From: Algibacter marinivivus
Lineage (GTDB): Bacteria > Bacteroidota > Bacteroidia > Flavobacteriales > Flavobacteriaceae
Assembly (NCBI RefSeq): GCF_003143755.1
Contig: NZ_QFRI01000002.1
Coordinates: forward strand, 419,953-483,952
Direction of reading: 5' to 3'
DNA length: 64,000 nucleotides
Part shown: positions 1-64,000 of the stretch, in pieces
Layout of the letters: each line of letters opens with the position of its first letter
Position numbering within the stretch: position 1 is the first letter of the stretch
Notes under the pieces: model-generated
What the model saw: only the letters and a program-made list of their open reading frames with translations
The model's database searches: none
What the model was told of the DNA's origin: nothing
Translations under genes and position numbers: made by a program

Positions 1-7
1 AAAGCCA

Positions 8-3000
8 ATGCTAAATAAAAGCATCAAATTTTTAATAGAAAATAAACTCGTAGCAGTTTTATTATTAGTTCTCTTTATAGGTTGGGGAACAGTCAACGCA
101 CCTTTCAATTGGGATACAGGATTCTTACCAAGCAATCCTGTTGCTGTAGATGCCATACCAGATATAGGTGAAAATCAACAAATCGTTTTTACCAAATGGG
201 ATGGTCGCTCACCACAAGATATAGAAGACCAAATAACGTATCCATTAACCACATCCTTGTTAGGGATTCCTGGAGTAAAAACCATTCGTAGTTCCTCTAT
301 GTTCGGCTTTTCAAGTATCTATATCATTTTTGAAGAAGACATAGAATTTTACTGGAGTAGAAGTCGTATTCTCGAAAAACTTAATTCCTTACCAAGTGGT
401 TTATTACCCGAAGGTGTTAATCCTGCATTGGGTCCAGATGCCACAGGATTAGGACAAATATTTTGGTACACGCTTGAAGGTCGTGATGAAAACGGTAATG
501 TAACTGGTGGTTGGGATTTACAGGAATTACGAAGTATTCAGGATTACTATGTAAAGTATGCGTTGTCCTCTGCAAGTGGTGTTTCAGAGGTTGCTTCTAT
601 TGGTGGCTATGTTCAAGAATATCAAGTGGATGTAAATCCAGAACTAATGCGTCAGTATAATATTGGATTGCATCACGTTGTAAAAGCGGTTAAGGAAAGC
701 AATAAAGATATTGGTGCACAAACTTTGGAAATTAACCAAGCCGAATATTTAGTGCGTGGTTTGGGTTATGTGAAATCCATTTCAGACATCGAAAATGCAG
801 TAGTCACTTCAGAAGACTATACAGCGATTAAAATTAAGGATATTGGAAAAGTCTCTTTAGGTCCTGCAACACGTAGAGGGCTTTTAGATAAGGAAGGTGC
901 AGAAGTTGTTGGTGCTGTTGTGGTTGCTCGTTATGGTGCAAATCCAATGGAAGTCATCAATAACGTAAAAGAAAAAATTAATGAATTAAGTGCAGGATTA
1001 CCTTCAAAGGTATTGGCGGATGGTAGAACTTCCCAAGTAACCATAGTACCCTTTTATGACAGAACAGAATTGATACAAGAAACTTTAGGTACACTCAATG
1101 AGGCATTGACTTTAGAAATACTTATAACCATTCTGGTCATAATCATTATGGTGTTTAATCTTCGAGCGTCCGTATTAATTTCTGGACTACTGCCAGTAGC
1201 AGTTTTAATGGTATTTATAGCGATGAAACTCTTTGGTGTCGATGCTAATATTGTCGCATTATCTGGTATTGCTATTGCTATTGGTACAATGGTCGATGTT
1301 GGTGTTATACTATCAGAAAATATAATTCGACATTTAGATGAAGATGATGGCACACAATCCATTAACACGGTAGTTTACAACGCAACAGCCGAAGTATCTG
1401 GTGCAATCGTAACCGCAGTAATGACCACCATTATTAGTTTCATTCCTGTATTTACGATGATTGGTGCAGAAGGAAAACTATTCAGACCATTGGCTTTCAC
1501 AAAAACCTTTGCATTAACAGCTTCTATAATTGTAGCGCTATTTTTAATTCCGCCTTTCGCTGCATTTTTATTCCGAAAGAAAAGCATTAATAACACTTTT
1601 AAATATGTTTTAAATGGCGTTTTAATAGCATTGGGAATTGTAGCAATAGTCTATGGATATTGGTTAGGATTGATTTTGATAGCGTTTGGAATTACAGCAC
1701 TTCTCAATCTTCAAAGTAAGATAACAGACAAGCAAGCTAATCTTATCAATATCATTATTTCGGTATCAGCTATTGTATTCTTGTTAGCAGAATACTGGAG
1801 ACCATTAGGCATTGATAAAAGCATTTTTTGGAATCTCATTTTTGTGAGTGTTATTTGCTTTGGTTTATTAGGTGTTTTCTCATTATTTATAAAATACTAC
1901 ACACGTATTTTAAAGTGGTGTTTAGATAATAAGTTGCTCTTTTTGTCTGTCCCAACAGCTATTGTCATTGCAGGATTTTTCATTATGAAAAATACAGGCA
2001 AAGAGTTTATGCCCTCATTAAATGAAGGCTCATTTCTACTAATGCCAACCTCGATGCCTCATTCTGGTGTAGAAGAAAACAAACGTGTTTTACAGCAATT
2101 AGATATGGCAGTAGCCAGTATTCCAGAGATTGAAACCGTAGTTGGTAAGGCAGGAAGAACAGAATCAGCTTTAGACCCAGCGCCATTATCAATGTATGAA
2201 AATATCATTCAGTACAAACCAGAATATATGCTTAATGAAAACGAAGAACGTCAACGCTATAAAATAAATGAAGATGGTTTGTTTGAATTGAAAGATGGAC
2301 GATTCATCGCAAATCCAAATAATACTAAAGATGTTACTTTGAGCGTAATTAAAAACTCTCAATTAATAGAAGATAATGATGGTGAGTTTTATAGAAATTG
2401 GCGACCAGAAATACAATCACCAGACGATATTTGGAATGAAATTGTAAGAGTCACCAAATTGCCTGGTGTTACCTCTGCACCAAAGCTACAACCTATTGAA
2501 ACCAGATTGGTAATGCTTCAAACAGGAATGAGAGCGCCAATGGGTATCAAGGTAAAAGGTCAAGATTTAAAACAAATTGAAGCGTTTGGTGTGCAGTTAG
2601 AGGATATTTTGAAACAAGCTGAAGGTGTAAAAGATGAAGCTGTTTTTGCAGACCGTATCGTAGGGAAACCCTATTTGTTAATTGATATTGATAGAGAAAA
2701 AATTGCACGTTATGGTATTTCAATACAAGATGTACAAGATGTACTTAAAGTTGCAGTTGGCGGAATGGTATTAACCCAAACCGTTGAAGGTAGAGAGCGT
2801 TATGGTGTACGTGTTCGATACCCAAGAGAGTTAAGAGCTAATCCAACCGACTTAAAACAGATTTATGTACCAGTAGAAAAAGGCAGTCCAGTTCCTTTAA
2901 GCGAATTGGCAACAATAAAATATGAACAAGGTCCACAAGTAATTAAAAGTGAAGACACCTTTTTAGTAGGCTATGTATTATTTGATAAAATGGATGGTTT

Positions 3001-3715
3001 CGCAGAAGTAAGTGTTGTAGAAAATGCACAAGCCTTAATTCAAGAAAAAATAGATAATGGCGAATTAGTAGTACCAAAAGGTATTAATTATCAATTCACA
3101 GGAACATACGAAAATCAGTTGCGAGCCGAAAAAACCTTGTCGGTTGTTGTGCCTTTAGCATTAGCAATTATTTTCTTAATTCTGTATTTCCAATTCCGTT
3201 CTGTAGGTACATCATTAATGGTATTTACAGGTATTGCAGTAGCATTTGCAGGCGGATTTCTAATGATATGGCTCTATGGTCAAGATTGGTTTTTAAACTT
3301 CAATTTCTTTGGCGAAAATCTACGTGATTTATTTCAGATGCATCCTATTAATTTAAGTGTTGCAGTTTGGGTGGGCTTTATTGCTCTTTTCGGAATTGCA
3401 ACGGATGATGGTGTAGTTATGGCAACGTATTTAACGCAAACTTTCAATAGAAACACACCAGATAATAAAAAGGAAGTAAGAACATCTGTTGTAGAAGCAG
3501 GAGAAAAACGTATCAGACCTTGCTTAATGACAACAGCTACAACCATATTAGCATTATTACCAGTATTAACATCAACAGGACGTGGTAGCGATATTATGAT
3601 TCCTATGGCAATACCAAGTTTTGGTGGAATGCTTATAGCCTTAATAACCTTATTTGTAGTACCAGTATTATATAGCTGGAAAGCCGAAGTTCAACTTAAA
3701 AGAACTGTAAAATGA
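8..3715 (+). CDS. cusA: CusA/CzcA-family heavy-metal RND efflux pump, inner-membrane subunit
   Basis: This is the proton-driven inner-membrane pump of a tripartite metal exporter, which would move Cu(I)/Ag(I) or divalent metal out through a TolC-like channel. The 1235-aa protein is longer than the roughly 1050 aa of classical CusA. It shows an N-terminal membrane helix (about residues 13-30), the helix-4 motif VDVGVILSEN near residue 430 with the proton-relay Asp, the porter motif FMPSLNEGSF near 667 and MLQTGMRAPMG near 836. Met residues around these motifs suit soft-metal transport, but I did not assign the Met triad. It is the first visible gene of an operon and overlaps the next gene by 4 bp. 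The promoter lies left of the window. Family is near certain; metal specificity is inferred from the HMA and Cys/His-rich neighbours. Confidence 0.95.
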   Translation: MLNKSIKFLIENKLVAVLLLVLFIGWGTVNAPFNWDTGFLPSNPVAVDAIPDIGENQQIVFTKWDGRSPQDIEDQITYPLTTSLLGIPGVKTIRSSSMFGFSSIYIIFEEDIEFYWSRSRILEKLNSLPSGLLPEGVNPALGPDATGLGQIFWYTLEGRDENGNVTGGWDLQELRSIQDYYVKYALSSASGVSEVASIGGYVQEYQVDVNPELMRQYNIGLHHVVKAVKESNKDIGAQTLEINQAEYLVRGLGYVKSISDIENAVVTSEDYTAIKIKDIGKVSLGPATRRGLLDKEGAEVVGAVVVARYGANPMEVINNVKEKINELSAGLPSKVLADGRTSQVTIVPFYDRTELIQETLGTLNEALTLEILITILVIIIMVFNLRASVLISGLLPVAVLMVFIAMKLFGVDANIVALSGIAIAIGTMVDVGVILSENIIRHLDEDDGTQSINTVVYNATAEVSGAIVTAVMTTIISFIPVFTMIGAEGKLFRPLAFTKTFALTASIIVALFLIPPFAAFLFRKKSINNTFKYVLNGVLIALGIVAIVYGYWLGLILIAFGITALLNLQSKITDKQANLINIIISVSAIVFLLAEYWRPLGIDKSIFWNLIFVSVICFGLLGVFSLFIKYYTRILKWCLDNKLLFLSVPTAIVIAGFFIMKNTGKEFMPSLNEGSFLLMPTSMPHSGVEENKRVLQQLDMAVASIPEIETVVGKAGRTESALDPAPLSMYENIIQYKPEYMLNENEERQRYKINEDGLFELKDGRFIANPNNTKDVTLSVIKNSQLIEDNDGEFYRNWRPEIQSPDDIWNEIVRVTKLPGVTSAPKLQPIETRLVMLQTGMRAPMGIKVKGQDLKQIEAFGVQLEDILKQAEGVKDEAVFADRIVGKPYLLIDIDREKIARYGISIQDVQDVLKVAVGGMVLTQTVEGRERYGVRVRYPRELRANPTDLKQIYVPVEKGSPVPLSELATIKYEQGPQVIKSEDTFLVGYVLFDKMDGFAEVSVVENAQALIQEKIDNGELVVPKGINYQFTGTYENQLRAEKTLSVVVPLALAIIFLILYFQFRSVGTSLMVFTGIAVAFAGGFLMIWLYGQDWFLNFNFFGENLRDLFQMHPINLSVAVWVGFIALFGIATDDGVVMATYLTQTFNRNTPDNKKEVRTSVVEAGEKRIRPCLMTTATTILALLPVLTSTGRGSDIMIPMAIPSFGGMLIALITLFVVPVLYSWKAEVQLKRTVK

Positions 3716-4947
3716 AACACATAAAATCACACATAAAAACAGTCTTTTTTCTTTGTTCGTTATTCTTTGTTCTCAAAGGAAATGCACAACAATTAGAAGT
3801 ACTCATAGATGAAGCCTTAACAAACAATCCAGAAATTCAAAAGTTTGAGTTACAATACAAAAGAGCTTCTGAAAAAGTGAATGAAGTCAATACCATTCCG
3901 AACACCGAATTTGGAGTTGGTTACTTTGTAAGTGAACCGGAAACCAGAACAGGTGCACAACGCTTTAAAGTATCTGCTAAACAAATGTTACCGTGGTTCG
4001 GAACCATTACATCGAGAGAAAATTATGTGAGTTCATTGGCAGATGCTAAATACGAGGACATTGTTATCGCAAAGCGAAAACTAATGGCTTCGGTATCACA
4101 ATCCTATTATAATCTATACGCGAACAAAGCAAAGCAAGAGGTCTTAACTGAAAACATTAAACTATTAGAAACTTATGAGACGTTGGCATTAACTTCTGTT
4201 GAGGTTGGTAAAGCATCCGCAGTAGATGTGTTGCGATTGCAAATGCGTCAAAACGAAATGCAACAATTAAAAGATGTATTGCAACAACAATTTTTAGCAG
4301 AACAAACCAAATTCAATAATCTATTGAATAGAGATAATGATGTTACCGTGAATGTGGTAGATAGTGTAATGATACCTTCTGAAGACTTTGATATTACTTC
4401 TGAAAATTTAGCATTACATCCTGAATTACTAAAATATGATAAGCTCTATCAATCCATAGAGCAATCAGAATTATTAAATCAAAAAGAAAGCAGTCCAATG
4501 ATTGGTTTTGGATTAGATTATATCAATGTTTCAGAAAGGCCAAATATGGATTTCAGCGATAACGGAAAGGATATTGTAATGCCAATGGTTTCGGTGTCAA
4601 TCCCAATTTTCAATAAGAAATATAAATCCCAAACCAAACAAAACGAGTTAGAACAGCAAGAAATAACAGTTCAAAAGCAGGAACGATTAAACACTTTGGA
4701 AACACTTTTAAGCAAGGCGATTAATGAGCGTATTTCTGCAAGAATAAGTTATACTACTCAAACTAAAAACCTAAAACAAGCAAAAGATGCAGAAGATATT
4801 TTAATCAAAAGCTATGAAACAGGAACGATTGATTTTAATGATGTTTTAGACATTCAAGAGTTACAGCTAAAGTTTCAAATGAACCAAATAGAATCTGTGA
4901 AGACCTACTTTGTACAAACTACTATAATTAATTATTTAACTAATTAA
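3712..4947 (+). CDS. TolC-family outer-membrane efflux protein
   Basis: This is the outer-membrane channel partner of the RND pump. The 411-aa protein has a signal peptide of about 25 residues ending near GNAQQ, followed by the two internally similar alpha-helical/barrel halves typical of the OEP family. These are rich in Gln, Glu and Leu heptads, for example around residues 150-200 and 300-400. The ATG overlaps the stop of the pump gene in an ATGA, so the two are translationally coupled. It is close to the usual length of CusC/TolC relatives in Bacteroidota. No lipobox Cys is seen, so it is probably not lipidated, unlike E. coli CusC. Confidence 0.92.
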   Translation: MKHIKSHIKTVFFLCSLFFVLKGNAQQLEVLIDEALTNNPEIQKFELQYKRASEKVNEVNTIPNTEFGVGYFVSEPETRTGAQRFKVSAKQMLPWFGTITSRENYVSSLADAKYEDIVIAKRKLMASVSQSYYNLYANKAKQEVLTENIKLLETYETLALTSVEVGKASAVDVLRLQMRQNEMQQLKDVLQQQFLAEQTKFNNLLNRDNDVTVNVVDSVMIPSEDFDITSENLALHPELLKYDKLYQSIEQSELLNQKESSPMIGFGLDYINVSERPNMDFSDNGKDIVMPMVSVSIPIFNKKYKSQTKQNELEQQEITVQKQERLNTLETLLSKAINERISARISYTTQTKNLKQAKDAEDILIKSYETGTIDFNDVLDIQELQLKFQMNQIESVKTYFVQTTIINYLTN

Positions 4948-4950
4948 ACT

Positions 4951-5676
4951 ATGAATAAATCAACATATATAATCGTATTGGTAATAATGGTAATTGCTTT
5001 TACCTCTTGCCAAAACACACACAAAAAAGAAGTCTCAATATTAGTAAAACATTCGGGAGCTTTAAGAACAATAATGTCTGGTAACATTCAACCCGTAATT
5101 AGTTTAGATACACTTTCAAAAAAGAAACATCTATATGCTCTTGGTGCTGTAGATAATCTCAAAGGTGAAATACAAATATTTGATAGTAAACCGAGCAACA
5201 GCTTTGTGATTGATAGTAGCTTGCAAATTAAAGATTCTTATAGTCTAAAAGCGTCTTTATTAGTATATGCTGAAGTGGAAGAATGGGATACTTTTCAAAT
5301 CGAGAATAGTAAGACAAAAAGTGATTTAGAAGAACAAATTTTTGAACTCGCCACAAATAGTGGAATCAATACTGAAGAACCATTTCCTTTCTTATTAGAA
5401 GGTATAATCGCCTCTGTGGATTGGCACGTCATAAATTGGAAAGATGGTGATACTATCCACAACCATAAAAAGCATAAGGAATCTGGTTTAAATGGAACTT
5501 TAGCAAATAGAAGAGTTCAAATTATAGGCTTCTATTCCACAAAGCATAAAGCAGTTTTCACTCATCATACTACCAATATGCATATGCATTTTAAAACTGA
5601 TGATAATGCTATTGCTGGTCATATTGATGATTTATCATTTAATCAAACAGTAACATTAAAGCTACCAAAAAAATGA
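4951..5676 (+). CDS. Acetolactate-decarboxylase-like lipoprotein in a metal-efflux operon
   Basis: A 241-aa exported lipoprotein with a signal ending FTSC (Cys20). The mature part follows the alpha-acetolactate decarboxylase (BudA) fold order: HLYALGAVDNLKGE (Glu73) matches the family's GLGTFNxLDGE block, and MHMHF plus GH (His211, His213, His224) matches the HLHF...GGH metal-ligand block. The Arg that helps catalysis in BudA, in the segment between those blocks, appears to be replaced by Trp/His (around VDWHVINW). It starts 3 bp after the TolC gene and overlaps the next gene by 4 bp. A lipidated, envelope-located BudA cannot easily serve acetoin synthesis, so I infer a metal-binding or repurposed role. 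Family assignment rests on motif recall, not a search. Confidence 0.72.
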   Translation: MNKSTYIIVLVIMVIAFTSCQNTHKKEVSILVKHSGALRTIMSGNIQPVISLDTLSKKKHLYALGAVDNLKGEIQIFDSKPSNSFVIDSSLQIKDSYSLKASLLVYAEVEEWDTFQIENSKTKSDLEEQIFELATNSGINTEEPFPFLLEGIIASVDWHVINWKDGDTIHNHKKHKESGLNGTLANRRVQIIGFYSTKHKAVFTHHTTNMHMHFKTDDNAIAGHIDDLSFNQTVTLKLPKK

Positions 5677-6404
5677 AACATATATATAAAATAAAAGGAA
5701 TGACCTGTGGCAGTTGTAAAGCATCTGTAGAAAACAGTTTAAGAGATATAGATGATGTTTCCGATGTCGAAGTTAATCTTGAAAATCAAGAAGCAACAAT
5801 AACTATGGATAAACATATTGATATTGTAGAACTTCAAAAGTCTTTAGCATCGAAATATACCATAACTCAAAAAGAAATAAAGAATGTTTTTACGTCTACG
5901 CAATCTTCAAGTTTTGAGATTGAAGAAGAAAAAAGCAAATTACAACAACTTAAACCACTATTACTCATCATCTTCTATATAGCGTCAGCAAGCGTATTGT
6001 TAAATTATAAAAATTGGAGTTGGAGCGAGTTTATGCTGGACTTTATGGGCTTATTCTACATCGTTTTTAGTTTTTTCAAGATGTTAGATTTAAAAGGTTT
6101 TCCAGAATCCTTTCGTATGTACGACCCTTTAGCTAAACGTGTTCCTTTTTATGGGAAAGTTTATCCATTTATTGAAACAGCTTTAGGACTGATGTTTTTA
6201 ATGCGGTTTGAAATTAATATAGCTTTAATAATTACACTAATAGTATTAGGGATAACAACAATTGGAGTAACAAAAACATTATTGGACAAAAAATCAATAC
6301 GATGTGCGTGTTTAGGTACTGCTTTAAAATTACCTATGACAGAAGCCACTTTTATTGAAAATGCTATTATGATTGTAATGGCGACATTAATGCTTATAAA
6401 TTAA
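5673..6404 (+). CDS. HMA metal-binding domain fused to MauE/DoxX-like membrane domain
   Basis: A 243-aa two-part protein. Residues 1-70 form a heavy-metal-associated (HMA) domain with the copper-binding loop GMTCGSCKAS (Cys12, Cys15). Residues about 90-243 form a four-helix membrane domain resembling MauE/DoxX redox-associated proteins, with a late CAC motif (Cys211, Cys213) in a loop before the last helix. The layout suggests a cytosolic or periplasmic metal-capture domain joined to a membrane thiol domain that may pass metal or electrons. The start overlaps the preceding stop by 4 bp. The exact function of this fusion is not known to me; operon position supports copper handling. Confidence 0.82.
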   Translation: MKHIYKIKGMTCGSCKASVENSLRDIDDVSDVEVNLENQEATITMDKHIDIVELQKSLASKYTITQKEIKNVFTSTQSSSFEIEEEKSKLQQLKPLLLIIFYIASASVLLNYKNWSWSEFMLDFMGLFYIVFSFFKMLDLKGFPESFRMYDPLAKRVPFYGKVYPFIETALGLMFLMRFEINIALIITLIVLGITTIGVTKTLLDKKSIRCACLGTALKLPMTEATFIENAIMIVMATLMLIN

Positions 6405-6410
6405 ATTGTT

Positions 6411-7118
6411 ATGGTAAATAGACATACGGCGTTAAAAATTAGAAAAACCCACAGGTATTTGGGTCTCTTTTTAGGGATTCAATTCCTGTTTTGGACTATT
6501 AGTGGTTTATACTTTAGTTGGACGAACATCGATGAAATACACGGAGACCAATTTAAAAACTTGGAGTATCAACCCAAAGCATTTAATAGTTTAATAAGTC
6601 CTTCAGAAATGGATGTTTCAAATGGAATAAAGACTATTGAATTAAGAGATATTGATAATGCACCGTACTATTGGATAAATAAAGAGCAATTGTATAATGC
6701 TTTAGATGGAATGCCAAAAAATAGTATTACGCAGGATGAGGCACTCTATATTGCCAAAAACCATATGAAAAGTGGTTTAGAGGTAGAATCTGTTGAGCAA
6801 ATTACTGAAACTGGAAAACACCACGAGTATCGAGAAAAACTACTACCTGCTTATGTTATCTCATATAAAACAGATGAAGCACTAAAAGCATACGTTTCTG
6901 TAAGCGACGGAAAATTTCAAACCGTAAGACATCGTTCTTGGCGTTGGTTTGATTTTCTTTGGATGACACATACTATGGACTATGAAGGCAGAGACAATTT
7001 TAATACCATTGTTTTGAGAGCATTTTCACTTTTAGGATTGATAACCGTTTTAAGTGGGTTTTTGTTGTGGTACACCTCGTCACCTTCAATTAAGAAATTA
7101 TTAAAACGAAAAAAATAA
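6411..7118 (+). CDS. PepSY-associated membrane protein
   Basis: A 235-aa protein with an N-terminal transmembrane helix (about residues 18-36, after RKTHRYLGLFLG), a soluble periplasmic middle and a second helix near residues 200-222 followed by a basic KKLLKRKK tail. The RKxHRYLG start and the paired helices fit the PepSY-associated TM family, often found with iron or copper uptake/efflux and reductase systems. The middle contains a PepSY-like stretch (ITQDEALYIAKNHM). It sits 6 bp after the HMA-MauE gene and 4 bp before the adaptor gene. A membrane reductase-accessory role is possible, but no haem or flavin motif is evident. Confidence 0.8.
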   Translation: MVNRHTALKIRKTHRYLGLFLGIQFLFWTISGLYFSWTNIDEIHGDQFKNLEYQPKAFNSLISPSEMDVSNGIKTIELRDIDNAPYYWINKEQLYNALDGMPKNSITQDEALYIAKNHMKSGLEVESVEQITETGKHHEYREKLLPAYVISYKTDEALKAYVSVSDGKFQTVRHRSWRWFDFLWMTHTMDYEGRDNFNTIVLRAFSLLGLITVLSGFLLWYTSSPSIKKLLKRKK

Positions 7119-7122
7119 AGAA

Positions 7123-8895
7123 ATGAAAAAATATATAGTTTATCTCGGAATATTAGCTGTAGGTCTACTTTTAGGGTGGATACTGTTTGGTGGCTCATCA
7201 AAAGAAGATACAGACCATAATCACGATGCAGTTACAGAAACCAATCAAATGTGGACCTGTTCAATGCATCCACAGATTATGCAACCAGCAGCAGGAGATT
7301 GCCCCATTTGTGGTATGGATTTAATTCCTGCAGAAAGCGGAAGTGATGGTTTATTAGCAGGCCAATTTAAGCTTACAGAAAACGCTATGGCTTTGGCTAA
7401 TATTCAAACAACTGTTGTCGGTAAAGGCAATGCAGAAGGCAATACCATTAAACTATCTGGTAAGATTGCCGAAAATGAAGAAGCCAATGCGGTACAGGTA
7501 AGTTACTTTTCAGGTAGAATTGAACATTTGAATGTGAGTTTTACAGGCGAAGAAGTTCATAAAGGTCAGTTATTAGCAACCATTTATTCGCCAGAACTCT
7601 ATGCAGCGCAACAAGAATTGATTACAGCAGCATCTTTAAAAGAATCACAACCAGCTTTATACAAAGCGGTTCGTAATAAATTGAAGTTATGGAAGCTCTC
7701 TGAAAATCAAATCAATCAGATTGAAGAAACCCAAAAAGTGAAAGAAAACTTTCCTGTGTATGCAACCGTTTCAGGAACAGTTACCGAAAAATTAGTAGAG
7801 CAAGGCGATTTCATAAAACAAGGTCAACCGTTATTGAAGATTGCCAATCTCAACACGGTTTGGGCAAATTTTGATGTCTATGAAAACCAGATAGAGTTAT
7901 TTAAAAAAGGTCAAGAAGTTTCTGTATCTACCAATGCAAATGCAAATAAGGTATTTAAAGGAAAAGTCGATTTCATAGACCCAATTTTGAACAGTAAAAC
8001 AAGAACAATAACCTTACGTGTAGTTCTAAATAATAAAGATGATGTATTTAAACCAGGAATGTTTGTGTCTGCAAATATTGATAGTGTTAAGAATGAAAAT
8101 AAAGAAATCTTATCGATTCCTGCATCTGCTGTGTTATGGACTGGAGAACGCTCTGTGGTTTACTTAAAAACAAATCCAGACCAAACCGTTTTTGAAATGC
8201 AAGAAGTAGTTTTAGGTAATCAAATAGGTAATGAATATGAAGTTTTAGAAGGTTTATTAGTTGGAAATGAAATAGTGACTAACGGAACATTTACGGTTGA
8301 TGCAGCAGCACAATTACAAGGCAAAAAGTCTATGATGAATAAAGATGGTGGCAAAGTAATGACTGGACACGAAGGTCATTTAGGTATGGATAACAATTCA
8401 CCCAACAAAGAAAGTGACCACACTAATATGAATGAGCGTTTGAAAGTATCAATGAAATTTCAAGAGCAGTTAAAAGCTGTTTTCAATGAGTATATCAATT
8501 TAAAAGATGCTTTAGTAAAAGAAGATTCAAAAAGTACTTCAGCAAACGCAACAACTTTATTAAATAAATTGAATAAAGTAGATATGAAATTGTTGTCAGA
8601 TAATAAGGCGCATAACCATTGGATGTCATTAGAAGGCGAAATAAAATCTTCTGCAACTTCAATTTCTGAAACGTCCGATATAAAATCACAAAGAGACCAT
8701 TTTAAACATTTATCATCACATCTAATCAATGCTGTACAACTATTTGGTGTCGATGAAAAGGTCTATGTAGAATTTTGCCCAATGGCAGATAACAACAATG
8801 GTGCATATTGGTTGAGTAAAGAAGAAAAAGTAATCAATCCATACTTTGGCGAAGCAATGCTAACCTGTGGTGAAGTAAAACAAGTAATAGAATAA
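7123..8895 (+). CDS. cusB: RND efflux periplasmic adaptor (CusB-like) with extra metal-binding domains
   Basis: This is the membrane-fusion subunit linking pump and channel. The 590-aa protein has an N-terminal anchor (residues 4-22), a His-rich linker, then a heavy-metal-binding domain with MWTCSMHP and CPICGM (Cys46, Met48, His49, Cys60, Cys63). The HlyD-type barrel-hairpin-lipoyl core spans about 80-405. After a His/Met-rich linker (about 408-430) there is a DUF3347-like domain ending in FCPMADNNNGAYWLS and NPYFGEAMLTCGEV (about 550-587), again with Cys and Met. At about 590 aa it is much longer than E. coli CusB (about 400 aa). It lies downstream of the pump rather than upstream, the reverse of cusCFBA. 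Confidence 0.93.
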   Translation: MKKYIVYLGILAVGLLLGWILFGGSSKEDTDHNHDAVTETNQMWTCSMHPQIMQPAAGDCPICGMDLIPAESGSDGLLAGQFKLTENAMALANIQTTVVGKGNAEGNTIKLSGKIAENEEANAVQVSYFSGRIEHLNVSFTGEEVHKGQLLATIYSPELYAAQQELITAASLKESQPALYKAVRNKLKLWKLSENQINQIEETQKVKENFPVYATVSGTVTEKLVEQGDFIKQGQPLLKIANLNTVWANFDVYENQIELFKKGQEVSVSTNANANKVFKGKVDFIDPILNSKTRTITLRVVLNNKDDVFKPGMFVSANIDSVKNENKEILSIPASAVLWTGERSVVYLKTNPDQTVFEMQEVVLGNQIGNEYEVLEGLLVGNEIVTNGTFTVDAAAQLQGKKSMMNKDGGKVMTGHEGHLGMDNNSPNKESDHTNMNERLKVSMKFQEQLKAVFNEYINLKDALVKEDSKSTSANATTLLNKLNKVDMKLLSDNKAHNHWMSLEGEIKSSATSISETSDIKSQRDHFKHLSSHLINAVQLFGVDEKVYVEFCPMADNNNGAYWLSKEEKVINPYFGEAMLTCGEVKQVIE

Positions 8896-8927
8896 TAAAT
8901 CAAGTAATAACAATTAAATTTTAAACA

Positions 8928-9368
8928 ATGAAGAAAGTAATTTTAAGTGTAGCTGTAATAGCAGCATTAGGTTTAACAAGTTGTAAAAACGAAACCAAAA
9001 AAGAAACAGAAACCACAACTACTGAAATGTCTAAAGATATGGCAATGACAGACCTGTCTTTTGGTGTAAGAGGAAATTGCGGAATGTGTAAAAGCACTAT
9101 CGAAAAAGCAGCTAACGGTGTTGAAGGTGTTGCAAGTGCTAATTGGGATGTCGATAAAAAGAAGATTGATGTGTCTTTTGATGATACAAAAACCGATGCA
9201 ATGGCAATCCATAAAGCAATCGCAGCTTCAGGTTATGATACCGAAAAAGTAGCTGGTGATGAAGAAGCATATGATGGTTTACCAGGTTGTTGTAAATACG
9301 ACCACGAAATGATGATGAATCAATCAGGTGAAACAAAAAGTGATGACCATTCAAATCACGACCATTAA
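8928..9368 (+). CDS. HMA-domain lipoprotein, putative periplasmic copper chaperone
   Basis: A 146-aa lipoprotein with signal and lipobox ending LTSC (Cys19), a Thr/Lys/Glu-rich linker, then an HMA domain carrying GNCGMCKST (Cys51, Cys54) and a C-terminal tail with GCCKYDHEMMM and DDHSNHDH. All these are soft-metal ligands, so I infer a membrane-tethered metal carrier that hands copper to the adaptor encoded just upstream. It lies 32 bp after the adaptor gene, the widest gap of the operon, and is followed at once by a terminator. Last gene of the operon. Confidence 0.88.
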   Translation: MKKVILSVAVIAALGLTSCKNETKKETETTTTEMSKDMAMTDLSFGVRGNCGMCKSTIEKAANGVEGVASANWDVDKKKIDVSFDDTKTDAMAIHKAIAASGYDTEKVAGDEEAYDGLPGCCKYDHEMMMNQSGETKSDDHSNHDH

Positions 9369-9377
9369 GCAATAATG

Positions 9378-9406
9378 AAAGAGTCTTTTTCGGAAGGCTC
9401 TTTTTT
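9378..9406 (+). terminator. Rho-independent terminator of the metal-efflux operon
   Basis: An 8-bp stem (AGAGTCTT with AAGGCTCT, one G-T pair) around a TTTCGG loop is followed by six T. It lies 10 bp after the last stop codon of the operon. Confidence 0.8.
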
Positions 9407-9482
9407 ATTCCCCACAACCCAAAATCCAGTTTTTTCGTACCTCAAAATCCTCTGTCTTTTGTGTTGTTCCGCTCACCTAACA

Positions 9483-9597
9483 AGTTTAGCGTTTTTTTGT
9501 CTTTAAGGTAATAGCATATTACAGCTTTGGTTTTCATAAAATCAAACCAAACTGCAATAAGCTATTCTGTTATTATTTTCTCATAAAACCCTAAACT
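9483..9597. repeat. Nested inverted repeat (foldback 1)
   Basis: Three nested complementary pairs share one axis: AGTTTAG/CTAAACT at the outside, AATAGC (9510-9515)/GCTATT (9561-9566) in the middle, and TTTGGTTT/AAACCAAA inside with a loop of about 10 nt. As RNA or single-stranded DNA this would form a long imperfect cruciform. Purpose unknown. Confidence 0.65.
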
Positions 9598-9610
9598 CAC
9601 CCAAGCTATG

Positions 9611-9703
9611 TTACATAATACAAGTTATAGTAGCAAAAATCCTTTCAAGGGTTTGCTAACGCAGTATTCTTATATTTTCGTAGCTATAACTGGTATTATG
9701 TAA
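9611..9703. repeat. 19-bp inverted repeat with 55-bp spacer (foldback 2)
   Basis: The left arm TTACATAATACAAGTTATA (9611-9629) and the right arm TATAACTGGTATTATGTAA (9685-9703) are inverted copies with one mismatch. The spacing and arm length resemble cassette-end or recombination-site inverted repeats often seen around accessory genes in Bacteroidota, but they lack the integron attC consensus GTTRRRY. Seen directly; role inferred. Confidence 0.75.
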
Positions 9704-10145
9704 AATATCCGCTTATCCCACGCTCACATTGGAACTTCAAACAAAATGACGTTATCTCATTCAACTGCACAAAATCATCGTTAAGTCCAAGTATTCCTTA
9801 CCTCAAATCTTTGTTTGCTTCATTTCGTTAACTTTCATTTTAGGAAAAGTAAGATGAGGTAATAAAATAAAAAAGAAAGCAAATATAGGTAGCTTCCATC
9901 AGCCAACGCTCAATACTGTAAAGGTCAAGCCCTACGGGTTTTGAATAAAACTTTTTTAAGTGGTAATGTTAATATGTTTCAAGATTTTAGAGTAAAAAAC
10001 TTTTACCCAAAAACCTTGACAGCATCATCCACGCTACCTTTAACATTGGCTGTCTTTTTTCTTTTCTTTAAAAAAATTATGGCAAAAGAAAAAGCCCTAC
10101 AATAAAAATTATAGGACTCTTTCAGCTTCAAAGGTCAGAATGAAA

Positions 10146-10895
10146 CTATGCTACTTCTACGATATTTAAAACGTTATATGCACCATTTTTAAGCGGATAC
10201 TGAATACCGTTAATCTCTTGGAAGAACTCTACCAATAAAACGAATATATCGTTTCCTGTGCCTGTTGGAACACCTGCAGGCGTTAGTGTTTGCGTTGCAG
10301 ACGTTGAATCAATCGGAATATTCACAGTTGGACTGTATTCGATTGCGTTATCTGTAGTATCAAAGTCAACTTTTAGAAATGCTGAACTTAAACTTACGTG
10401 TGTTGCGCCACTTGGATATGCAATATCATTTGTAGGTGTTAAATTTGGGATAGTAATTTCACCTGTCGCACCATCTACAGTAAACGGAGCGAATAAAACA
10501 GCACTTAAAATGGCTCTATTGTTGAAATCCAAGCCTTTTAATGTGGCTTTACCTTCTGGTGTTGCTAATCCTGTAGCTACATTTCTTTGTCCTCTTACAG
10601 AGGTTGTATCAAAGTTTTTAATTTGTGTCATTTTTTGAGTAACACGACTTGAAACTCGATTGTCTTTTGCTCTAATCATTAAGTTTCTAACTGATGTTCT
10701 CAATAACTTACCAGATGATGCAGAACTTCCAAATTCTGAACCGTTTTCACGAGTACGTTCAAACGCTGGGTCATTTTGAATACGCTCTTTAGAAACACCG
10801 CCTTTAGTTTTTACTAAATAACCCTCTTTTGCTTTGTAAAAAGTTAGATTGTCTAACGTTCCTTCTAACTTAATAATACCTTTCAATTTTGCCAT
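10146..10895 (-). CDS. Conserved hypothetical protein of accessory regions
   Basis: A 249-aa protein without signal peptide or membrane helix. The N-terminal part is basic and carries a recognisable block, MAKLKGIIKLEGTLDNLTFY and later DPAFERTRENGSEFG. The C-terminal half is rich in Thr, Pro and small residues and looks like a beta-sandwich. I recall similar proteins, often in several copies, in Bacteroidota genomes, but no function is established to my knowledge. It stands alone between noncoding stretches. A TATATTTG element lies upstream on the same strand at 10924-10931. The start ATG follows at a normal distance. Confidence 0.8.
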   Translation of the reverse strand: MAKLKGIIKLEGTLDNLTFYKAKEGYLVKTKGGVSKERIQNDPAFERTRENGSEFGSSASSGKLLRTSVRNLMIRAKDNRVSSRVTQKMTQIKNFDTTSVRGQRNVATGLATPEGKATLKGLDFNNRAILSAVLFAPFTVDGATGEITIPNLTPTNDIAYPSGATHVSLSSAFLKVDFDTTDNAIEYSPTVNIPIDSTSATQTLTPAGVPTGTGNDIFVLLVEFFQEINGIQYPLKNGAYNVLNIVEVA

Positions 10896-10923
10896 AACTA
10901 ATACATTTTTTGATGATGAATAT

Positions 10924-10931
10924 CAAATATA
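10924..10931 (-). promoter_or_regulatory. Bacteroidota -7 promoter element (TAnnTTTG)
   Basis: Reading on the minus strand this is TATATTTG, an exact match to the TAnnTTTG consensus, about 30 bp before the start of the 249-aa gene. A TTG lies upstream, but the spacing (about 15 nt) is shorter than the usual 19-21, so only the -7 element is claimed. Confidence 0.45.
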
Positions 10932-11104
10932 CGAGCTATTGATTGTCAATGTATTAGAGTGCTTCCATAGTGTTTATAAGTTGCCAAAACTTCCGATTTA
11001 GTTAGTTTTTTCAATGGGATATTAGTCGTATATTGTATATAAGTGCTTTATAGCAACGGTATAGATAAAGTATAGTTAGAGTATTAATTTTAAATTTAAA
11101 GTAA

Positions 11105-11293
11105 ATGAGTAGAATCTGTATTTACCCTAAAGACGTACAGGTAGTAACAGGAAAGAGTGAGCGTTATGGCAGAACAATAATCAAAGCGATTAAAGAACGC
11201 CTTAACAAAGAAGCTCATCAGTTAGTTACTATCGATGAATTTTGCGACTTTATGGGCTTTGAAATCAGTAAAGTACAAGGATTAATCAAGTAA
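11105..11293 (+). CDS. Small hypothetical protein
   Basis: A 62-aa basic protein, mostly helical, with SERYGRTIIKAIKERLNK and a second helix pair VTIDEFCDFMGFEISKV that has the look of a small helix-turn-helix or excisionase-like fold. Similar short proteins are common as orphan genes in Flavobacteriaceae. It is preceded by an AT-rich stretch of about 200 bp and followed by a direct repeat and two hairpins. No function can be assigned; a DNA-binding role is only a guess from the helix pattern. Confidence 0.65.
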   Translation: MSRICIYPKDVQVVTGKSERYGRTIIKAIKERLNKEAHQLVTIDEFCDFMGFEISKVQGLIK

Positions 11294-11320
11294 ATTCCTT
11301 ATCTTTACTACAAGGTATAA

Positions 11321-11340
11321 AGGTGACCTATTAGGTGACC
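11321..11340. repeat. AGGTGACC direct repeat
   Basis: AGGTGACC occurs at 11321-11328 and again at 11333-11340, a 12-bp period. Each unit contains the near-palindrome GGTGACC. The periodicity, slightly more than one helical turn, fits an operator or recombinase-binding site. Confidence 0.6.
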
Positions 11341-11384
11341 CAACAATGGTACAGGACTGAAACAGTAATAAATAAAGGCACTAC

Positions 11385-11408
11385 GAAAGAGGTTCACTTA
11401 CCTCTTTC
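11385..11408. repeat. Perfect 8-bp hairpin
   Basis: GAAAGAGG and CCTCTTTC form a perfect stem around an 8-nt loop. No T run follows, so it is not itself a terminator. It lies directly before a strong terminator and may belong to the same short transcript. Confidence 0.6.
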
Positions 11409-11418
11409 TCCGCAAAAG

Positions 11419-11450
11419 AAACCCACAACAATTAGTTGTGGGTTTTTATT
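11419..11450. terminator. Strong bidirectional terminator
   Basis: An 11-bp stem (AAACCCACAAC with GTTGTGGGTTT) around AATTA, with a T run on the plus side and a T-rich stretch on the minus side. It can end the minus-strand redox operon whose last gene stops at 11473, and any plus-strand transcript from the 62-aa gene. Confidence 0.85.
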
Positions 11451-11472
11451 TTATTATTATTCAAAAAGAATT

Positions 11473-12693
11473 CTATTCCAATATTTTAGTATCAAATACA
11501 ACTTCACTTGCTACTGTTTTATGTACGGGACATTTTGAAGCTATTTCTTTTAAGCGTTTTTTCTGTTTATCATCAAGATTACCTATAAACTTTAATCGCT
11601 TTGAGATATGATCCAGATAACCTGGTTTTTCAACATCAAGCATTAATTCATCACTATGTTTACGGGCATGAGATATATATACATAAACTTCCTGTAAATC
11701 CCACTCTTTTCGTTCAGCATATAACTTTAAAGTCATGGCTGTACATGTTGCAATAGCCGCATTAAGATATTCATAAGGTGAAGGTCCAAAATCATCGCCT
11801 CCAACACTTGCAGGCTCATCTCCTATAAAGGAGTGGTTTTTAGTTTGGAGTTGTGTAGTGAAATTATTTTCTACTAAATCCAAATGAGCAACTAATTGCT
11901 CTCCTTCTGTATTTATCATATCGTTTTCTAACTGTGGAAAATATAATTTTGCCCATTCTCCTATCATTTTTCCAGCATATTCACTGTATTTAGAATTCAT
12001 CAGTAAATGATCTGCATCATGCAAACTCACAAAACTCTTTGGATGTATAGCATTATGATATAATTCTTGCGCATTTTCAATTCCAACAATATTATCAAAT
12101 GGTGCATGCATTATCAAAAGTGGTTTACGCAAATTTTTTGTGATAGATGGTAAATCGGTTTTACCAAAATCATTCACAAACTCTTGATTAACTTTAAAAG
12201 GTCTACCTCCAATATTTATCTCAACTTCACCTTTATGAGCTACTTCATCTATAGCATGAGAAAAATGATGGGTTACATGATCTACAGTTGCAGGTGCTCC
12301 AATGGTTGCAACAGCTTTTATATTATCTAATTTAGAAGCAGCAACAATTACTGCAGCACCTCCTAAAGAATGCCCTACTAGCAAACTAGGAGCTTTATAA
12401 TGTTGTTCGATGTAATCATTAACTGCTAATAAATCTTCAACATTAGCAGAAAAATAACTCTCAGCAAATTCGCCTTCACTCCTACCTAAACCTGTAAAGT
12501 CAAATCTAATAACACCAAAACCATGAGACGTTAAAGATCTTGATATATTCTTAGTTGCATTTAAATTACTACTGCATGAAAAACAATGCGCAAAAATAGC
12601 ATAGTAATTAGGTTTTTGATTTGCTGGCAATTCTAAATAGGCAGCTAATGAATACCCTTTTATATTTTTAATTTCTATTCTTTTAGTCTTCAT
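11473..12693 (-). CDS. Alpha/beta hydrolase-OsmC fusion protein
   Basis: A 406-aa protein with two enzymes joined. Residues about 1-255 are an alpha/beta hydrolase with nucleophile elbow GHSLGG, an acid in HAPFDNIVG and a His in HDADHLL. Residues about 265-406 are an OsmC/Ohr-type thiol peroxidase domain with its two redox Cys in [12 protein letters not shown] and SKCPVHK. OsmC proteins reduce organic hydroperoxides. No signal peptide, so cytosolic. The fusion is a known architecture; its substrate is not established. It is the last gene of the ten-gene redox operon and its ATG overlaps the stop of the MsrA-like gene (ATGA). Confidence 0.92.
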
Positions 12694-13211
12694 GCCTTTT
12701 CAGTGTTTAGGTGTGCAATTTTATTATTAGTATAAGTAGAGAATTTTTTTAAAAGCAGCTTTAGCTTTGGGTTTATAAATGTTTTGCAAAATGGCTTTTG
12801 CGGATTCTTAAAGTAATAATTTGTGATGGCTTCTCTAGAAGGTTTAAATTCTGAATATGGAAGCACTTGTGTTATGAGTTTATTATTGAATTTTGACTGG
12901 TAACTTTCAAGTATATCTTTAGTTATTTCTTCATCCTCTTTTCTAAAAACATAAATAGCTGAACGGTATTTTTTTCTCATACTATGGGCAGATGTACTTT
13001 TATGAGTATGTAAATGAATTTCGATAAGGACATCTAACGGAATTAATCTTGCATCATAATCGATAATAACAGCTTCAGAAAACGTATTATTTTCTCCATC
13101 TGAGGCTATCCAACCTTGTTGCACATTTATAACACCATGCAAAGATTGAAAAACAGCTTCTGTACACCAATGACAACCACCACCAAAACCTATTCGTTGT
13201 AAACTATTCAC
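12690..13211 (-). CDS. Divergent MsrA-like protein (GCHWC active site)
   Basis: A 173-aa protein of the peptide-methionine (S)-S-oxide reductase family. The catalytic motif reads [12 protein letters not shown] (Cys13), with His14 where nearly all MsrA proteins have Phe. The Glu of the HAE motif is kept (FSEAV), and so is the Tyr of YRSA. The Asp of the usual HDPT block is Lys (HKST), and the Asp before YRS (usual GxDxGTQYRS) is missing. The Phe normally helps hold the substrate methyl group, so substrate preference may differ. The C-terminus has an extra basic tail. It lies 33 bp after the aldo/keto reductase gene and is coupled to the hydrolase-OsmC gene. Confidence 0.82.
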
Positions 13212-13244
13212 TTATTAATTTATAATTTAAGTCATGATTTACTA

Positions 13245-14204
13245 CTAATTCCAATTCAGCCTCTTTCTTTCTTTCCAATATAACATACTAGACACCCTAT
13301 ATGCTGTTAACTCTTTTATTTCTGCTTCTGTAAGAACAAATTGTTTAACCTTTAAATTAGATTGCAAGTGCAGACTATTATTAGCTCCACTTAAAACTAT
13401 AGCTTTTGGAAAAACATCAATACAATAACGCAGTGCAATGGCATCTGGTGCAACATTGTACTTTTCAACTAAATGCTGCATGTAATTATATAGCTTTCCA
13501 TATTCTGGAAAACTATTGTTTGGTAATAGCCTACCATTAGCTAAAGCTTCTTTGATTATAAAAGGGCCTGACAAACTTTGTAATTCATCTCTATATTTCG
13601 AGATACTTTGATCTAGAATATTATAAGTGCATTGGAATGATTGAAACAATTTTTCATTTTCAATTTCAACAGATAAACCTTTTTCAAGCACCTCTATTTG
13701 ATTATCACCAGTTGTTGTTAAACCAATAGTAATATTGTTTTCTTTTTTTAATTCATGCAACCGATTTAAAACATCAATATTATCAAGTACACCTGTATCT
13801 AATGTCGCTGAATGAATTTGATACACTTTTAAAAAAGGTAATAAATTTTTCGAATATTCCCACTGTTCATTCAGCTTTTCTATTGAATGCTCTTTGACTT
13901 CATGTTGTTTTGCATGAGGGTCAAAATTTGCAACATAAGTATATCCCCATTTTGTTGAAACCTGAATACTAGAATCATTTTTTGTCTTTAGCCAGTTTAC
14001 TAAAAGCTGTTCTGCAATTCCATATCCAGGCGATGTGTCAAAATACCTAACACCATTATTATAAGCTTCTTCTAATACTTTTAGACCTTTTTGTTTAAAC
14101 TTAAACAAAGAGAATTGTTCAGTATCTATTTCCTTCTTAATATTAATATATAATGGCCTACCTATGGCTGCAGTACCTAACCCTATGTTATGTTTATTAT
14201 TCAA
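13245..14204 (-). CDS. Aldo/keto reductase
   Basis: A 319-aa NAD(P)H-dependent oxidoreductase of the TIM-barrel AKR superfamily. The catalytic tetrad is visible: Asp in DTSPGYG, Tyr in the same segment, Lys in VSTKWGY and His in QIHSATLD. The N-terminal NIGLGTAAIGRP is the usual first strand. No signal peptide. It lies between two MsrA-type genes, so it may supply carbonyl detoxification under the same oxidative stress. Substrate cannot be told from sequence. Confidence 0.88.
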   Translation of the reverse strand: MNNKHNIGLGTAAIGRPLYINIKKEIDTEQFSLFKFKQKGLKVLEEAYNNGVRYFDTSPGYGIAEQLLVNWLKTKNDSSIQVSTKWGYTYVANFDPHAKQHEVKEHSIEKLNEQWEYSKNLLPFLKVYQIHSATLDTGVLDNIDVLNRLHELKKENNITIGLTTTGDNQIEVLEKGLSVEIENEKLFQSFQCTYNILDQSISKYRDELQSLSGPFIIKEALANGRLLPNNSFPEYGKLYNYMQHLVEKYNVAPDAIALRYCIDVFPKAIVLSGANNSLHLQSNLKVKQFVLTEAEIKELTAYRVSSMLYWKERKRLNWN

Positions 14205-14217
14205 ATATTAAACTGAT

Positions 14218-14724
14218 TTAAACTTCTTCTTTTATAAAACTTTCATCAAATCTTAAAAAATGGCATGTGTAACCATTAGGATTTTTTACTAAATAATCTT
14301 GATGATAATCTTCAGCTTGCCAAAATGTAGTATATGGTTCAAGGGTTGTAACAACTTTTCCTTGCCATTTACCAGAAGCATCAACTAAATCAATCATTTC
14401 CTTAGCTATTGCTTTTTCTTCATCATTTTGATAAAAAATAGCAGAACGATAACTAGATCCTCTATCATTTCCTTGTTGATCAACTGTTGTTGGATTATGC
14501 ATTCTGAAAAAATAATCTAAAATTTCCTTGAAAGAGGTTTCGTTTGGATTATAAGTCAATTCAATACCTTCAGCATGTCCTGGATGGTTTTTATATGTTG
14601 GATTATCATTTTCTCCACCTTGATATCCAACTTCTGTATCTTTAATTCCTGGACGGGTTCTAAATAAATCTTCCATTCCCCAAAAGCAGCCTCCTGCTAT
14701 ATAAGCCTTTTTGTAATTAATCAT
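14218..14724 (-). CDS. msrA: Peptide-methionine (S)-S-oxide reductase MsrA
   Basis: A 168-aa cytosolic MsrA that reduces the S epimer of methionine sulfoxide in proteins and free Met. The active site is [13 protein letters not shown] (Cys13), and the substrate motifs [20 protein letters not shown] and YRSAIFY are present. It has one catalytic Cys and no GCFWC resolving Cys next to it; Cys in GYTCHF near the C-terminus is a candidate resolving residue. The start is the ATG just after the 85-aa gene stop (gap 3 bp). It is one of three MsrA-type genes in the operon. Confidence 0.94.
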
Positions 14725-14727
14725 ATT

Positions 14728-14985
14728 TCAATCTATAATTTTATAATTCTTAAAAAAATCTAATACTTTTTCCTTCCGCATTTCGCAAGGTTTTAATAAC
14801 TCGTTTTTAGACGTAATATAGTAGTTCAAGCTTACAAAGTCCTTTCCTTTCAACTCTTCAGCATAAACCTTAAAACTTTTACCATTATTAAAATCTGTTC
14901 TAGTTACTCCATATTTTTTGTTTTTATAACTTACTTCTGAGTAACCTACTGGCAATTGTTTTATTTTACCTAATATACTCATCAT
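14728..14985 (-). CDS. Conserved hypothetical protein of the Msr operon
   Basis: An 85-aa soluble, basic protein of mixed alpha/beta pattern: GYSEVSYKNKKYGVTRTDF, then a KVYAEEL/DFVSLNYYI strand pair and a final helix. It has a single Cys (KPCEMRKEK). The ATGATGA start overlaps the selO stop by 4 bp, and msrA follows 3 bp later, so it is tightly coupled to both. I recall similar small proteins beside Msr genes in Flavobacteria, sometimes called Msr by position only, but it has no MsrA or MsrB motif. Function unknown. Confidence 0.78.
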   Translation of the reverse strand: MMSILGKIKQLPVGYSEVSYKNKKYGVTRTDFNNGKSFKVYAEELKGKDFVSLNYYITSKNELLKPCEMRKEKVLDFFKNYKIID

Positions 14986-16544
14986 GAACTACAAGATAAC
15001 ATTGAGCACCCAATTTTATGTCTTGCCCAATCAGGTCGTTTAGCAAACCATTTTTGATATTCGGGTTGTTCATCATAAGGTGTTTTGAGCATTATAAACA
15101 ACTCATCTATCAACTTATAATCTCCTTTATCTGCATCATCAATAGCTAGTTGAGCCATGTAATTACGCAATACATATTTAGGATTAAATTGATTCATTTT
15201 TACTTTTCTCTCCTTATCAGAACCTATTTCTTTTTTTAACCTTTGAGCATATTTTTCAAACCAATCATTCCAACGATTTTCAATATTACCAACGACTTCT
15301 TCGGGCTTGTAAAATGCATTTTGAATGATTTCAATACCGTTTGAAGTATTATCTTTTTTGAAATCTGCCAAACTTCTAAAAAAAATTGTCATATCAGTTT
15401 CAGTTAAATGCAAATTATCTTCAAGTTCTTGAATAAATTTTTGATCGTTTGCATCTTCAGTTTCTAATCCTAATTTGGAACGCATCATACTTAAAGAACC
15501 ACCTTCAAAGTCTATTTTATACTGATTTAGAATAGTTTCTAAAGGCTCTGCTTCTTCAATTAACGGATATATGGCGTTTGCTAGTTGCAGCAAATTCCAT
15601 AAACCAATATTTGGTTGATTTCCATAACGATAACGTTTATTTTGTCTATCGGTAGTATTTGGCGTCCAACCATACTCATAACCTTCTAACCAACCATAAG
15701 GCCCATAATCTATTGTCAAACCTAGAATTGACATATTATCGGTATTCATAACACCATGAACAAAACCTACCCGTTGCCAATCAATAATCATATTAACTGT
15801 GCGTTGTGAAACTTCTTTAAAAAAAGCTATATACGTTTCTTTTGAAGGATTTCCTAAATGAGCAAAATGATATTTAATTGTATAATCTACCAACTTTTTC
15901 AAGTTCTTATCATCTTGTCTTGCAGCAAAAATTTGATAGTTCCCAAAGCGTAAAAATGATTCAGCTGCTCTACATACAATTGCTCCTTTTTCATAAGCAG
16001 GATTGCCATCATACATAACATCACGCATTACTAAATCCCCAGACAAAGCTAATGACAATGCTCTTGTCGTAGGTACACCCAAATAAAACATGGCTTCGCT
16101 ACACAAATACTCTCTAATAGATGAGCGTAATACAGCTAATCCATCAGCAGTTCTGGAATATGGTGTTTCGCCTGCGCCTTTTAATTGTAAGGTCCAATTT
16201 TTGTTATGATGTTCTACTTCACACAAATTAATAGCACGCCCATCTCCTAATTGACCTGCCCAATTTCCAAATTGATGCCCGCCGTAACACATAGCATACG
16301 GTTTTGTGTTCTCAAGAACTTCATTTCCTGTAAATACATTTAAAAACGTTTCACTTTTTGCATCTTCTTTTGATAAACCTAAATTTTCTAACATTTCAGG
16401 AGATATATGCAATAACTCTGGTTTTGCGGTTTGTTTAGGCGTTACATATGAAAAACATGCTTCTGACACTTGTCTTCTGGAATTTTCCAGAATTGAGTCT
16501 GCAGGTAATTCTTGATTAAATTTATCTTTTATATTAAGTTTCAT
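14982..16544 (-). CDS. selO: Protein adenylyltransferase SelO (YdiU)
   Basis: A 520-aa pseudokinase-fold enzyme that moves AMP from ATP to protein Ser/Thr/Tyr residues, a redox-linked modification. Family blocks are clear: YGGHQFGNWAGQLGDGRA, LKGAGETPYSRTADG, LRSSIREYL, HGVMNTDNMS and DYGPYGW. The last residues, GCSMLSCSS, have Cys513 and Cys518; Cys518 sits where animal SelO has selenocysteine. In known SelO a C-terminal disulfide controls activity. The start overlaps the glutaredoxin-like gene by 4 bp and the end overlaps the 85-aa gene by 4 bp. Confidence 0.95.
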   Translation of the reverse strand: MKLNIKDKFNQELPADSILENSRRQVSEACFSYVTPKQTAKPELLHISPEMLENLGLSKEDAKSETFLNVFTGNEVLENTKPYAMCYGGHQFGNWAGQLGDGRAINLCEVEHHNKNWTLQLKGAGETPYSRTADGLAVLRSSIREYLCSEAMFYLGVPTTRALSLALSGDLVMRDVMYDGNPAYEKGAIVCRAAESFLRFGNYQIFAARQDDKNLKKLVDYTIKYHFAHLGNPSKETYIAFFKEVSQRTVNMIIDWQRVGFVHGVMNTDNMSILGLTIDYGPYGWLEGYEYGWTPNTTDRQNKRYRYGNQPNIGLWNLLQLANAIYPLIEEAEPLETILNQYKIDFEGGSLSMMRSKLGLETEDANDQKFIQELEDNLHLTETDMTIFFRSLADFKKDNTSNGIEIIQNAFYKPEEVVGNIENRWNDWFEKYAQRLKKEIGSDKERKVKMNQFNPKYVLRNYMAQLAIDDADKGDYKLIDELFIMLKTPYDEQPEYQKWFAKRPDWARHKIGCSMLSCSS

Positions 16545-16789
16545 ATCAATTTTTCAATCCACTTTTTCAAATCTGCATCAGATGGATTTCGTAATTTCTT
16601 ATCTCCAATCATAATCGTTGGAAAGTTAAGCTTTCTGTTTTCATATAAGTTCCTTAATGCCTCTGCATTTGCTTCATTTAATTCAACATCTAGAAACTCA
16701 TAATTCAAATTTAATTTTTCTAAATGTTTTTTATAATACTGACTTTTATGACACCTTTCGGCGCCATAAAGTTTAATTTTTATTGACAT
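16541..16789 (-). CDS. Monothiol glutaredoxin-like protein
   Basis: An 82-aa thioredoxin-fold protein without signal peptide. The active site is ERCHKSQ (Cys13), so the CPYC pair is reduced to a single Cys. The cis-Pro segment NFPTIMIG and the final helix of glutaredoxins are present. Its stop overlaps the selO start by 4 bp. Such adjacency is notable because E. coli SelO is known to AMPylate glutaredoxin. Whether this protein is a thiol reductant, an Fe-S carrier or a SelO target is inference. Confidence 0.85.
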   Translation of the reverse strand: MSIKIKLYGAERCHKSQYYKKHLEKLNLNYEFLDVELNEANAEALRNLYENRKLNFPTIMIGDKKLRNPSDADLKKWIEKLI

Positions 16790-16792
16790 AGC

Positions 16793-17281
16793 TTACATGG
16801 TTTTAAGAACTTCTATAGCTGTATCTGGATTCAAATGAAAATCTGAAAACACTACATTATCATGTTTATCAATAAACAAGAACCAAGGTGTTCCTCCAGT
16901 TTGGTAATTCTTCATGACATTTGAAATTGATACACCATCATCTCCTGCATCATGACCAAAAGGAATCTTTAAATCATATTGCTTTTGAGTTTCAAAAATC
17001 TTCTCAAAAGTATTTTCATGATGCCCTTCAAAAACTGTTTGAATTGCTAAAAACACAACATTTTTATTGTCTTGTAAAGCTTCTACCATTTTCTTTAAAT
17101 CTGGTAAACCTTTACTATGGCAACCAGGGCACCAACTTTGAAAACAATACACAACTTTAAATTTACCTTTAAAATCTGTAAGTTTTAAAGGTTCAGCTTT
17201 ATTTCCATTGGTATCAATCCAGCATTTTACTTTAAATTCTGGAGCTTGAAATACATGTTTATCTTCTAATTTATTAGACAT
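16793..17281 (-). CDS. TlpA-like cytosolic redoxin
   Basis: A 162-aa thioredoxin-fold protein with active site WCPGC (Cys51, Cys54) and cis-Pro in GGTPWF. Unlike typical TlpA/ResA it has no signal peptide or anchor, so it likely acts in the cytosol. CPGC is unusual beside thioredoxin CGPC. Also of note are the extra Cys20 and Cys46. Its place next to msrA, msrB and the glutaredoxin gene suggests it reduces Msr enzymes or oxidised partners. It lies 3 bp before the glutaredoxin-like gene. Confidence 0.85.
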   Translation of the reverse strand: MSNKLEDKHVFQAPEFKVKCWIDTNGNKAEPLKLTDFKGKFKVVYCFQSWCPGCHSKGLPDLKKMVEALQDNKNVVFLAIQTVFEGHHENTFEKIFETQKQYDLKIPFGHDAGDDGVSISNVMKNYQTGGTPWFLFIDKHDNVVFSDFHLNPDTAIEVLKTM

Positions 17282-17310
17282 ACTATTGTCCCTTTCTTTT
17301 AATTTATATA

Positions 17311-17337
17311 CTTACAAGGTTTTGAAAATCTTGTAAG
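17311..17337. repeat. Intercistronic hairpin in the redox operon
   Basis: CTTACAAG and CTTGTAAG form a perfect 8-bp stem with an 11-nt loop in the widest gap (64 bp) of the operon, between msrA and the redoxin gene. No T run follows, so it is more likely an mRNA stability or processing element than a terminator. On the coding strand an AAAGGGA ribosome-site-like motif follows it. Confidence 0.55.
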
Positions 17338-17345
17338 TAAGGTGT

Positions 17346-17885
17346 TTATTTCAATTTATCAGCATGAAGCTTTCTTAATTTTGATAATTTTGGCGTAATT
17401 ACAAAACTGCAATAGCCTTGTTCTTGATTATTTCTATAATAATCTTGATGCTCTTTTTCAGCTTCATAAAAAATATCTAAAGGGGATATTTCTGTAACTA
17501 TTGCGGCTTCATAATACGGCGACACTTCTTTTACCACAATTTTAGCAATTTCGTTTTGAGCCTCATCATGATAATAAATTACCGAACGGTACTGTGTACC
17601 TATATCTCCTCCTTGTTTATTCAGTGTTGTAGGATCGTGAGTGGTCATAAAAATGACTAAAATATCTTCATAAGAAATAATATTAGTATCAAACTCAATT
17701 TGAATAACTTCGGCATGTCCAGTTAATCCAGAGCATATTTCACGATAGGTTGGATGCCCTGGAACATTACCTCCTGAGTATCCTGATACTACTTTTTCTA
17801 CACCTTTTATTTCTTGAAATATTGCTTCAGTACACCAAAAACATCCACCACCAAATGTGGCTAATTGCAAGTTTTTATTGCTCAT
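17346..17885 (-). CDS. msrA: Peptide-methionine (S)-S-oxide reductase MsrA
   Basis: A 179-aa canonical MsrA: active site GGGCFWCTEAIF (Cys15, with Cys18 next to it), GYSGGNVPGHPTY, GHAEVIQIEFD, HDPTTLNKQGGDIGTQYRS. It differs from the other canonical copy (14.2 kb) by the GCFWC motif and by a C-terminal KLRKLHADKLK extension. Its start overlaps the msrB stop by 11 bp, so MsrB and MsrA are made from the same message. A fragment AAAGGGAT lies just before the ATG. Confidence 0.95.
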   Translation of the reverse strand: MSNKNLQLATFGGGCFWCTEAIFQEIKGVEKVVSGYSGGNVPGHPTYREICSGLTGHAEVIQIEFDTNIISYEDILVIFMTTHDPTTLNKQGGDIGTQYRSVIYYHDEAQNEIAKIVVKEVSPYYEAAIVTEISPLDIFYEAEKEHQDYYRNNQEQGYCSFVITPKLSKLRKLHADKLK

Positions 17886-18336
17886 TAATTATCCCTTTCT
17901 CTAACTGCATAGATTCTGAATTAATACAATATCGCAATCCACTAGGTTCTGGTCCATCAGGAAACACGTGTCCTAAATGAGCATCACAAGTATTACACAT
18001 AACCTCTACCCTAACCATACCAAATGCTGTGTCTCGCTCATATTTAATGGCGTTTTCTTTAATAGGTTGTGTAAAACTAGGCCAGCCTGTACCGGATTCA
18101 AACTTAATAGTAGAATCAAACAACGATGTATTACAACACACACAGTTATATTTACCAGCTTCGTGAATACTACAAAGTGCTCCACTATGAGGTCGTTCCG
18201 TACCTTTTAATCTTGTTATTCGAAATTGTTCTGGAGTTAACTGAGATTGCCATTCGGTTTCAGTTTTTTCAACTCGCTTGTCTGGAGTTGGATTTCCTTT
18301 TACGGAAAAGTTGATAACTTTTTTCCAAGTAAGCAT
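17875..18336 (-). CDS. msrB: Peptide-methionine (R)-S-oxide reductase MsrB
   Basis: A 153-aa cytosolic MsrB, first gene of the redox operon. The catalytic Cys is in GLRYCINS (Cys137). A four-Cys zinc site is visible as CVCC and CNTCDAH, and the family blocks SGTGWPSF and HLGHVFPDGP are intact. A second Cys for resolving (Cys55, GALCSIH) is plausible. Upstream a TATCTTTA sequence at 18384-18391 on the minus strand is a 7/8 match to TAnnTTTG, and GAAAGGA sits before the ATG. Confidence 0.95.
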   Translation of the reverse strand: MLTWKKVINFSVKGNPTPDKRVEKTETEWQSQLTPEQFRITRLKGTERPHSGALCSIHEAGKYNCVCCNTSLFDSTIKFESGTGWPSFTQPIKENAIKYERDTAFGMVRVEVMCNTCDAHLGHVFPDGPEPSGLRYCINSESMQLEKGIINEQ

Positions 18337-18383
18337 AATATGGTCCTTTCTTTTTTAGTTAATTATAATATGCTTTTTCAACA

Positions 18384-18391
18384 TAAAGATA
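18384..18391 (-). promoter_or_regulatory. Possible -7 element for the redox operon
   Basis: On the minus strand TATCTTTA, a 7/8 match to TAnnTTTG, 48 bp upstream of msrB, the first gene. It is the only good candidate upstream of the operon, but the -33 half is unclear. Confidence 0.35.
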
Positions 18392-18514
18392 GTCGAAAAT
18401 TTATTCAAAAGCTTACAGTTTTAATATTTATAACCGTTATTGAATGCTACGGAAAGAAATAAAACAATTTATACATATTTTATTGTTCTTATATGCTAAA
18501 AATCCATTAAAAAG

Positions 18515-18546
18515 AAAAAGCCTGATGAAAATTCATCAGGCTTTTT
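18515..18546. terminator. Bidirectional terminator after the tRNA pair
   Basis: AAAAAGCCTGATGAAAATTC-type stem with its inverted half ending in a run of T on both strands. It follows the minus-strand tRNA-Ser/tRNA-Pro unit; the tRNA CCA end is 2 bp away. Confidence 0.85.
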
Positions 18547-18623
18547 GGTCGGGGTGGCAGGATTCGAACCTGCGGCCTCCACGTCCCAAACGTGGCGCGA
18601 TAACCGGGCTACGCTACACCCCG
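18546..18623 (-). tRNA. tRNA-Pro (TGG)
   Basis: Minus-strand cloverleaf with acceptor CGGGGTG/CACCCCG, D arm, anticodon loop TTTGGGA (anticodon TGG), and T arm GCAGGTTCGAATCCTGC. The 3' CCA is encoded. Together with the next tRNA it forms one short transcript. Confidence 0.97.
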
Positions 18624-18652
18624 AAATAGTTATCAGTTTTAAAATATAGTTG

Positions 18653-18741
18653 CGGAGAGACAGGGATTCGAACCCTGGGTACCTATTTCTAGGTACGACG
18701 ATTTAGCAAACCGCTCCTTTCGGCCACTCAGGCACCTCTCC
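18653..18741 (-). tRNA. tRNA-Ser (GCT)
   Basis: Minus-strand 89-nt cloverleaf with acceptor GGAGAGG/TCTCTCC, a long variable arm (GTACCTAGAAATAGGTAC) typical of tRNA-Ser, anticodon loop TTGCTAA (anticodon GCT), and T arm CAGGGTTCGAATCCCTG. CCA is not encoded. Confidence 0.97.
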
Positions 18742-18841
18742 AGTAATTTTTATATGAACTAAACATTTAATTTTAAATGCGGATGCAAATTTAGTTTTTC
18801 ATCTTAAAGAACACAAGCATTTTCTTTGTTTTTTTTCTATT

Positions 18842-20896
18842 TTATTCAGGGTATTCTATTCGCAAGTGATAAATATTTGCAAGCTTGTGTTTTAAAACTT
18901 TTTTTATAGATTGAATTTCTTTAAAAGTAATATTTGCGTTTAAAAATTGCCCCTCTTCTATTTGCTTATTTATTATATTCTCTACAAAAGCTTCAATCTT
19001 AGTTGATGTGGGTTCTTTTAAACTTTTTGACGCAGCCTCTATGCTATCGCACATCATTAATATAGCTGTTTCTTTACTAAATGGTTTAGGGCCTGGGTAA
19101 CTAAAATCTATTTTATCTATATTTTCCTCTGGATAATCCTTTTGCTGTTGCTTATAAAAATAGTAAACCACACTTGTGCCATGGTGAGTTCTAATAAAAT
19201 CGATTACTCTATCTGGTAAATTATTTTTCCTCGCTATCTCGATACCATTAATAACATGATCTGTTATAATTCTTGCACTTTCTTTAGAAGATAACTCATC
19301 ATGAGGATTAATACCTGTCGACTGATTTTCAGTGTAATATGTTGGATTTTTCATTTTACCAATGTCATGGTACAATGCCCCTACTCGAACTAACATAGCA
19401 TTAGCTCCTATTTCATTTGCTGAAGCTTCAGCTAGATTTGCAACGTTTAAAGAATGATGAAACGTTCCTGGTGCCTTGTTTGATAATTCCTTAAGTAATT
19501 TAGTATTCGTATCAGACAATTCTAAAAGTGAAACATCTGAAACTAATCCAAATAATTTTTCAAAAGCATAAATTAATGGTTGAACAAATAACGTTGCTAA
19601 CCCACACAAAACAAACCATATAAACGTTTCCCATTTAAGTGTTTCAACACTTCCTTCATGAATGACTGAAAAAGCAAAATAAGCAATAATATATATAAGT
19701 GTTATTTGCCCTACTGATATAAATAAATTAGCACGTTTATACAATTCCGAGACCGTTAGAATAGTTACAATTCCTGCTATAATCTGAAGAAACATATATT
19801 CATAACTATTAGGCACTATAAACCCCAATAAGAGTACTGTAAGTACATGAGCAAACAAGCCTAACCTTGCATCAAAAAAAGCTTTAAAAACTAAAGGTAG
19901 TATACAAATAGGCACTATATAAATATACTTTGAATCATAATTAACTACTAGTGTAGTTATAAATATCATCAATGAGATATTGAAAAATATGAACGTAACT
20001 TTTGTGTTATTTTCAAAAACTTCAACTCTATATTTTCTTAAAAACAATAGCAACATCAATAATGCTAGAGCAACTAATAAAGTGTAAGCAAATAGCACCC
20101 AATTATAACTTGCTTCATTCCAAACTTGTGATTCATATTCGGACTGTAGCGATTTTAGAATTTGATATTTATCACCCTCAACAACCTCACCTTTAGAAAC
20201 AATTAAGGTTTCTTTAGCTACACTACCTCTGGTAAAAGAAATTCTACTTAAATCGTCTTGAACAACTTTATCAGTAAATGTTTTATTATATGTTAAGCTT
20301 GGTTCAACTAAATCAAAAAATAAAGCAACAAATTTTGTTTCAAAATTTGATAAACCCTTTTTAGCTAACACATCATCTATAACAGATTTGACTTCATTTT
20401 GTTTAATTAAACTTGAATAAAACCCCTCTTGGATTTTTTCTCTACCATCAAGAATAACAATAGATCTATCTTTAGGAAAATCATAGTTTTCATTTAAAAC
20501 ACCGTAACTATATAGCTCTGAAATAATATTTTTACCCGTATTGAATAATTTATCTGAGAGATAATTTGGTAAAGTATCTGAAAAAGTAGTTTTAAAAACA
20601 CCTTCATAGGCATCACTAACTTTTCCTTTTATTGAATTATCTAAATCAAAATATAATACAGCATTATCAGAAATGCTCTTTTTTTCTAAAACTAATTCTT
20701 TATCAGTTTTTTTAATTGCAAAATCAAAAGGAGCTTGTAAACTTTCAGATTGCCAGGGCTTGCCTTTTTCAAAATTGTATTTGAATTTTCCACTTTTAGG
20801 AAACAAATAGACAATTAAAAAGGTTGTACATATAAATAACAAACCTTTATAAATTAAGGAATGATTTCTATATAGTTTGTTTATGAAGTCTTTCAT
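18842..20896 (-). CDS. 7TM-HD family phosphohydrolase (PgpH-like)
   Basis: A 684-aa membrane protein with an extracytoplasmic N-terminal region (about 30-270), seven transmembrane helices (about 270-470) and a cytoplasmic HD domain with HHSLNVANLAE, ALYHDIGKMKNP (His-Asp near residue 509) and HHGTSV. The Firmicute homologue PgpH hydrolyses c-di-AMP, so the same role is likely here. Its minus-strand orientation and divergent start put a 119-bp promoter gap between it and the thiolase gene. Confidence 0.92.
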   Translation of the reverse strand: MKDFINKLYRNHSLIYKGLLFICTTFLIVYLFPKSGKFKYNFEKGKPWQSESLQAPFDFAIKKTDKELVLEKKSISDNAVLYFDLDNSIKGKVSDAYEGVFKTTFSDTLPNYLSDKLFNTGKNIISELYSYGVLNENYDFPKDRSIVILDGREKIQEGFYSSLIKQNEVKSVIDDVLAKKGLSNFETKFVALFFDLVEPSLTYNKTFTDKVVQDDLSRISFTRGSVAKETLIVSKGEVVEGDKYQILKSLQSEYESQVWNEASYNWVLFAYTLLVALALLMLLLFLRKYRVEVFENNTKVTFIFFNISLMIFITTLVVNYDSKYIYIVPICILPLVFKAFFDARLGLFAHVLTVLLLGFIVPNSYEYMFLQIIAGIVTILTVSELYKRANLFISVGQITLIYIIAYFAFSVIHEGSVETLKWETFIWFVLCGLATLFVQPLIYAFEKLFGLVSDVSLLELSDTNTKLLKELSNKAPGTFHHSLNVANLAEASANEIGANAMLVRVGALYHDIGKMKNPTYYTENQSTGINPHDELSSKESARIITDHVINGIEIARKNNLPDRVIDFIRTHHGTSVVYYFYKQQQKDYPEENIDKIDFSYPGPKPFSKETAILMMCDSIEAASKSLKEPTSTKIEAFVENIINKQIEEGQFLNANITFKEIQSIKKVLKHKLANIYHLRIEYPE

Positions 20897-20980
20897 TTAG
20901 ATACCAAATGTAATAAATTTATAAGCTTTTACCATTTTTTATAATACTCTAATCTTTCAAATTTCTACCAAAAAAAACGT

Positions 20981-20988
20981 TATTTTCG
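20981..20988 (+). promoter_or_regulatory. Bacteroidota -7 promoter element
   Basis: TATTTTCG, a 7/8 match to TAnnTTTG, 27 bp before the thiolase start codon. The -33 element is not clear. Confidence 0.35.
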
Positions 20989-21015
20989 CATGTACTAAAC
21001 TAAAACTTTAGAATA

Positions 21016-22194
21016 ATGAATAAAGAAGTTGTTATTGTTTCAGCAGCAAGAACTCCAATAGGTAGTTTTCTAGGGGCTTTATCTACTGTTCCTGCTCCAA
21101 AATTAGGAGCTATTGCCATACAAGGTGCTTTAAATAAAATAAATTTAAAGCCAGAGCTGGTAGAAGAAGTTTTAATGGGTAATGTTGTTCAAGCTGGCAC
21201 TGGACAAGCGCCTGCAAGACAAGCAGCAATATATGCTGGTATCCCTAATACGGTACCTTGTACTACTATAAATAAAGTTTGTGCTTCTGGAATGAAAACA
21301 GTTATGCAAGCTGCACAATCTATCGCTTTAGGTGATACACATATTGTTGTTGCTGGTGGTATGGAAAATATGAGTCTAATTCCTCATTACATACATGCAA
21401 GAAGTTCAACAAAATTTGGACCAGCTACATTAATTGATGGTATGCAAAAAGATGGTTTAGTTGATGCTTATGATGAAAATGCTATGGGTGTATGCGCTGA
21501 TGCGTGTGCGGTTAAATATGAATTCTCAAGAGAAGAACAAGATGCTTATGCTATCCAATCCTACGAACGCTCATCTGCCGCTTGGGAATCAGGAAAATTT
21601 AATAATGAAGTTGTTCCTGTTGAAGTTCCGCAGCGCAGAGGAGAACCAATAATTGTTTCTAAAGATGAAGAATACACGAACGTAAGAATGGATAAAATAC
21701 CGCAATTACGTCCAGCTTTCACCAAAGATGGTACCGTAACTGCTGCTAATGCTTCTACAATAAATGATGGTGCTGGTGCTATGGTGTTAATGAGTAAAGA
21801 GAAAGCCGAAGAATTAGGTTTAAAACCTCTTGCCACAATTAAAAGTTATGCAGATGCGGCACATGAACCAGAATGGTTTACTACCGCTCCAGCAAAAGCT
21901 TTACCAAAAGCATTAGATAAAGCTAATATTTCTATAGATGATGTTGATTTTTTCGAGTTTAATGAAGCTTTCTCTGTGGTTGGACTAGCTAATATGAAAA
22001 TTTTAGGATTAACAGATAAAAATGTAAATATTAATGGTGGTGCTGTTTCTCTTGGACACCCTCTTGGATGCTCTGGTGTTAGAATACTTATCACCTTATT
22101 AAATGTTTTAGAACAAAATAATGCTAAAATTGGAGCTGCAGCTATTTGTAATGGTGGTGGTGGTGCTTCAGCAATGATTATTGAACGTAACTAA
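21016..22194 (+). CDS. Acetyl-CoA C-acetyltransferase (thiolase)
   Basis: A 392-aa biosynthetic-type thiolase that joins two acetyl-CoA or cleaves acetoacetyl-CoA. The nucleophilic Cys is in NKVCASGMKT (about residue 89), the His in VSLGHPLGCSG (about 353) and the second Cys in AICNGGGGAS (about 383). The length is the usual one. It starts 27 bp after a promoter element and ends 9 bp before the NlpC/P60 gene, with which it probably shares a transcript. Exact pathway (fatty-acid or ketone-body related) is not shown by context. Confidence 0.95.
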   Translation: MNKEVVIVSAARTPIGSFLGALSTVPAPKLGAIAIQGALNKINLKPELVEEVLMGNVVQAGTGQAPARQAAIYAGIPNTVPCTTINKVCASGMKTVMQAAQSIALGDTHIVVAGGMENMSLIPHYIHARSSTKFGPATLIDGMQKDGLVDAYDENAMGVCADACAVKYEFSREEQDAYAIQSYERSSAAWESGKFNNEVVPVEVPQRRGEPIIVSKDEEYTNVRMDKIPQLRPAFTKDGTVTAANASTINDGAGAMVLMSKEKAEELGLKPLATIKSYADAAHEPEWFTTAPAKALPKALDKANISIDDVDFFEFNEAFSVVGLANMKILGLTDKNVNINGGAVSLGHPLGCSGVRILITLLNVLEQNNAKIGAAAICNGGGGASAMIIERN

Positions 22195-22203
22195 TAGTAT
22201 TTA

Positions 22204-22953
22204 ATGCAATACGGTATTTGTAATTTAAGCATTGTTCCGCTTCGATATGAGCCTGCAGACACAAGTGAACTCGTTTCTCAAGTGATTTATGGTGATTTCT
22301 TTAAAATATTAGAGAAACGCAAGAAATGGAGCAAAATAAGATTGGCTTTTGATAAATATGAAGGGTGGATTGACAATAAACAATACTTTGAGATTTCTGA
22401 AAATCAATATAAATCCTTAGCTAAAGAGGATCCCATACTATCTACGGACCTAGTTGAATTTATTGAAGATGAAAACAATCAAATATTTCCAATAAGTATT
22501 GGATCCTGCTTGAATGGACTTTCACTTTTAAATCATAAATATGAAGGTAACTCAATTAATGAAAAAATTGAGAAATCTAACATTATACAAACTGCATTTA
22601 CTTTTCTAAATGCTCCATATTTATGGGGAGGAAAAACACCTTTCGGAATTGATTGTTCTGGTTTTACGCAAATGGTTTATAAACTAAACGGCTATAAACT
22701 TTTACGCGATGCATCACAACAAGCTACACAAGGAGAAGCATTAAGCTTTATAGAAGAAAGTGAGCCTGGGGATTTAGCCTTTTTTGATAATAGCGAAGGT
22801 GCAATAATTCATGTTGGTATTATAATGAAAGATAACTATATTATACATGCTCATGGCAAGGTCAGAATAGATCGCTTAGACCACTCAGGCATATATAATG
22901 TTGACAAAAATGAACATACTCACAAGCTTAGAGTAATTAAAAAAATTATATAA
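22204..22953 (+). CDS. C40 family (NlpC/P60) peptidase with SH3-like domain
   Basis: A 249-aa cell-wall peptidase that would cut stem peptides of peptidoglycan. An SH3-like region fills about residues 10-70, and an NlpC/P60 domain about 110-249 has Cys in WGGKTPFGIDCSGFTQ and His in AIIHVGI and IIHAHGKVR. There is no signal peptide, which is common in this Bacteroidota family, so export route or cytosolic recycling is open. Co-transcribed with the thiolase gene; a strong terminator follows the stop. Confidence 0.9.
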   Translation: MQYGICNLSIVPLRYEPADTSELVSQVIYGDFFKILEKRKKWSKIRLAFDKYEGWIDNKQYFEISENQYKSLAKEDPILSTDLVEFIEDENNQIFPISIGSCLNGLSLLNHKYEGNSINEKIEKSNIIQTAFTFLNAPYLWGGKTPFGIDCSGFTQMVYKLNGYKLLRDASQQATQGEALSFIEESEPGDLAFFDNSEGAIIHVGIIMKDNYIIHAHGKVRIDRLDHSGIYNVDKNEHTHKLRVIKKII

Positions 22954-22980
22954 AAAAGCCGCTAATTAGCGGCTTTTTTA
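22952..22980. terminator. Bidirectional terminator
   Basis: AAAAAAGCCGCTAATTAGCG-type perfect stem with flanking A and T runs, between convergent genes. Confidence 0.88.
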
Positions 22981-23001
22981 TTTTAAGTTTAGAGAGAAAA
23001 A

Positions 23002-24255
23002 CTATTCTCCTCCAGCCATAGCTTCTATTTTAGCACCAACTTCTTTTGCTTTTTCAGTTTCTCCTAATGCGTTATATATATTCTTTAATTGAACAAAAAT
23101 ATCAGAATTAGCTTCTGGGTTTTTATCAATAAATGTTGTTAAAATTGCAGCACCCTTTTCAAATAAAGCATTTTTTTCTCCTTTTAACACTTCATATTTC
23201 GCATCATCAGCTTTACTCATCCCTAATTTTCCCATTTCTTCAATTACAACATTTCCCTTTTCAATAAATAAATTTGAAAGATTTAAAGCTGCATTAGAGT
23301 AAGTAGGATCTATACTTAAAACTTTCTCGAAAGAATTTTGAGCATTATCTAAATCTCCTTTATTCATATTTACCACACCAACATTATAGTGCAATGTTGC
23401 ATTTCCAGGATCTTTAGTAAGAGCTTCTTCAATTAAAGACTTAAATTTATCTTCATCTTTTAATTGAAGATAAATATTAGCTTCATTAATAATCAAATCA
23501 ACATTTTCTGGATTCTCTGCTCTGGCATCTTTTATAGCATCAAGGGCTTTCTCATTATCACCTTTTGAAATGTAAATTAATGCAATATTTTTTACAATCT
23601 CCGGTTTTTTTGATTCCGTAAAACGCTCACCTGGTTTTATATGACTTCCTGCCTTAATATATAAATCTCGTGTAGACTTATCCAAAGTTACTTCCTTACC
23701 GGAATCTTTTTCAGTAGCAAAATAAACTTTATCAGCTCCATTATAATTTAAATCTCTAAGTTCTTCATATAATTTTAATGCTCTGTCATATTTTTTAACA
23801 TTAACGGCAGTTGCTGCTGCATAATACAAAAAAGTTGTATCCGATTCTCTTAGTCTATATGTACGTTCAAAAAGATTAGACGCTAAATCATAGTCTTTTT
23901 TATTATAGGCATCATTACCTTTTGTTAAAAAATTATTGTACATATTATTTTTTAACGCTTTAACCTCAGATTTATATTCACCTTTAACTTCTTTCAAGCT
24001 TTCAAGTGCTTGATTGATATCTTTGGAATTACCATTACCATCTGAATAAAGCGCTAAACTATTTAAATAATAATATTTTGCTTTAAGGCTTTCATCCATT
24101 GAAGGCATAAGACTTTCAGCAATTTTTAATGCTTCTTTTGCTGCCGCAAAATTTTTGCTTTTAATAGCTTTTTCAACTGTTTTCAATTCTTTCTTTTGAG
24201 AAAATGAAAACGCACTTACAAACAATGCTAAAGCTATAATAATTTGTTTTTTCAT
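23002..24255 (-). CDS. Tetratricopeptide-repeat periplasmic protein
   Basis: A 417-aa protein with a signal peptide (MKKQIIIALALFVSAFSFSQ) and several TPR units, the clearest around GDNEKALDAIKDAR, DPGNATLHYNVGVVN and YSNAALNLSNLF. TPRs mediate protein contact, so an outer-envelope scaffold role is likely. It lies 31 bp downstream of gyrA on the same strand and could share its transcript. No enzyme motif. Confidence 0.88.
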   Translation of the reverse strand: MKKQIIIALALFVSAFSFSQKKELKTVEKAIKSKNFAAAKEALKIAESLMPSMDESLKAKYYYLNSLALYSDGNGNSKDINQALESLKEVKGEYKSEVKALKNNMYNNFLTKGNDAYNKKDYDLASNLFERTYRLRESDTTFLYYAAATAVNVKKYDRALKLYEELRDLNYNGADKVYFATEKDSGKEVTLDKSTRDLYIKAGSHIKPGERFTESKKPEIVKNIALIYISKGDNEKALDAIKDARAENPENVDLIINEANIYLQLKDEDKFKSLIEEALTKDPGNATLHYNVGVVNMNKGDLDNAQNSFEKVLSIDPTYSNAALNLSNLFIEKGNVVIEEMGKLGMSKADDAKYEVLKGEKNALFEKGAAILTTFIDKNPEANSDIFVQLKNIYNALGETEKAKEVGAKIEAMAGGE

Positions 24256-24286
24256 TTTAAATAATATTAAGTTTTAATTTTAAGTG

Positions 24287-26839
24287 TTATTTATCTTCAG
24301 TATCAGTATCAAGAGTTGTGCCATCTTCAGAAACGTCAGTGTTTTCAGCATCTTCAGCAACTATAATATTCCCATCTTCATCCAATTCAACCTCATCTTC
24401 ATCATGCATTACTTTCGCAACAGCTGCTATAGAATCACTTCCCTTTAAGTTAATTAACTTAACACCTTGAGTAGCTCTACCCATAACTCTCAAATCTTTA
24501 ACCGCCATTCTAATTGCAATTCCAGATTTATTGATAATCATTAAGTCATCATCATCAGTTACATTCTTGATTGACACTAAGTTACCCGTTTTTTCTGTAA
24601 TAGAAATGGTTTTAACACCTTTTCCTCCACGATTAGTAATACGGTAATCTTCTAAACTAGAACGTTTTCCATAACCATTCTCAGATACTACAAGCACATT
24701 ACTTTCCATATCATCAACAGCAATCATACCAATAACCTCATCATTTTTTTCATCTTGTAGACGAATTCCTCTAACTCCTGAAGCACCACGTCCCATTGGC
24801 CTTGTTTTTGCTTCTTCAAAACGAATGGCTTTACCAGACTTTAATGCTAGCATCACTTGACTCTCACCAGTTGTTAATTTAGCTTCTAATAATACATCAT
24901 CATCTTTAATTGTAATAGCGTTAATACCGTTTGTTCTTGGACGAGAGTATTGCTCCAGAGATGTTTTCTTAACCTGACCTTTTTTAGTAGCCATAATTAC
25001 ATAATGACTATTAATATAATCTTCATCTTTTAAATCTTGAGTACAAATGAAAGCCATCACTTTATCATCTTGCTCAATATTAATTAGATTTTGAATGGCT
25101 CTACCTTTTGATGTTTTACTACCTTCAGGAATTTCGTAGACACGCATCCAGAAACACTTTCCTTTTTGTGTAAAGAACAACATGTATTGATGATTAGTAC
25201 CAACAAATAAATGCTCTAAGAAGTCTTCATTACGTGTTGTTGATGCTTTTTGACCAACGCCACCTCTATTCTGCGTTTTGTATTCTGTTAAAGATGTACG
25301 TTTAATATATCCAGCATGAGAAATTGTGATAACCACTTTCTCGTTAGGTATCATATCTTCAATACTTAAATCGCCACCTGCATATTCAATTACTGAACGA
25401 CGCTCATCTCCATACTTATCTCTAACAACTTCTAACTCATCTTTTATGATATCCATTCGACGTTCTTTCTTATCTAAGATATCTTTTAAATCGATGATGG
25501 TTTTCATGATTTCCTCATACTCAGAACGCAATTTATCTTGCTCTAAACCAGTTAGCTGACGCAATCTCATTTCAACAATTGCTTTAGCTTGAATTTCTGA
25601 TAGTTTAAAACGTTCAATTAAATTTGCTCTAGCTTCATCAGCGTTTGAAGATGCCCTGATAATTTTTATAACTTCATCTATGTTATCAGATGCAATTATT
25701 AAACCTTCTAAAATGTGTGCTCTTTCCTCTGCTTTACGCAATTCATAAGTTGTTCTTCTTACAACAACTTCATGCCTGTGCTCAACAAAGTAATGAATTA
25801 ATTCTTTTAAGTTTAATAACTGAGGACGACCATTCACTAATGCAATGTTATTTACACTAAATGAGGATTGTAGCGCAGTGTATTTAAATAATTTATTTAA
25901 AACAATGTTAGGAATTGCATCACGTTTTAAAACGTAAACTATACGCATTCCGTTTCTATCAGATTCATCACGAATAAGAGAAATACCTTCAAGTTTTTTA
26001 TCGTTTACCAAATCAGCAGTTTTCTTAATCATGTCTGCTTTATTCACTTGGTAAGGAATCTCATCAACAATGATGCATTCACGACCGTTAACTTCTTCAA
26101 TATTAGCTTTAGCACGCATAACAATACGACCTCTACCAGTATGAAAAGCCTCTTTTACACCGTCGTAGCCATAAATAGTTCCTCCTGTTGGAAAATCAGG
26201 CGCTTTAACATGCTGTATAAGCTCATCAATTTCTATATCATTATTATCGATATAAGCTATTGTTCCGTTTACAACCTCCGTAAGATTATGTGGTGGCATA
26301 TTAGTTGCCATACCTACAGCAATACCTGATGCCCCATTTACTAATAACCCAGGAATACGCGTTGGCAAAACTGTTGGCTCTTGAAGTGTATCATCAAAAT
26401 TTAATTTATGATCTACAGTCTCCTTTTCAATATCTGCCAACATGTCTTCAGATATTTTACGCATACGCGCTTCTGTATAACGCATTGCTGCCGGACTATC
26501 TCCATCAATAGATCCAAAATTTCCTTGTCCATCTACGAGCATGTAACGTAAACTCCACTCTTGAGCCATACGTACCATGGCATCATAAACCGAAGTATCC
26601 CCATGTGGGTGATATTTACCTAAAACTTCTCCAACTATTCTTGCGGATTTTTTATGTGCTGAATTTGCTCTAACACCTAATTCATGCATACCATAAAGCA
26701 CACGTCTATGAACTGGTTTTAATCCATCTCTTACATCTGGTAAAGCACGTGACACAATGACCGACATTGAATAATCAATATATGCCGATTTCATCTCATC
26801 CTCAATATTAATAGGGATCAATTTCTCTCCTTCTGCCAT
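24287..26839 (-). CDS. gyrA: DNA gyrase subunit A
   Basis: An 850-aa type IIA topoisomerase subunit that introduces negative supercoils with GyrB. The catalytic Tyr is in [10 protein letters not shown] (about residue 121). The quinolone region reads [15 protein letters not shown], with Thr at the position of E. coli Ser83 and Asp kept at 87, an ordinary non-resistant state. GyrA-box-like NRGGKGVKT lies in the C-terminal beta-pinwheel. It ends in a long acidic tail (about 40 residues, Asp/Glu-rich), typical of Bacteroidota GyrA. Confidence 0.97.
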
Positions 26840-27100
26840 AAATAATTTAATTTAATTTTATGTGATTTTCAAAACATGCTAATATAAGAATTTCGATAGT
26901 CATAGTAAGACTATCAAGCTTCCTTTTTCATGTTATTTATTAACAATTTTAACGACTTATTTAGTTAATAAGTATGCATGCTAAAATTTTGATTTTATAA
27001 AGTTTTTTTTGTCAATTAGCATTTTACAGACAATTTAAGGTACAGTTTTTGTCTTAAGTAAAATGTTTTACTATTTTTAATGCAGAAAGGATAAAAGAAT

Positions 27101-29647
27101 ATGGACGATAATTTTTCCCCAAGAGTCAAAGATGTTATTGCTTACAGCAAAGAAGAAGCTTTACGGCTAGGTCATGATTTCATTGGCACTGAACACCTTA
27201 TGCTTGGGCTTTTACGCGATGGAAACGGAAAAGCAATAAACATATTAAACGCTTTAGATATAGATTTAAATCATTTAAGACGTAAAGTTGAGATACTAAG
27301 TCCTGCAAACCCTAATATAACTGTAGCTTCTAATCAAAAAAAGAACCTACATCTTACTAGGCAAGCAGAACGCGCCTTAAAAACTACGTTTCTTGAAGCT
27401 AAATTATTTCAGAGCACCTCAATTAACACTGCTCATTTATTACTATGTATCTTGAGAAATGAAAACGACCCCACTACCAAGCTTTTAAATAAACTAAAAG
27501 TTGATTACGATAATGTTAAAGAACAATTTAAACTTATGATTACAAACGATAACGATTATATAGAGCCAAAGTCTGAATTTCAAGACGATGAAAACACACC
27601 TGAAGAAGAATCTTCAAAGGATAATATTTTTAATGCACCTGCAGGTAAGTCCAATAAAAAGTCTAAAACACCTGTTTTAGATAATTTTGGACGTGATTTA
27701 ACAGCTTTAGCCGAAGAAGGGAAGCTAGACCCTGTTGTAGGAAGAGAAAAGGAAATCCAGCGTGTTTCTCAAGTTTTAAGTAGAAGAAAGAAAAACAATC
27801 CGCTTTTAATTGGAGAACCTGGTGTTGGTAAATCTGCCATTGCAGAAGGTTTAGCACTTAGAATTGTTAAACGAAAAGTATCACGTATTTTATTTAATAA
27901 ACGTGTGGTGACTTTAGATTTAGCAAGCTTAGTTGCTGGAACAAAATATAGAGGTCAGTTTGAAGAGCGCATGAAAGCCGTTATGAACGAACTTGAAAAA
28001 AATGATGATGTTATTTTATTTATTGACGAAATACATACTATTGTAGGTGCTGGTGGTGCTACAGGAAGCTTAGATGCTTCAAATATGTTTAAACCTGCTC
28101 TAGCTAGAGGTGAAATTCAATGTATTGGTGCAACAACTTTAGATGAATACAGACAATACATTGAAAAAGATGGCGCTCTAGAGCGTCGTTTTCAGAAAGT
28201 AATTGTAGAACCTACCACAGTTGATGAAACCATTGAAATTCTTAATAATATCAAAGGTAAATATGAAGAACACCACAATGTTGATTATACTCCTGAAGCT
28301 ATTGAAGCCTGTGTTAAATTAACAAACAGGTATATGACTGAGCGCTTTTTACCAGACAAAGCTATTGATGCTTTAGATGAAGCTGGTTCTCGTGTACATA
28401 TAACAAATATTGACGTACCAAAGCAAATCATAGAACTTGAAAAACAACTTGAAGACATTAAAGAAACTAAAAATGCTGTTGTTAGAAAACAAAAATATGA
28501 AGAAGCTGCTAAACTAAGAGATGACGAAAAACGCATCGAGAAAGAATTAGCTATTGCTCAAGAAAAGTGGGAAGAAGACACTAAGCAACATCGAGAAGTT
28601 GTTACTGAAGATAATGTAGCAGATGTGGTTTCTATGATGACAGGAGTACCTGTAAACAGAATTGCTCAAACTGAAATCAATAAACTGGCCGAATTACCAA
28701 ACCTAATAAAGGGTAAAGTAATTGGACAAGATGATGCGGTTGCTAAAGTAGTTAAAGCTATTCAGAGAAATAGAGCTGGGTTAAAAGACCCTAATAAACC
28801 CATTGGCTCATTTATATTTTTAGGTCAAACTGGTGTTGGTAAAACACAATTAGCAAAAGTGTTATCTAGAGAGCTATTTGATAGTGAAGATTCTCTTGTT
28901 AGAATTGACATGAGTGAATACATGGAGAAATTTGCTATTTCAAGACTTATTGGAGCGCCTCCAGGATATGTTGGTTATGAAGAAGGTGGTCAATTAACTG
29001 AAAAAGTTAGAAGAAAACCTTACGCTGTAATTTTATTAGATGAAATTGAAAAAGCACACCCAGATGTGTTTAATATGTTACTGCAAGTATTAGATGATGG
29101 ATACTTAACAGATAGTTTAGGTAGAAAAATTGATTTTAGAAATACAATAATCATCATGACTTCTAATATTGGAGCTCGTAAACTTAAAGATTTCGGAACA
29201 GGAATTGGTTTTGGCACTGCATCTCAAAAAGCACAAGAAGATGCTAATGCTAGAAGTGTTATTCAAAATGCACTAAAAAAATCATTTGCTCCAGAATTTT
29301 TAAATAGAATTGATGATGTTGTTGTATTTAATGCTTTAGAAAAAGAGGATATTAATAAAATCATTGATATTGAATTAGAAAAACTTTTAGCACGAATAAA
29401 AGGTTTAGGTTACAACCTTACACTTACAGATAGCGCCAAAGACTATATTGCTGAAAAAGGTTTTGATAAACAATACGGAGCGCGTCCTTTAAAAAGAGCT
29501 ATTCAGAAATATGTTGAAGATGCTTTAGCTGAAGAAATTGTAGCTTCACATCTAAAAGAAGGCGATAACATTAATATCGACCTAGATAAAAAAACTGAAG
29601 AATTAAGTATTACAATAGACAAAGCAGAAAAACCTGCAAAATCCTAA
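27101..29647 (+). CDS. clpC: ATP-dependent Clp protease ATP-binding subunit ClpC
   Basis: An 848-aa AAA+ unfoldase with an N domain (about 1-150), a first AAA module with Walker A GEPGVGKSAIAEG (about 237), a middle UVR-containing region, and a second AAA module with GQTGVGKTQLAKV (about 574). It would feed substrates to ClpP. An AAAGGA ribosome-binding motif lies before the ATG. The 261-bp divergent gap to gyrA holds its promoter. A terminator follows. Confidence 0.96.
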   Translation: MDDNFSPRVKDVIAYSKEEALRLGHDFIGTEHLMLGLLRDGNGKAINILNALDIDLNHLRRKVEILSPANPNITVASNQKKNLHLTRQAERALKTTFLEAKLFQSTSINTAHLLLCILRNENDPTTKLLNKLKVDYDNVKEQFKLMITNDNDYIEPKSEFQDDENTPEEESSKDNIFNAPAGKSNKKSKTPVLDNFGRDLTALAEEGKLDPVVGREKEIQRVSQVLSRRKKNNPLLIGEPGVGKSAIAEGLALRIVKRKVSRILFNKRVVTLDLASLVAGTKYRGQFEERMKAVMNELEKNDDVILFIDEIHTIVGAGGATGSLDASNMFKPALARGEIQCIGATTLDEYRQYIEKDGALERRFQKVIVEPTTVDETIEILNNIKGKYEEHHNVDYTPEAIEACVKLTNRYMTERFLPDKAIDALDEAGSRVHITNIDVPKQIIELEKQLEDIKETKNAVVRKQKYEEAAKLRDDEKRIEKELAIAQEKWEEDTKQHREVVTEDNVADVVSMMTGVPVNRIAQTEINKLAELPNLIKGKVIGQDDAVAKVVKAIQRNRAGLKDPNKPIGSFIFLGQTGVGKTQLAKVLSRELFDSEDSLVRIDMSEYMEKFAISRLIGAPPGYVGYEEGGQLTEKVRRKPYAVILLDEIEKAHPDVFNMLLQVLDDGYLTDSLGRKIDFRNTIIIMTSNIGARKLKDFGTGIGFGTASQKAQEDANARSVIQNALKKSFAPEFLNRIDDVVVFNALEKEDINKIIDIELEKLLARIKGLGYNLTLTDSAKDYIAEKGFDKQYGARPLKRAIQKYVEDALAEEIVASHLKEGDNINIDLDKKTEELSITIDKAEKPAKS

Positions 29648-29670
29648 TTTTACTTAACAATACATTAATT

Positions 29671-29709
29671 AAAATCCTACTTTAAAATTAAAGTAGGATT
29701 TTTTTTTTG
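29671..29709 (+). terminator. Terminator after clpC
   Basis: AAAATCCTACTTT stem with its complement and nine following T. Confidence 0.88.
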
Positions 29710-29764
29710 CAAAACTGTAACAAATAAAAACTACTAACATCTATACTATAACAATCAATTTTCT

Positions 29765-30325
29765 GTGACGCTAACCAAACTAAATACCGAGCAACTTGTT
29801 GCGCTTTGCAAAACCGGAAATCAATCTTCTCAGTTGGAGATTTATAATAGGTATTACAAAGCCATGTATAACACTTCTATAAGAATTGTGAAAAATAGAT
29901 TTGAAGCTGAAGATATTATGCAAGATTCATTTTTAATGGCATTTACAAAATTAGAAAGCTTAAAAAACGAAGCTACATTCGGTCCTTGGTTAAAACGCAT
30001 AGTTATAAATAACAGTATTCATCATTACAAGAAAAATATTAAAAATAATGAAGTTCCGATTGATGATGTTTTATACAAAGTAGAAAATGAAGTAAGTGGA
30101 ATTAGTAACGATTATGACTTTACAACAATAAAAGCAAAACAAGTTTTAAATTCAATGAAGTCATTGAAAGATAATTACAGAGTAGCTTTAACACTAAACC
30201 TAATTGAAGGTTATGACTACGAAGAGATTAGCGAAATAATGAATATAACTAATGCTAATTGCAGAACAACAATTTCAAGAGCAAAAGAAAGTTTGAGACA
30301 AAAATTACAATTAGTTATTGCTTAA
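29765..30325 (+). CDS. RNA polymerase sigma factor, ECF type
   Basis: A 186-aa sigma-70 family factor with region 2 (IVKNRFEAEDIMQDSFLMAF) and region 4 (GYDYEEISEIMNITNANCRT). It starts at a GTG; no in-frame ATG lies before region 2. It is followed 10 bp later by a membrane protein that resembles an anti-sigma factor and then by a GIN-domain protein, so I infer a self-regulated envelope-stress unit. Confidence 0.92.
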   Translation: MTLTKLNTEQLVALCKTGNQSSQLEIYNRYYKAMYNTSIRIVKNRFEAEDIMQDSFLMAFTKLESLKNEATFGPWLKRIVINNSIHHYKKNIKNNEVPIDDVLYKVENEVSGISNDYDFTTIKAKQVLNSMKSLKDNYRVALTLNLIEGYDYEEISEIMNITNANCRTTISRAKESLRQKLQLVIA

Positions 30326-30335
30326 TAGAATTATT

Positions 30336-30878
30336 ATGAGTAAAAATAAAATAGAAGATATATTTAGAAATCTTGAAAATGATTTTGATATAGAGAATCC
30401 TGATTCAGGACACGAGACACGATTTTTACAAAAATTAGACAGCAGAAAATCAATCACTAAAAATCGAAATAATAATCTATGGAAACCATTTTTAGGAATT
30501 GCAGCATCAATTGCATTATTAGTTTCTCTTTTCGTTTTTTCTCCTAAAGAAAGCACTAGCATAGATTTAGCTGATATTTCTCCAGAAATGGCAAAAACAG
30601 AAACCTTATTTATGGCTTCACTTAAACAGGAATTAAAAAACCTAAATAGCGAAGATATGCCTGAATATCAAGAATTAATTGTAGACGCTTTATTTCAAAT
30701 TAAGATACTTGAAGAAGATTACAAACAATTAGTTCTAGGTTTAAAAGAGCAACCAAGTGAAAACCTTATTCTTGATGCTATGATTCTTAATTTTCAAAGT
30801 CGAATCAATGTCATTCAAGACACAAAAGATAAAATTAAAGAACTAAAAAATACTAATAAACAAATATCAATCATTTAA
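30336..30878 (+). CDS. Putative anti-sigma factor (single-pass membrane protein)
   Basis: A 180-aa protein with a cytosolic N-terminus (about 1-45), one transmembrane helix (about 49-68) and an extracytoplasmic C-terminal helical domain. I place the start at the ATG at 30336 rather than at the earlier TTG, because the TTG overlaps the sigma gene and has no ribosome site. The position right after an ECF sigma gene and the topology suggest an anti-sigma factor; there is no recognisable ZAS motif. Confidence 0.75.
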   Translation: MSKNKIEDIFRNLENDFDIENPDSGHETRFLQKLDSRKSITKNRNNNLWKPFLGIAASIALLVSLFVFSPKESTSIDLADISPEMAKTETLFMASLKQELKNLNSEDMPEYQELIVDALFQIKILEEDYKQLVLGLKEQPSENLILDAMILNFQSRINVIQDTKDKIKELKNTNKQISII

Positions 30879-30890
30879 ATTTTAAACATC

Positions 30891-31616
30891 ATGAAAAAAA
30901 CAATTACACTAACAATTATGTCTCTAATGCTTGTAAGCGTTATTAATGCGCAATCTTGGGGAAACAAAAAAATCAAAGGAAACGGAAACGTTGTAACAGA
31001 AAATAGAACAACAAGTGATTATAGCGGTATTAAGTGTGCTGGATCTATGGATTATATTTTAGTTGCTGGAGAAGAAGGAAAGATAACTCTAGAAGGTGAT
31101 TCAAACTTATTAGAGTATATAATTACAGAGGTTAAAGGTGATAATTTAATTATTAAAACTAAAAAAGGAGTTAATATGAGTTATAAAAACAATGCTGTTA
31201 AAGTTATCATACCTTTTAAAGATATAAATACAATCTCTTTAGCTGGATCTGGAGATTTATACAATAAAGATTTAGTTAAAGCAAACAAGTTAAGTGTATC
31301 ACTAGCTGGCTCAGGTGATTTAAAACTTGAGATCGACACAGACTTTGTTAAAGGTGCCATTGCAGGTTCTGGAGACCTAACACTAGAAGGTAATACCAAC
31401 ACTTTAGAAGCAAGAGTTGCAGGTTCAGGAGATTTTCACGGATTTGATTTACAAGCAAATGATACAGACGTAGCGGTTGCTGGTTCTGGTGACGCTAAAG
31501 TATTTAGTAACAAAACTTTAAAAGCCAGAGTAGCAGGTTCGGGAGATATTGTTTACCGAGGAAACCCAGAAGTTGATAAAAAAGTAGCTGGTTCAGGAGA
31601 CATCTCTAAAAACTAA
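30891..31616 (+). CDS. Head GIN domain-containing protein (DUF2807)
   Basis: A 241-aa secreted protein with a signal peptide ending INAQS and a repetitive beta-helix of the GIN/DUF2807 type. The unit AGSGD occurs at least seven times, for example VAGSGDFHG and VAGSGDAKV. These proteins are thought to be adhesin-like or structural in the envelope. It is the third gene of the sigma/anti-sigma operon, 12 bp after the anti-sigma gene, and may be a target of that sigma factor. Confidence 0.92.
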   Translation: MKKTITLTIMSLMLVSVINAQSWGNKKIKGNGNVVTENRTTSDYSGIKCAGSMDYILVAGEEGKITLEGDSNLLEYIITEVKGDNLIIKTKKGVNMSYKNNAVKVIIPFKDINTISLAGSGDLYNKDLVKANKLSVSLAGSGDLKLEIDTDFVKGAIAGSGDLTLEGNTNTLEARVAGSGDFHGFDLQANDTDVAVAGSGDAKVFSNKTLKARVAGSGDIVYRGNPEVDKKVAGSGDISKN

Positions 31617-31642
31617 AAATCATCAATTAAATTTACGACAGT

Positions 31643-31680
31643 AAAAAAGAAGCCATTTCAAATGAAATGGCTTCTTTTTT
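31643..31680. terminator. Bidirectional terminator
   Basis: A 12-bp stem (AGAAGCCATTTC with GAAATGGCTTCT) with A and T runs. It separates two convergent transcription units. Confidence 0.88.
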
Positions 31681-32680
31681 AATTTATGTTATAAGACTTT
31701 ATCTCATTAATTGTTGTACTTGTTATATTATCATCAGGATCAAAAACAGTTCCTTCAGATTTAACAATTCCCACATCTTTTGCAAAATAGTATGTTATAT
31801 CTGTTGTTGAAGTCAATCCAGTAACAACAACTTTTTGAGTGACTTTAACTTTTATAACTGAGTCAAACACCATTCCTCCAGATGCAATTGAAGCATTTTT
31901 TTCTAAGATTTCAAGTTTAATATCATAGTTAGCTGGAATATCTGGTAAAGTAGCACCACCAGATTGTAATGACTCATAAGAAGTAACTACATCAAAATTA
32001 TATTCCCACTTAGTACCAACATCTACATTATCCTTTAAAATAACATAACTATATTCGCTTTGAGTTATTTTATATAAACCAGCTAATTCTGCTGTTAATT
32101 CACCAACTAAAAGCTCATAATCCCCATTAGATTTTCTAGTATAATAATCCACATTTAAGTTTTCAAAATTTGTTCCGTCTGTAGATTGAACAGACCCAAA
32201 AAAGTTTTCATATAAATAGCTTTCTTTACCTTTGTAATCAACTAAATCTGTAATTTCCATAGTAGATTCACTATCTGCCATTCCAGTTATTTGAGCCAGA
32301 TAAGTCCATGAATTTCCAATGTTCATTGGCCAATAATCACCATCTTCATTATTTGTATTATCATCTTCCCCCTCACAATCACCTAAACTATCAATTAAAG
32401 TTTGAAAAGCACCACCTTGATCTCCACAAACTCTTACTTGATCTTCTAAAGCCTTTTTGTAAGCAGCACATACACTTGAGAAATCAGAATCTATTGGAGA
32501 AACATTTCCATAGGCTAATGCAGCATCAACAGTATTTTGAGCAGCTTCTTCACAAGTAGAAGGAAGTTGATTACTAGGTTCTTCTGGAGTTTCACCCTCA
32601 AAAGGTTCAATATTACATGAATTGAAAATTAATAATACAAAAGCAAATGCTAAAAAATTAAAATGTTTTGAGATATTCAT
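31679..32680 (-). CDS. Hypothetical lipoprotein
   Basis: A 333-aa lipoprotein with signal and lipobox ending FNSC (Cys22). A cysteine-rich region around residues 40-105 (CEEAAQ, SVCAAY, VRVCGDQGGAFQ, GDCEGED) is followed by a beta-rich domain of about 220 residues. The four Cys may form two disulfides. No family is recognised. It is transcribed alone toward a shared terminator. Confidence 0.8.
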   Translation of the reverse strand: MNISKHFNFLAFAFVLLIFNSCNIEPFEGETPEEPSNQLPSTCEEAAQNTVDAALAYGNVSPIDSDFSSVCAAYKKALEDQVRVCGDQGGAFQTLIDSLGDCEGEDDNTNNEDGDYWPMNIGNSWTYLAQITGMADSESTMEITDLVDYKGKESYLYENFFGSVQSTDGTNFENLNVDYYTRKSNGDYELLVGELTAELAGLYKITQSEYSYVILKDNVDVGTKWEYNFDVVTSYESLQSGGATLPDIPANYDIKLEILEKNASIASGGMVFDSVIKVKVTQKVVVTGLTSTTDITYYFAKDVGIVKSEGTVFDPDDNITSTTINEIKSYNIN

Positions 32681-32782
32681 AGTTTGTTGTTAATTAAAAA
32701 CAAACATAATAATTGTATGCATTATAGTATAACTCCTACTTTAAAAAGATCTTTTTTTAGATAAACGGAAATACTTAATAAT

Positions 32783-34174
32783 TTAATTAGCCTTAGGAAC
32801 TCTAAACAACAAAATAATCCCTGCTAAAAAGAAAACAAATAAAAATAGAATTCCATTTCTCATACTACCCGTAATTTGGTCTATAAAAGCAAAAACTACC
32901 ATTCCAATTACAATACCTATTTTTTCTGCAACATCGTAAAAACTAAAATACGAAGTAGTATCTTCAGTTTCTGGTAAAAATTTTGAATATGTAGAGCGCG
33001 CTAAAGCTTGCACCCCCCCCATTACTAAACCAACAAAACCAGCTGCTAAGTAAAAATGTTCTGGTGTTTTCATAAAATATGCATAAAAACAGAGACTCAT
33101 CCACATGGCATTAATAACTATAAGTGTTTTAATATTTCCAAATTTAGCAGAAGCTTTCGAGGTTAAAAAAGCTCCAAGAATTGCTACTAGTTGAATAACT
33201 AGAATACTAACTATTAATCCCATAGTTTTCTCACTATCTCCGCCCCAAGCTATTTCTTCTTCACCAAAATATACAGCAACTAACATAATAGTTTGTACAG
33301 CCATACTAAATACAAAAAAGGCATGCAAATAACGTTTTAATCTTAAATTTAACTTTAATTGATTCCAAACTAAACGCAACTCTTTTAATCCATTAAAAAC
33401 AACATCTTTAGTTACTTTATGACCTGAAGAAACCCCTTTAGGCAAATAATAAAATGAATATTGACTAAATAATGCCCACCAGAGTCCTACCGTAATAAAA
33501 GATATTTTCATAGCCTCAAATGAAGCTGCATCTTTTGCTTCCTTTAACGCATCTGTGATTTGAGCTTCAGAACCATTTTCTAATATAGAATTAGAGATAC
33601 TAATATCGAATCCAAACCATTCAGGAAACAACACCATTAATAAATTAAACACAAGTAGAAGGACACTTCCAATATAACCCATTGAAAATCCTTTTGCACT
33701 TATACTATCTTGTTGCTCTGGATGCGCTATATCTGGAAGATAAGAGTTATAAAACACCAAACTCCCCCAATATCCTATTAAACCCATAAAATAAAATAGC
33801 AAACTTAAATGTATTCTTTCTGGAGATACATCAAACCAATACAACCCAATACAGCCAGCACTACCGACATAGCAGAAAAACTTTAAAAAATTCTTTTTGT
33901 TTCCAACATAATCAGCTATACCTGAAAGAATTGGAGATGTAAAAGCCACTACTAAAAACGTAAACGCTGTAACAAATGTTATAAGCGCAGTACTTTTAAA
34001 CTCCATCCCAAAAGCCCAAACCGTTTTTATTTCTGAAGTACTATTAATAAATAATGCCGAATAAAATATTGGAAATATTGAAGATGCAATAGTTAGCGTA
34101 TAAACTGAGTTTGCCCAATCATAAAACGCCCAAGCATTTAAAAGTTTTTTACTTCCTTTTTCTAAAACTGCCAT
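32783..34174 (-). CDS. MFS transporter, UMF1/ATG22-like
   Basis: A 463-aa major-facilitator protein with about 12 helices. The N-terminal signature NAWAFYDWANSVYTLTI and the later FSFYDVAEKIGIVIG fit the UMF1 (ATG22-like) family. The substrate is unknown. It follows the M48 protease gene on the same strand but a terminator stands between them. Confidence 0.9.
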   Translation of the reverse strand: MAVLEKGSKKLLNAWAFYDWANSVYTLTIASSIFPIFYSALFINSTSEIKTVWAFGMEFKSTALITFVTAFTFLVVAFTSPILSGIADYVGNKKNFLKFFCYVGSAGCIGLYWFDVSPERIHLSLLFYFMGLIGYWGSLVFYNSYLPDIAHPEQQDSISAKGFSMGYIGSVLLLVFNLLMVLFPEWFGFDISISNSILENGSEAQITDALKEAKDAASFEAMKISFITVGLWWALFSQYSFYYLPKGVSSGHKVTKDVVFNGLKELRLVWNQLKLNLRLKRYLHAFFVFSMAVQTIMLVAVYFGEEEIAWGGDSEKTMGLIVSILVIQLVAILGAFLTSKASAKFGNIKTLIVINAMWMSLCFYAYFMKTPEHFYLAAGFVGLVMGGVQALARSTYSKFLPETEDTTSYFSFYDVAEKIGIVIGMVVFAFIDQITGSMRNGILFLFVFFLAGIILLFRVPKAN

Positions 34175-34177
34175 AAT

Positions 34178-34205
34178 AAAAAAGCTGCCCTTTTATGAGC
34201 AGCTT
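34178..34205 (-). terminator. Terminator after the M48 protease gene
   Basis: AAGCTGC and GCAGCTT form a stem around a 10-nt loop and, read on the minus strand, are followed by six T. Confidence 0.75.
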
Positions 34206-34245
34206 CTAAAGTAATCAAAAAATTTATTTGAATACTATTTAAATA

Positions 34246-35070
34246 TTATCTAAATGTTGTAATCCCAAATTTTTTAGCTTCAGCTTTCGCTTTAGGTGCC
34301 CAATTTGTAAGATTTGCAATTCTTGTATCATTTGAAGGATGCGTACTCATAAATTCTGGTGGTGCTTGTCCTCCACTTTTAGCACTATTTGCTTTCATAC
34401 GTTTCCATAGTTCAGCAGCTTCATCTGGGTTATAACCCGCAATAGCCATTAAATAAATACCAATTTGGTCAGACTCAGTTTCATGACTTCTGCTAAATGG
34501 TAGCATAACCCCTAACTGAGATCCTATACCATAATATTGATTAAAAGCATTTCTCGATTTTTCATCTTTAATAGCAATGTTACCTGCAACTGCAATACCT
34601 TGTTGTAAATAAGCAGCACTCATACGTTGCTGACCATGATTTGCTAATGCATGGGCAACTTCGTGCCCCATAATTGCCGCTACTCCTGTTTCGTTTTCAG
34701 CTATTGGCAAAATACCTGTATAAAACACTATTTTACCTCCAGGCATACACCAAGCATTAACCGTTTTATCATCAACTAAATTATACTCCCATTTATAATC
34801 TTTTAAATACCCCTGATTGCCATTAGCATTTAACCAACGTTCTGCAGCAACAGCTATTCGCTGACCTACTCGCGTAATCATTTCAGAATCTTTAGTTCCT
34901 GTAATTACTTTGTTCTCGTTTAAAAACTGGCTATATTGTGCAAAAGCCGTTGGGAATAATTGAGAATTAGGAACCAATGCCATAGTCTTCTTACCTGTAA
35001 AAGGATTTGTTGCGCAAGCAAAAACAAGAGCCGCTATGGCTAGCAAAAGAAATGTGTGTTTTATCTTCAT
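34246..35070 (-). CDS. M48 family metallopeptidase lipoprotein
   Basis: A 274-aa zinc protease with lipobox ending VFACA, then the motif HEVAHALANHGQQR (HExxH, about residue 134) and a downstream Glu in HETESDQIG. This matches the BepA/Oma1-like envelope quality-control proteases. It divides from msrB by a 146-bp divergent promoter gap. Confidence 0.93.
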   Translation of the reverse strand: MKIKHTFLLLAIAALVFACATNPFTGKKTMALVPNSQLFPTAFAQYSQFLNENKVITGTKDSEMITRVGQRIAVAAERWLNANGNQGYLKDYKWEYNLVDDKTVNAWCMPGGKIVFYTGILPIAENETGVAAIMGHEVAHALANHGQQRMSAAYLQQGIAVAGNIAIKDEKSRNAFNQYYGIGSQLGVMLPFSRSHETESDQIGIYLMAIAGYNPDEAAELWKRMKANSAKSGGQAPPEFMSTHPSNDTRIANLTNWAPKAKAEAKKFGITTFR

Positions 35071-35216
35071 TGTTCTAAATTTTATATAATTTTTAAAAAT
35101 ACAAAAATTGTACCTTTAAATTTTAGACACTTAAATTATTTTTTTGTCACATACTATTTTAAATAAATGTCATGTTTTAAAAAAAATAGCGACTCTATAT
35201 AAAAAACGTTTTAACT

Positions 35217-35699
35217 ATGAATAAGTTATTAATTACAATTACAGTTTTAATATTCTTCAATTGTAATTCATCAGCGCAACAAAAACAGAATGAGGGCAAA
35301 AAACCTTATAAGGTTACCAAAACTGAAGCTGAATGGAAAACACAATTATCTGCTAAAGAATTTTACGTATTAAGACAAGCTGGTACAGAACGTGCTTTTA
35401 CAAGCCCATTAAACAAAAACTACAAAAAAGGTGTTTATGTCTGTAAAGGCTGTGACACACCACTTTTTAAGAGTGAACATAAATTTGATTCTGGTACAGG
35501 TTGGCCTAGTTTTGATAGAGAAATTAAAGGAAATGTAGCGTTTTCCACTGATTATAATCTAGGTTATGCTCGAACTGAAGAACACTGCGCCACATGTGGC
35601 GGACATTTAGGACATGTTTTTAATGATGGCCCAAGAAATACTACTGGTAAGCGCCATTGTATTAATGGCGTTTCTCTTAAGTTTTATGAAAACAAATAA
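35217..35699 (+). CDS. msrB: Exported MsrB, peptide-methionine (R)-S-oxide reductase
   Basis: A 160-aa MsrB with an N-terminal signal MNKLLITITVLIFFNCNSS whose FFNC looks like a lipobox (Cys16). The catalytic Cys is in GKRHCING, the zinc Cys in CKGC and CATCGGH, and SGTGWPSF and HLGHVFNDGP are intact. This copy would repair methionine sulfoxide in envelope proteins. It is separate from the ten-gene redox operon at 11.5-18.3 kb, which has no signal peptides. It lies 14 bp before the DUF1572 gene. Confidence 0.92.
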   Translation: MNKLLITITVLIFFNCNSSAQQKQNEGKKPYKVTKTEAEWKTQLSAKEFYVLRQAGTERAFTSPLNKNYKKGVYVCKGCDTPLFKSEHKFDSGTGWPSFDREIKGNVAFSTDYNLGYARTEEHCATCGGHLGHVFNDGPRNTTGKRHCINGVSLKFYENK

Positions 35700-35713
35700 A
35701 TTATATTTGTTGA

Positions 35714-36265
35714 ATGGAGAGTTATTTAACTAGTGTTATTAAACAATTTGAATATTATAAGAGTTTAGGCGACAAAACTTTTGAACAACTTAGTTTTGAC
35801 GATATTCAATGGCAGAGTAATGAAGACTCTAATAGTGTTTCGATAATAGTTAAACATATTGTTGGCAATATGCTTAGTAGGTGGACAAACTTTTTAACTG
35901 AAGATGGAGAAAAAGAATGGCGTAATAGAGATGATGAGTTTGTAAGTAGTTTTAGCTCTAAAGAAGACCTCGTAGCCGCTTGGGAAAGTGGTTGGTTTTG
36001 TTTATTTAATGCTATAAAACCTTTAAAGGTTGAAGATTTAGAACGTATTATTTATATTAGAAATGGTGGTCATACAGTTACCGAAGCTATTAATAGACAA
36101 TTAGCGCACTACTCCTACCATATTGGACAAATTGTATTTTTAGGAAAACTCTTGAAGGGTAAAAATTGGACATCTTTATCTATTTCTAAAGGTGATTCTA
36201 TAAATTATAACAAAGATAAGTTTAATAAAGAAAAAGGTAAACGTCATTTTACTGATGACTTGTGA
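35714..36265 (+). CDS. DinB-like DUF1572 protein
   Basis: A 183-aa four-helix-bundle protein with metal-ligand-like His in VKHIVGNMLSRW and QLAHYSYHIGQIV (HxxxH), as in DinB-type metal-binding proteins. No signal peptide. Many DinB-like proteins are thiol transferases but substrate is unknown. It probably shares the msrB transcript. Confidence 0.8.
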   Translation: MESYLTSVIKQFEYYKSLGDKTFEQLSFDDIQWQSNEDSNSVSIIVKHIVGNMLSRWTNFLTEDGEKEWRNRDDEFVSSFSSKEDLVAAWESGWFCLFNAIKPLKVEDLERIIYIRNGGHTVTEAINRQLAHYSYHIGQIVFLGKLLKGKNWTSLSISKGDSINYNKDKFNKEKGKRHFTDDL

Positions 36266-36404
36266 AAAAAGTCTCAGTATTCAGTGTCAGTTGGCAGTTG
36301 TTGCTTATACAATTACCAATGTTAAATTACTCAATTAAAATGACATGTTTGCTGATTAAAAGGGAACAAATGGTTAAGCTTAAAGTCTAGCAAATATACC
36401 CCGC

Positions 36405-36490
36405 GAGAAGGATTGAACGGTATGTTTGAAATCCCCGACGTAGGAGGGATTGAGTAGTGAAAGCCTGCCCCGATTTTTCATCGGGATCGC
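36405..36490. repeat. GC-rich foldback intergenic repeat
   Basis: Two hairpins stand in an otherwise AT-rich gap: AATCCC...GGGATT (36430-36451) and CCCGAT...ATCGGG (36469-36485). The phrase around gaaatccccgacgtaggag is one I recall from other flavobacterial intergenic regions, but no second copy is seen in this window. A noncoding repeat family is inferred. Confidence 0.55.
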
Positions 36491-36500
36491 TCAAATAATT

Positions 36501-37784
36501 TTAATGTTTTAATTTGTTTTTGAATGGACGGATAATTAGGCGTGCTTCTCTATCGAAGCGCACATAATTATAAACCCAATTTACAAAAACCACCATACGG
36601 TTTCTAAAACCTATTAGAAAAAACAGGTGAACAAACATCCAGACAAACCAAGCAAAAACCCCTTGAAACCTGACGTTTTTTAAATCTACAACAGCTTTAT
36701 TTCTGCCAATTGTTGCCATAGAACCTTTGTCTTTATAACTAAAAGATTTCATGGGTTTATTTTCTATAAGTTCTAGAATATTATCGCCTAATTGATCACC
36801 TTGTTGTATAGCTGGTTGTGCCATCATAGGGTGCCCATAAGGAAACTCGTCTGAAGCCATACAAGCAATATCTCCTATTGCAAAAATATTTTTAAAGCCT
36901 TTAACTTGATTGAATTCGTTAACCGTTAATCGGTTACCTCTTGTTACAAAATCTTCTGCATCTAAACCTTTTATTGTTGCACCTTTTACACCTGCTGCCC
37001 AAACTACGGTAGCTGTTTCAAAAGTTAAATCTGTGTTGGTAGTTACTGTCTTACCATCGTAATTTGTTACTCTAACATTCTTCCAAATATTAACACCTAG
37101 TTTTTCTAAAAAATCTTCTGCCTTAGATGATGCTTTCTCACTCATGCCTTTTAAAATACAATCACTAGATTGGATAATATGTATTTGAGCTAAACGTGTG
37201 TCTAAATCCGGATAATCCTTTGGAAGGATTCCTTTCTTAATTTCAGCTAAAGCACCTGCAAGTTCCACACCTGTTGGTCCTCCTCCAACAATAACAAAAT
37301 TCATTAATGCATTACGCTCATTCAAATCTGATGTTAATAAAGCTTCCTCAAAATTTTCAAGTATTAAGCTCCTCAGATTTAAAGATTGTGGTATGGTTTT
37401 CATTGCCATACTATGCTTTTCAACTTCTGTATTACCAAAAAAGTTTGTGGTTGAGCCAGAAGCCACAACCAAATAATCAAATTTTAATTTACCAATATTA
37501 GTTTTTACCTTGTTTTTATCTATATCAATCTCCTCTACATCAGCTAATCTAAAATAGAAATTAGGAAAATCTTTTAGAATTTTTCTAATAGGGTAAGCAA
37601 TAGAGTCTGGTTCTAAGCCACCTGTAGAAACTTGATATAATAATGGTTGAAACGTGTGGTAATTATTTTTATCTAAAAGCACAACCTGTACTTCTTGTTT
37701 TGATAATTTTTTTGCTAAAGCTACCCCTGCAAAACCACCACCAATAATTACAATTCGAGGAAAACTCGTTCTTGGTATATTCAT
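36501..37784 (-). CDS. ndh: Type II NADH dehydrogenase-like FAD oxidoreductase
   Basis: A 427-aa flavoprotein that would pass electrons from NADH to quinone without pumping protons. Two dinucleotide folds are visible (VIIGGGFAGVALAKKL and FVIVGGGPTGVELAG), followed by GDIACMAS and a C-terminal membrane-anchoring amphipathic region. I chose ATG at 37784 (MNIPRTSFPRIVI) over the upstream ATG at 37805, since the extra seven residues MHCKFLF are not usual. Confidence 0.9.
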   Translation of the reverse strand: MNIPRTSFPRIVIIGGGFAGVALAKKLSKQEVQVVLLDKNNYHTFQPLLYQVSTGGLEPDSIAYPIRKILKDFPNFYFRLADVEEIDIDKNKVKTNIGKLKFDYLVVASGSTTNFFGNTEVEKHSMAMKTIPQSLNLRSLILENFEEALLTSDLNERNALMNFVIVGGGPTGVELAGALAEIKKGILPKDYPDLDTRLAQIHIIQSSDCILKGMSEKASSKAEDFLEKLGVNIWKNVRVTNYDGKTVTTNTDLTFETATVVWAAGVKGATIKGLDAEDFVTRGNRLTVNEFNQVKGFKNIFAIGDIACMASDEFPYGHPMMAQPAIQQGDQLGDNILELIENKPMKSFSYKDKGSMATIGRNKAVVDLKNVRFQGVFAWFVWMFVHLFFLIGFRNRMVVFVNWVYNYVRFDREARLIIRPFKNKLKH

Positions 37785-37863
37785 AAATAAAAACTTGCAA
37801 TGCAAAGGTACTATAAAGATGTAAAATTATAAGCTCTAAATTCTTTATTCAAGTTCGATTTTG

Positions 37864-37871
37864 TAAATTCG
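37864..37871 (+). promoter_or_regulatory. Possible -7 element for lpdA
   Basis: TAAATTCG, a 7/8 match to TAnnTTTG, 18 bp before the start codon. A short leader is usual in Bacteroidota. Confidence 0.35.
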
Positions 37872-37889
37872 CAACTTAAACTTTGACAA

Positions 37890-39266
37890 ATGAGTAAATA
37901 CGATATTATTGTTCTTGGAAGTGGTCCTGGTGGTTATGTAACAGCTATTAGAGCATCACAATTAGGTTTTAAAACCGCTATTGTTGAAAAAGAAAATCTT
38001 GGTGGCGTATGCTTAAATTGGGGTTGTATTCCAACTAAAGCATTATTAAAATCGGCTCAAGTTTTTGAATATCTTAAACATGCTGAAGATTATGGTTTAA
38101 AAGTGAAAGATGCTGACCATGATTTTGACGCTGTTGTAAATCGTAGCCGAGGTGTTGCAGATGGTATGAGTAAAGGTGTTCAGTTTTTAATGAAAAAGAA
38201 CAAAATTGACGTTATTAACGGTTATGGAAAAATTAAACCTGGAAAAAAGGTTGATGTTGACGGCACTGAATATAGCGCAGACAATATTATTATTGCCACA
38301 GGTGCACGCTCGCGTGAGTTACCAAGTCTACCTCAAGATGGTGAAAAAGTAATTGGATACAGACAAGCCATGACTTTAAAGAAACAACCTAAGAAAATGA
38401 TTGTTGTTGGTTCTGGAGCTATTGGCGTTGAGTTTGCATACTTTTATAATTCTATGGGAACTGATGTTACTATAGTTGAATATTTACCAGGAATTGTTCC
38501 TGTTGAAGATGAAGATGTTTCTAAACAATTAGAAAAAAGCTTTAAAAAATCTGGAATTAATATTATGACATCTGCTGAGGTTACTAAAGTTGATACTTCA
38601 GGGAAAGGTGTTAAAGCTACGGTAAAAACTAAAAAAGGTGAAGAAATTCTAGAAGCTGATGTTATTTTAAGTGCTGTTGGTATAAAAACAAATATTGAGA
38701 ATATTGGTTTAGAAGATGTAGGTATTGTAGTTGATAGAGATAAAATAATTGTAAACGATTTTTACCAAACAAACATTCCTGGTTATTATGCTATTGGAGA
38801 TGTTACTCCCGGACAAGCTTTAGCACACGTTGCTTCTGCAGAAGGGATTTTATGTGTTGAAAAATTAGCAGGACACCATGTTGAAGCCATTGATTATGGA
38901 AACATCCCTGGGTGTACTTATTGCTCTCCTGAAATTGCATCAGTTGGTTTAACTGAAAAACAAGCCAGAGAAAAAGGCTTAGATATTAAAGTTGGTAAAT
39001 TTCCATTCTCAGCTTCTGGTAAAGCTAGTGCTGGTGGAAATAAAGAAGGTTTTGTTAAAGTTATTTTTGATGCTAAATATGGCGAATGGTTAGGCTGCCA
39101 CATGATTGGTGCTGGTGTAACTGATATGATTGCTGAAGCTGTTTTAGGTAGAAAACTTGAAACTACTGGTCATGAAGTATTAAAAGCTATTCACCCACAC
39201 CCTACTATGAGTGAAGCGGTTATGGAAGCAGTTGCTGCTGCTTATGACGAAGTGATTCACTTGTAG
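37890..39266 (+). CDS. lpdA: Dihydrolipoyl dehydrogenase
   Basis: A 458-aa FAD disulfide reductase, the E3 subunit of 2-oxoacid dehydrogenases and of the glycine-cleavage system. The redox pair is in GGVCLNWGCIP (Cys41, Cys46), the NAD fold in VVGSGAIGVEFA, the FAD site in YAIGDVTPG, and the His-Glu dyad in HPHPTMSE. It is monocistronic, ended by a terminator. Confidence 0.95.
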   Translation: MSKYDIIVLGSGPGGYVTAIRASQLGFKTAIVEKENLGGVCLNWGCIPTKALLKSAQVFEYLKHAEDYGLKVKDADHDFDAVVNRSRGVADGMSKGVQFLMKKNKIDVINGYGKIKPGKKVDVDGTEYSADNIIIATGARSRELPSLPQDGEKVIGYRQAMTLKKQPKKMIVVGSGAIGVEFAYFYNSMGTDVTIVEYLPGIVPVEDEDVSKQLEKSFKKSGINIMTSAEVTKVDTSGKGVKATVKTKKGEEILEADVILSAVGIKTNIENIGLEDVGIVVDRDKIIVNDFYQTNIPGYYAIGDVTPGQALAHVASAEGILCVEKLAGHHVEAIDYGNIPGCTYCSPEIASVGLTEKQAREKGLDIKVGKFPFSASGKASAGGNKEGFVKVIFDAKYGEWLGCHMIGAGVTDMIAEAVLGRKLETTGHEVLKAIHPHPTMSEAVMEAVAAAYDEVIHL

Positions 39267-39292
39267 GATTTTAAAGTTTACATAGATAAATT

Positions 39293-39324
39293 AAAAAGCG
39301 ATTCAAATTTGAATCGCTTTTTTT
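39293..39324. terminator. Bidirectional terminator after lpdA
   Basis: AAAAAGCGATTC and GAATCGCTTTTT stem around AAATTT, with T run. Confidence 0.85.
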
Positions 39325-39329
39325 GTAGT

Positions 39330-39878
39330 TTATAATTTATATCCTATCCCTAAGCTTATTCTATTATCTCTAAAATTGTTATTAAGTTTAATATCCTCAA
39401 AACCATGCCTAAAACGTGCATCAAGAAATAGATGCTCTGTTATGTGATATTCTATCCCTAAAAAACCATTCCATTTTTTAAGTCCAGATATATCATTCAC
39501 TAACGATGCAGATAAAACTTGCGTTCCAGCATATACTTTAAAATTTTCACTAAAATGATATTTTAATAATACAGGAACTGTTAAATAAAGTTCATCAATA
39601 GATTCCTTAGAGCCATTATTAAAATGTCTTTCTCTTTTCTCAGACCTTAAATTTAATTCTAATTGCAAACTCCAATTATCGCTCAGCCTAAAATTAGAAA
39701 AGACACTAACATAGGGTAAATTAAGTGAGTAATTTAAATTACTGCTATTAGCTTGAAATTCATAACCAGTGCGCAGTCCAAAAGTTATTTTTTTATCTTT
39801 TTGTTGTTCACCTTCTGTTTGTGCTTGTAAAGAAAGTATGCCTATAATACATTTAAATATTAAAATAGTTTTTCTCAT
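39330..39878 (-). CDS. Outer-membrane beta-barrel protein
   Basis: A 182-aa protein with a signal peptide ending LQAQT and about eight amphipathic strands (e.g. FKVYAGTQVLSASL, LFLDARFRHGF) and the C-terminal strand RISLGIGYKL. Typical porin-like family; no specific role seen. Confidence 0.8.
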   Translation of the reverse strand: MRKTILIFKCIIGILSLQAQTEGEQQKDKKITFGLRTGYEFQANSSNLNYSLNLPYVSVFSNFRLSDNWSLQLELNLRSEKRERHFNNGSKESIDELYLTVPVLLKYHFSENFKVYAGTQVLSASLVNDISGLKKWNGFLGIEYHITEHLFLDARFRHGFEDIKLNNNFRDNRISLGIGYKL

Positions 39879-40008
39879 AATTTATAGATTTGATTATGAT
39901 TCAAAACTATCTTAGAAGCTCGTTAATAAATCACAATTAAATCGTAAACAGATTATAATATCTGGTTAATTATTCCTTAAAAAACTAAAAGAAATTATGA
40001 TAAGAAAA

Positions 40009-40425
40009 TCATAAAAAGCTCTGAATAGCCAATTCATAACTCTGTAAGCCAAAACCAAGAATAACGCCTTTTGCGTTTGGTGATATAAACGACTGATGTC
40101 TAAACTCTTCCCTACCAAATGTATTTGAAATGTGCACCTCAATAACTGGAGTTTCAATAGCTTTAATAGCATCTCCAATACCTACAGAAGTATGTGTGTA
40201 GGCTGCAGCATTTAAAACAATACCATCATAACTAAAACCAACTTCTTGTATTTTATCAATTAATTCGCCTTCAATGTTAGACTGAAAGTAATCTATAGAA
40301 ACTTTAGGATATTTTCCTTTTACCTCTTCTAAAAACTCAGTAAAGGTTAAACTACCATAAATGTTAGGTTCTCTTTTTCCTAATAGATTCAAGTTTGGTC
40401 CGTTTATGATGATTAGTTTTTTCAT
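40009..40425 (-). CDS. aroQ: Type II 3-dehydroquinate dehydratase
   Basis: A 138-aa shikimate-pathway enzyme, third step. Motifs: NGPNLNLLGKREPNIYG (with the catalytic Tyr), NAAAYTHTSV, EVHISNTFGREEFRHQS (His and Arg). Length matches the dodecameric type II family. Facing xerD across three small protein genes. Confidence 0.95.
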   Translation of the reverse strand: MKKLIIINGPNLNLLGKREPNIYGSLTFTEFLEEVKGKYPKVSIDYFQSNIEGELIDKIQEVGFSYDGIVLNAAAYTHTSVGIGDAIKAIETPVIEVHISNTFGREEFRHQSFISPNAKGVILGFGLQSYELAIQSFL

Positions 40426-40453
40426 ATGGCAAAGATATTTAAAAATTAAGCAT

Positions 40454-40484
40454 AAAAAAAGGAAGCTATAATAGCTTCCTTTAA
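40454..40484 (-). terminator. Terminator after the 160-aa beta-barrel gene
   Basis: GGAAGCTA/TAGCTTCC palindrome with flanking A and T runs on both strands. Confidence 0.8.
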
Positions 40485-40504
40485 TATTATTATCTTAAAA
40501 GTGA

Positions 40505-40987
40505 CTACCAAGCATAACCAACAGAAACACCTAAACTTACTGCTGTTGAACTTAGAGTAACAGCAAGATCGTCAGAACTACCAGCAATATACCCTAAACC
40601 AGCAAATACATCTACAAGAAAATGTTCTCCAATAAGCCATTGATGACCAACTTCACCACCAACAGTAAAAAAACCTGCAGAATTATTAAAATCATCTTCA
40701 AGAGAAACGTAACCTAAAGAAGGTCCAGCATGCCATCCATTTAAAGCTTCATCGCTTGAAAAATAAAATCTATACTCTACTCCAGCTCCGAACCCTGAAA
40801 CATCAGAGATATTATAGTATAGACCAGCAATTGTAAGTGTTTGGCTTTCGTTAGTTGCAAATTCATAACCCGCATTAGCAACACCGAATGCTAAACCTAT
40901 AGGATTTACTTTAATAGCTTGCTCTTGGGCATTAATAGATGAAATTCCAATAAAAAATACTGCTGTAAATAATAAAATTTTTTTCAT
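40505..40987 (-). CDS. Small outer-membrane beta-barrel protein
   Basis: A 160-aa protein with signal peptide ending INAQE and alternating amphipathic strands, ending GVSVGYAW. It resembles its neighbours at 39.3 and 41.1 kb in plan, but the sequences differ. Probably a porin-like or OmpW/OmpX-like protein; no function assigned. Confidence 0.78.
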   Translation of the reverse strand: MKKILLFTAVFFIGISSINAQEQAIKVNPIGLAFGVANAGYEFATNESQTLTIAGLYYNISDVSGFGAGVEYRFYFSSDEALNGWHAGPSLGYVSLEDDFNNSAGFFTVGGEVGHQWLIGEHFLVDVFAGLGYIAGSSDDLAVTLSSTAVSLGVSVGYAW

Positions 40988-41105
40988 AATAAATTAGTTT
41001 GATTTAAAAATTAAGAAGTAAAAATAGTAAGAATATTAATGCAAATAACTGATAATTATCATATTTTTCTTTAAACGCTTAACATCAGTCTATTGCATAA
41101 AAAAA

Positions 41106-41123
41106 GGGAAGCAAGAGCTTCCC
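41106..41123 (-). terminator. Terminator after the 158-aa beta-barrel gene
   Basis: GGGAAGC/GCTTCCC stem around AAGA followed on the minus strand by seven T. Confidence 0.8.
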
Positions 41124-41144
41124 TAAAAATAATTTCTTTATTTT

Positions 41145-41621
41145 TTAAAAACTACGTCTATATCCTAAGAATATACCATCTATTGAAAAGCCATTACCTC
41201 CAGATACTGAGCGATAAGAAAGACCTAAATCGCTATCTTCATCTAAATCATAAGCAAAACCGAATTTCCAATAAAAATCACTCCCTCCATTAGTTTCAAG
41301 AGAGAAAGCAATACCTGCACCAGCTTCAGCAGAAAAGTCATCTGATAAATCAAAATTAGCAACACCATTAACTGGTATAAAATTAAAATCATCAAAATTG
41401 TCCTTGCCAAAATAGTTTGTATACCCAGTTTCTACACCTGCATCAAAACCATCTGAAATCTCAAGGATATATCCTAAATCTATCGCGATAGCAAAAGTAG
41501 CTAAGTCGCCAGCATCTCCAATGGGAATTCCCCCATTTAAACCCGCCCTAAAATTTCCTTGGGCATTCATACTGCCAATTGCAAATACAGCAACAACAGC
41601 TAATAAAATTAATTTTTTCAT
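41145..41621 (-). CDS. Small outer-membrane beta-barrel protein
   Basis: A 158-aa protein with signal peptide ending MNAQG and a short barrel with strands such as AGVETGYTNYFG and DLGLSYRSVSGG. Third of three unrelated-looking small barrels between lpdA and xerD. Function unknown. Confidence 0.78.
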   Translation of the reverse strand: MKKLILLAVVAVFAIGSMNAQGNFRAGLNGGIPIGDAGDLATFAIAIDLGYILEISDGFDAGVETGYTNYFGKDNFDDFNFIPVNGVANFDLSDDFSAEAGAGIAFSLETNGGSDFYWKFGFAYDLDEDSDLGLSYRSVSGGNGFSIDGIFLGYRRSF

Positions 41622-41841
41622 AATTTAAATATTTTAGTTTGATACAAACAAATTAAAGCCATTTTTTTGAAAAATACTACAAACGAGTCATACTTATTAA
41701 CAATTTTATTAACAAATATTTTTATATTATTGATTTTCAAGTGTTTAAATATTTAGTTATTAACAATTTTATTAAAATATACGTAGAATTACGTATGTAA
41801 ATAAAGTACTGTTTTATAGTTATTTAACTATTTTTACAGCT

Positions 41842-42738
41842 ATGAAATGGCAAAATGTTTTAAAAGATTATCAGTTATACTTAAAAATAGAACGCGGATT
41901 ATCCAAAAACTCCATTGATAATTACGCTTTAGATGTTAAAAAGCTTATTAATTTTCTTGAAATAAATAGTATAAATCATTCTCCAATAAAAATAAGCGCT
42001 GAGACAATTCAGCAATTTATATATCATATTGCCAAAACTGTAAATGCTAGATCGCAATCTAGACTGATTTCTGGATTACGTAGTTTCTTTAATTATTTAG
42101 TATTTGAAGATTACAGAAAAGACAACCCATTAGAACTTATTGAATCTCCTAAAATAGGCAGAAAACTACCTGATACACTTTCTGAGGAGGAAATTGACCA
42201 AATTATAAAAGCGATTGATTTGAGCAAGCCAGAAGGTGAAAGGAATAGAGCTATACTTGAGACACTTTATGGTTGTGGACTTCGAGTTAGTGAACTAATA
42301 AACCTAAAAATATCAGATTTGTTTTTTGATGAAGGGTTTGTAAAGGTAACAGGAAAAGGAGACAAGCAGCGTTTTGTACCTATTATCGATGTTACTCAGA
42401 AATACATTAATCTTTACAGAAATGAAATTCGTATTCATTTAAACATAAAGCCAGGACATGAAGATACTTTGTTTTTAAATAGAAGAGGTAAACAATTAAC
42501 ACGTGCTATGATATTCACTATAATTAAACAATTAGCTGAAAAAATTGGGCTTAAAAAAAACATATCACCTCATACATTCAGACATTCTTTTGCTACTCAC
42601 CTACTACAAAACGATGCTGATTTGCGTTCGATACAATTAATGCTTGGACATGAAAGCATTACTACTACTGAGATTTATGTACATTTGGACAAAAGCCATC
42701 TTACTAAGGTTGTTGAGAAATACCATCCTAGGAAGTAA
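41842..42738 (+). CDS. xerD: Tyrosine recombinase XerD
   Basis: A 298-aa site-specific recombinase that resolves chromosome dimers with XerC at dif. The catalytic set is complete: Arg in GCGLRVSEL, His-x-x-Arg in HTFRHSFATH, His in LGHESI and Tyr in EIYVHL. Length and neighbourhood (near aroQ) match the housekeeping copy, so it is not read as an integrase of a mobile element. Confidence 0.92.
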   Translation: MKWQNVLKDYQLYLKIERGLSKNSIDNYALDVKKLINFLEINSINHSPIKISAETIQQFIYHIAKTVNARSQSRLISGLRSFFNYLVFEDYRKDNPLELIESPKIGRKLPDTLSEEEIDQIIKAIDLSKPEGERNRAILETLYGCGLRVSELINLKISDLFFDEGFVKVTGKGDKQRFVPIIDVTQKYINLYRNEIRIHLNIKPGHEDTLFLNRRGKQLTRAMIFTIIKQLAEKIGLKKNISPHTFRHSFATHLLQNDADLRSIQLMLGHESITTTEIYVHLDKSHLTKVVEKYHPRK

Positions 42739-42747
42739 CATTCAGTG

Positions 42748-42771
42748 GACAGTCTCAGTCTCAGTCTCAGT
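42748..42771. repeat. Short tandem repeat (TCAGTC units)
   Basis: About four units of the hexamer CAGTCT/TCAGTC directly after xerD. A weaker echo of the same phrase occurs at 36269-36297. Probably replication-slippage DNA. Confidence 0.6.
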
Positions 42772-42912
42772 AAATAAAATAATTAAATTTAATTTTTAAA
42801 GTTATTCTAAAATAAACGCTTTACGTCTTAGCCTTTTACTTGGAAGTTGGCAGCGTATTCTTCAATCAAAAATCGTTAATCGTATTTCATTAATCTTTTC
42901 CTGTGAAAACTA

Positions 42913-42943
42913 AAAAATCCAGCTAAAAAATTAACTGGATTTT
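42913..42943 (-). terminator. Terminator after rny
   Basis: AAAATCCAG/CTGGATTTT stem with T run on the minus strand, 38 bp downstream of the rny stop. Confidence 0.8.
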
Positions 42944-42980
42944 TATTTATTATTGAGATTCCTGCTTACACAAGAATTTA

Positions 42981-44555
42981 TTACTTTGCAATATTAACTG
43001 CTCTTGTTTCTCTAATTACAGTTACTTTCACTTGTCCTGGATATGTCATATCCGTTTGGATTTTTTGAGAAATATTAAATGATAAATCTGCTGCAACATC
43101 ATCATTTACTTTTTCACTTTCTACAATAACACGTAACTCTCTACCAGCTTGAATTGCATAAGCTTTTTTAACACCGTTAAACCCAAAAGCAATATCTTCT
43201 AAATCTTTTAAACGTTGTATATAACTATCTAAAACTTGACGTCTTGCTCCTGGTCTTGCTCCAGAAATAGCATCACATACTTGTATTATTGGCGCTAATA
43301 ATGATTTCATTTCAATTTCATCATGGTGCGCTCCAATAGCATTACAAACATCTGGTTTTTCACCATGTTTCTCTGCCCATTGCATACCTAATATAGCGTG
43401 AGGCGTTTCCATATCTGCTTCAGCATCTGGCACTTTTCCAATATCATGTAATAAACCTGCTCGTTTAGCTAATTTAGGATTCAACCCTAATTCTGCTGCC
43501 ATTACACCACAAAGTTTAGCTACTTCACGGGAGTGTTGTAATAAGTTTTGTCCGTAAGACGAACGGTATTTCATTCTACCTACCATCTTAATTAATTCAG
43601 GATTTAAATTATGAATCCCTAAATCAATAACCGTACGCTTACCAACTTCTATAATTTCTTGTTCTATTTGTTTTTGAGTCTTCTTAACAATTTCCTCAAT
43701 ACGTGCTGGATGTATTCTTCCGTCAGTTACCAATTTATGTAATGATAAACGTGCTACTTCTCTTCGTACAGAATCAAAACAAGATAAAATAATGGCTTCT
43801 GGAGTGTCATCAACAATTATTTCAACACCAGTAGCTGCTTCAATAGCTCTTATGTTTCTTCCTTCACGACCAATAATGCGCCCTTTAACATCATCAGATT
43901 CAATATTAAATACAGATACACAATTATCAACTGCTTCCTCTGTTCCAATACGTTGAATCGTATTTATAATAATTTTTTTAGCATCTTGTTCTGCAGTTAG
44001 TTTTGCTTCTTCTAAAGAGCTCTGGATGTAAGCCATAGCATCATTCTTAGCTTCACCTTTTAAAGATTCAACCAATTGCTCTTTAGCTTCTTCTGCAGAA
44101 AGACTAGAAATAACCTCTAATTGTTGTACTTGACTTTTGTGTAGTTTATCAACTTGATCTTGTTTCTTTTCTAGAACATCAAGTCTATGATCGTAATTTT
44201 TAATTTTACTTTCTAGATTCTCATTAAGTTTTTTATTTTTTGCTAATTCGTTAGAAATTTGAGACTCTTTATCACGCGTTCGCTTTTCGGCTTCAGCCAT
44301 TTTTTTGTCACGAGATAAAATCACCTTTTCATGCTCAGACTTAAGTTCTATAAACTTTTCTTTAGCCTGAAGAATTTTGTCTTTTTTAAGCGTTTCCCCT
44401 TCGCTTTTTGCTTCTTTAAGTATTGAAGCTGCACTTCTTTTTGCTTCTTTTACTAATTTTGAAGCATTATTTTTCTCTAGTGTTTTTGCTATTATAAAGC
44501 CTATTATGACTCCTAATATAACACCTCCTACTGCAAATATAATTGAGTTGTCCAT
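42981..44555 (-). CDS. rny: Ribonuclease Y
   Basis: A 524-aa membrane-bound endoribonuclease that starts mRNA decay. It has an N-terminal anchor (about 4-22), a long coiled coil (25-200), a KH domain ([15 protein letters not shown]) and an HD domain ([13 protein letters not shown] and HHDEIE). Length is normal. Upstream, on the same strand, come a 6S RNA candidate and zapA. Confidence 0.96.
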
Positions 44556-44581
44556 CGTTTGTTTAGTTGATTTGTATATAT

Positions 44582-44772
44582 AAAAAAAGCCTACACCAGT
44601 ATAAAGTTTTGTATAAACTCCTTAAAAACAAGTTTAGGGCTAACAAGCTGATCAAGGATCTGCTCGAGATACTGAAAATAAATTCAGCACTAGCAGCATG
44701 CTTTTACAACTTAAACTCACCCTTTTTAAAGAATTAACGTTGAGTTTATCAAAAAAAATAACCAATGTAGGC
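44582..44772 (-). ncRNA. ssrS: 6S RNA (ssrS) candidate
   Basis: Minus-strand RNA of about 184 nt plus a terminal U run. The ends pair over 12 bp: GCCTACATTGGT at the 5' end with ACTGGTGTAGGC at the 3' end, with G-U pairs. A second stem GATAAACTC/GAGTTTATC-like follows, then a wide unpaired central section, and a distal stem CTGCT/AGCAG with a terminal hairpin CTGAA...TTCAG. This closing stem, central bubble and distal hairpin is the 6S architecture that mimics an open promoter and binds RNA polymerase. The position between zapA and rny agrees with ssrS placement beside zapA in other bacteria. Structure was folded by hand. Confidence 0.8.
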
Positions 44773-44815
44773 AGTAACTTTTATGTATTTTAAAGAACGT
44801 TTTTTATTTAAGAAA

Positions 44816-45103
44816 CTATATATGTGATTGTAACAAATCATTTAAAGCACTAAGTTTTTCTTCTACATGCTCGTTAACATTTGTTTTATCAATAGACTTC
44901 TGCTCAACTTGAGATGCAAACTGTAAGGCACACATAGCCAAAACATCTTGTTTATCTCGAACAGAATAACTTTGCTCAAATTGCTTTATCATAGCCTCAA
45001 TCTTTTTAGCCGCTTTACGCAATCCCTCTTCTTGACTTGACTCAATTGTTAAAGGATACACTCTGTTGGCTATAGATAGCTTTATTTTAAGCTTTTCTGA
45101 CAT
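44816..45103 (-). CDS. zapA: Cell division protein ZapA
   Basis: A 95-aa FtsZ-ring stabilising protein. It begins with the ZapA-type strand LKIKLSIANRVYPLTI, continues with the LRKAAKKIEAMIKQFEQSY helix and an Ala-rich helix (VLAMCALQFASQVEQ), and ends in a leucine-zipper-like tail. Upstream by 15 bp on the same strand is a coiled-coil protein, and downstream is the 6S RNA candidate. Confidence 0.9.
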   Translation of the reverse strand: MSEKLKIKLSIANRVYPLTIESSQEEGLRKAAKKIEAMIKQFEQSYSVRDKQDVLAMCALQFASQVEQKSIDKTNVNEHVEEKLSALNDLLQSHI

Positions 45104-45118
45104 TGAGTTTAATTAGCT

Positions 45119-45409
45119 TTAATCAGCGAGTTGAGCAATACAATGATCAATATCTCTAATTAAGGCGTTTATTTTAAGCTTAGTTTCTCTTTTATTATCG
45201 TCACTACCAAGTATTGTATTTGCCATTTTAAGAGCATCATATTTTTCTTCCCAATTAGCAATATGCTTTTTCTGAGTCAAATTTTCTTGCTTTGAAACCT
45301 CTAATTCTTCATTTAATTTCAAATTAGCAAGCTTTAAAAGCTCTAGTTTGTGTAATACTTTACTAATCTTGTTTTCTAACGAATCTACAATATCTTCAAT
45401 ATTACTCAT
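45119..45409 (-). CDS. Coiled-coil protein upstream of zapA
   Basis: A 96-aa protein that is almost entirely heptad-rich helix (VDSLENKISKVLHKLELLK onward). It starts an operon with zapA, 15 bp apart. The layout recalls ZapB, the partner of ZapA in gamma-proteobacteria, but sequence identity is not claimed. A division-ring partner is an inference from position and coil. Confidence 0.72.
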   Translation of the reverse strand: MSNIEDIVDSLENKISKVLHKLELLKLANLKLNEELEVSKQENLTQKKHIANWEEKYDALKMANTILGSDDNKRETKLKINALIRDIDHCIAQLAD

Positions 45410-45856
45410 TTACAAAATTCAATACTTATCTCACAAAGTTAACATACCTAGCCATAAATTACAATTGTTTTTTCATAAAATTTCATTTAGTCTAGGGTTC
45501 CATCTATAAATATTTGGGCGTTACCCACAAGGGGTCGGGCTTTCCGTTACAAGTCCTCGCTCTGTGCCTCCGCTGTGGGCTTTTCTCTGCAATCCCTAAC
45601 GCGGACAAATCTGCCAACTTATAAACCTTATCAAAGCACTCAGCCCTTTTGCAAACACCTAATTTTACTAATTCACATATAGCTCACAAGTTATTTTTAC
45701 CAAAATTCCCGAAATAAATTCGGGATGAGTTCAACTAAACAATTTTAAGTTCGCCTTTTAGGCTTCCTAAAATTGAGTTTTACTAACATGGCTTGATTTT
45801 TGTTTTATTCTTTGCGCTTTCATATCAAATTAATATTTTAGCCTTAATACATTTAT
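45410..45856. other. Gene-free intergenic region with repeat and hairpin
   Basis: About 450 bp with no credible reading frame. It contains the GC-rich dispersed repeat (copy 1) and a hairpin TCCCGAA/TTCGGGA at 45707-45725. The last 90 bp hold the leader of the M23 peptidase gene, with a TATTTTAG close to the -7 consensus. Confidence 0.6.
45514..45618. repeat. Dispersed GC-rich repeat, copy 1
   Basis: The stretch shares long blocks with 63360-63493: GGGCGTTACCCACAAGGGGT, TCCGTTACAAGTCCTCGC, GCTGTGGGCT, and CCCTAACGCG. The ends are inverted (gcgtta...taacgc). GC content is far above the surroundings. No ORF. I recall similar repeats elsewhere in Bacteroidota. Confidence 0.85.
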
Positions 45857-47542
45857 ATGCGATTTATACTGTCCCTCTTTCTAGTTTTTTCTTGTTTTTT
45901 AGATGCTCAAAATAATTATCCACAAGATTATTTTAGCAATCCGCTTGATGTACCTTTAATATTATCTGGTACGTTTGCAGAATTACGTTCCAACCATTTT
46001 CATTCTGGTTTAGATATAAAAACGCAACAACGTACGGGACTAAAAGTAAAAGCTGCTGCCAGTGGTTTTGTTAGTAGAATTAAAATTGCACATTATGGTT
46101 ACGGTAAAGCCCTATACATAACTCATCCAAATGGTTACACAACAGTTTATGCGCATTTAAGTAAGTTTTCGCCAGATATAGAAGCTTATATAAAAGCAAA
46201 GCAATATGAAAATGAGTCTTATGAAATTGAACTCTTCCCTAAAGCGGAAGATTTACCAGTTTTAAAAGACAATCTTGTAGCTTATAGCGGAAATTCTGGT
46301 GGTTCTGGTGGTCCGCATTTACATTTTGAAATTAGAGACAAGCAAGAGCGTCCTATGAATCCAATGCTTTTTGGTATTGATATTAAAGACACTAGTAACC
46401 CCATAATCAAATCTGTTTATGCATATCCTTTGGATGAAAATTCATTTATTAATTCAAAGAATACAAAACAAAAAATACGATTAACACCTTTAAAAAACGG
46501 CGATTATAATGCTGAAAACATTGAAGCTATAGGAAACATAGGATTTGCTATAGGCACATACGATAGGCAAGATTTAGCTGCAAACTCTAATGGTGTTTAC
46601 AATATTCAGACATTTGTTAATGGAAGCAGAAATTTTGAAATCGATTTTAAACGTTTTTCATTTGACGAAACTAAACACATCAACCAACTTATTGACTACG
46701 AACATTTTTCAACAAAAAAACAGCGTATTCAAAAATTATTCAGAAAAAACAATCCTTTAAGTCTTTTTAAATCTACACTTAATGATGGCATCATTAAAAT
46801 TGAAGACAGTACTTACTCGGTCTATAAAATCAGAGTTGCCGACTTTAAAAACAACGAATCTTGGGTTACTGTTCACATTAAGGGCACAAAAAACAATAAA
46901 GTAAAACCAGATAGAAAAGCCATTACACCTTACTTTATTAAAGCAGACCAAACAATCAATTTAAAAAAAGGTATCGTTTCTGTTGATTTTTATAAAGACA
47001 CGTTTTACGAAGATTTCTATTTAGATTTTGAAGTAAAAAATGATACGTTAAAACTTCATAAAGATGTTAAAGCTGCAAAAAAAAGTTTCTCTATAACTTA
47101 CGATGTTAGTAAATATTCAAATGAAGATAAAAACAAACTTTACATAGCTAGATTAATAGGTTACAAAAAATACCCTTCTTATACATACACCAAGAGAAAA
47201 GACCAATCATTAATAGCTAATACAAAAAAACTAGGGACTTATGCCCTAGCCATGGATACTGTAAAACCAACTATTTCTGCTGCAAACTTTAAAAGCAAAC
47301 AATGGTTAAGCAAGTACAGATACTTAAAAATAAAAATTAATGATGAAGAATCTGGAATATCAAATTACAGAGCCACCATTAATGGAAAGTGGATTTTAAT
47401 GGAGTACGATTACAAAACAAAAACACTAACTCACGATTTTAATGATAGCGTTATAACAGACACCAAAAACAATTTAAAAGTAATTGTTACTGATAATGTT
47501 GGAAATAATTCTACTTTTGAAACGTTATTTTACAGAAAATAA
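45857..47542 (+). CDS. M23 family metallopeptidase
   Basis: A 561-aa peptidoglycan endopeptidase with a signal peptide ending LDAQN. The LytM motifs are present: SNHFHSGLDI (HxxxD-type first ligands), THPNGYTTVYAHLSKF and GPHLHFEIR. After the catalytic domain a long C-terminal region (about 190-561) of beta structure is present, with Ig-like character near YRYLKIKINDEESG. It is 12 bp upstream of the TonB receptor gene. Confidence 0.92.
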   Translation: MRFILSLFLVFSCFLDAQNNYPQDYFSNPLDVPLILSGTFAELRSNHFHSGLDIKTQQRTGLKVKAAASGFVSRIKIAHYGYGKALYITHPNGYTTVYAHLSKFSPDIEAYIKAKQYENESYEIELFPKAEDLPVLKDNLVAYSGNSGGSGGPHLHFEIRDKQERPMNPMLFGIDIKDTSNPIIKSVYAYPLDENSFINSKNTKQKIRLTPLKNGDYNAENIEAIGNIGFAIGTYDRQDLAANSNGVYNIQTFVNGSRNFEIDFKRFSFDETKHINQLIDYEHFSTKKQRIQKLFRKNNPLSLFKSTLNDGIIKIEDSTYSVYKIRVADFKNNESWVTVHIKGTKNNKVKPDRKAITPYFIKADQTINLKKGIVSVDFYKDTFYEDFYLDFEVKNDTLKLHKDVKAAKKSFSITYDVSKYSNEDKNKLYIARLIGYKKYPSYTYTKRKDQSLIANTKKLGTYALAMDTVKPTISAANFKSKQWLSKYRYLKIKINDEESGISNYRATINGKWILMEYDYKTKTLTHDFNDSVITDTKNNLKVIVTDNVGNNSTFETLFYRK

Positions 47543-47554
47543 ACTTTTACACTT

Positions 47555-50014
47555 TTGAAGGCAAAACTACTACTAACCACTTTTTTACTTCTTTCAGTCT
47601 TAACCTTAAGTTTTGCACAAAATGCAACCATAAAAGGAATTATTCTAGACGAGAATAACAAACCCATTGATAAAGTAAACATAAAAGCTCAGAACAATGG
47701 CGCAGTTACAAATGCTAATGGCTTTTATAGTATTAACATTCCTGTAAATACTGATATTACCATTGAATTTACACATATAGCTCATAAAAAAATAGTAAGC
47801 ACGTTTAATTTAAAAAACGGTGAGGAGTTTGAGTTTAATCCTGTGATGAGCAAGTCTATTGAGCAAATAGCTACCGTTGTTGTAAACAGCAATAGAAAAA
47901 AAGAAGTTGAAGGTATTATTACTATAAAACCAGCTGTAATTAGAAAGATTCCTGGTGCTAATGCTGGAGTTGAAAATTTACTACTAACACTTCCAGGAGT
48001 TAGCAACAATAACGAATTGAGCACCCAATATTCTGTACGTGGTGGAAATTATGACGAGAATTTAGTTTATGTAAATGGTATTGAAGTGTATCGTCCGTTT
48101 TTAGTACGCTCTGGTCAGCAAGAGGGTTTAAGTTTTGTGAATACAAATCTAGTTCAGAATGTAGATTTTTCAGCTGGAGGTTTTCAAGCAAAGTATGGTG
48201 ATAAGTTATCATCTGTTCTAGATATTACTTATAAAAACCCTTATCAATTTGAAGTAAATGCTGATGCTAGCTTACTTGGAGGAAGTCTTTCTGTTGAAAA
48301 CATAAGTAAAGATTCTAAATTCACAGGAATTGTAGGACTAAGATATCGAGATAACAGTTTATTGGTTAATGCAAAAGAAACTGAAACTAATTTTAGACCA
48401 ACATTTGCTGATGCCCAAGGGTATTTCACTTATAAGTTTACTAATAAATTCCATTTAAGTTTTTTAGGAAGTGCTTCAATAAACAAATACAATTTTGAAC
48501 CACAAACTCGTCAAACTAATTTTGGAACACTAAGTGATCCTGTGGCTTTATTAGTGTTTTATCAAGGGCAAGAAAAAGACCGTTACCAAACCTTATTTGG
48601 CGCTTTTAAAGGATCTTACTTTGCAAATGATGATTTAACGCTTCACTTAATAGCTTCAACATATCATACTACAGAAGAAGAGTACTTTGATATTCTGGCG
48701 CAATATAGATTAGGTGAAGTTAACAGTAATATAGGTGATGAAAATTTAGGTGAAGTTGAATTTAGTCAAGGTATAGGAAGTCAACTTAATCATGGTCGAA
48801 ACGATTTAGATGCGCTTATTACTAACATTGAACATAAAGGGGATTTTAAAGTTGATGATAACAGATTTGAATGGTCTGTAAAATATACAAACGAAGATAT
48901 TAGAGATAGGTTGGTTGAATGGGAAGTTATAGATTCCGCAGGGTTTTCAGTAAGACCACCAAGAACATCTCCTAACGAACAACCTTACGAGCCATTTGTA
49001 GGCCCGTTAGAACCTTTTCAAAACGTTAGAGCTACAAATAACACGCAGATTAATAGAATACAGGCATACGGCCAATGGAGTAAGCGTAGTACTTTAGGCG
49101 AAAGTGATGTTTGGTACAATGCTGGTGTTCGTTTACATAACTGGTCAGTTAGTGGTGATGGTATTTCATCATCAAATCAAACGGTTTTTAGTCCACGTGC
49201 TCAATTTGCAATAAAACCAAATTGGGAAAAAGACATGCTTTTTAGAGTTGCTGGAGGCTTGTATTACCAACCACCTTTCTATAGAGAACTTCGAGATAGA
49301 AATGGTGTTGTTCAACCTGATGTAAAAGCTCAAAAATCATTTCATTTGGTATTAGGAAACGACTATAGTTTCAAAATGTGGGACAGACCTTTTAAATTAA
49401 CTTCTGAGATTTACTATAAAAACCTAAGTGATGTAAATGCTTATACACTTGAAAATGTTCGTATTCGATACAGAGCAAACAATAACGCCGAAGCTTATGC
49501 TTATGGTTTAGATATGCGATTAAATGGGGAGTTTGTTCCTGGAACAGAATCGTGGTTTAGCTTTGGTTATTTAAAAACCGAAGAAAATATAAATAATAGA
49601 GGCTTTATATCTCGCCCTACAGATCAGCGTTTAAAATTTGCAGCATTATTTCAAGATTATGTGCCTAATATGCCTAATCTAAAAATGTATTTAAATTTAG
49701 TTTTCAATACGGGTTTACCAGGAGGTTCACCTAGTTATGCTGACCCTTATGAGTTTCAAAACAGATTACCATCATACAAACGTGCAGATTTTGGTTTGCA
49801 ATATGTTTTAGTAGATTCTAAAAAACAGTTTAATAACGGGTGGAAAAAACCATTTAAAGAATTATCATTTGGTTTTGAGATTTTCAACATATTTGATGTT
49901 CAAAATTCCATTACAAATACTTGGGTAAGAGATGTGAGTAGTAAAAGACAAATAGCTATTCCTAACTTTTTAACTCCCAGAGTTTTTAATGTGAGGACTA
50001 CGATGAAGTTTTAA
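47555..50014 (+). CDS. TonB-dependent receptor
   Basis: An 819-aa outer-membrane receptor with signal peptide ending SFAQN, an N-terminal carboxypeptidase-regulatory-like domain (about 20-100), a plug domain (LLTLPGVSNNNELSTQYSVRG) and a 22-strand barrel ending VFNVRTTMKF. The start is TTG: the previous stop is in the same frame 12 bp upstream and no ATG lies before the signal peptide. It is co-transcribed with the M23 peptidase. Substrate unknown; there is no SusD neighbour. Confidence 0.9.
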   Translation: MKAKLLLTTFLLLSVLTLSFAQNATIKGIILDENNKPIDKVNIKAQNNGAVTNANGFYSINIPVNTDITIEFTHIAHKKIVSTFNLKNGEEFEFNPVMSKSIEQIATVVVNSNRKKEVEGIITIKPAVIRKIPGANAGVENLLLTLPGVSNNNELSTQYSVRGGNYDENLVYVNGIEVYRPFLVRSGQQEGLSFVNTNLVQNVDFSAGGFQAKYGDKLSSVLDITYKNPYQFEVNADASLLGGSLSVENISKDSKFTGIVGLRYRDNSLLVNAKETETNFRPTFADAQGYFTYKFTNKFHLSFLGSASINKYNFEPQTRQTNFGTLSDPVALLVFYQGQEKDRYQTLFGAFKGSYFANDDLTLHLIASTYHTTEEEYFDILAQYRLGEVNSNIGDENLGEVEFSQGIGSQLNHGRNDLDALITNIEHKGDFKVDDNRFEWSVKYTNEDIRDRLVEWEVIDSAGFSVRPPRTSPNEQPYEPFVGPLEPFQNVRATNNTQINRIQAYGQWSKRSTLGESDVWYNAGVRLHNWSVSGDGISSSNQTVFSPRAQFAIKPNWEKDMLFRVAGGLYYQPPFYRELRDRNGVVQPDVKAQKSFHLVLGNDYSFKMWDRPFKLTSEIYYKNLSDVNAYTLENVRIRYRANNNAEAYAYGLDMRLNGEFVPGTESWFSFGYLKTEENINNRGFISRPTDQRLKFAALFQDYVPNMPNLKMYLNLVFNTGLPGGSPSYADPYEFQNRLPSYKRADFGLQYVLVDSKKQFNNGWKKPFKELSFGFEIFNIFDVQNSITNTWVRDVSSKRQIAIPNFLTPRVFNVRTTMKF

Positions 50015-50083
50015 CATTAAAAAAACTAATAAGAGGTTTTTAAGTAATATAAACTCAAAGAAAATTAATACATTCAATTAAGT

Positions 50084-51538
50084 TTATTTTAATATCACAC
50101 TTAACCTTGTAACTACAGTATTAAGAGTACCTCCTACATTGTTAACTGATCCATGCACCTCTATAGCATCTCCTGGTGCTAAACTTACAATACCAATTAA
50201 CGTAAAATTACCTATATCGTTATTTGAAAATCGTCGCTCTGAAGATATCGCTGATACAACAGCACCTGCCATTCCATTAGGGATTTTAAATAAAGAAAAC
50301 TCATATACCCTTGCATTAGGAGAATTTGCATCATTATCTACAGTTCCTGTACAAATTACTTCAAATTCACGAGTATTTTTTCCATTATATACTAATCTAT
50401 TATCAGTTGCAGATGATGTTCTAAACAAACTGGTTGCGGTTGTTGTTCCTGCAATTTTAACAGGAGTATCGGCACCAGCAGTAACAAAATCTGTAACTGT
50501 GGTATTTCCAGTCATATAATAATACCCTGAGGTATTCGAATCAGCTTCAAAAGGAAGTCCTGGACAACTTACATACCAATCGTTATCAAAAAAATAACCC
50601 GGATAAGAGCCACCTAACATAGTATAGCCATTAACATAAGTTCCAAGACCTGAAAAAGGAACACTTAATATGGTTCCTTGAGATACATCAGGATCTGCAC
50701 TTACATCAACACCAGTTGCTCCTGCTGGCACTTTACAAAATCCACTAATTTTTTCAATTAACCCAAATGTACCCACATAAGTTTCAAAAGTACCTGCATT
50801 AGTATCAAACCAAGCTACATTACTTAATAAAACATTGCCAATATTTGTATATGTAATTCCAGTTGTATTATTTACTAGCTGAATAATATTCATAAAAACT
50901 ACTCCAAAAGAAGAAATAGATCCAACACTTCCTGAATTTGCAATAATACAATTTTGAAACACCAATGTTTCTGCTCCACTTCCTGTTAATCCAAAAATAC
51001 TTCCTCCAGGTGCTGTTAAAGTGAGGCTTCTAATACTTCCTCCAGTACTACCAGTAAAGATTGCACCTCCAGCACGAACTAAAATATCTTCGTTTGCATC
51101 TAATCCAGAAACATAAGAGTCATTTATATCTATAGGTGCTGCTAAAACTATAGTGCCATTAATCTCATAGAAAGTATTCGTATCAAGTAAATAAGTGCTT
51201 CCTCCTCCTGCTGTAAGTTCTTCAGCTAAATCAGAAACATTTTTAACTAATTTATAATTATCCCTAATTTCACTTTGTAATTTATTCCAAATACTATTTT
51301 CATAATAAAAGAAGGCTCCCTCATCAGTGTCATATACCAATAATCCATCAGCTGGAGAAGCAATTAGCAATCGTTGAGCTGAAGACATTCTAGGAGTTAA
51401 AACACCTTGAGTAGTAGATGTCATATCCAAAATGGCTGAGGGATCTGGGTTTGTATTACCCATACCAACTTGTGAGTATACATTTTCTTGGGAGGCTAGT
51501 AAAACTAAAAGAAATAAAAAAAAACAATTAAATCTCAT
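50084..51538 (-). CDS. Secreted protein with a possible fibre-like C-terminal domain
   Basis: A 484-aa protein with a signal peptide (MRFNCFFLFLLVLLASQENVYSQ). The N-terminal block SAILDMTSTTQGVLTPRM is a frequent opening of flavobacterial secreted and phage-fibre-like proteins. The middle has right-handed beta-helix character (QNCIIANSGSVGS repeats). The C-terminal 130 residues have the look of a trimeric fibre tip (FEVICTGTVDN, ALFK-like strands, APGDAIEVHGSVNN). Function unknown; phage-like origin only a possibility. Confidence 0.65.
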   Translation of the reverse strand: MRFNCFFLFLLVLLASQENVYSQVGMGNTNPDPSAILDMTSTTQGVLTPRMSSAQRLLIASPADGLLVYDTDEGAFFYYENSIWNKLQSEIRDNYKLVKNVSDLAEELTAGGGSTYLLDTNTFYEINGTIVLAAPIDINDSYVSGLDANEDILVRAGGAIFTGSTGGSIRSLTLTAPGGSIFGLTGSGAETLVFQNCIIANSGSVGSISSFGVVFMNIIQLVNNTTGITYTNIGNVLLSNVAWFDTNAGTFETYVGTFGLIEKISGFCKVPAGATGVDVSADPDVSQGTILSVPFSGLGTYVNGYTMLGGSYPGYFFDNDWYVSCPGLPFEADSNTSGYYYMTGNTTVTDFVTAGADTPVKIAGTTTATSLFRTSSATDNRLVYNGKNTREFEVICTGTVDNDANSPNARVYEFSLFKIPNGMAGAVVSAISSERRFSNNDIGNFTLIGIVSLAPGDAIEVHGSVNNVGGTLNTVVTRLSVILK

Positions 51539-51647
51539 AACATTTTTAATTTGGGATTAAAATGTGAGAGACTATTTATTCAAAAATACAAAAAAATACT
51601 ACATAAAAAACATTTTGTCGGTTAAATATGATTTTTTATATGAATAA

Positions 51648-52787
51648 TTAAATAAATTCCTTCAAAACAGAGATAACATAATCAACTTCTTCTTTAGTAT
51701 TAAATTTACTAAATGAAAACCTAATGGATGGTTTTTCTAAATCTTCATCATTTAAAATCTCTGACAATACATGTGATTTTTGACTACTTCCACTTTGGCA
51801 AGCACTTCCTTTAGAACATGCTATACCTTTTAAATCTAATTGAAATAATAACATAGCAGCTTTTTTTGGTGGAATTGGTAAACACAAATTAACAAGAGTA
51901 TAAGTACTTCTTTCATTACTTTCAGAACAACCATTAAATTTAGCGTCGGGAATAGTACTCTTTATTTCATCAATAAAATATTGCTTTAGGCTTTTAACAT
52001 AATGCATCTCTTCCTCTAAATTATCATAAGCCATTTTTAATGCGACATCCATCCCAACTATATTATGAATGCTTTCTGTACCAGCACGAAGTCCACGCTC
52101 TTGTTCTCCCCCTAATATTAAAGGTTTTAGGCCTGAATTTTTTCTAATAAAAGTAAAACCAACACCTTTAGGCCCATGAAATTTATGTGCAGATGCTGCT
52201 AAAAAATCAACTTGAATATCTTGCAAATCTATTTTATAATGTCCCACTGATTGAACAGCGTCACTATGAAAAAGCGCATTATTAAATTTGCATAAATCTG
52301 AAACACGCTTAATATCTAAAATGGTACCAATTTCATTATTAACATGCATCAAACTCACTAATATTTTTCCATCAGTTTTCAATAAAGTTTCTAAATGAGA
52401 ATAATCTATGTTACCATTAGCATCAATATCTACATAACTAATTGTTAATTCATTGTCATTTTGAAGCGCTTCTAAAGTATGTAATATGGCATGGTGTTCA
52501 ATTTTAGAAGTTATAACATGAGATATTTTCAAATCTTTTACAACACTCTTTAGCACCAAGTTATCAGCTTCAGTTCCTCCAGAAGTAAATATAATTTCAC
52601 CTGCAGAGACATTTAAACAACTTGCAATAGCATTTCTAGATTTTTCAACAATTACTTTTGAAGCTCTTCCATAGCTATGAGAAGATGAAGGGTTACCAAA
52701 ATTAGTTTTCATAACTTCAGTAATTGCAATAATCACCTCTTCTCGCATAGGTGTAGTAGCTGCATTATCAAAATAAACTGATTTCAT
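51648..52787 (-). CDS. Cysteine desulfurase
   Basis: A 379-aa PLP enzyme that takes sulfur from cysteine for Fe-S clusters and thio-tRNA. The Schiff-base Lys is in SAHKFHGPKG (about residue 199) and the persulfide Cys in CSKGSACQSGSS (about 327). The HSDAVQSVG helix is also intact. It fits the NifS/IscS group. There is no isc or suf gene beside it. Confidence 0.92.
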   Translation of the reverse strand: MKSVYFDNAATTPMREEVIIAITEVMKTNFGNPSSSHSYGRASKVIVEKSRNAIASCLNVSAGEIIFTSGGTEADNLVLKSVVKDLKISHVITSKIEHHAILHTLEALQNDNELTISYVDIDANGNIDYSHLETLLKTDGKILVSLMHVNNEIGTILDIKRVSDLCKFNNALFHSDAVQSVGHYKIDLQDIQVDFLAASAHKFHGPKGVGFTFIRKNSGLKPLILGGEQERGLRAGTESIHNIVGMDVALKMAYDNLEEEMHYVKSLKQYFIDEIKSTIPDAKFNGCSESNERSTYTLVNLCLPIPPKKAAMLLFQLDLKGIACSKGSACQSGSSQKSHVLSEILNDEDLEKPSIRFSFSKFNTKEEVDYVISVLKEFI

Positions 52788-52898
52788 TGAGTTATGTTTT
52801 TGGTCAAAAGCTTTCTTTAAATCTAAACGATTTTAAAGTTCAAAAATACTTGAAATAAAATTATTATCAATAAGCTACGTTATAATTATCAATTCCAT

Positions 52899-52906
52899 TA
52901 TTTTTG
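52899..52906 (+). promoter_or_regulatory. Bacteroidota -7 promoter element
   Basis: TATTTTTG, an exact match to TAnnTTTG, 17 bp before the Asp-rich lipoprotein start. It gives a very short leader. Confidence 0.5.
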
Positions 52907-52923
52907 CCTAAAACCCAAATACA

Positions 52924-53865
52924 ATGCGTAAGTTATTTTTTGTTTTCTTAGTTTTAGTCTTTGTACCTCTCAACTCTTGTGATGATGGAGATATTATTGA
53001 TTTTGAATTAGATTTTGAAAATACTTTTCAAGTTTGTTCTGGTGAAACTTCTACAGGACAAAGTACTTTGGTTTTTTACAAAACAAAAAATGACCCTTCA
53101 GAATCTATATCAGTTCAAGTTAACGGTTTAAACTTAGAGGATATTTTTGAAGTGGATGAGAATGGTGAATATGAAAACACTACTTCAATCTCTTCTTCAG
53201 CACCATTAAATTACAGAACATATAGTAATACAACTTTGCCAGATAATTTGTTTTGTAACGTTGTACCCAATTCTGAGGTAAACATAAAAAATGATGATGT
53301 AAGTACTAGTGGACAAGTAATAATTACTACTGTTTTGGTTGAAGATGATAACGATGATATTACAGCAGATTTAGAAGATAGAAATGGCAATGGTGATTTA
53401 ACTGATGATGATACTGATGGTGATGGATTACCAAATTATATTGATGCTGATGATGATGGTGATAATATTTTAACCAAAGATGAAGACCCAGATCCGAATG
53501 GTGATGGAGATTTAAGTGATGCTTTAGATACTGATGGTGATGGTACACCAGATTATTTAGATGCAGATGATGATGGTGATGGGATAGATACCAGAGATGA
53601 AGAAAATGATAGCCAAGATCAAAATCCTGCAAACGATATTACTATAAGTGAGTTTGGTCCAGATTATTTAAATAAGGATGTAGCTAATCTGGGTGCTCCG
53701 GCTGCTGTAGCTTATAGAGATCATACAATTACTGAAACATACACCGTAACGCTTAACGTTACAAATTTTGATTTAACCTTAATATCTCTTGATATTTATG
53801 ATTTCGGAACTCTAGATGATAGTTCAACTTCTACAACCAGAACTGAGACGCCAGATTTTCCTTAA
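52924..53865 (+). CDS. Lipoprotein with Asp-rich calcium-binding repeats
   Basis: A 313-aa lipoprotein with lipobox ending PLNSC (Cys19). The middle (about residues 140-235) consists of thrombospondin type 3-like repeats such as DTDGDGLPNYIDADDDGD and DTDGDGTPDYLDADDDGD, which bind Ca2+. It would be an outer-membrane or surface protein. A TATTTTTG promoter element lies just upstream. No enzyme motif. Confidence 0.88.
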   Translation: MRKLFFVFLVLVFVPLNSCDDGDIIDFELDFENTFQVCSGETSTGQSTLVFYKTKNDPSESISVQVNGLNLEDIFEVDENGEYENTTSISSSAPLNYRTYSNTTLPDNLFCNVVPNSEVNIKNDDVSTSGQVIITTVLVEDDNDDITADLEDRNGNGDLTDDDTDGDGLPNYIDADDDGDNILTKDEDPDPNGDGDLSDALDTDGDGTPDYLDADDDGDGIDTRDEENDSQDQNPANDITISEFGPDYLNKDVANLGAPAAVAYRDHTITETYTVTLNVTNFDLTLISLDIYDFGTLDDSSTSTTRTETPDFP

Positions 53866-53874
53866 TTCTATTGT

Positions 53875-54438
53875 TTAGTTTGAAGACGTATTTTGATAAA
53901 TATAAACTTCTGTTGCGCCTAAACCATACTTTTGATAATTGGCATCATAATATTTAACGTTATTATATCTACCAAATAAATATTCAAGCTCCATTTTTAA
54001 AACACCTTCCCCTACACCATGTATAAAAACGATTTTTTGTATTCGCTTAGAAATTGCAAAATCCAATTTATGTCTAGCTGTATCTAATTGAAGGGTAAGC
54101 ATTTCATGGTTACTCATTCCCTTTGCAGATTTTACTAACTGATTGATATGCAAATCCACTTCCATAGTAGGCTCATATCTATCTTTAGCGCGCTTTTTAG
54201 TTTGTTGCTTTCTTTTGGGTGTTTCCTTTTCTGAAACAACATCTTTAATATTCGAGTTTGAAAATATTTCAGAGGAAATAGATTCCTTTTTAGCTTTCAA
54301 AACCAACTCATTTGCATTGTAATCAATTAAAAACCCATCCTCAGTTTCAATTGAAATAGTATGCCCTGAAATTTCTTTTATCACTCCAGACAAATCTTCA
54401 TCTAAAACCAATACATGGTCTCCAGTTTTAAAATTCAT
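53875..54438 (-). CDS. Smr-domain protein with DUF2027-like N-terminus
   Basis: A 187-aa protein. An SH3-like barrel (FKTGDHVLVLDEDLSG) is followed by a basic linker and an Smr domain with EVDLHI, VFIHGVGEGVLK and GATEVYI, as in MutS2 C-terminal nucleases. It may nick or bind nucleic acid. I place the start at the ATG at 54438, not at the TTG at 54444 that overlaps the previous stop. It follows a small membrane protein gene by 2 bp. Confidence 0.85.
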   Translation of the reverse strand: MNFKTGDHVLVLDEDLSGVIKEISGHTISIETEDGFLIDYNANELVLKAKKESISSEIFSNSNIKDVVSEKETPKRKQQTKKRAKDRYEPTMEVDLHINQLVKSAKGMSNHEMLTLQLDTARHKLDFAISKRIQKIVFIHGVGEGVLKMELEYLFGRYNNVKYYDANYQKYGLGATEVYIYQNTSSN

Positions 54439-54440
54439 AA

Positions 54441-54629
54441 TCAAACATCAGAGTTTTGGTCATTCTCATTGTCATTTCTACTAGGTATCGTTTTTGATAT
54501 TCTATAAACACCAATCATAAGCATTACAATACCAGCTATAAGTAAATACTTATTTTGATCCGCATCAACTTTTGCATACATAGCAACAAATGCACCAATA
54601 ATAATTAAAATATAATTTAGATATTTCAT
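54441..54629 (-). CDS. Small hypothetical membrane protein
   Basis: A 62-aa protein with two hydrophobic helices (about 5-22 and 28-46) and a charged tail rich in Asn and Asp. No family recognised. It is directly upstream of, and nearly overlapping with, the Smr gene. Confidence 0.65.
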   Translation of the reverse strand: MKYLNYILIIIGAFVAMYAKVDADQNKYLLIAGIVMLMIGVYRISKTIPSRNDNENDQNSDV

Positions 54630-54770
54630 CTTATAAAGAAACAGAATTTAGAGAGTAAATTACATCAAAAATTAGTTTTTTTAACTTTAATTTTTCACAA
54701 AAAAAGAATCACAAATAATCGACGAAATGCATTTTATAGCGTCAAAGAGCAAATTAAATAGAAAAAATAG

Positions 54771-54778
54771 TATATTTG
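54771..54778 (+). promoter_or_regulatory. Bacteroidota -7 promoter element deciding a start
   Basis: TATATTTG, an exact match to TAnnTTTG, lies 24 bp before ATG 54802 but inside the longer reading frame that opens at 54727. It favours the internal ATG. Confidence 0.5.
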
Positions 54779-54801
54779 CTGTATTGAAGTCCCCATACTT
54801 T

Positions 54802-56550
54802 ATGCAAAAAATAATACTTTTTTTATTTCTATTAGCCACAAGCCTAAGTTTTTCTCAACTTTCAGTTAGAAATAGCGCTTACATTTTTGTAAATAATGAA
54901 GTTGTTTTTGTTGAAGACGATATTAACCTTAACGAAGCAACTAGCACTATTTATTTGAGAAACGAAGCTCAAATTATTCAAGGAACTGGAACTACTGGAA
55001 ATTCGGGCATTGGTGAATTAAGTGTTTATCAGGAAGCAAATGGAGGAGAACATGAATACAACTATTGGTGTTCCCCTATTGGAAGTAAAACTAGCAATTC
55101 AATAAACAACCCTTTTGGTATTTCATTCTTAAATGATGTTACTGGTTTAATAACCTCAACACCTGCAACTTTTGTAACTTCATCAACTTACAACGGTACT
55201 TCTAGTCCTCTAAACATAGAACCTTATTGGGTTTGGAAATTTATTGCCTCTGATGATTACTCTGAATGGATTCATGTTCAAGGCAATACATCTATCAACC
55301 CAGGAGAAGGCTTTACCATGAAAGGCACCATTGGTTCTGGTGATGCACAACGTTATGATTTTAGAGGAAAACCAAACAATGGCACCATAGCCGTAAATGT
55401 TGCAACTAATCAATACTCATTAGTTGGCAACCCATACCCATCAGCAATGGATGCTTTAGCATATATTCACGATACTCAAAATGCAGGTACTATAACTGGC
55501 ACTTTGTACTATTGGGAACAAGATCTTTCAACTAACTCGCATTATATAAGAGATTACAGTGGTGGTTATGCTACTTATACCATAAATGCAGCTGGTGTAG
55601 AAACATTTGTGCCGGCAGTTTTCAACACATATAATGGAGATGGTTCAATCAATGTTGCAAATACTGGTTCTGGAAGTAAAACCGCAAGACGCTATATACC
55701 CATTGGGCAAGGTTTTATGGTTGAAGGTACCGCGAATGACGTAGTTAGAGCAAAAAACGCGCATCGTTATTTTACAAGAGAAACTGCAGCAAATAGTGAA
55801 TTTTTTAGAGGAACAGGAAAGAAAGAGAAAAATGAACCTATGTTCTCAAAAATTCCAGATGACTATAAACGCTTTAGACTAAATATTGATTTTAATAATA
55901 ATTATACAAGACAACTTGTACAAACATTCCATAGTTCTGCTTCAAAAGGTTTTGATTATGGCTTAGAATCAAAAATAAGTGAGACTGATATTATAAGTTC
56001 TGATGCTTACTGGGTTGTTGATGGTAACTCCCACATTGCTGAGGCCTTACCATATGATGAAAACAGTCCTATTCCACTAACCATTAAAATAAATCAAGAC
56101 CAACCGATTACAATTAGAATTGCTGATATTCAATATTTTGACAATGAAAAACCTATCTATTTACATGATAAAGAAATAGATACGTATACTAATTTAAGAA
56201 ATCAGAATTTTGAAATTAATCTAGCTATTGGTGAATATATAGATCGTTTTGAAATTACTTTTAATAAAAACCTATTAAATAATTCAGTTGAAACTTTCGA
56301 AGGTTTAAAAATATTTCAAAACAACAGAAAATCAGAACTTAAATTATTGAATAGAAATAATATTGAAATTACATCTCTTAAATTATTCGACATTTCTGGT
56401 AAACAAATTATGAATGAGGTTATTTCGTCTTCTAAAAGAAAACATTCATATTCAACAAAATCAATCAGTTCTGGTGTTTATATTGTTAAAATTGAATTAA
56501 AAGATTATAAAATCTTCACTCAAAAAATTGTTGTTGATAATAAAAAATAG
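54802..56550 (+). CDS. T9SS type A sorting domain protein
   Basis: A 582-aa exported protein. The start is taken at ATG 54802 because MQKIILFLFLLATSLSFSQ is a perfect signal peptide and the TATATTTG promoter lies inside the longer frame. The C-terminal 80 residues (LKIFQN, LFDISGKQIM, SSGVYIVKIE) form the type A signal for the Por secretion system, which sends the protein across the outer membrane to the surface. The central region has beta-rich adhesin-like character with the motif GNPYPSAMDA, frequent in such proteins. Confidence 0.92.
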   Translation: MQKIILFLFLLATSLSFSQLSVRNSAYIFVNNEVVFVEDDINLNEATSTIYLRNEAQIIQGTGTTGNSGIGELSVYQEANGGEHEYNYWCSPIGSKTSNSINNPFGISFLNDVTGLITSTPATFVTSSTYNGTSSPLNIEPYWVWKFIASDDYSEWIHVQGNTSINPGEGFTMKGTIGSGDAQRYDFRGKPNNGTIAVNVATNQYSLVGNPYPSAMDALAYIHDTQNAGTITGTLYYWEQDLSTNSHYIRDYSGGYATYTINAAGVETFVPAVFNTYNGDGSINVANTGSGSKTARRYIPIGQGFMVEGTANDVVRAKNAHRYFTRETAANSEFFRGTGKKEKNEPMFSKIPDDYKRFRLNIDFNNNYTRQLVQTFHSSASKGFDYGLESKISETDIISSDAYWVVDGNSHIAEALPYDENSPIPLTIKINQDQPITIRIADIQYFDNEKPIYLHDKEIDTYTNLRNQNFEINLAIGEYIDRFEITFNKNLLNNSVETFEGLKIFQNNRKSELKLLNRNNIEITSLKLFDISGKQIMNEVISSSKRKHSYSTKSISSGVYIVKIELKDYKIFTQKIVVDNKK

Positions 56551-56624
56551 CAAACAACATATTTAGTTCATTTAATAGCTTTTAGTATTTTAGCTTTCAA
56601 TCAAATCACATTTTTTTAGATTTT

Positions 56625-56900
56625 ATGGAAGAGTATATGCTCCCGTGTTTAAATAAAAAACTACTAGGAATAGAGTGTATGGGCTGTGGTATGCAACGGG
56701 CTATTGCATTAATTTTTCAAGGAGAATTTGTTGCAGCATTCCATATGTATCCAGCTATTTACAGCTTAATTGCACTTTTTATATGTATTGGCATTAATAT
56801 TTTCTTTAAATTTAAACATTCGAATAAAATTATTGGAGTACTCGCTATTATAACGGTTGCTACAATTATAACAAGTTATCTTATTAAAATAATCAATTAA
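56625..56900 (+). CDS. DUF2752 family membrane protein
   Basis: A 91-aa protein with the family signature LPCLNKKLLGIECMGCGMQR near the N-terminus (three Cys) and two or three membrane helices. No function known. It is followed 10 bp later by a CCC-motif protein gene. Confidence 0.85.
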   Translation: MEEYMLPCLNKKLLGIECMGCGMQRAIALIFQGEFVAAFHMYPAIYSLIALFICIGINIFFKFKHSNKIIGVLAIITVATIITSYLIKIIN

Positions 56901-56910
56901 AATTCTTAAA

Positions 56911-57228
56911 ATGAAGAAAAAACTCAATCCAACTTTAATTTATGTGCTATCTATATTGGGGTTTGTATGTTGCTGCCTAGGAGGTGCCGTTTTATCAATA
57001 CCAGCATATATTATGGCTCATAATAAAGTTAAAGATGCTGAAATAAATCCTGATGATTATGAAGGAGATTTAAAAGCTATGAAAACAGCAAAAACAGTAG
57101 CTCTTGTTTCTGCAATAATAAGTGGTCTAATGCTTATTAGAATTATTTATGTTCTAGCAACAAATGACTGGGATGAACTACAAAGAACGTTTGAAGAGGC
57201 CATAGAACAAGCACAACAAGCTCAATAA
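56911..57228 (+). CDS. CCC-motif membrane protein
   Basis: A 105-aa protein with two membrane helices. The first contains VCCCLGGAV, the cysteine triplet for which the family is named, and the second is about 63-83. It ends in a Gln/Glu/Ala-rich cytosolic helix. Occurs together with DUF2752 genes; no role is established. Confidence 0.88.
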   Translation: MKKKLNPTLIYVLSILGFVCCCLGGAVLSIPAYIMAHNKVKDAEINPDDYEGDLKAMKTAKTVALVSAIISGLMLIRIIYVLATNDWDELQRTFEEAIEQAQQAQ

Positions 57229-57241
57229 AAATACTATTATT

Positions 57242-57272
57242 AAAAGGCGACCAAATGGTCGCCTTTTTTTAT
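57242..57272. terminator. Bidirectional terminator
   Basis: AAAAGGCGACC/GGTCGCCTTTTTTT stem between convergent genes. Confidence 0.88.
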
Positions 57273-57283
57273 TCTATTTTGTA

Positions 57284-57730
57284 CTAAAATAATGAAGTAC
57301 CTAATGCTCCAATTAAAATAATAACATAAAGTCCAATAATAGCAATAGTAAAAATGCCAATGAATTTATAATGCGATTTCAAATTCAAAAAAGCACTTTT
57401 AAAGTTTTCATTATTATCAGACTTTAAAGCACTTTTCATGTTTTTAGCAAACTTGAATAAGTATAACAATGGAAAAAAGTAGATTAATGCAAAAAGGATG
57501 TAAAAAAGCCCCACCCCAGCAGAATAACCTAATCCGTAAGCAGTGTCTCCTCCAAATTGATTCATTCCAGTAAAAAAGCTAACTCCAATACCTCCTGTAA
57601 CCATTAGTCCTATTCCAACAAATCCAAGTATGGATAAAAAATAAGCCCACTTTGATATTTCCTTTAAAAATCCTTTAATTTCATTATTCACTTCTAACTC
57701 AAAGCTTTTAAAAGCTGACTTTTCTTCCAT
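57284..57730 (-). CDS. DUF5362 family membrane protein
   Basis: A 148-aa protein with a short soluble start and three membrane helices (about 27-50, 65-90, 125-147). Resembles DUF5362 proteins, which often stand near CCC-motif proteins. It is 9 bp downstream of rocD on the same strand. Confidence 0.82.
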   Translation of the reverse strand: MEEKSAFKSFELEVNNEIKGFLKEISKWAYFLSILGFVGIGLMVTGGIGVSFFTGMNQFGGDTAYGLGYSAGVGLFYILFALIYFFPLLYLFKFAKNMKSALKSDNNENFKSAFLNLKSHYKFIGIFTIAIIGLYVIILIGALGTSLF

Positions 57731-57739
57731 ATTAATTAT

Positions 57740-59020
57740 TTAATTTTCAAATTGTTTTAGTGTCTTTTTAATAATATCAACACAATCTAATAATTCCTCT
57801 TTTGTCATCACTAAAGGTGGTGCAAAACGAATAATATTACCATGTGTTGGTTTAGCTAACAAACCATTATCGCGTAAAGCTAAACAAATATTCCAAGCCG
57901 TATCACTATCTTCATCGTCATTAATTACAATAGCGTTTAGCAAGCCTTTTCCTCTAACAAGGTTAACTATATTACTAGTTGCTATGTATTTATTTAATTC
58001 ACTTCTAAAAAGGTTCCCTAATTCAAAAGCATTTTCTGCTAGTTTTTCATCTCTTACAACTTCAAGTGCTGCAATGGCGACTGCTGCTGCAATAGGATTT
58101 CCTCCAAAAGTACTTCCATGATTTCCTGGTTTGATAACGTTCATAACATGATCATTTGCTAAAACCGCTGAAACAGGATACACACCTCCACTAATGGCTT
58201 TTCCAAGAATTAAAACATCTGGCTTTACTTCTGGTGAATTATCACAATTTTTGCTTTCGCATGAACAGTTCCCGCAAGTTGCCAATAACCTGCCTGTTCT
58301 AGCAATACCAGTTTGAACCTCATCAGCTATAAACAACACATTATGTTTTTCACAAAGTGCTTTAGCTTTTACTAAATAATCATTACTAGGAACATAAACA
58401 CCAGCTTCTCCTTGAATTGGTTCAACTAAAAAACCACTTACATTTGGATTAGTCTTTAACGCTTCTTCTAAAGCAATTAAATTATCATATTCAATTTTAA
58501 TAAATCCATTAGTGTAAGGTCCGAAGTTTTTACGCGCTACAGGATCATTTGAAAATGAAATTATAGTTGTTGTTCTTCCATGGAAATTGTTTTCACAAAC
58601 AATGATTTCAGCTTTATTTTCATCAATCCCTTTTACCTCATAGGCCCATTTTCTACAAAGCTTTAAAGCGGTTTCTACAGCTTCAGCTCCCGTATTCATA
58701 GGTAAAAGTTTATCAAACCCGAAAAACTCGCAAGCGAATTTCTCATATTTACCAAGCATATCGTTATGGAAAGCTCTTGAGGTTAGTGTTAATGTTTGCG
58801 CTTGTTGCGTCATGGCATTAACAATTTTAGGGTGACAATGTCCTTGATTTACTGCTGAATATGCAGATAAAAAATCATAATACTTTTTCCCCTCTACATC
58901 CCATACAAACACACCTTCTCCCCTGTTTAATACTACAGGTAATGGATGGTAATTGTGTGCACCGTACTTGTTTTCTAAATCTATCGCTTGTTGCGAAGTT
59001 AATTGGTCTAAAACAGCCAT
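57740..59020 (-). CDS. rocD: Ornithine--oxo-acid transaminase
   Basis: A 426-aa PLP enzyme that converts ornithine and 2-oxoglutarate to glutamate semialdehyde and glutamate. The PLP Lys is in [11 protein letters not shown] (about 275); [13 protein letters not shown] and [11 protein letters not shown] are the usual blocks. It has an insertion with four Cys ([15 protein letters not shown], about 252-266) right before the PLP Lys segment, which looks like a metal knuckle. Confidence 0.93.
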
Positions 59021-59157
59021 TTTAATTTGTTTTAAATTAATAAATAACCATTCCTTATCTACCTTTATCCTTTCGAAGAGTGTCGAAAATTCAGCGTGGG
59101 AAAGAAATCATCCCTAGGAGGTACAAAGCTAATAAATATTAGTTGCTTCAAAAAATC

Positions 59158-59544
59158 TTATTCAGACATTCTTCCTGATAGCGAAGATACTTGTATTTCC
59201 AGACGTTTAATTTCACGTAACAATGCATTTTTATCCATTTGCATCCAAGCAAAAACTTTAAGCATACTAACTCCTAATAAAAAAACAAGACTTCCTGTTG
59301 CCCATTTTATCATATCAAAAGTAATTTCAGAATTAAAAAATTGCACTAAGCAATAGATAAATAAACCGAAGAATACCAAAGTCATGAAATTCATCATATA
59401 CATAATCCACTTATTTTTCCCTTTGAATAATCCAAGTATCATTTGCAATACATTCTGTTCATCTAAATCATCGTAAAATTTAGCTTCTTCTTGTGTTAGC
59501 GTTTCTTTTATTAATTTGTCTATGTCTTCCATATTATTTTTCAT
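59158..59544 (-). CDS. DUF6768 family membrane protein
   Basis: A 128-aa protein with two membrane helices (about 50-72 and 78-98) and a C-terminal coiled coil (LLREIKRLEIQVSSL). It overlaps the sigma factor gene and may be its partner, perhaps an anti-sigma. An alternative start is the ATG at 59532 (MEDIDKLI), just after the sigma stop. Function unknown. Confidence 0.78.
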   Translation of the reverse strand: MKNNMEDIDKLIKETLTQEEAKFYDDLDEQNVLQMILGLFKGKNKWIMYMMNFMTLVFFGLFIYCLVQFFNSEITFDMIKWATGSLVFLLGVSMLKVFAWMQMDKNALLREIKRLEIQVSSLSGRMSE

Positions 59545-60088
59545 AATTATAATGTTTTAAAAGTTGTTTTAATTTTTCTCTTGCGTGAAATAATCTTGAT
59601 TTTGCTGTCCCTACAGAAATATTAAGCATTGAACTAATCTCTTTCAATGAATAGGATTCAGTGTAAAACAGTTTCACAACAACTTGTTGATGCTGAGGTA
59701 ACTGTTTAAAGACTTCCAACAGTTTTAATTTTATTTCAGAGCTAGACTCAAAAGGCTTTTGAATGGCAACCGTTTCTTGTTCATGTTTTATTTGTTCTTT
59801 ATGCTTTTGCTGCCTTTTATTTTTATTTAACCAATCTATAGCATTATTGCACACAATGCGTAATGCCCAACTCCCAAAACGTTCTGGTTTATTTAAAGCA
59901 TCAATTCTTCTTATTATTACAGTCCAAGAATCTTGAGCAATATCTTTAGCAACATCAGCATCTTTAACCAACCAATAAGCCTTTTCACAAAAGGTTTTAT
60001 GCCATTGTTTTACCAATTGATTTAATGCACTTTTATCCCCAGATTGAAATGCTATAACTAAATCTTTATCTGATGTTTTTCCCTTCAC
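59534..60088 (-). CDS. RNA polymerase sigma factor, ECF type
   Basis: A 184-aa sigma-70 family factor with region 2 (VKDADVAKDIAQDSWTVI) and region 4 (YSLKEISSMLNISVGTAKS). It starts at a GTG, one base after the previous stop, and no ATG precedes the region 2 helix. Neighbours on the same strand are an SRPBCC-like protein (upstream) and DUF6768 (downstream), which should be expressed together. Confidence 0.92.
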   Translation of the reverse strand: MKGKTSDKDLVIAFQSGDKSALNQLVKQWHKTFCEKAYWLVKDADVAKDIAQDSWTVIIRRIDALNKPERFGSWALRIVCNNAIDWLNKNKRQQKHKEQIKHEQETVAIQKPFESSSEIKLKLLEVFKQLPQHQQVVVKLFYTESYSLKEISSMLNISVGTAKSRLFHAREKLKQLLKHYNYEK

Positions 60089-60568
60089 TTATTTTAGAAT
60101 ATACCTCCAAATACGAACCCAAAAAGACCATTTTGTAAATTTCTTAGTCTCTAAAAAATTATTTTCAACAGTATCAAAAGCGTTTTCAATTAAAGCATCA
60201 TGCAACCATCGTATTACAAAAATCCATTTAAAAGTAGCCAACCCTTCCGTTTCCATAATGATGCTATGCTTAATCTCTGTTGATTTAGCATCCATCGCTT
60301 CAATTTCAAATTTATGAATTCCATTAAACCCTTTAGGTTTCAAAAACCTAAACACTATTCGTTCTTCAATTTCAAAAGTTTCAATTGCATATCCGATAAT
60401 ACCATGTCCGCCTTTCTCTCCTACTTTTAATCCATTTTTAAATCGCATTGCTGGCCATCTATCCTTAGGCCAAACTTTATCATTTTTTGTTGATAGTGTT
60501 TTCAACAAAGTAACAACTTGAGCTTTGGGTTGATTAATCGTTCTTTTATGGATGTTTACAACTTGCAT
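60089..60568 (-). CDS. SRPBCC-like hypothetical protein
   Basis: A 159-aa protein with no signal peptide. Strands such as IGYAIETFEIEERIVFRF and HKFEIEAMDAKSTEIKHSI suggest a helix-grip (START/SRPBCC) ligand-binding fold. Its stop abuts the sigma factor start. Ligand unknown. Confidence 0.72.
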   Translation of the reverse strand: MQVVNIHKRTINQPKAQVVTLLKTLSTKNDKVWPKDRWPAMRFKNGLKVGEKGGHGIIGYAIETFEIEERIVFRFLKPKGFNGIHKFEIEAMDAKSTEIKHSIIMETEGLATFKWIFVIRWLHDALIENAFDTVENNFLETKKFTKWSFWVRIWRYILK

Positions 60569-60665
60569 TCTACTTTAAAGACGGTAAAAAATTAAAAAGG
60601 TTCATTTTATTTTGAAGTTTTTTAAAGATAATTCTATTTACCTACATTTAATCTATTGCGATTAT

Positions 60666-60673
60666 TATTTTTG
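60666..60673 (+). promoter_or_regulatory. Bacteroidota -7 promoter element deciding a start
   Basis: TATTTTTG, an exact match to TAnnTTTG, 4 bp before ATG 60678. It would give a near-leaderless mRNA and supports this start over the ATG at 60612. Confidence 0.5.
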
Positions 60674-60677
60674 CAGC

Positions 60678-62093
60678 ATGTCTAGAAGAAGTAAACAGAG
60701 AAAACAAGTTTTTGAGCACATAGAAGTTATAGATGCTGGTGCCAAAGGAAAAACAGTAGCAAAAGCACCAGACGGAAAAGTGGTTTTTTTACCAAATGCA
60801 GTTCCGGGTGATGTGGTTGATGTACAAACTTTTAAAAAAAGAAAAGCGTATTACGAAGGGAAAGCAATAGTTTTTCATAAACTTTCGGACAAAAGAACAG
60901 AACCTGCTTGCGAACATTTTGGAACCTGCGGTGGTTGTAAATGGCAAGATATGGGCTATGGGCACCAATTGTTTTATAAGCAGAAAGAGGTTACTAATAA
61001 CTTAACCAGAATTGGACACATTGAACTTCCTGAAGTGACTCCCATTTTAGGTTCTGATGAACAATATTTTTATAGAAACAAGATGGAATTTTCTTTTAGT
61101 GATAGTCGTTGGCTAACCCTTGAAGAAATTAAATCTGATAAAGATTTAGGCGATAAAAATGCTTTAGGGTTTCATATTCCTGGAATGTGGGATAAAATTT
61201 TAGATATTGAAAAATGTCATTTACAAGCAGACCCTTCAAACGCTATTAGAAATACAGTTAAAAGTTTTGCTATTGAAAACGGTTTAGAATTCTTTAACAC
61301 TAGAAACCAAACCGGATTATTAAGAACTATGATGATTCGTACATCTAGTACAGGCGATATTATGGTGATGATTCAGTTTTTTAAAGAAGATAAAGTGAAA
61401 CGCGAATTACTACTCGATTATATTGCAGAAAAATTTCCACAGATAACATCGTTACAGTACGTTATTAATGAAAAAGCTAACGACACAATTTATGATCAAG
61501 AGGTAGTTTGTTATAAAGGTGCCGACCATATTTTTGAAGAAATGGAAGGCTTAAGGTTTAAAATAAACGCGAAATCTTTTTATCAAACCAACTCCAACCA
61601 AGCTTTTGAACTTTATAAAATTACAAGAGATTTTGCTGGATTAACCGGAGACGAATTGGTTTATGATTTATATACAGGAACTGGAACCATTGCTCAGTTT
61701 GTTTCAAAGCAAGCTAAAAAAGTAGTTGGTGTAGAATCTGTTCCCGATGCTATTACTGCAGCTAAAGAAAATGCACAATTAAATAATATTAATAACGTTG
61801 AATTCTTTGTTGGAGACATGAAACAGGTTTTTAATAATGAATTTATTGAAACGCATGGGCAACCAGATGTTATTATTACAGATCCACCTAGAGATGGCAT
61901 GCATAAAGATGTAGTGCAACAAATATTAAATATAGCACCAAAACGTGTGGTTTATGTAAGCTGTAATAGCGCAACCCAAGCAAGAGATTTAGCACTAATG
62001 GATGCCACTTATAAAGTAATAAAAACCCAAGCTGTTGATATGTTTCCGCAAACGTTTCATGTGGAAAATGTTGTACTTTTGGAAAAGCGATAA
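60678..62093 (+). CDS. rlmD: 23S rRNA (uracil-C5)-methyltransferase RlmD
   Basis: A 471-aa SAM-dependent enzyme for m5U in 23S rRNA. It has an N-terminal TRAM domain, Cys ligands of a [4Fe-4S] cluster (CEHFGTCGGCKWQ), a SAM-binding fold (DLYTGTGTIAQF), the DPPRDGMH motif and the catalytic Cys in YVSCNSATQ. I start it at ATG 60678 (MSRRSKQ) because the promoter element sits within the upstream frame. The two genes after it are the lineage-typical DUF6452 and DUF6048 pair. Confidence 0.93.
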   Translation: MSRRSKQRKQVFEHIEVIDAGAKGKTVAKAPDGKVVFLPNAVPGDVVDVQTFKKRKAYYEGKAIVFHKLSDKRTEPACEHFGTCGGCKWQDMGYGHQLFYKQKEVTNNLTRIGHIELPEVTPILGSDEQYFYRNKMEFSFSDSRWLTLEEIKSDKDLGDKNALGFHIPGMWDKILDIEKCHLQADPSNAIRNTVKSFAIENGLEFFNTRNQTGLLRTMMIRTSSTGDIMVMIQFFKEDKVKRELLLDYIAEKFPQITSLQYVINEKANDTIYDQEVVCYKGADHIFEEMEGLRFKINAKSFYQTNSNQAFELYKITRDFAGLTGDELVYDLYTGTGTIAQFVSKQAKKVVGVESVPDAITAAKENAQLNNINNVEFFVGDMKQVFNNEFIETHGQPDVIITDPPRDGMHKDVVQQILNIAPKRVVYVSCNSATQARDLALMDATYKVIKTQAVDMFPQTFHVENVVLLEKR

Positions 62094-62102
62094 TAAATAT
62101 TG

Positions 62103-62651
62103 ATGAAAAAAATTAGCCTGCTTATTTTAATGATGTTTATAGTTGGTAACTACAGTTGCGAGCGCGATGATATTTGTCCTGGCTCAACTGCCACCACACC
62201 AAGATTGTTAATCGATTTTTTAGACTCCACAGATCAAGATAACATGAAAAATGTATTTGATTTGGTAGTTATTGGTGTTGAAAATAACACAACTTTAGAA
62301 TCTCCTTTATCTGATTATGTTTTTGTAGATACTGATAACGTTATCTTGCCTTTAAAAACCACAGACAATACCACAGAATACATCTTTGTAAAAGAAGCCA
62401 CCGTTAATGATAATGGCACACCTGATGACACCACTGATGATTTTGTAGATGGTAACCAAGATAGAATTGAAATAAACTATAGTCGAGAGCAAGTTTTTGT
62501 ATCTCGTGCCTGTGGTTTTAAAACTATTTTTAAAAATGTAACACTCACCATAATTGATGATGGTGATAATTGGATGCTTTCAAGAGCACCTTTAACTGAT
62601 AATCAATCTGTAGAAGATGAAACAACAACACACTTTAACATTACGCATTAG
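62103..62651 (+). CDS. DUF6452 family lipoprotein
   Basis: A 182-aa lipoprotein with lipobox ending NYSC (Cys19). The start is ATG 62103, not the TTG one codon before. The domain holds three Cys in total (CERDDICPG and SRACGFKT) and mixed strands. It overlaps the next gene by 35 bp, so the pair is coupled. Confidence 0.88.
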   Translation: MKKISLLILMMFIVGNYSCERDDICPGSTATTPRLLIDFLDSTDQDNMKNVFDLVVIGVENNTTLESPLSDYVFVDTDNVILPLKTTDNTTEYIFVKEATVNDNGTPDDTTDDFVDGNQDRIEINYSREQVFVSRACGFKTIFKNVTLTIIDDGDNWMLSRAPLTDNQSVEDETTTHFNITH

Positions 62652-63348
62652 TAATTTAATACTTATGCTTTTTATTTGTGTGTTTGTTAATGCACAAAAT
62701 GACAGCATTCCTGAAACTATTGATGATTCTAATCAAATTAAACTAAAATACGGACTGCGCTTAGGTGGAGATATTGGTAAATTGATTAGAACATCTCTTG
62801 ATGATGATTACACTGGTTTTGAAATTATGGCAGATTATCGCTTAAAAGAAAAACTATATATAGCAGGAGAAATTGGTTTTGAAGAAAAAAACACTATCAA
62901 TGATTATTTGAACATTACCACAAAAGGAAGCTATATAAAAGGCGGTATAGACTTTAACATGTACCAAAATTGGCTAAACATGGATAACATGATTTATGCT
63001 GGTTTTAGAGTTGGTGCAAGTACATTTAGTCACGATTTAAATAGCTTTCAAGTGTATAGTATAGACCAATATTGGGCACCTCAGCTAACATCAGATAATA
63101 AACAAGAACTTACCGGACTCACCGCATTTTGGGCAGAAATTATATTAGGCCTAAAAGCAGAAATATTTAATAACCTATACATGGGTTTAAACGTTCAGCT
63201 AAAAATATCTGCTAGCCAAACCATTCCAAATAATTTTGATAATGTTTACATCCCTGGTTTTGGCAAAACTTATGATAGTAGTGGTATTGGCGCTGGGTAC
63301 AGTTACTTTCTAGCCTATAGAATCCCGCTTTACAAAAAGGCTAAATAG
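62617..63348 (+). CDS. DUF6048 family outer-membrane protein
   Basis: A 243-aa protein with a signal peptide ending VNAQN and strands of a beta-barrel (GLRLGGDIGKLI, LYIAGEIGFEE, YIKGGIDFNM), ending AYRIPLYKKAK. It always follows a DUF6452 gene as far as I recall. Its function is not known. The 35-bp overlap with the previous gene is unusually large. Confidence 0.88.
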   Translation: MKQQHTLTLRISNLILMLFICVFVNAQNDSIPETIDDSNQIKLKYGLRLGGDIGKLIRTSLDDDYTGFEIMADYRLKEKLYIAGEIGFEEKNTINDYLNITTKGSYIKGGIDFNMYQNWLNMDNMIYAGFRVGASTFSHDLNSFQVYSIDQYWAPQLTSDNKQELTGLTAFWAEIILGLKAEIFNNLYMGLNVQLKISASQTIPNNFDNVYIPGFGKTYDSSGIGAGYSYFLAYRIPLYKKAK

Positions 63349-63359
63349 TTAGTTTTAAT

Positions 63360-63493
63360 TTGGGCGTTACCCACAAGGGGTCGGGCTATCCGTTACAAGT
63401 CCTCGCACCTCTCCCTTAACCCCGATAGCTATCGGGGTCGGGATCGGGCTGTGGGCTATCCACTACTATCCCTAACGCGAACAAATCCGCCAA
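63360..63493. repeat. Dispersed GC-rich repeat, copy 2
   Basis: Shares the conserved blocks of copy 1 at 45.5 kb, with about 30 bp of extra sequence that holds the perfect palindrome CCCCGATAGCTATCGGGG (63420-63437). No ORF. The extra palindrome looks like an insert into the repeat. Confidence 0.85.
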
Positions 63494-63613
63494 AGTCAGT
63501 CTTCAAACCAAACGCATTTCACTTTTAATCTATAAAAAAATACATTCATCAATTATATGCAATCAGCTTAACAAATAAGTTAACTTTTTCTTACAAATTC
63601 TAAGTTTTTTATT

Positions 63614-63621
63614 TATGTTTG
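63614..63621 (+). promoter_or_regulatory. Bacteroidota -7 promoter element
   Basis: TATGTTTG, an exact match to TAnnTTTG, 39 bp before the last gene. Confidence 0.45.
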
Positions 63622-63660
63622 AAAAGCTAGTGCTTAAAACAAACTCAAATATTAAACTAA

Positions 63661-64000
63661 ATGACCAGAGCTGAACACCTAAAATTTTGTAAAAAATGTA
63701 CAAACAGAGAACTTGATATGAAAAGAGGTCTTGTTTGTAATTTAACAAATGAAATTGCGGATTTTGAAAAAGAATGCGGATCCTTTAAATTAGATGATAC
63801 TGTTGTAGAAAGAATTGATGACACAGAAGCTGTTGAACATAGTGAGGTCATACAAAAACTTTCAGAAAAAGATATTGAAAAATTTAAATCAGAACAAGAT
63901 TATCCAAAAGCTGTTACTACCGGAATAGTAGTTGGCCTTATTGGTGCAATACTTTGGGGGGCAATTACTGTGGCAACTGGCTACCAAATAGGATATATGG
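63661..64000 (+). CDS. Four-cysteine membrane protein (3' end outside window)
   Basis: A partial gene with 113 codons visible and no stop before the edge. The N-terminus has four Cys, CKKCTNRELD, GLVCNLT and KECGSF, in a spacing like a small zinc-binding module. After an acidic linker there is a Gly-rich helix (TTGIVVGLIGAILWGA), the first of the membrane part. I recall this Cys start from several Bacteroidota proteins of unknown role. It has a TATGTTTG promoter element upstream. Confidence 0.78.
   Translation, partial: MTRAEHLKFCKKCTNRELDMKRGLVCNLTNEIADFEKECGSFKLDDTVVERIDDTEAVEHSEVIQKLSEKDIEKFKSEQDYPKAVTTGIVVGLIGAILWGAITVATGYQIGYM

Follow-up and report, generated by a model that had tools for sequence, protein, structure and literature searches.

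The question raised by this locus is whether ten adjacent genes for sulfoxide reductases, thiol proteins and a SelO-family protein make up one repair operon. In the window, the whole stretch of 64,000 nucleotides that was analysed, ten open reading frames span 11473-18336, all on the minus strand. An earlier note, made from the sequence alone, had described ten minus-strand genes with gaps of 3-64 bp and overlaps of 4-11 bp, and the ORF coordinates, checked in the window, agree. The family that it gave to each gene is borne out by profile matches; the 85-aa gene (P85) has no match.

Gene block, borders and proposed chemistry

The genes and the elements around them, in transcription order, are as follows.

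18515..18546, minus: terminator-like hairpin after tRNA-Pro, upstream border
18390..18416, minus: ECF-type promoter footprint GTAAG-N16-CGACTA, its end 53 bp before the msrB start
17875..18336, minus: MsrB, methionine-R-sulfoxide reductase (SelR 6.7e-49; TIGR00357 175.4 bits, cut-off 113.05)
17346..17885, minus: MsrA1, GCFWC type (PMSR 1.1e-60; TIGR00401 181.8 bits, cut-off 108.1)
17309..17339, no strand assigned: 14-bp inverted repeat with a 3-nt loop, inside the 64-bp gap
16793..17281, minus: Rdx, TlpA/redoxin-like, CPGC motif (AhpC/TSA-redoxin type 5.1e-12; 3eyt 3.5e-18)
16541..16789, minus: CHK[ST] glutaredoxin-like protein, monothiol (glutaredoxin 3.9e-6; motif CHKS)
14982..16544, minus: SelO/YdiU AMPylase-family pseudokinase (SelO 3.8e-125; 6eac 1.8e-97)
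14728..14985, minus: P85, 85 aa, unnamed family (LKPCEM motif; no family match)
14218..14724, minus: MsrA2, GCFWG type (1e-57; TIGR00401 176.3 bits)
13245..14204, minus: aldo/keto reductase (3.4e-22)
12690..13211, minus: MsrA3, divergent MsrA-like subfamily, GGGCHWCTE ... KYRSA (4.1e-23)
11473..12693, minus: alpha/beta hydrolase-OsmC fusion (2.5e-16 and 2.1e-15)
11417..11447, no strand assigned: terminator-like hairpin, downstream border (plus strand in the scan; T-rich on the minus strand also, by eye)

The spacing in transcription order is an 11-bp overlap, gaps of 64 and 3 bp, two overlaps of 4 bp, gaps of 3, 13 and 33 bp, and a final 4-bp overlap. The gap with the inverted repeat is the sole long one of the block; the repeat is possibly a site of processing or attenuation. 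It was rejected as a genome-wide repeat (three places at up to 3 mismatches, the exact copy only in the window). A structured RNA was likewise dismissed, Rfam returning two tRNAs and nothing else for the region.

MsrA3 meets the PMSR domain (82.8 bits, cut-off 23.7) and lies below the NCBIfam msrA cut-off (TIGR00401, 70.7 of 108.1). In a 59-row alignment it keeps what we take to be the catalytic Cys, Trp, Glu and Tyr positions (GGGCxW, SE, YRSA). The Asp of the GNDxGxxYRS loop and the Phe after the catalytic Cys are absent, the subfamily having mostly HSMRxKYRS and GCHW. Signal peptides are not visible in Rdx, nor, by eye, in P85.

The probable function of the block is to repair proteins that strong oxidants have damaged. 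The reading that we favour, and regard as fairly likely, is a single operon, driven by an ECF sigma factor, that repairs in the cytosol the methionine and cysteine oxidised under strong oxidant stress. MsrA1 and MsrA2 would reduce Met-S-sulfoxide and MsrB Met-R-sulfoxide, with the CPGC redoxin and the CHK[ST] glutaredoxin either passing electrons to the Msr enzymes or clearing thiol adducts. The OsmC domain would remove organic hydroperoxides and the aldo/keto reductase carbonyls. SelO may be a stress-controlled AMPylase that tunes one redox protein, most simply the adjacent glutaredoxin, and P85 a small single-cysteine partner to the glutaredoxin and the Msr enzymes.

Promoter footprint and conservation in the bacterial family

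The sequence TTGTAAG-N16-CGACTA is located upstream of msrB in the window and in many relatives. GTAA-N17-CGWCTA occurs in 22 of 77 msrB upstream regions (300 shuffles: mean 0.08, maximum 2), and its spacing is identical in all 22 matches, 15-20 having been permitted. CGWCTA by itself is found in 36/77 regions, as compared to 2.2 in shuffles; when 36 of 80 upstream regions are aligned on it, the majority sequence TTGTAAG emerges at fixed spacing. The sequence TTG ... TAnnTTTG, which we take to be the standard Bacteroidetes promoter consensus, was found in none of the 77 regions (0.49 in shuffles), and sigma-70-like sites are as frequent as in shuffles (38 and 38.1). Matches to the footprint pattern in the window's own genome (14) are not clearly more numerous than in the control (12), and therefore no wider regulon is resolved. 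One of the 14 lies within an ECF sigma gene, probably a coincidence. The earlier note had claimed one transcript; spacing, the bounding hairpins and the conserved footprint before msrB, all features read from the DNA, are consistent with this.

Conservation was surveyed across the taxonomic family in the 75 genera that have SelO, with one genome per genus, the first listed and chosen by hand; five of the SelO loci do not reach 19.9 kb (L130, L141, L145, L163 and L169). The fetched loci themselves supplied the sequences for the ten family HMMs, and matches below 50 bits were discarded. SelO is clustered with an Msr gene on the same strand in 55 of the 75 genera, with differing gene orders. Among the relatives that have the cluster is the marine Polaribacter aestuariivivens (L043). 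Across the 75 loci, 202 marker genes lie on the strand of SelO and 1 on the opposite strand, which argues that the ten-gene block is more than chance; conservation across the SelO loci rules out ten unrelated neighbours. As a small control, the markers were absent from two 19.9-kb stretches of the own genome at the window ends, one of which overlaps the first 9 kb. Conserved synteny, on which the earlier note had staked its proposal, reaches well past close relatives inside the taxonomic family covered by the SelO survey.

The composition of the clusters varies. The number of the ten families in a cluster ranges from 1 to 10, and all of them are seldom together, the window being the only such locus among the 75; SelO has no other marker beside it in 15/75 genera, and P85 none in 15/85 loci. 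This variation, with the glutaredoxin, redoxin, P85 and aldo/keto reductase each optional, would fit a loose stress neighbourhood that has a shared promoter and no dedicated electron chain, no control of the glutaredoxin by SelO and no P85 partnership. Ordinary thioredoxin could be the donor for the Msr enzymes, which would also suit such an arrangement. We consider it somewhat unlikely: tight junctions of the glutaredoxin with SelO and of SelO with P85 recur among the fetched loci, a glutaredoxin-P85 fusion exists, and the same subfamilies come together again on proteobacterial plasmids.

SelO was counted by hand in 64 of 199 genomes. Ergothioneine genes were rejected as a general part of the system: EgtB is above the cut-off in 83/199 genomes, the own genome having none, and is no more than 3 kb from SelO in four (G226, G411, G444 and G506; coordinates read by eye). 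In a check on thiol identity, bshC was present and so were GSH-S_ATP domain proteins.

SelO, the adjacent glutaredoxin and P85

SelO is a conserved AMPylase whose cellular role is still poorly understood; in the window its operon neighbours, a glutaredoxin, a redoxin and four Msr-family proteins, form a short testable list of candidate substrates. The window protein passes the family profiles PF02696 (418.7 bits, cut-off 22.8) and NF000658 (565.9, cut-off 431) and is below the NCBIfam equivalog cut-offs of NF045949 (428.5 of 850) and NF040880 (393.7 of 900). A 113-row alignment and comparison with 6eac show that LKGAG, SSIRE, HGVMNTDN and D(Y/F)GP, which we take to be the catalytic motifs, are kept. 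The C-terminal sequence is GCSMLSCSS.

The glutaredoxin has the domain (PF00462, 27.4 bits, cut-off 22.9) and a Grx/mycoredoxin fold (Foldseek best E 9.9e-5), and is below the NCBIfam cut-offs for the mycoredoxin and YruB-type families (31.8 of 89.5 and 34.4 of 88.55). Of 19 genomes positive by a glutaredoxin profile built from loci keyed on P85 or SelO, 12 have SelO and 7 lack it (hand count). The two genes directly adjoin in 11 of the 12 genomes with both; in the twelfth the glutaredoxin copy is degenerate and lies some 0.7 kb from SelO. Most SelO clusters are without the glutaredoxin (present in 12/75).

An oxidation-triggered switch centred on SelO, with the Msr genes as passengers, would have SelO AMPylate the adjacent CHK[ST] glutaredoxin and so redirect low-molecular-weight-thiol chemistry. 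In E. coli, GrxA is AMPylated and inhibited by SelO (PMC12663964, PMC12409994), the modified residue being Tyr13 (PMC12409994). Among the fetched loci, 14 of 31 glutaredoxin ORFs overlap SelO or abut it with no gap. Hydroxyl residues near the glutaredoxin cysteine are conserved. The motif (CHKT 18, CHKS 7, CHKC 1; n = 26) is not a CxxC dithiol, and YY follows two residues past it in 25/26. We judge the switch quite unlikely, as the partners occur apart in the counts above and the window glutaredoxin presumably has a lysine opposite Tyr13.

P85, in the operon that we favour the candidate partner of the glutaredoxin, belongs to no curated family and has a confidently predicted fold. The cysteine in LKPCEM is invariant. 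One natural fusion ORF joins a glutaredoxin to P85 (L120); two loci have no P85 ORF, their P85 matches containing an in-frame stop (L081, L099). P85 and SelO co-occur in 27/43 genomes (counted by hand) vs 98/354 (p = 8e-6, uncorrected for relatedness). In 395 genomes drawn from the phylum, P85 was found in two, the own genome included, both within its own taxonomic family. An Ivy-type lysozyme inhibitor was considered and rejected (Foldseek 1xs0, E 0.24, probability 0.99, TM 0.60 by query), P85 also showing no signal peptide by eye; a search of PDB sequences gave no match at E up to 10. A phage gene was also rejected, with no phage match at E 0.01, no PHROG match and no viral fold at E 0.001. 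P85 is a compact unnamed family, often located beside oxidative-repair genes in its own bacterial family and also carried on proteobacterial plasmids. This frequent company recommends it for a first study of function.

Plasmid islands and known systems

Plasmids from Alpha-, Beta- and Gammaproteobacteria carry subsets of the redoxin, CHK[ST] glutaredoxin, MsrA3, SelO, hydrolase-OsmC and P85 subfamilies. At least two of the ten families occur in 14 of 18 plasmid regions viewed, a set picked to be diverse rather than random. Matches to P85 led to 12 of these regions, to redoxin to 3, to glutaredoxin to 2, and to both P85 and redoxin to 1; L196, L199, L200 and L203 show a single island, and L207 and L211 have a second in common. 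The majority of the 94 SelO plasmid records, some of them chromosome-sized, lie outside these regions. Redoxin runs opposite to the other markers in 5/18 regions and P85 in 2/18, so we describe islands rather than operons. A Comamonas plasmid has an annotated hydrolase-OsmC fusion of the same kind next to SelO-msrB; the rhizobial plasmid copies of P85 sit among DNA-repair or unrelated genes. The islands might be the horizontally spread form of a mobile cross-phylum repair module, in which AMPylation by SelO would gate the flow of electrons from the CHK[ST] glutaredoxin and CPGC redoxin to the Msr enzymes, with P85 as a single-cysteine redox adaptor; we think this doubtful.

The trigger could be HOCl rather than peroxide, making the block a reactive-chlorine defence module. 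In islands L203 and L209, the best NCBIfam matches of the DUF417 and AraC proteins are RclC (89.4 and 90.4 bits) and RclR (100.4 and 118.3), all below the equivalog cut-offs of 275 and 400; L196 and L210 also have annotated DUF417 and AraC genes. E. coli RclR is HOCl-specific (PMC7464077). L208 and L211 encode flavoproteins that score far under the RclA cut-off (286.7 and 294.6 of 740), profile searches found no Rcl-type gene in the window operon, and the ECF analogue already known is ROS-responsive (PMC3420878). A chlorine-specific module is unlikely, and strong oxidant stress is the trigger we would propose for the operon.

The plasmid islands from PLSDB, msrA-redoxin-SelO-msrB-(hydrolase/OsmC) and msrB-glutaredoxin, have the same subfamilies as the window (best matches about 34-63% identity) and differ in gene order and in extra DUF427, flavoprotein, sulfite-oxidase-like and DUF417/AraC genes. 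Our literature search found no paper describing these islands as such.

The linkage of SelO with msrB is already known. Across 265 genomes, msrB is significantly over-represented in the 11 kb on each side of SELO, and msrA shows an uncorrected trend (Dudkiewicz et al. 2012, PMC3281104); the representative set names two Bacteroidetes sequences. The claim of the earlier note that the families are known alone and their union unusual thus gives way for SELO and msrB, and holds for the full set of ten, found once in 75 loci. The window shares the SELO-msrB/msrA neighbourhood of that study and, compared with the available part of its text, adds the ten-gene operon, CHK[ST] glutaredoxin, redoxin, P85, MsrA3, hydrolase-OsmC and promoter.

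E. coli SelO/YdiU with GrxA (PMC12663964, PMC12409994) is alike in the SelO family motifs and in a glutaredoxin as possible substrate; the window glutaredoxin differs in being monothiol CHK[ST], in presumably lacking the AMPylated tyrosine and in being encoded beside SelO. In Bradyrhizobium japonicum, the ROS-inducible EcfF (ECF group 16) has several msr genes under GTAAC-N14-15-(c,t)CG promoters (PMC3420878). The window footprint, TTGTAAG-N16-CGACTA, is similar to and distinct from the ECF16-type GTAAC-N14-16-CG: the -10 box is CGACTA, the genes form one ten-gene cluster, and the sigma factor is putative.

The ten-gene operon and its promoter footprint

The ten open reading frames proposed in the earlier note were correctly positioned. 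All are read from the minus strand, and neighbours either overlap by 4-11 bp or are separated by 3-64 bp.

11473-18336 (-): operon, in the order MsrB, MsrA1, redoxin, glutaredoxin, SelO, P85, MsrA2, aldo/keto reductase, MsrA3, hydrolase-OsmC
14728..14985 (-): P85, an 85-residue protein of a family without a name
17309-17339: inverted repeat (14 bp, 3-nt loop) in the 64 bp that separate msrA1 from the redoxin gene
18416-18390 (-): promoter footprint, a pattern match

Pfam and NCBIfam bore out the family assignments of MsrB, MsrA, the second and the divergent MsrA (MsrA2 and MsrA3), SelO, the CPGC redoxin, the CHKS glutaredoxin-like protein, the aldo/keto reductase and the alpha/beta hydrolase-OsmC fusion. 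P85 has no match in either database at an E-value of 0.001, and at E up to 10 it has only two Pfam matches, both sub-threshold. By eye, no signal peptide was found in any of the ten proteins. The operon is bordered upstream by a tRNA-Pro gene and a terminator-like hairpin and downstream by a hairpin flanked by T. The inverted repeat, whose searched pattern has no other exact copy in the A. marinivivus genome (3.34 Mb, 11 contigs), may split or tune the transcript. A fourth MsrA of this genome is encoded elsewhere, and the nearest named locus belongs to an uncultured Algibacter. By reading, the window also encodes a heavy-metal efflux set of the RND type that includes HMA-domain proteins (8-9368, +) and another MsrB-like protein (35217-35699, +), which has a lipoprotein-like leader and is probably exported; a 249-aa protein (10146-10895, -; N-terminal start MAKLKGIIKLEGTLDNLTFYK) is without a PHROG match.

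The standard Bacteroidetes promoter pattern is absent from 77 msrB upstream regions. GTAA-N17-CGWCTA is present in 22 of them, its spacing constant though 15-20 was permitted, against a mean of 0.08 and at most 2 in 300 shuffles. Of the 80 regions of a somewhat enlarged set, 36 hold CGWCTA; alignment on this element yields TTGTAAG-N16-CGACTA as the majority, 30-57 bp ahead of the start codon in 33 regions. By hand count, the 36 regions cover at least 24 of the 75 genera sampled. Judged from sequence, the footprint resembles an ECF-sigma promoter. It is similar in shape to the EcfF promoter GTAAC-N14-15-CG, which serves Bradyrhizobium msr genes under ROS according to an excerpt of PMC3420878. 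A scan of the whole genome with the footprint pattern gave 14 matches versus 12 for the control, and so delineates no regulon. Another stretch of this genome (L213:1044-1852) holds, by reading, an ECF sigma gene followed by a small cysteine-rich ORF; the promoter-pattern match inside the sigma gene is probably due to chance.

SelO clusters in the family and islands on plasmids

SelO is present in 125 of 397 Flavobacteriaceae genomes (75 of 237 genera). One locus per genus, all within the family (66 newly fetched, 8 earlier and the window), was scored with HMMs of the ten families, whose members serve as markers. An Msr gene lies within the same-strand cluster of SelO at 55 of the 75 loci. The partners are MsrB (48), MsrA1 (43), MsrA3 (24), hydrolase-OsmC (24) and aldo/keto reductase (18), more rarely redoxin (13), glutaredoxin (12), MsrA2 (11) and P85 (8); at 15 loci no marker is beside SelO, and only the window has all ten. 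On SelO's strand there are 202 markers, on the opposite strand 1. Two 19.9-kb stretches of the same genome at the window ends, one overlapping the window's first 9 kb, contain none. Gene order is not uniform between genera; we therefore consider it more likely that clustering is selected for than that one block was merely inherited.

EgtB-like and (by reading) EgtD-like genes lie in or beside ten clusters (L034, L036, L039, L064, L087, L096, L107, L126, L156 and L181), seven of which also have a DUF427 gene.

Beyond the phylum, subsets of the operon's own subfamilies occur on plasmids.

Klebsiella IncC: msrA-redoxin-SelO-msrB
Comamonas: msrA-redoxin-SelO-msrB-hydrolase/OsmC-DUF427-flavoprotein-sulfite-oxidase-like-FAD protein-EgtB
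Phaeobacter: LysR-msrB-msrA-redoxin-SelO-flavoprotein-Grx/GNAT ... MsrA3
Citrobacter: msrB-CHKT glutaredoxin ... P85
Acinetobacter, Pseudomonas, Raoultella: msrB-msrA ... redoxin (other strand) ... CPFC glutaredoxin (ordinary)-DUF427-P85
Sphingomonas: grx-DUF427-argS-P85-Dps-MsrA3

Of the ten families, at least two occur in 14 of the 18 plasmid regions viewed, and P85 alone in the other 4; several of these regions are copies of one island. Their closest matches to proteins of the window are about 34-63% identical. P85 is matched in 185 plasmid records (of 72,556 plasmids), redoxin in 166, SelO in 94, CHK glutaredoxin in 48 and MsrA3 in 24, under E-value limits that differ among the five counts. 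DUF417 (RclC-like) and AraC (RclR-like) genes are found in islands L196, L203, L209 and L210; in the two tested (L203 and L209), RclC and RclR are their best NCBIfam matches, below equivalog cut-offs. The flavoproteins of L208 and L211 missed the NCBIfam cut-off for RclA. The islands again hold DUF427, and EgtB in Comamonas. Plasmid regions with P85 or SelO adjoin mercury or drug resistance genes in L200, L201 and L207, and rhizobial plasmid P85 (L198, L204, L205) is near DNA polymerase Y, ligD, imuA or unrelated genes.

P85 and the monothiol glutaredoxin

The P85 profile (31 homologues) has 15 invariant positions, including E, LKPCEM, KV and an F near the C-terminus. Slight variants of the LKPCEM motif (e.g. 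LRPCEM, LKPCVI) occur among 85 aligned homologues; the cysteine is kept in all bar one truncated frame, and plasmid homologues also retain it. AlphaFold2 predicts with confidence (pLDDT 94.5, pTM 0.83) a small alpha-beta fold in which the cysteine precedes the C-terminal helix by four residues. A sequence search of the PDB was negative at E up to 10, and no structural match is significant; Ivy comes closest (E 0.24, though probability 0.99 and TM 0.60).

P85 occurs in 43 of the 397 family genomes (3 of 10 in the genus) and in 2 of 395 genomes drawn from the phylum; its 48 named loci include one in Saprospiraceae, two in Alphaproteobacteria and one in Sulfuricurvum. At 85 distinct loci, found via P85 or SelO and so describing P85 neighbourhoods rather than a random draw, the cluster holds an Msr gene in 56, SelO in 44 and no marker in 15, and a marker lies within 100 bp of P85 in 62. 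SelO is present in 27 of the 43 genomes with P85 versus 98 of the 354 others (p = 8e-6, relatedness not corrected). In one genome (L120:8737-9237, -), P85 is naturally fused to a CYKS-type glutaredoxin domain within one ORF of 166 aa.

Excerpts of PMC12409994 and PMC12663964 report that SelO inhibits E. coli GrxA by AMPylation at Tyr13, which makes a SelO substrate encoded in the operon attractive. The operon-type glutaredoxin is monothiol (CHKT 18, CHKS 7 and CHKC 1 of 26), has YY two residues beyond the CHK motif in 25 of 26 and is predicted to adopt a glutaredoxin/mycoredoxin fold. It was found in 19 of 199 genomes at E 1e-12; SelO is present in 12 of these 19 and in 64 of the 199 overall (hand count; p = 0.004). 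The two genes directly adjoin in 11 of the 12 genomes with both; the twelfth glutaredoxin is degenerate and ~0.7 kb from SelO. The operon protein has lysine at the position of the AMPylated Tyr13 of GrxA, whose motif is CPYC; the AMPylation site, if the reaction occurs, must therefore differ. A small GNAT-like domain is C-terminal on the glutaredoxin at seven loci (L040, L055, L071, L075, L094, L108 and L187; PF14542 confirmed in L108, the one tested) and in plasmid region L208 (11437-11973; PF14542).

Proposed mechanism and known systems

What the analysis observed is the gene content, its clustering, the footprint, the single fusion and the spread of subsets. In the mechanism that we infer, enzyme activities, electron flow and trigger included, a putative ECF sigma would drive the operon for cytosolic repair of oxidised Met and Cys; SelO would regulate a redox component, and P85 would be a cysteine partner of the glutaredoxin or Msr enzymes. 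Of the catalytic residues of MsrA, MsrA3 retains Cys, Glu and Tyr; in the alignment the YRS loop has lost its Asp, and most rows also lack the Phe that follows the cysteine. With Asp and mostly Phe missing, MsrA3 may therefore act on another sulfoxide.

Literature searches, covering titles and abstract starts of open-access papers, turned up none that describes, as such, the operon or its plasmid counterparts. On plasmids of Acinetobacter, msrA and msrB have been noted in an integron (excerpt of PMC8490738), and the SelO-msrB association is already known, published in 2012 (excerpt of PMC3281104). As far as these titles and excerpts go, we therefore rate the operon as a variant of a known theme, in which P85 is the new element.
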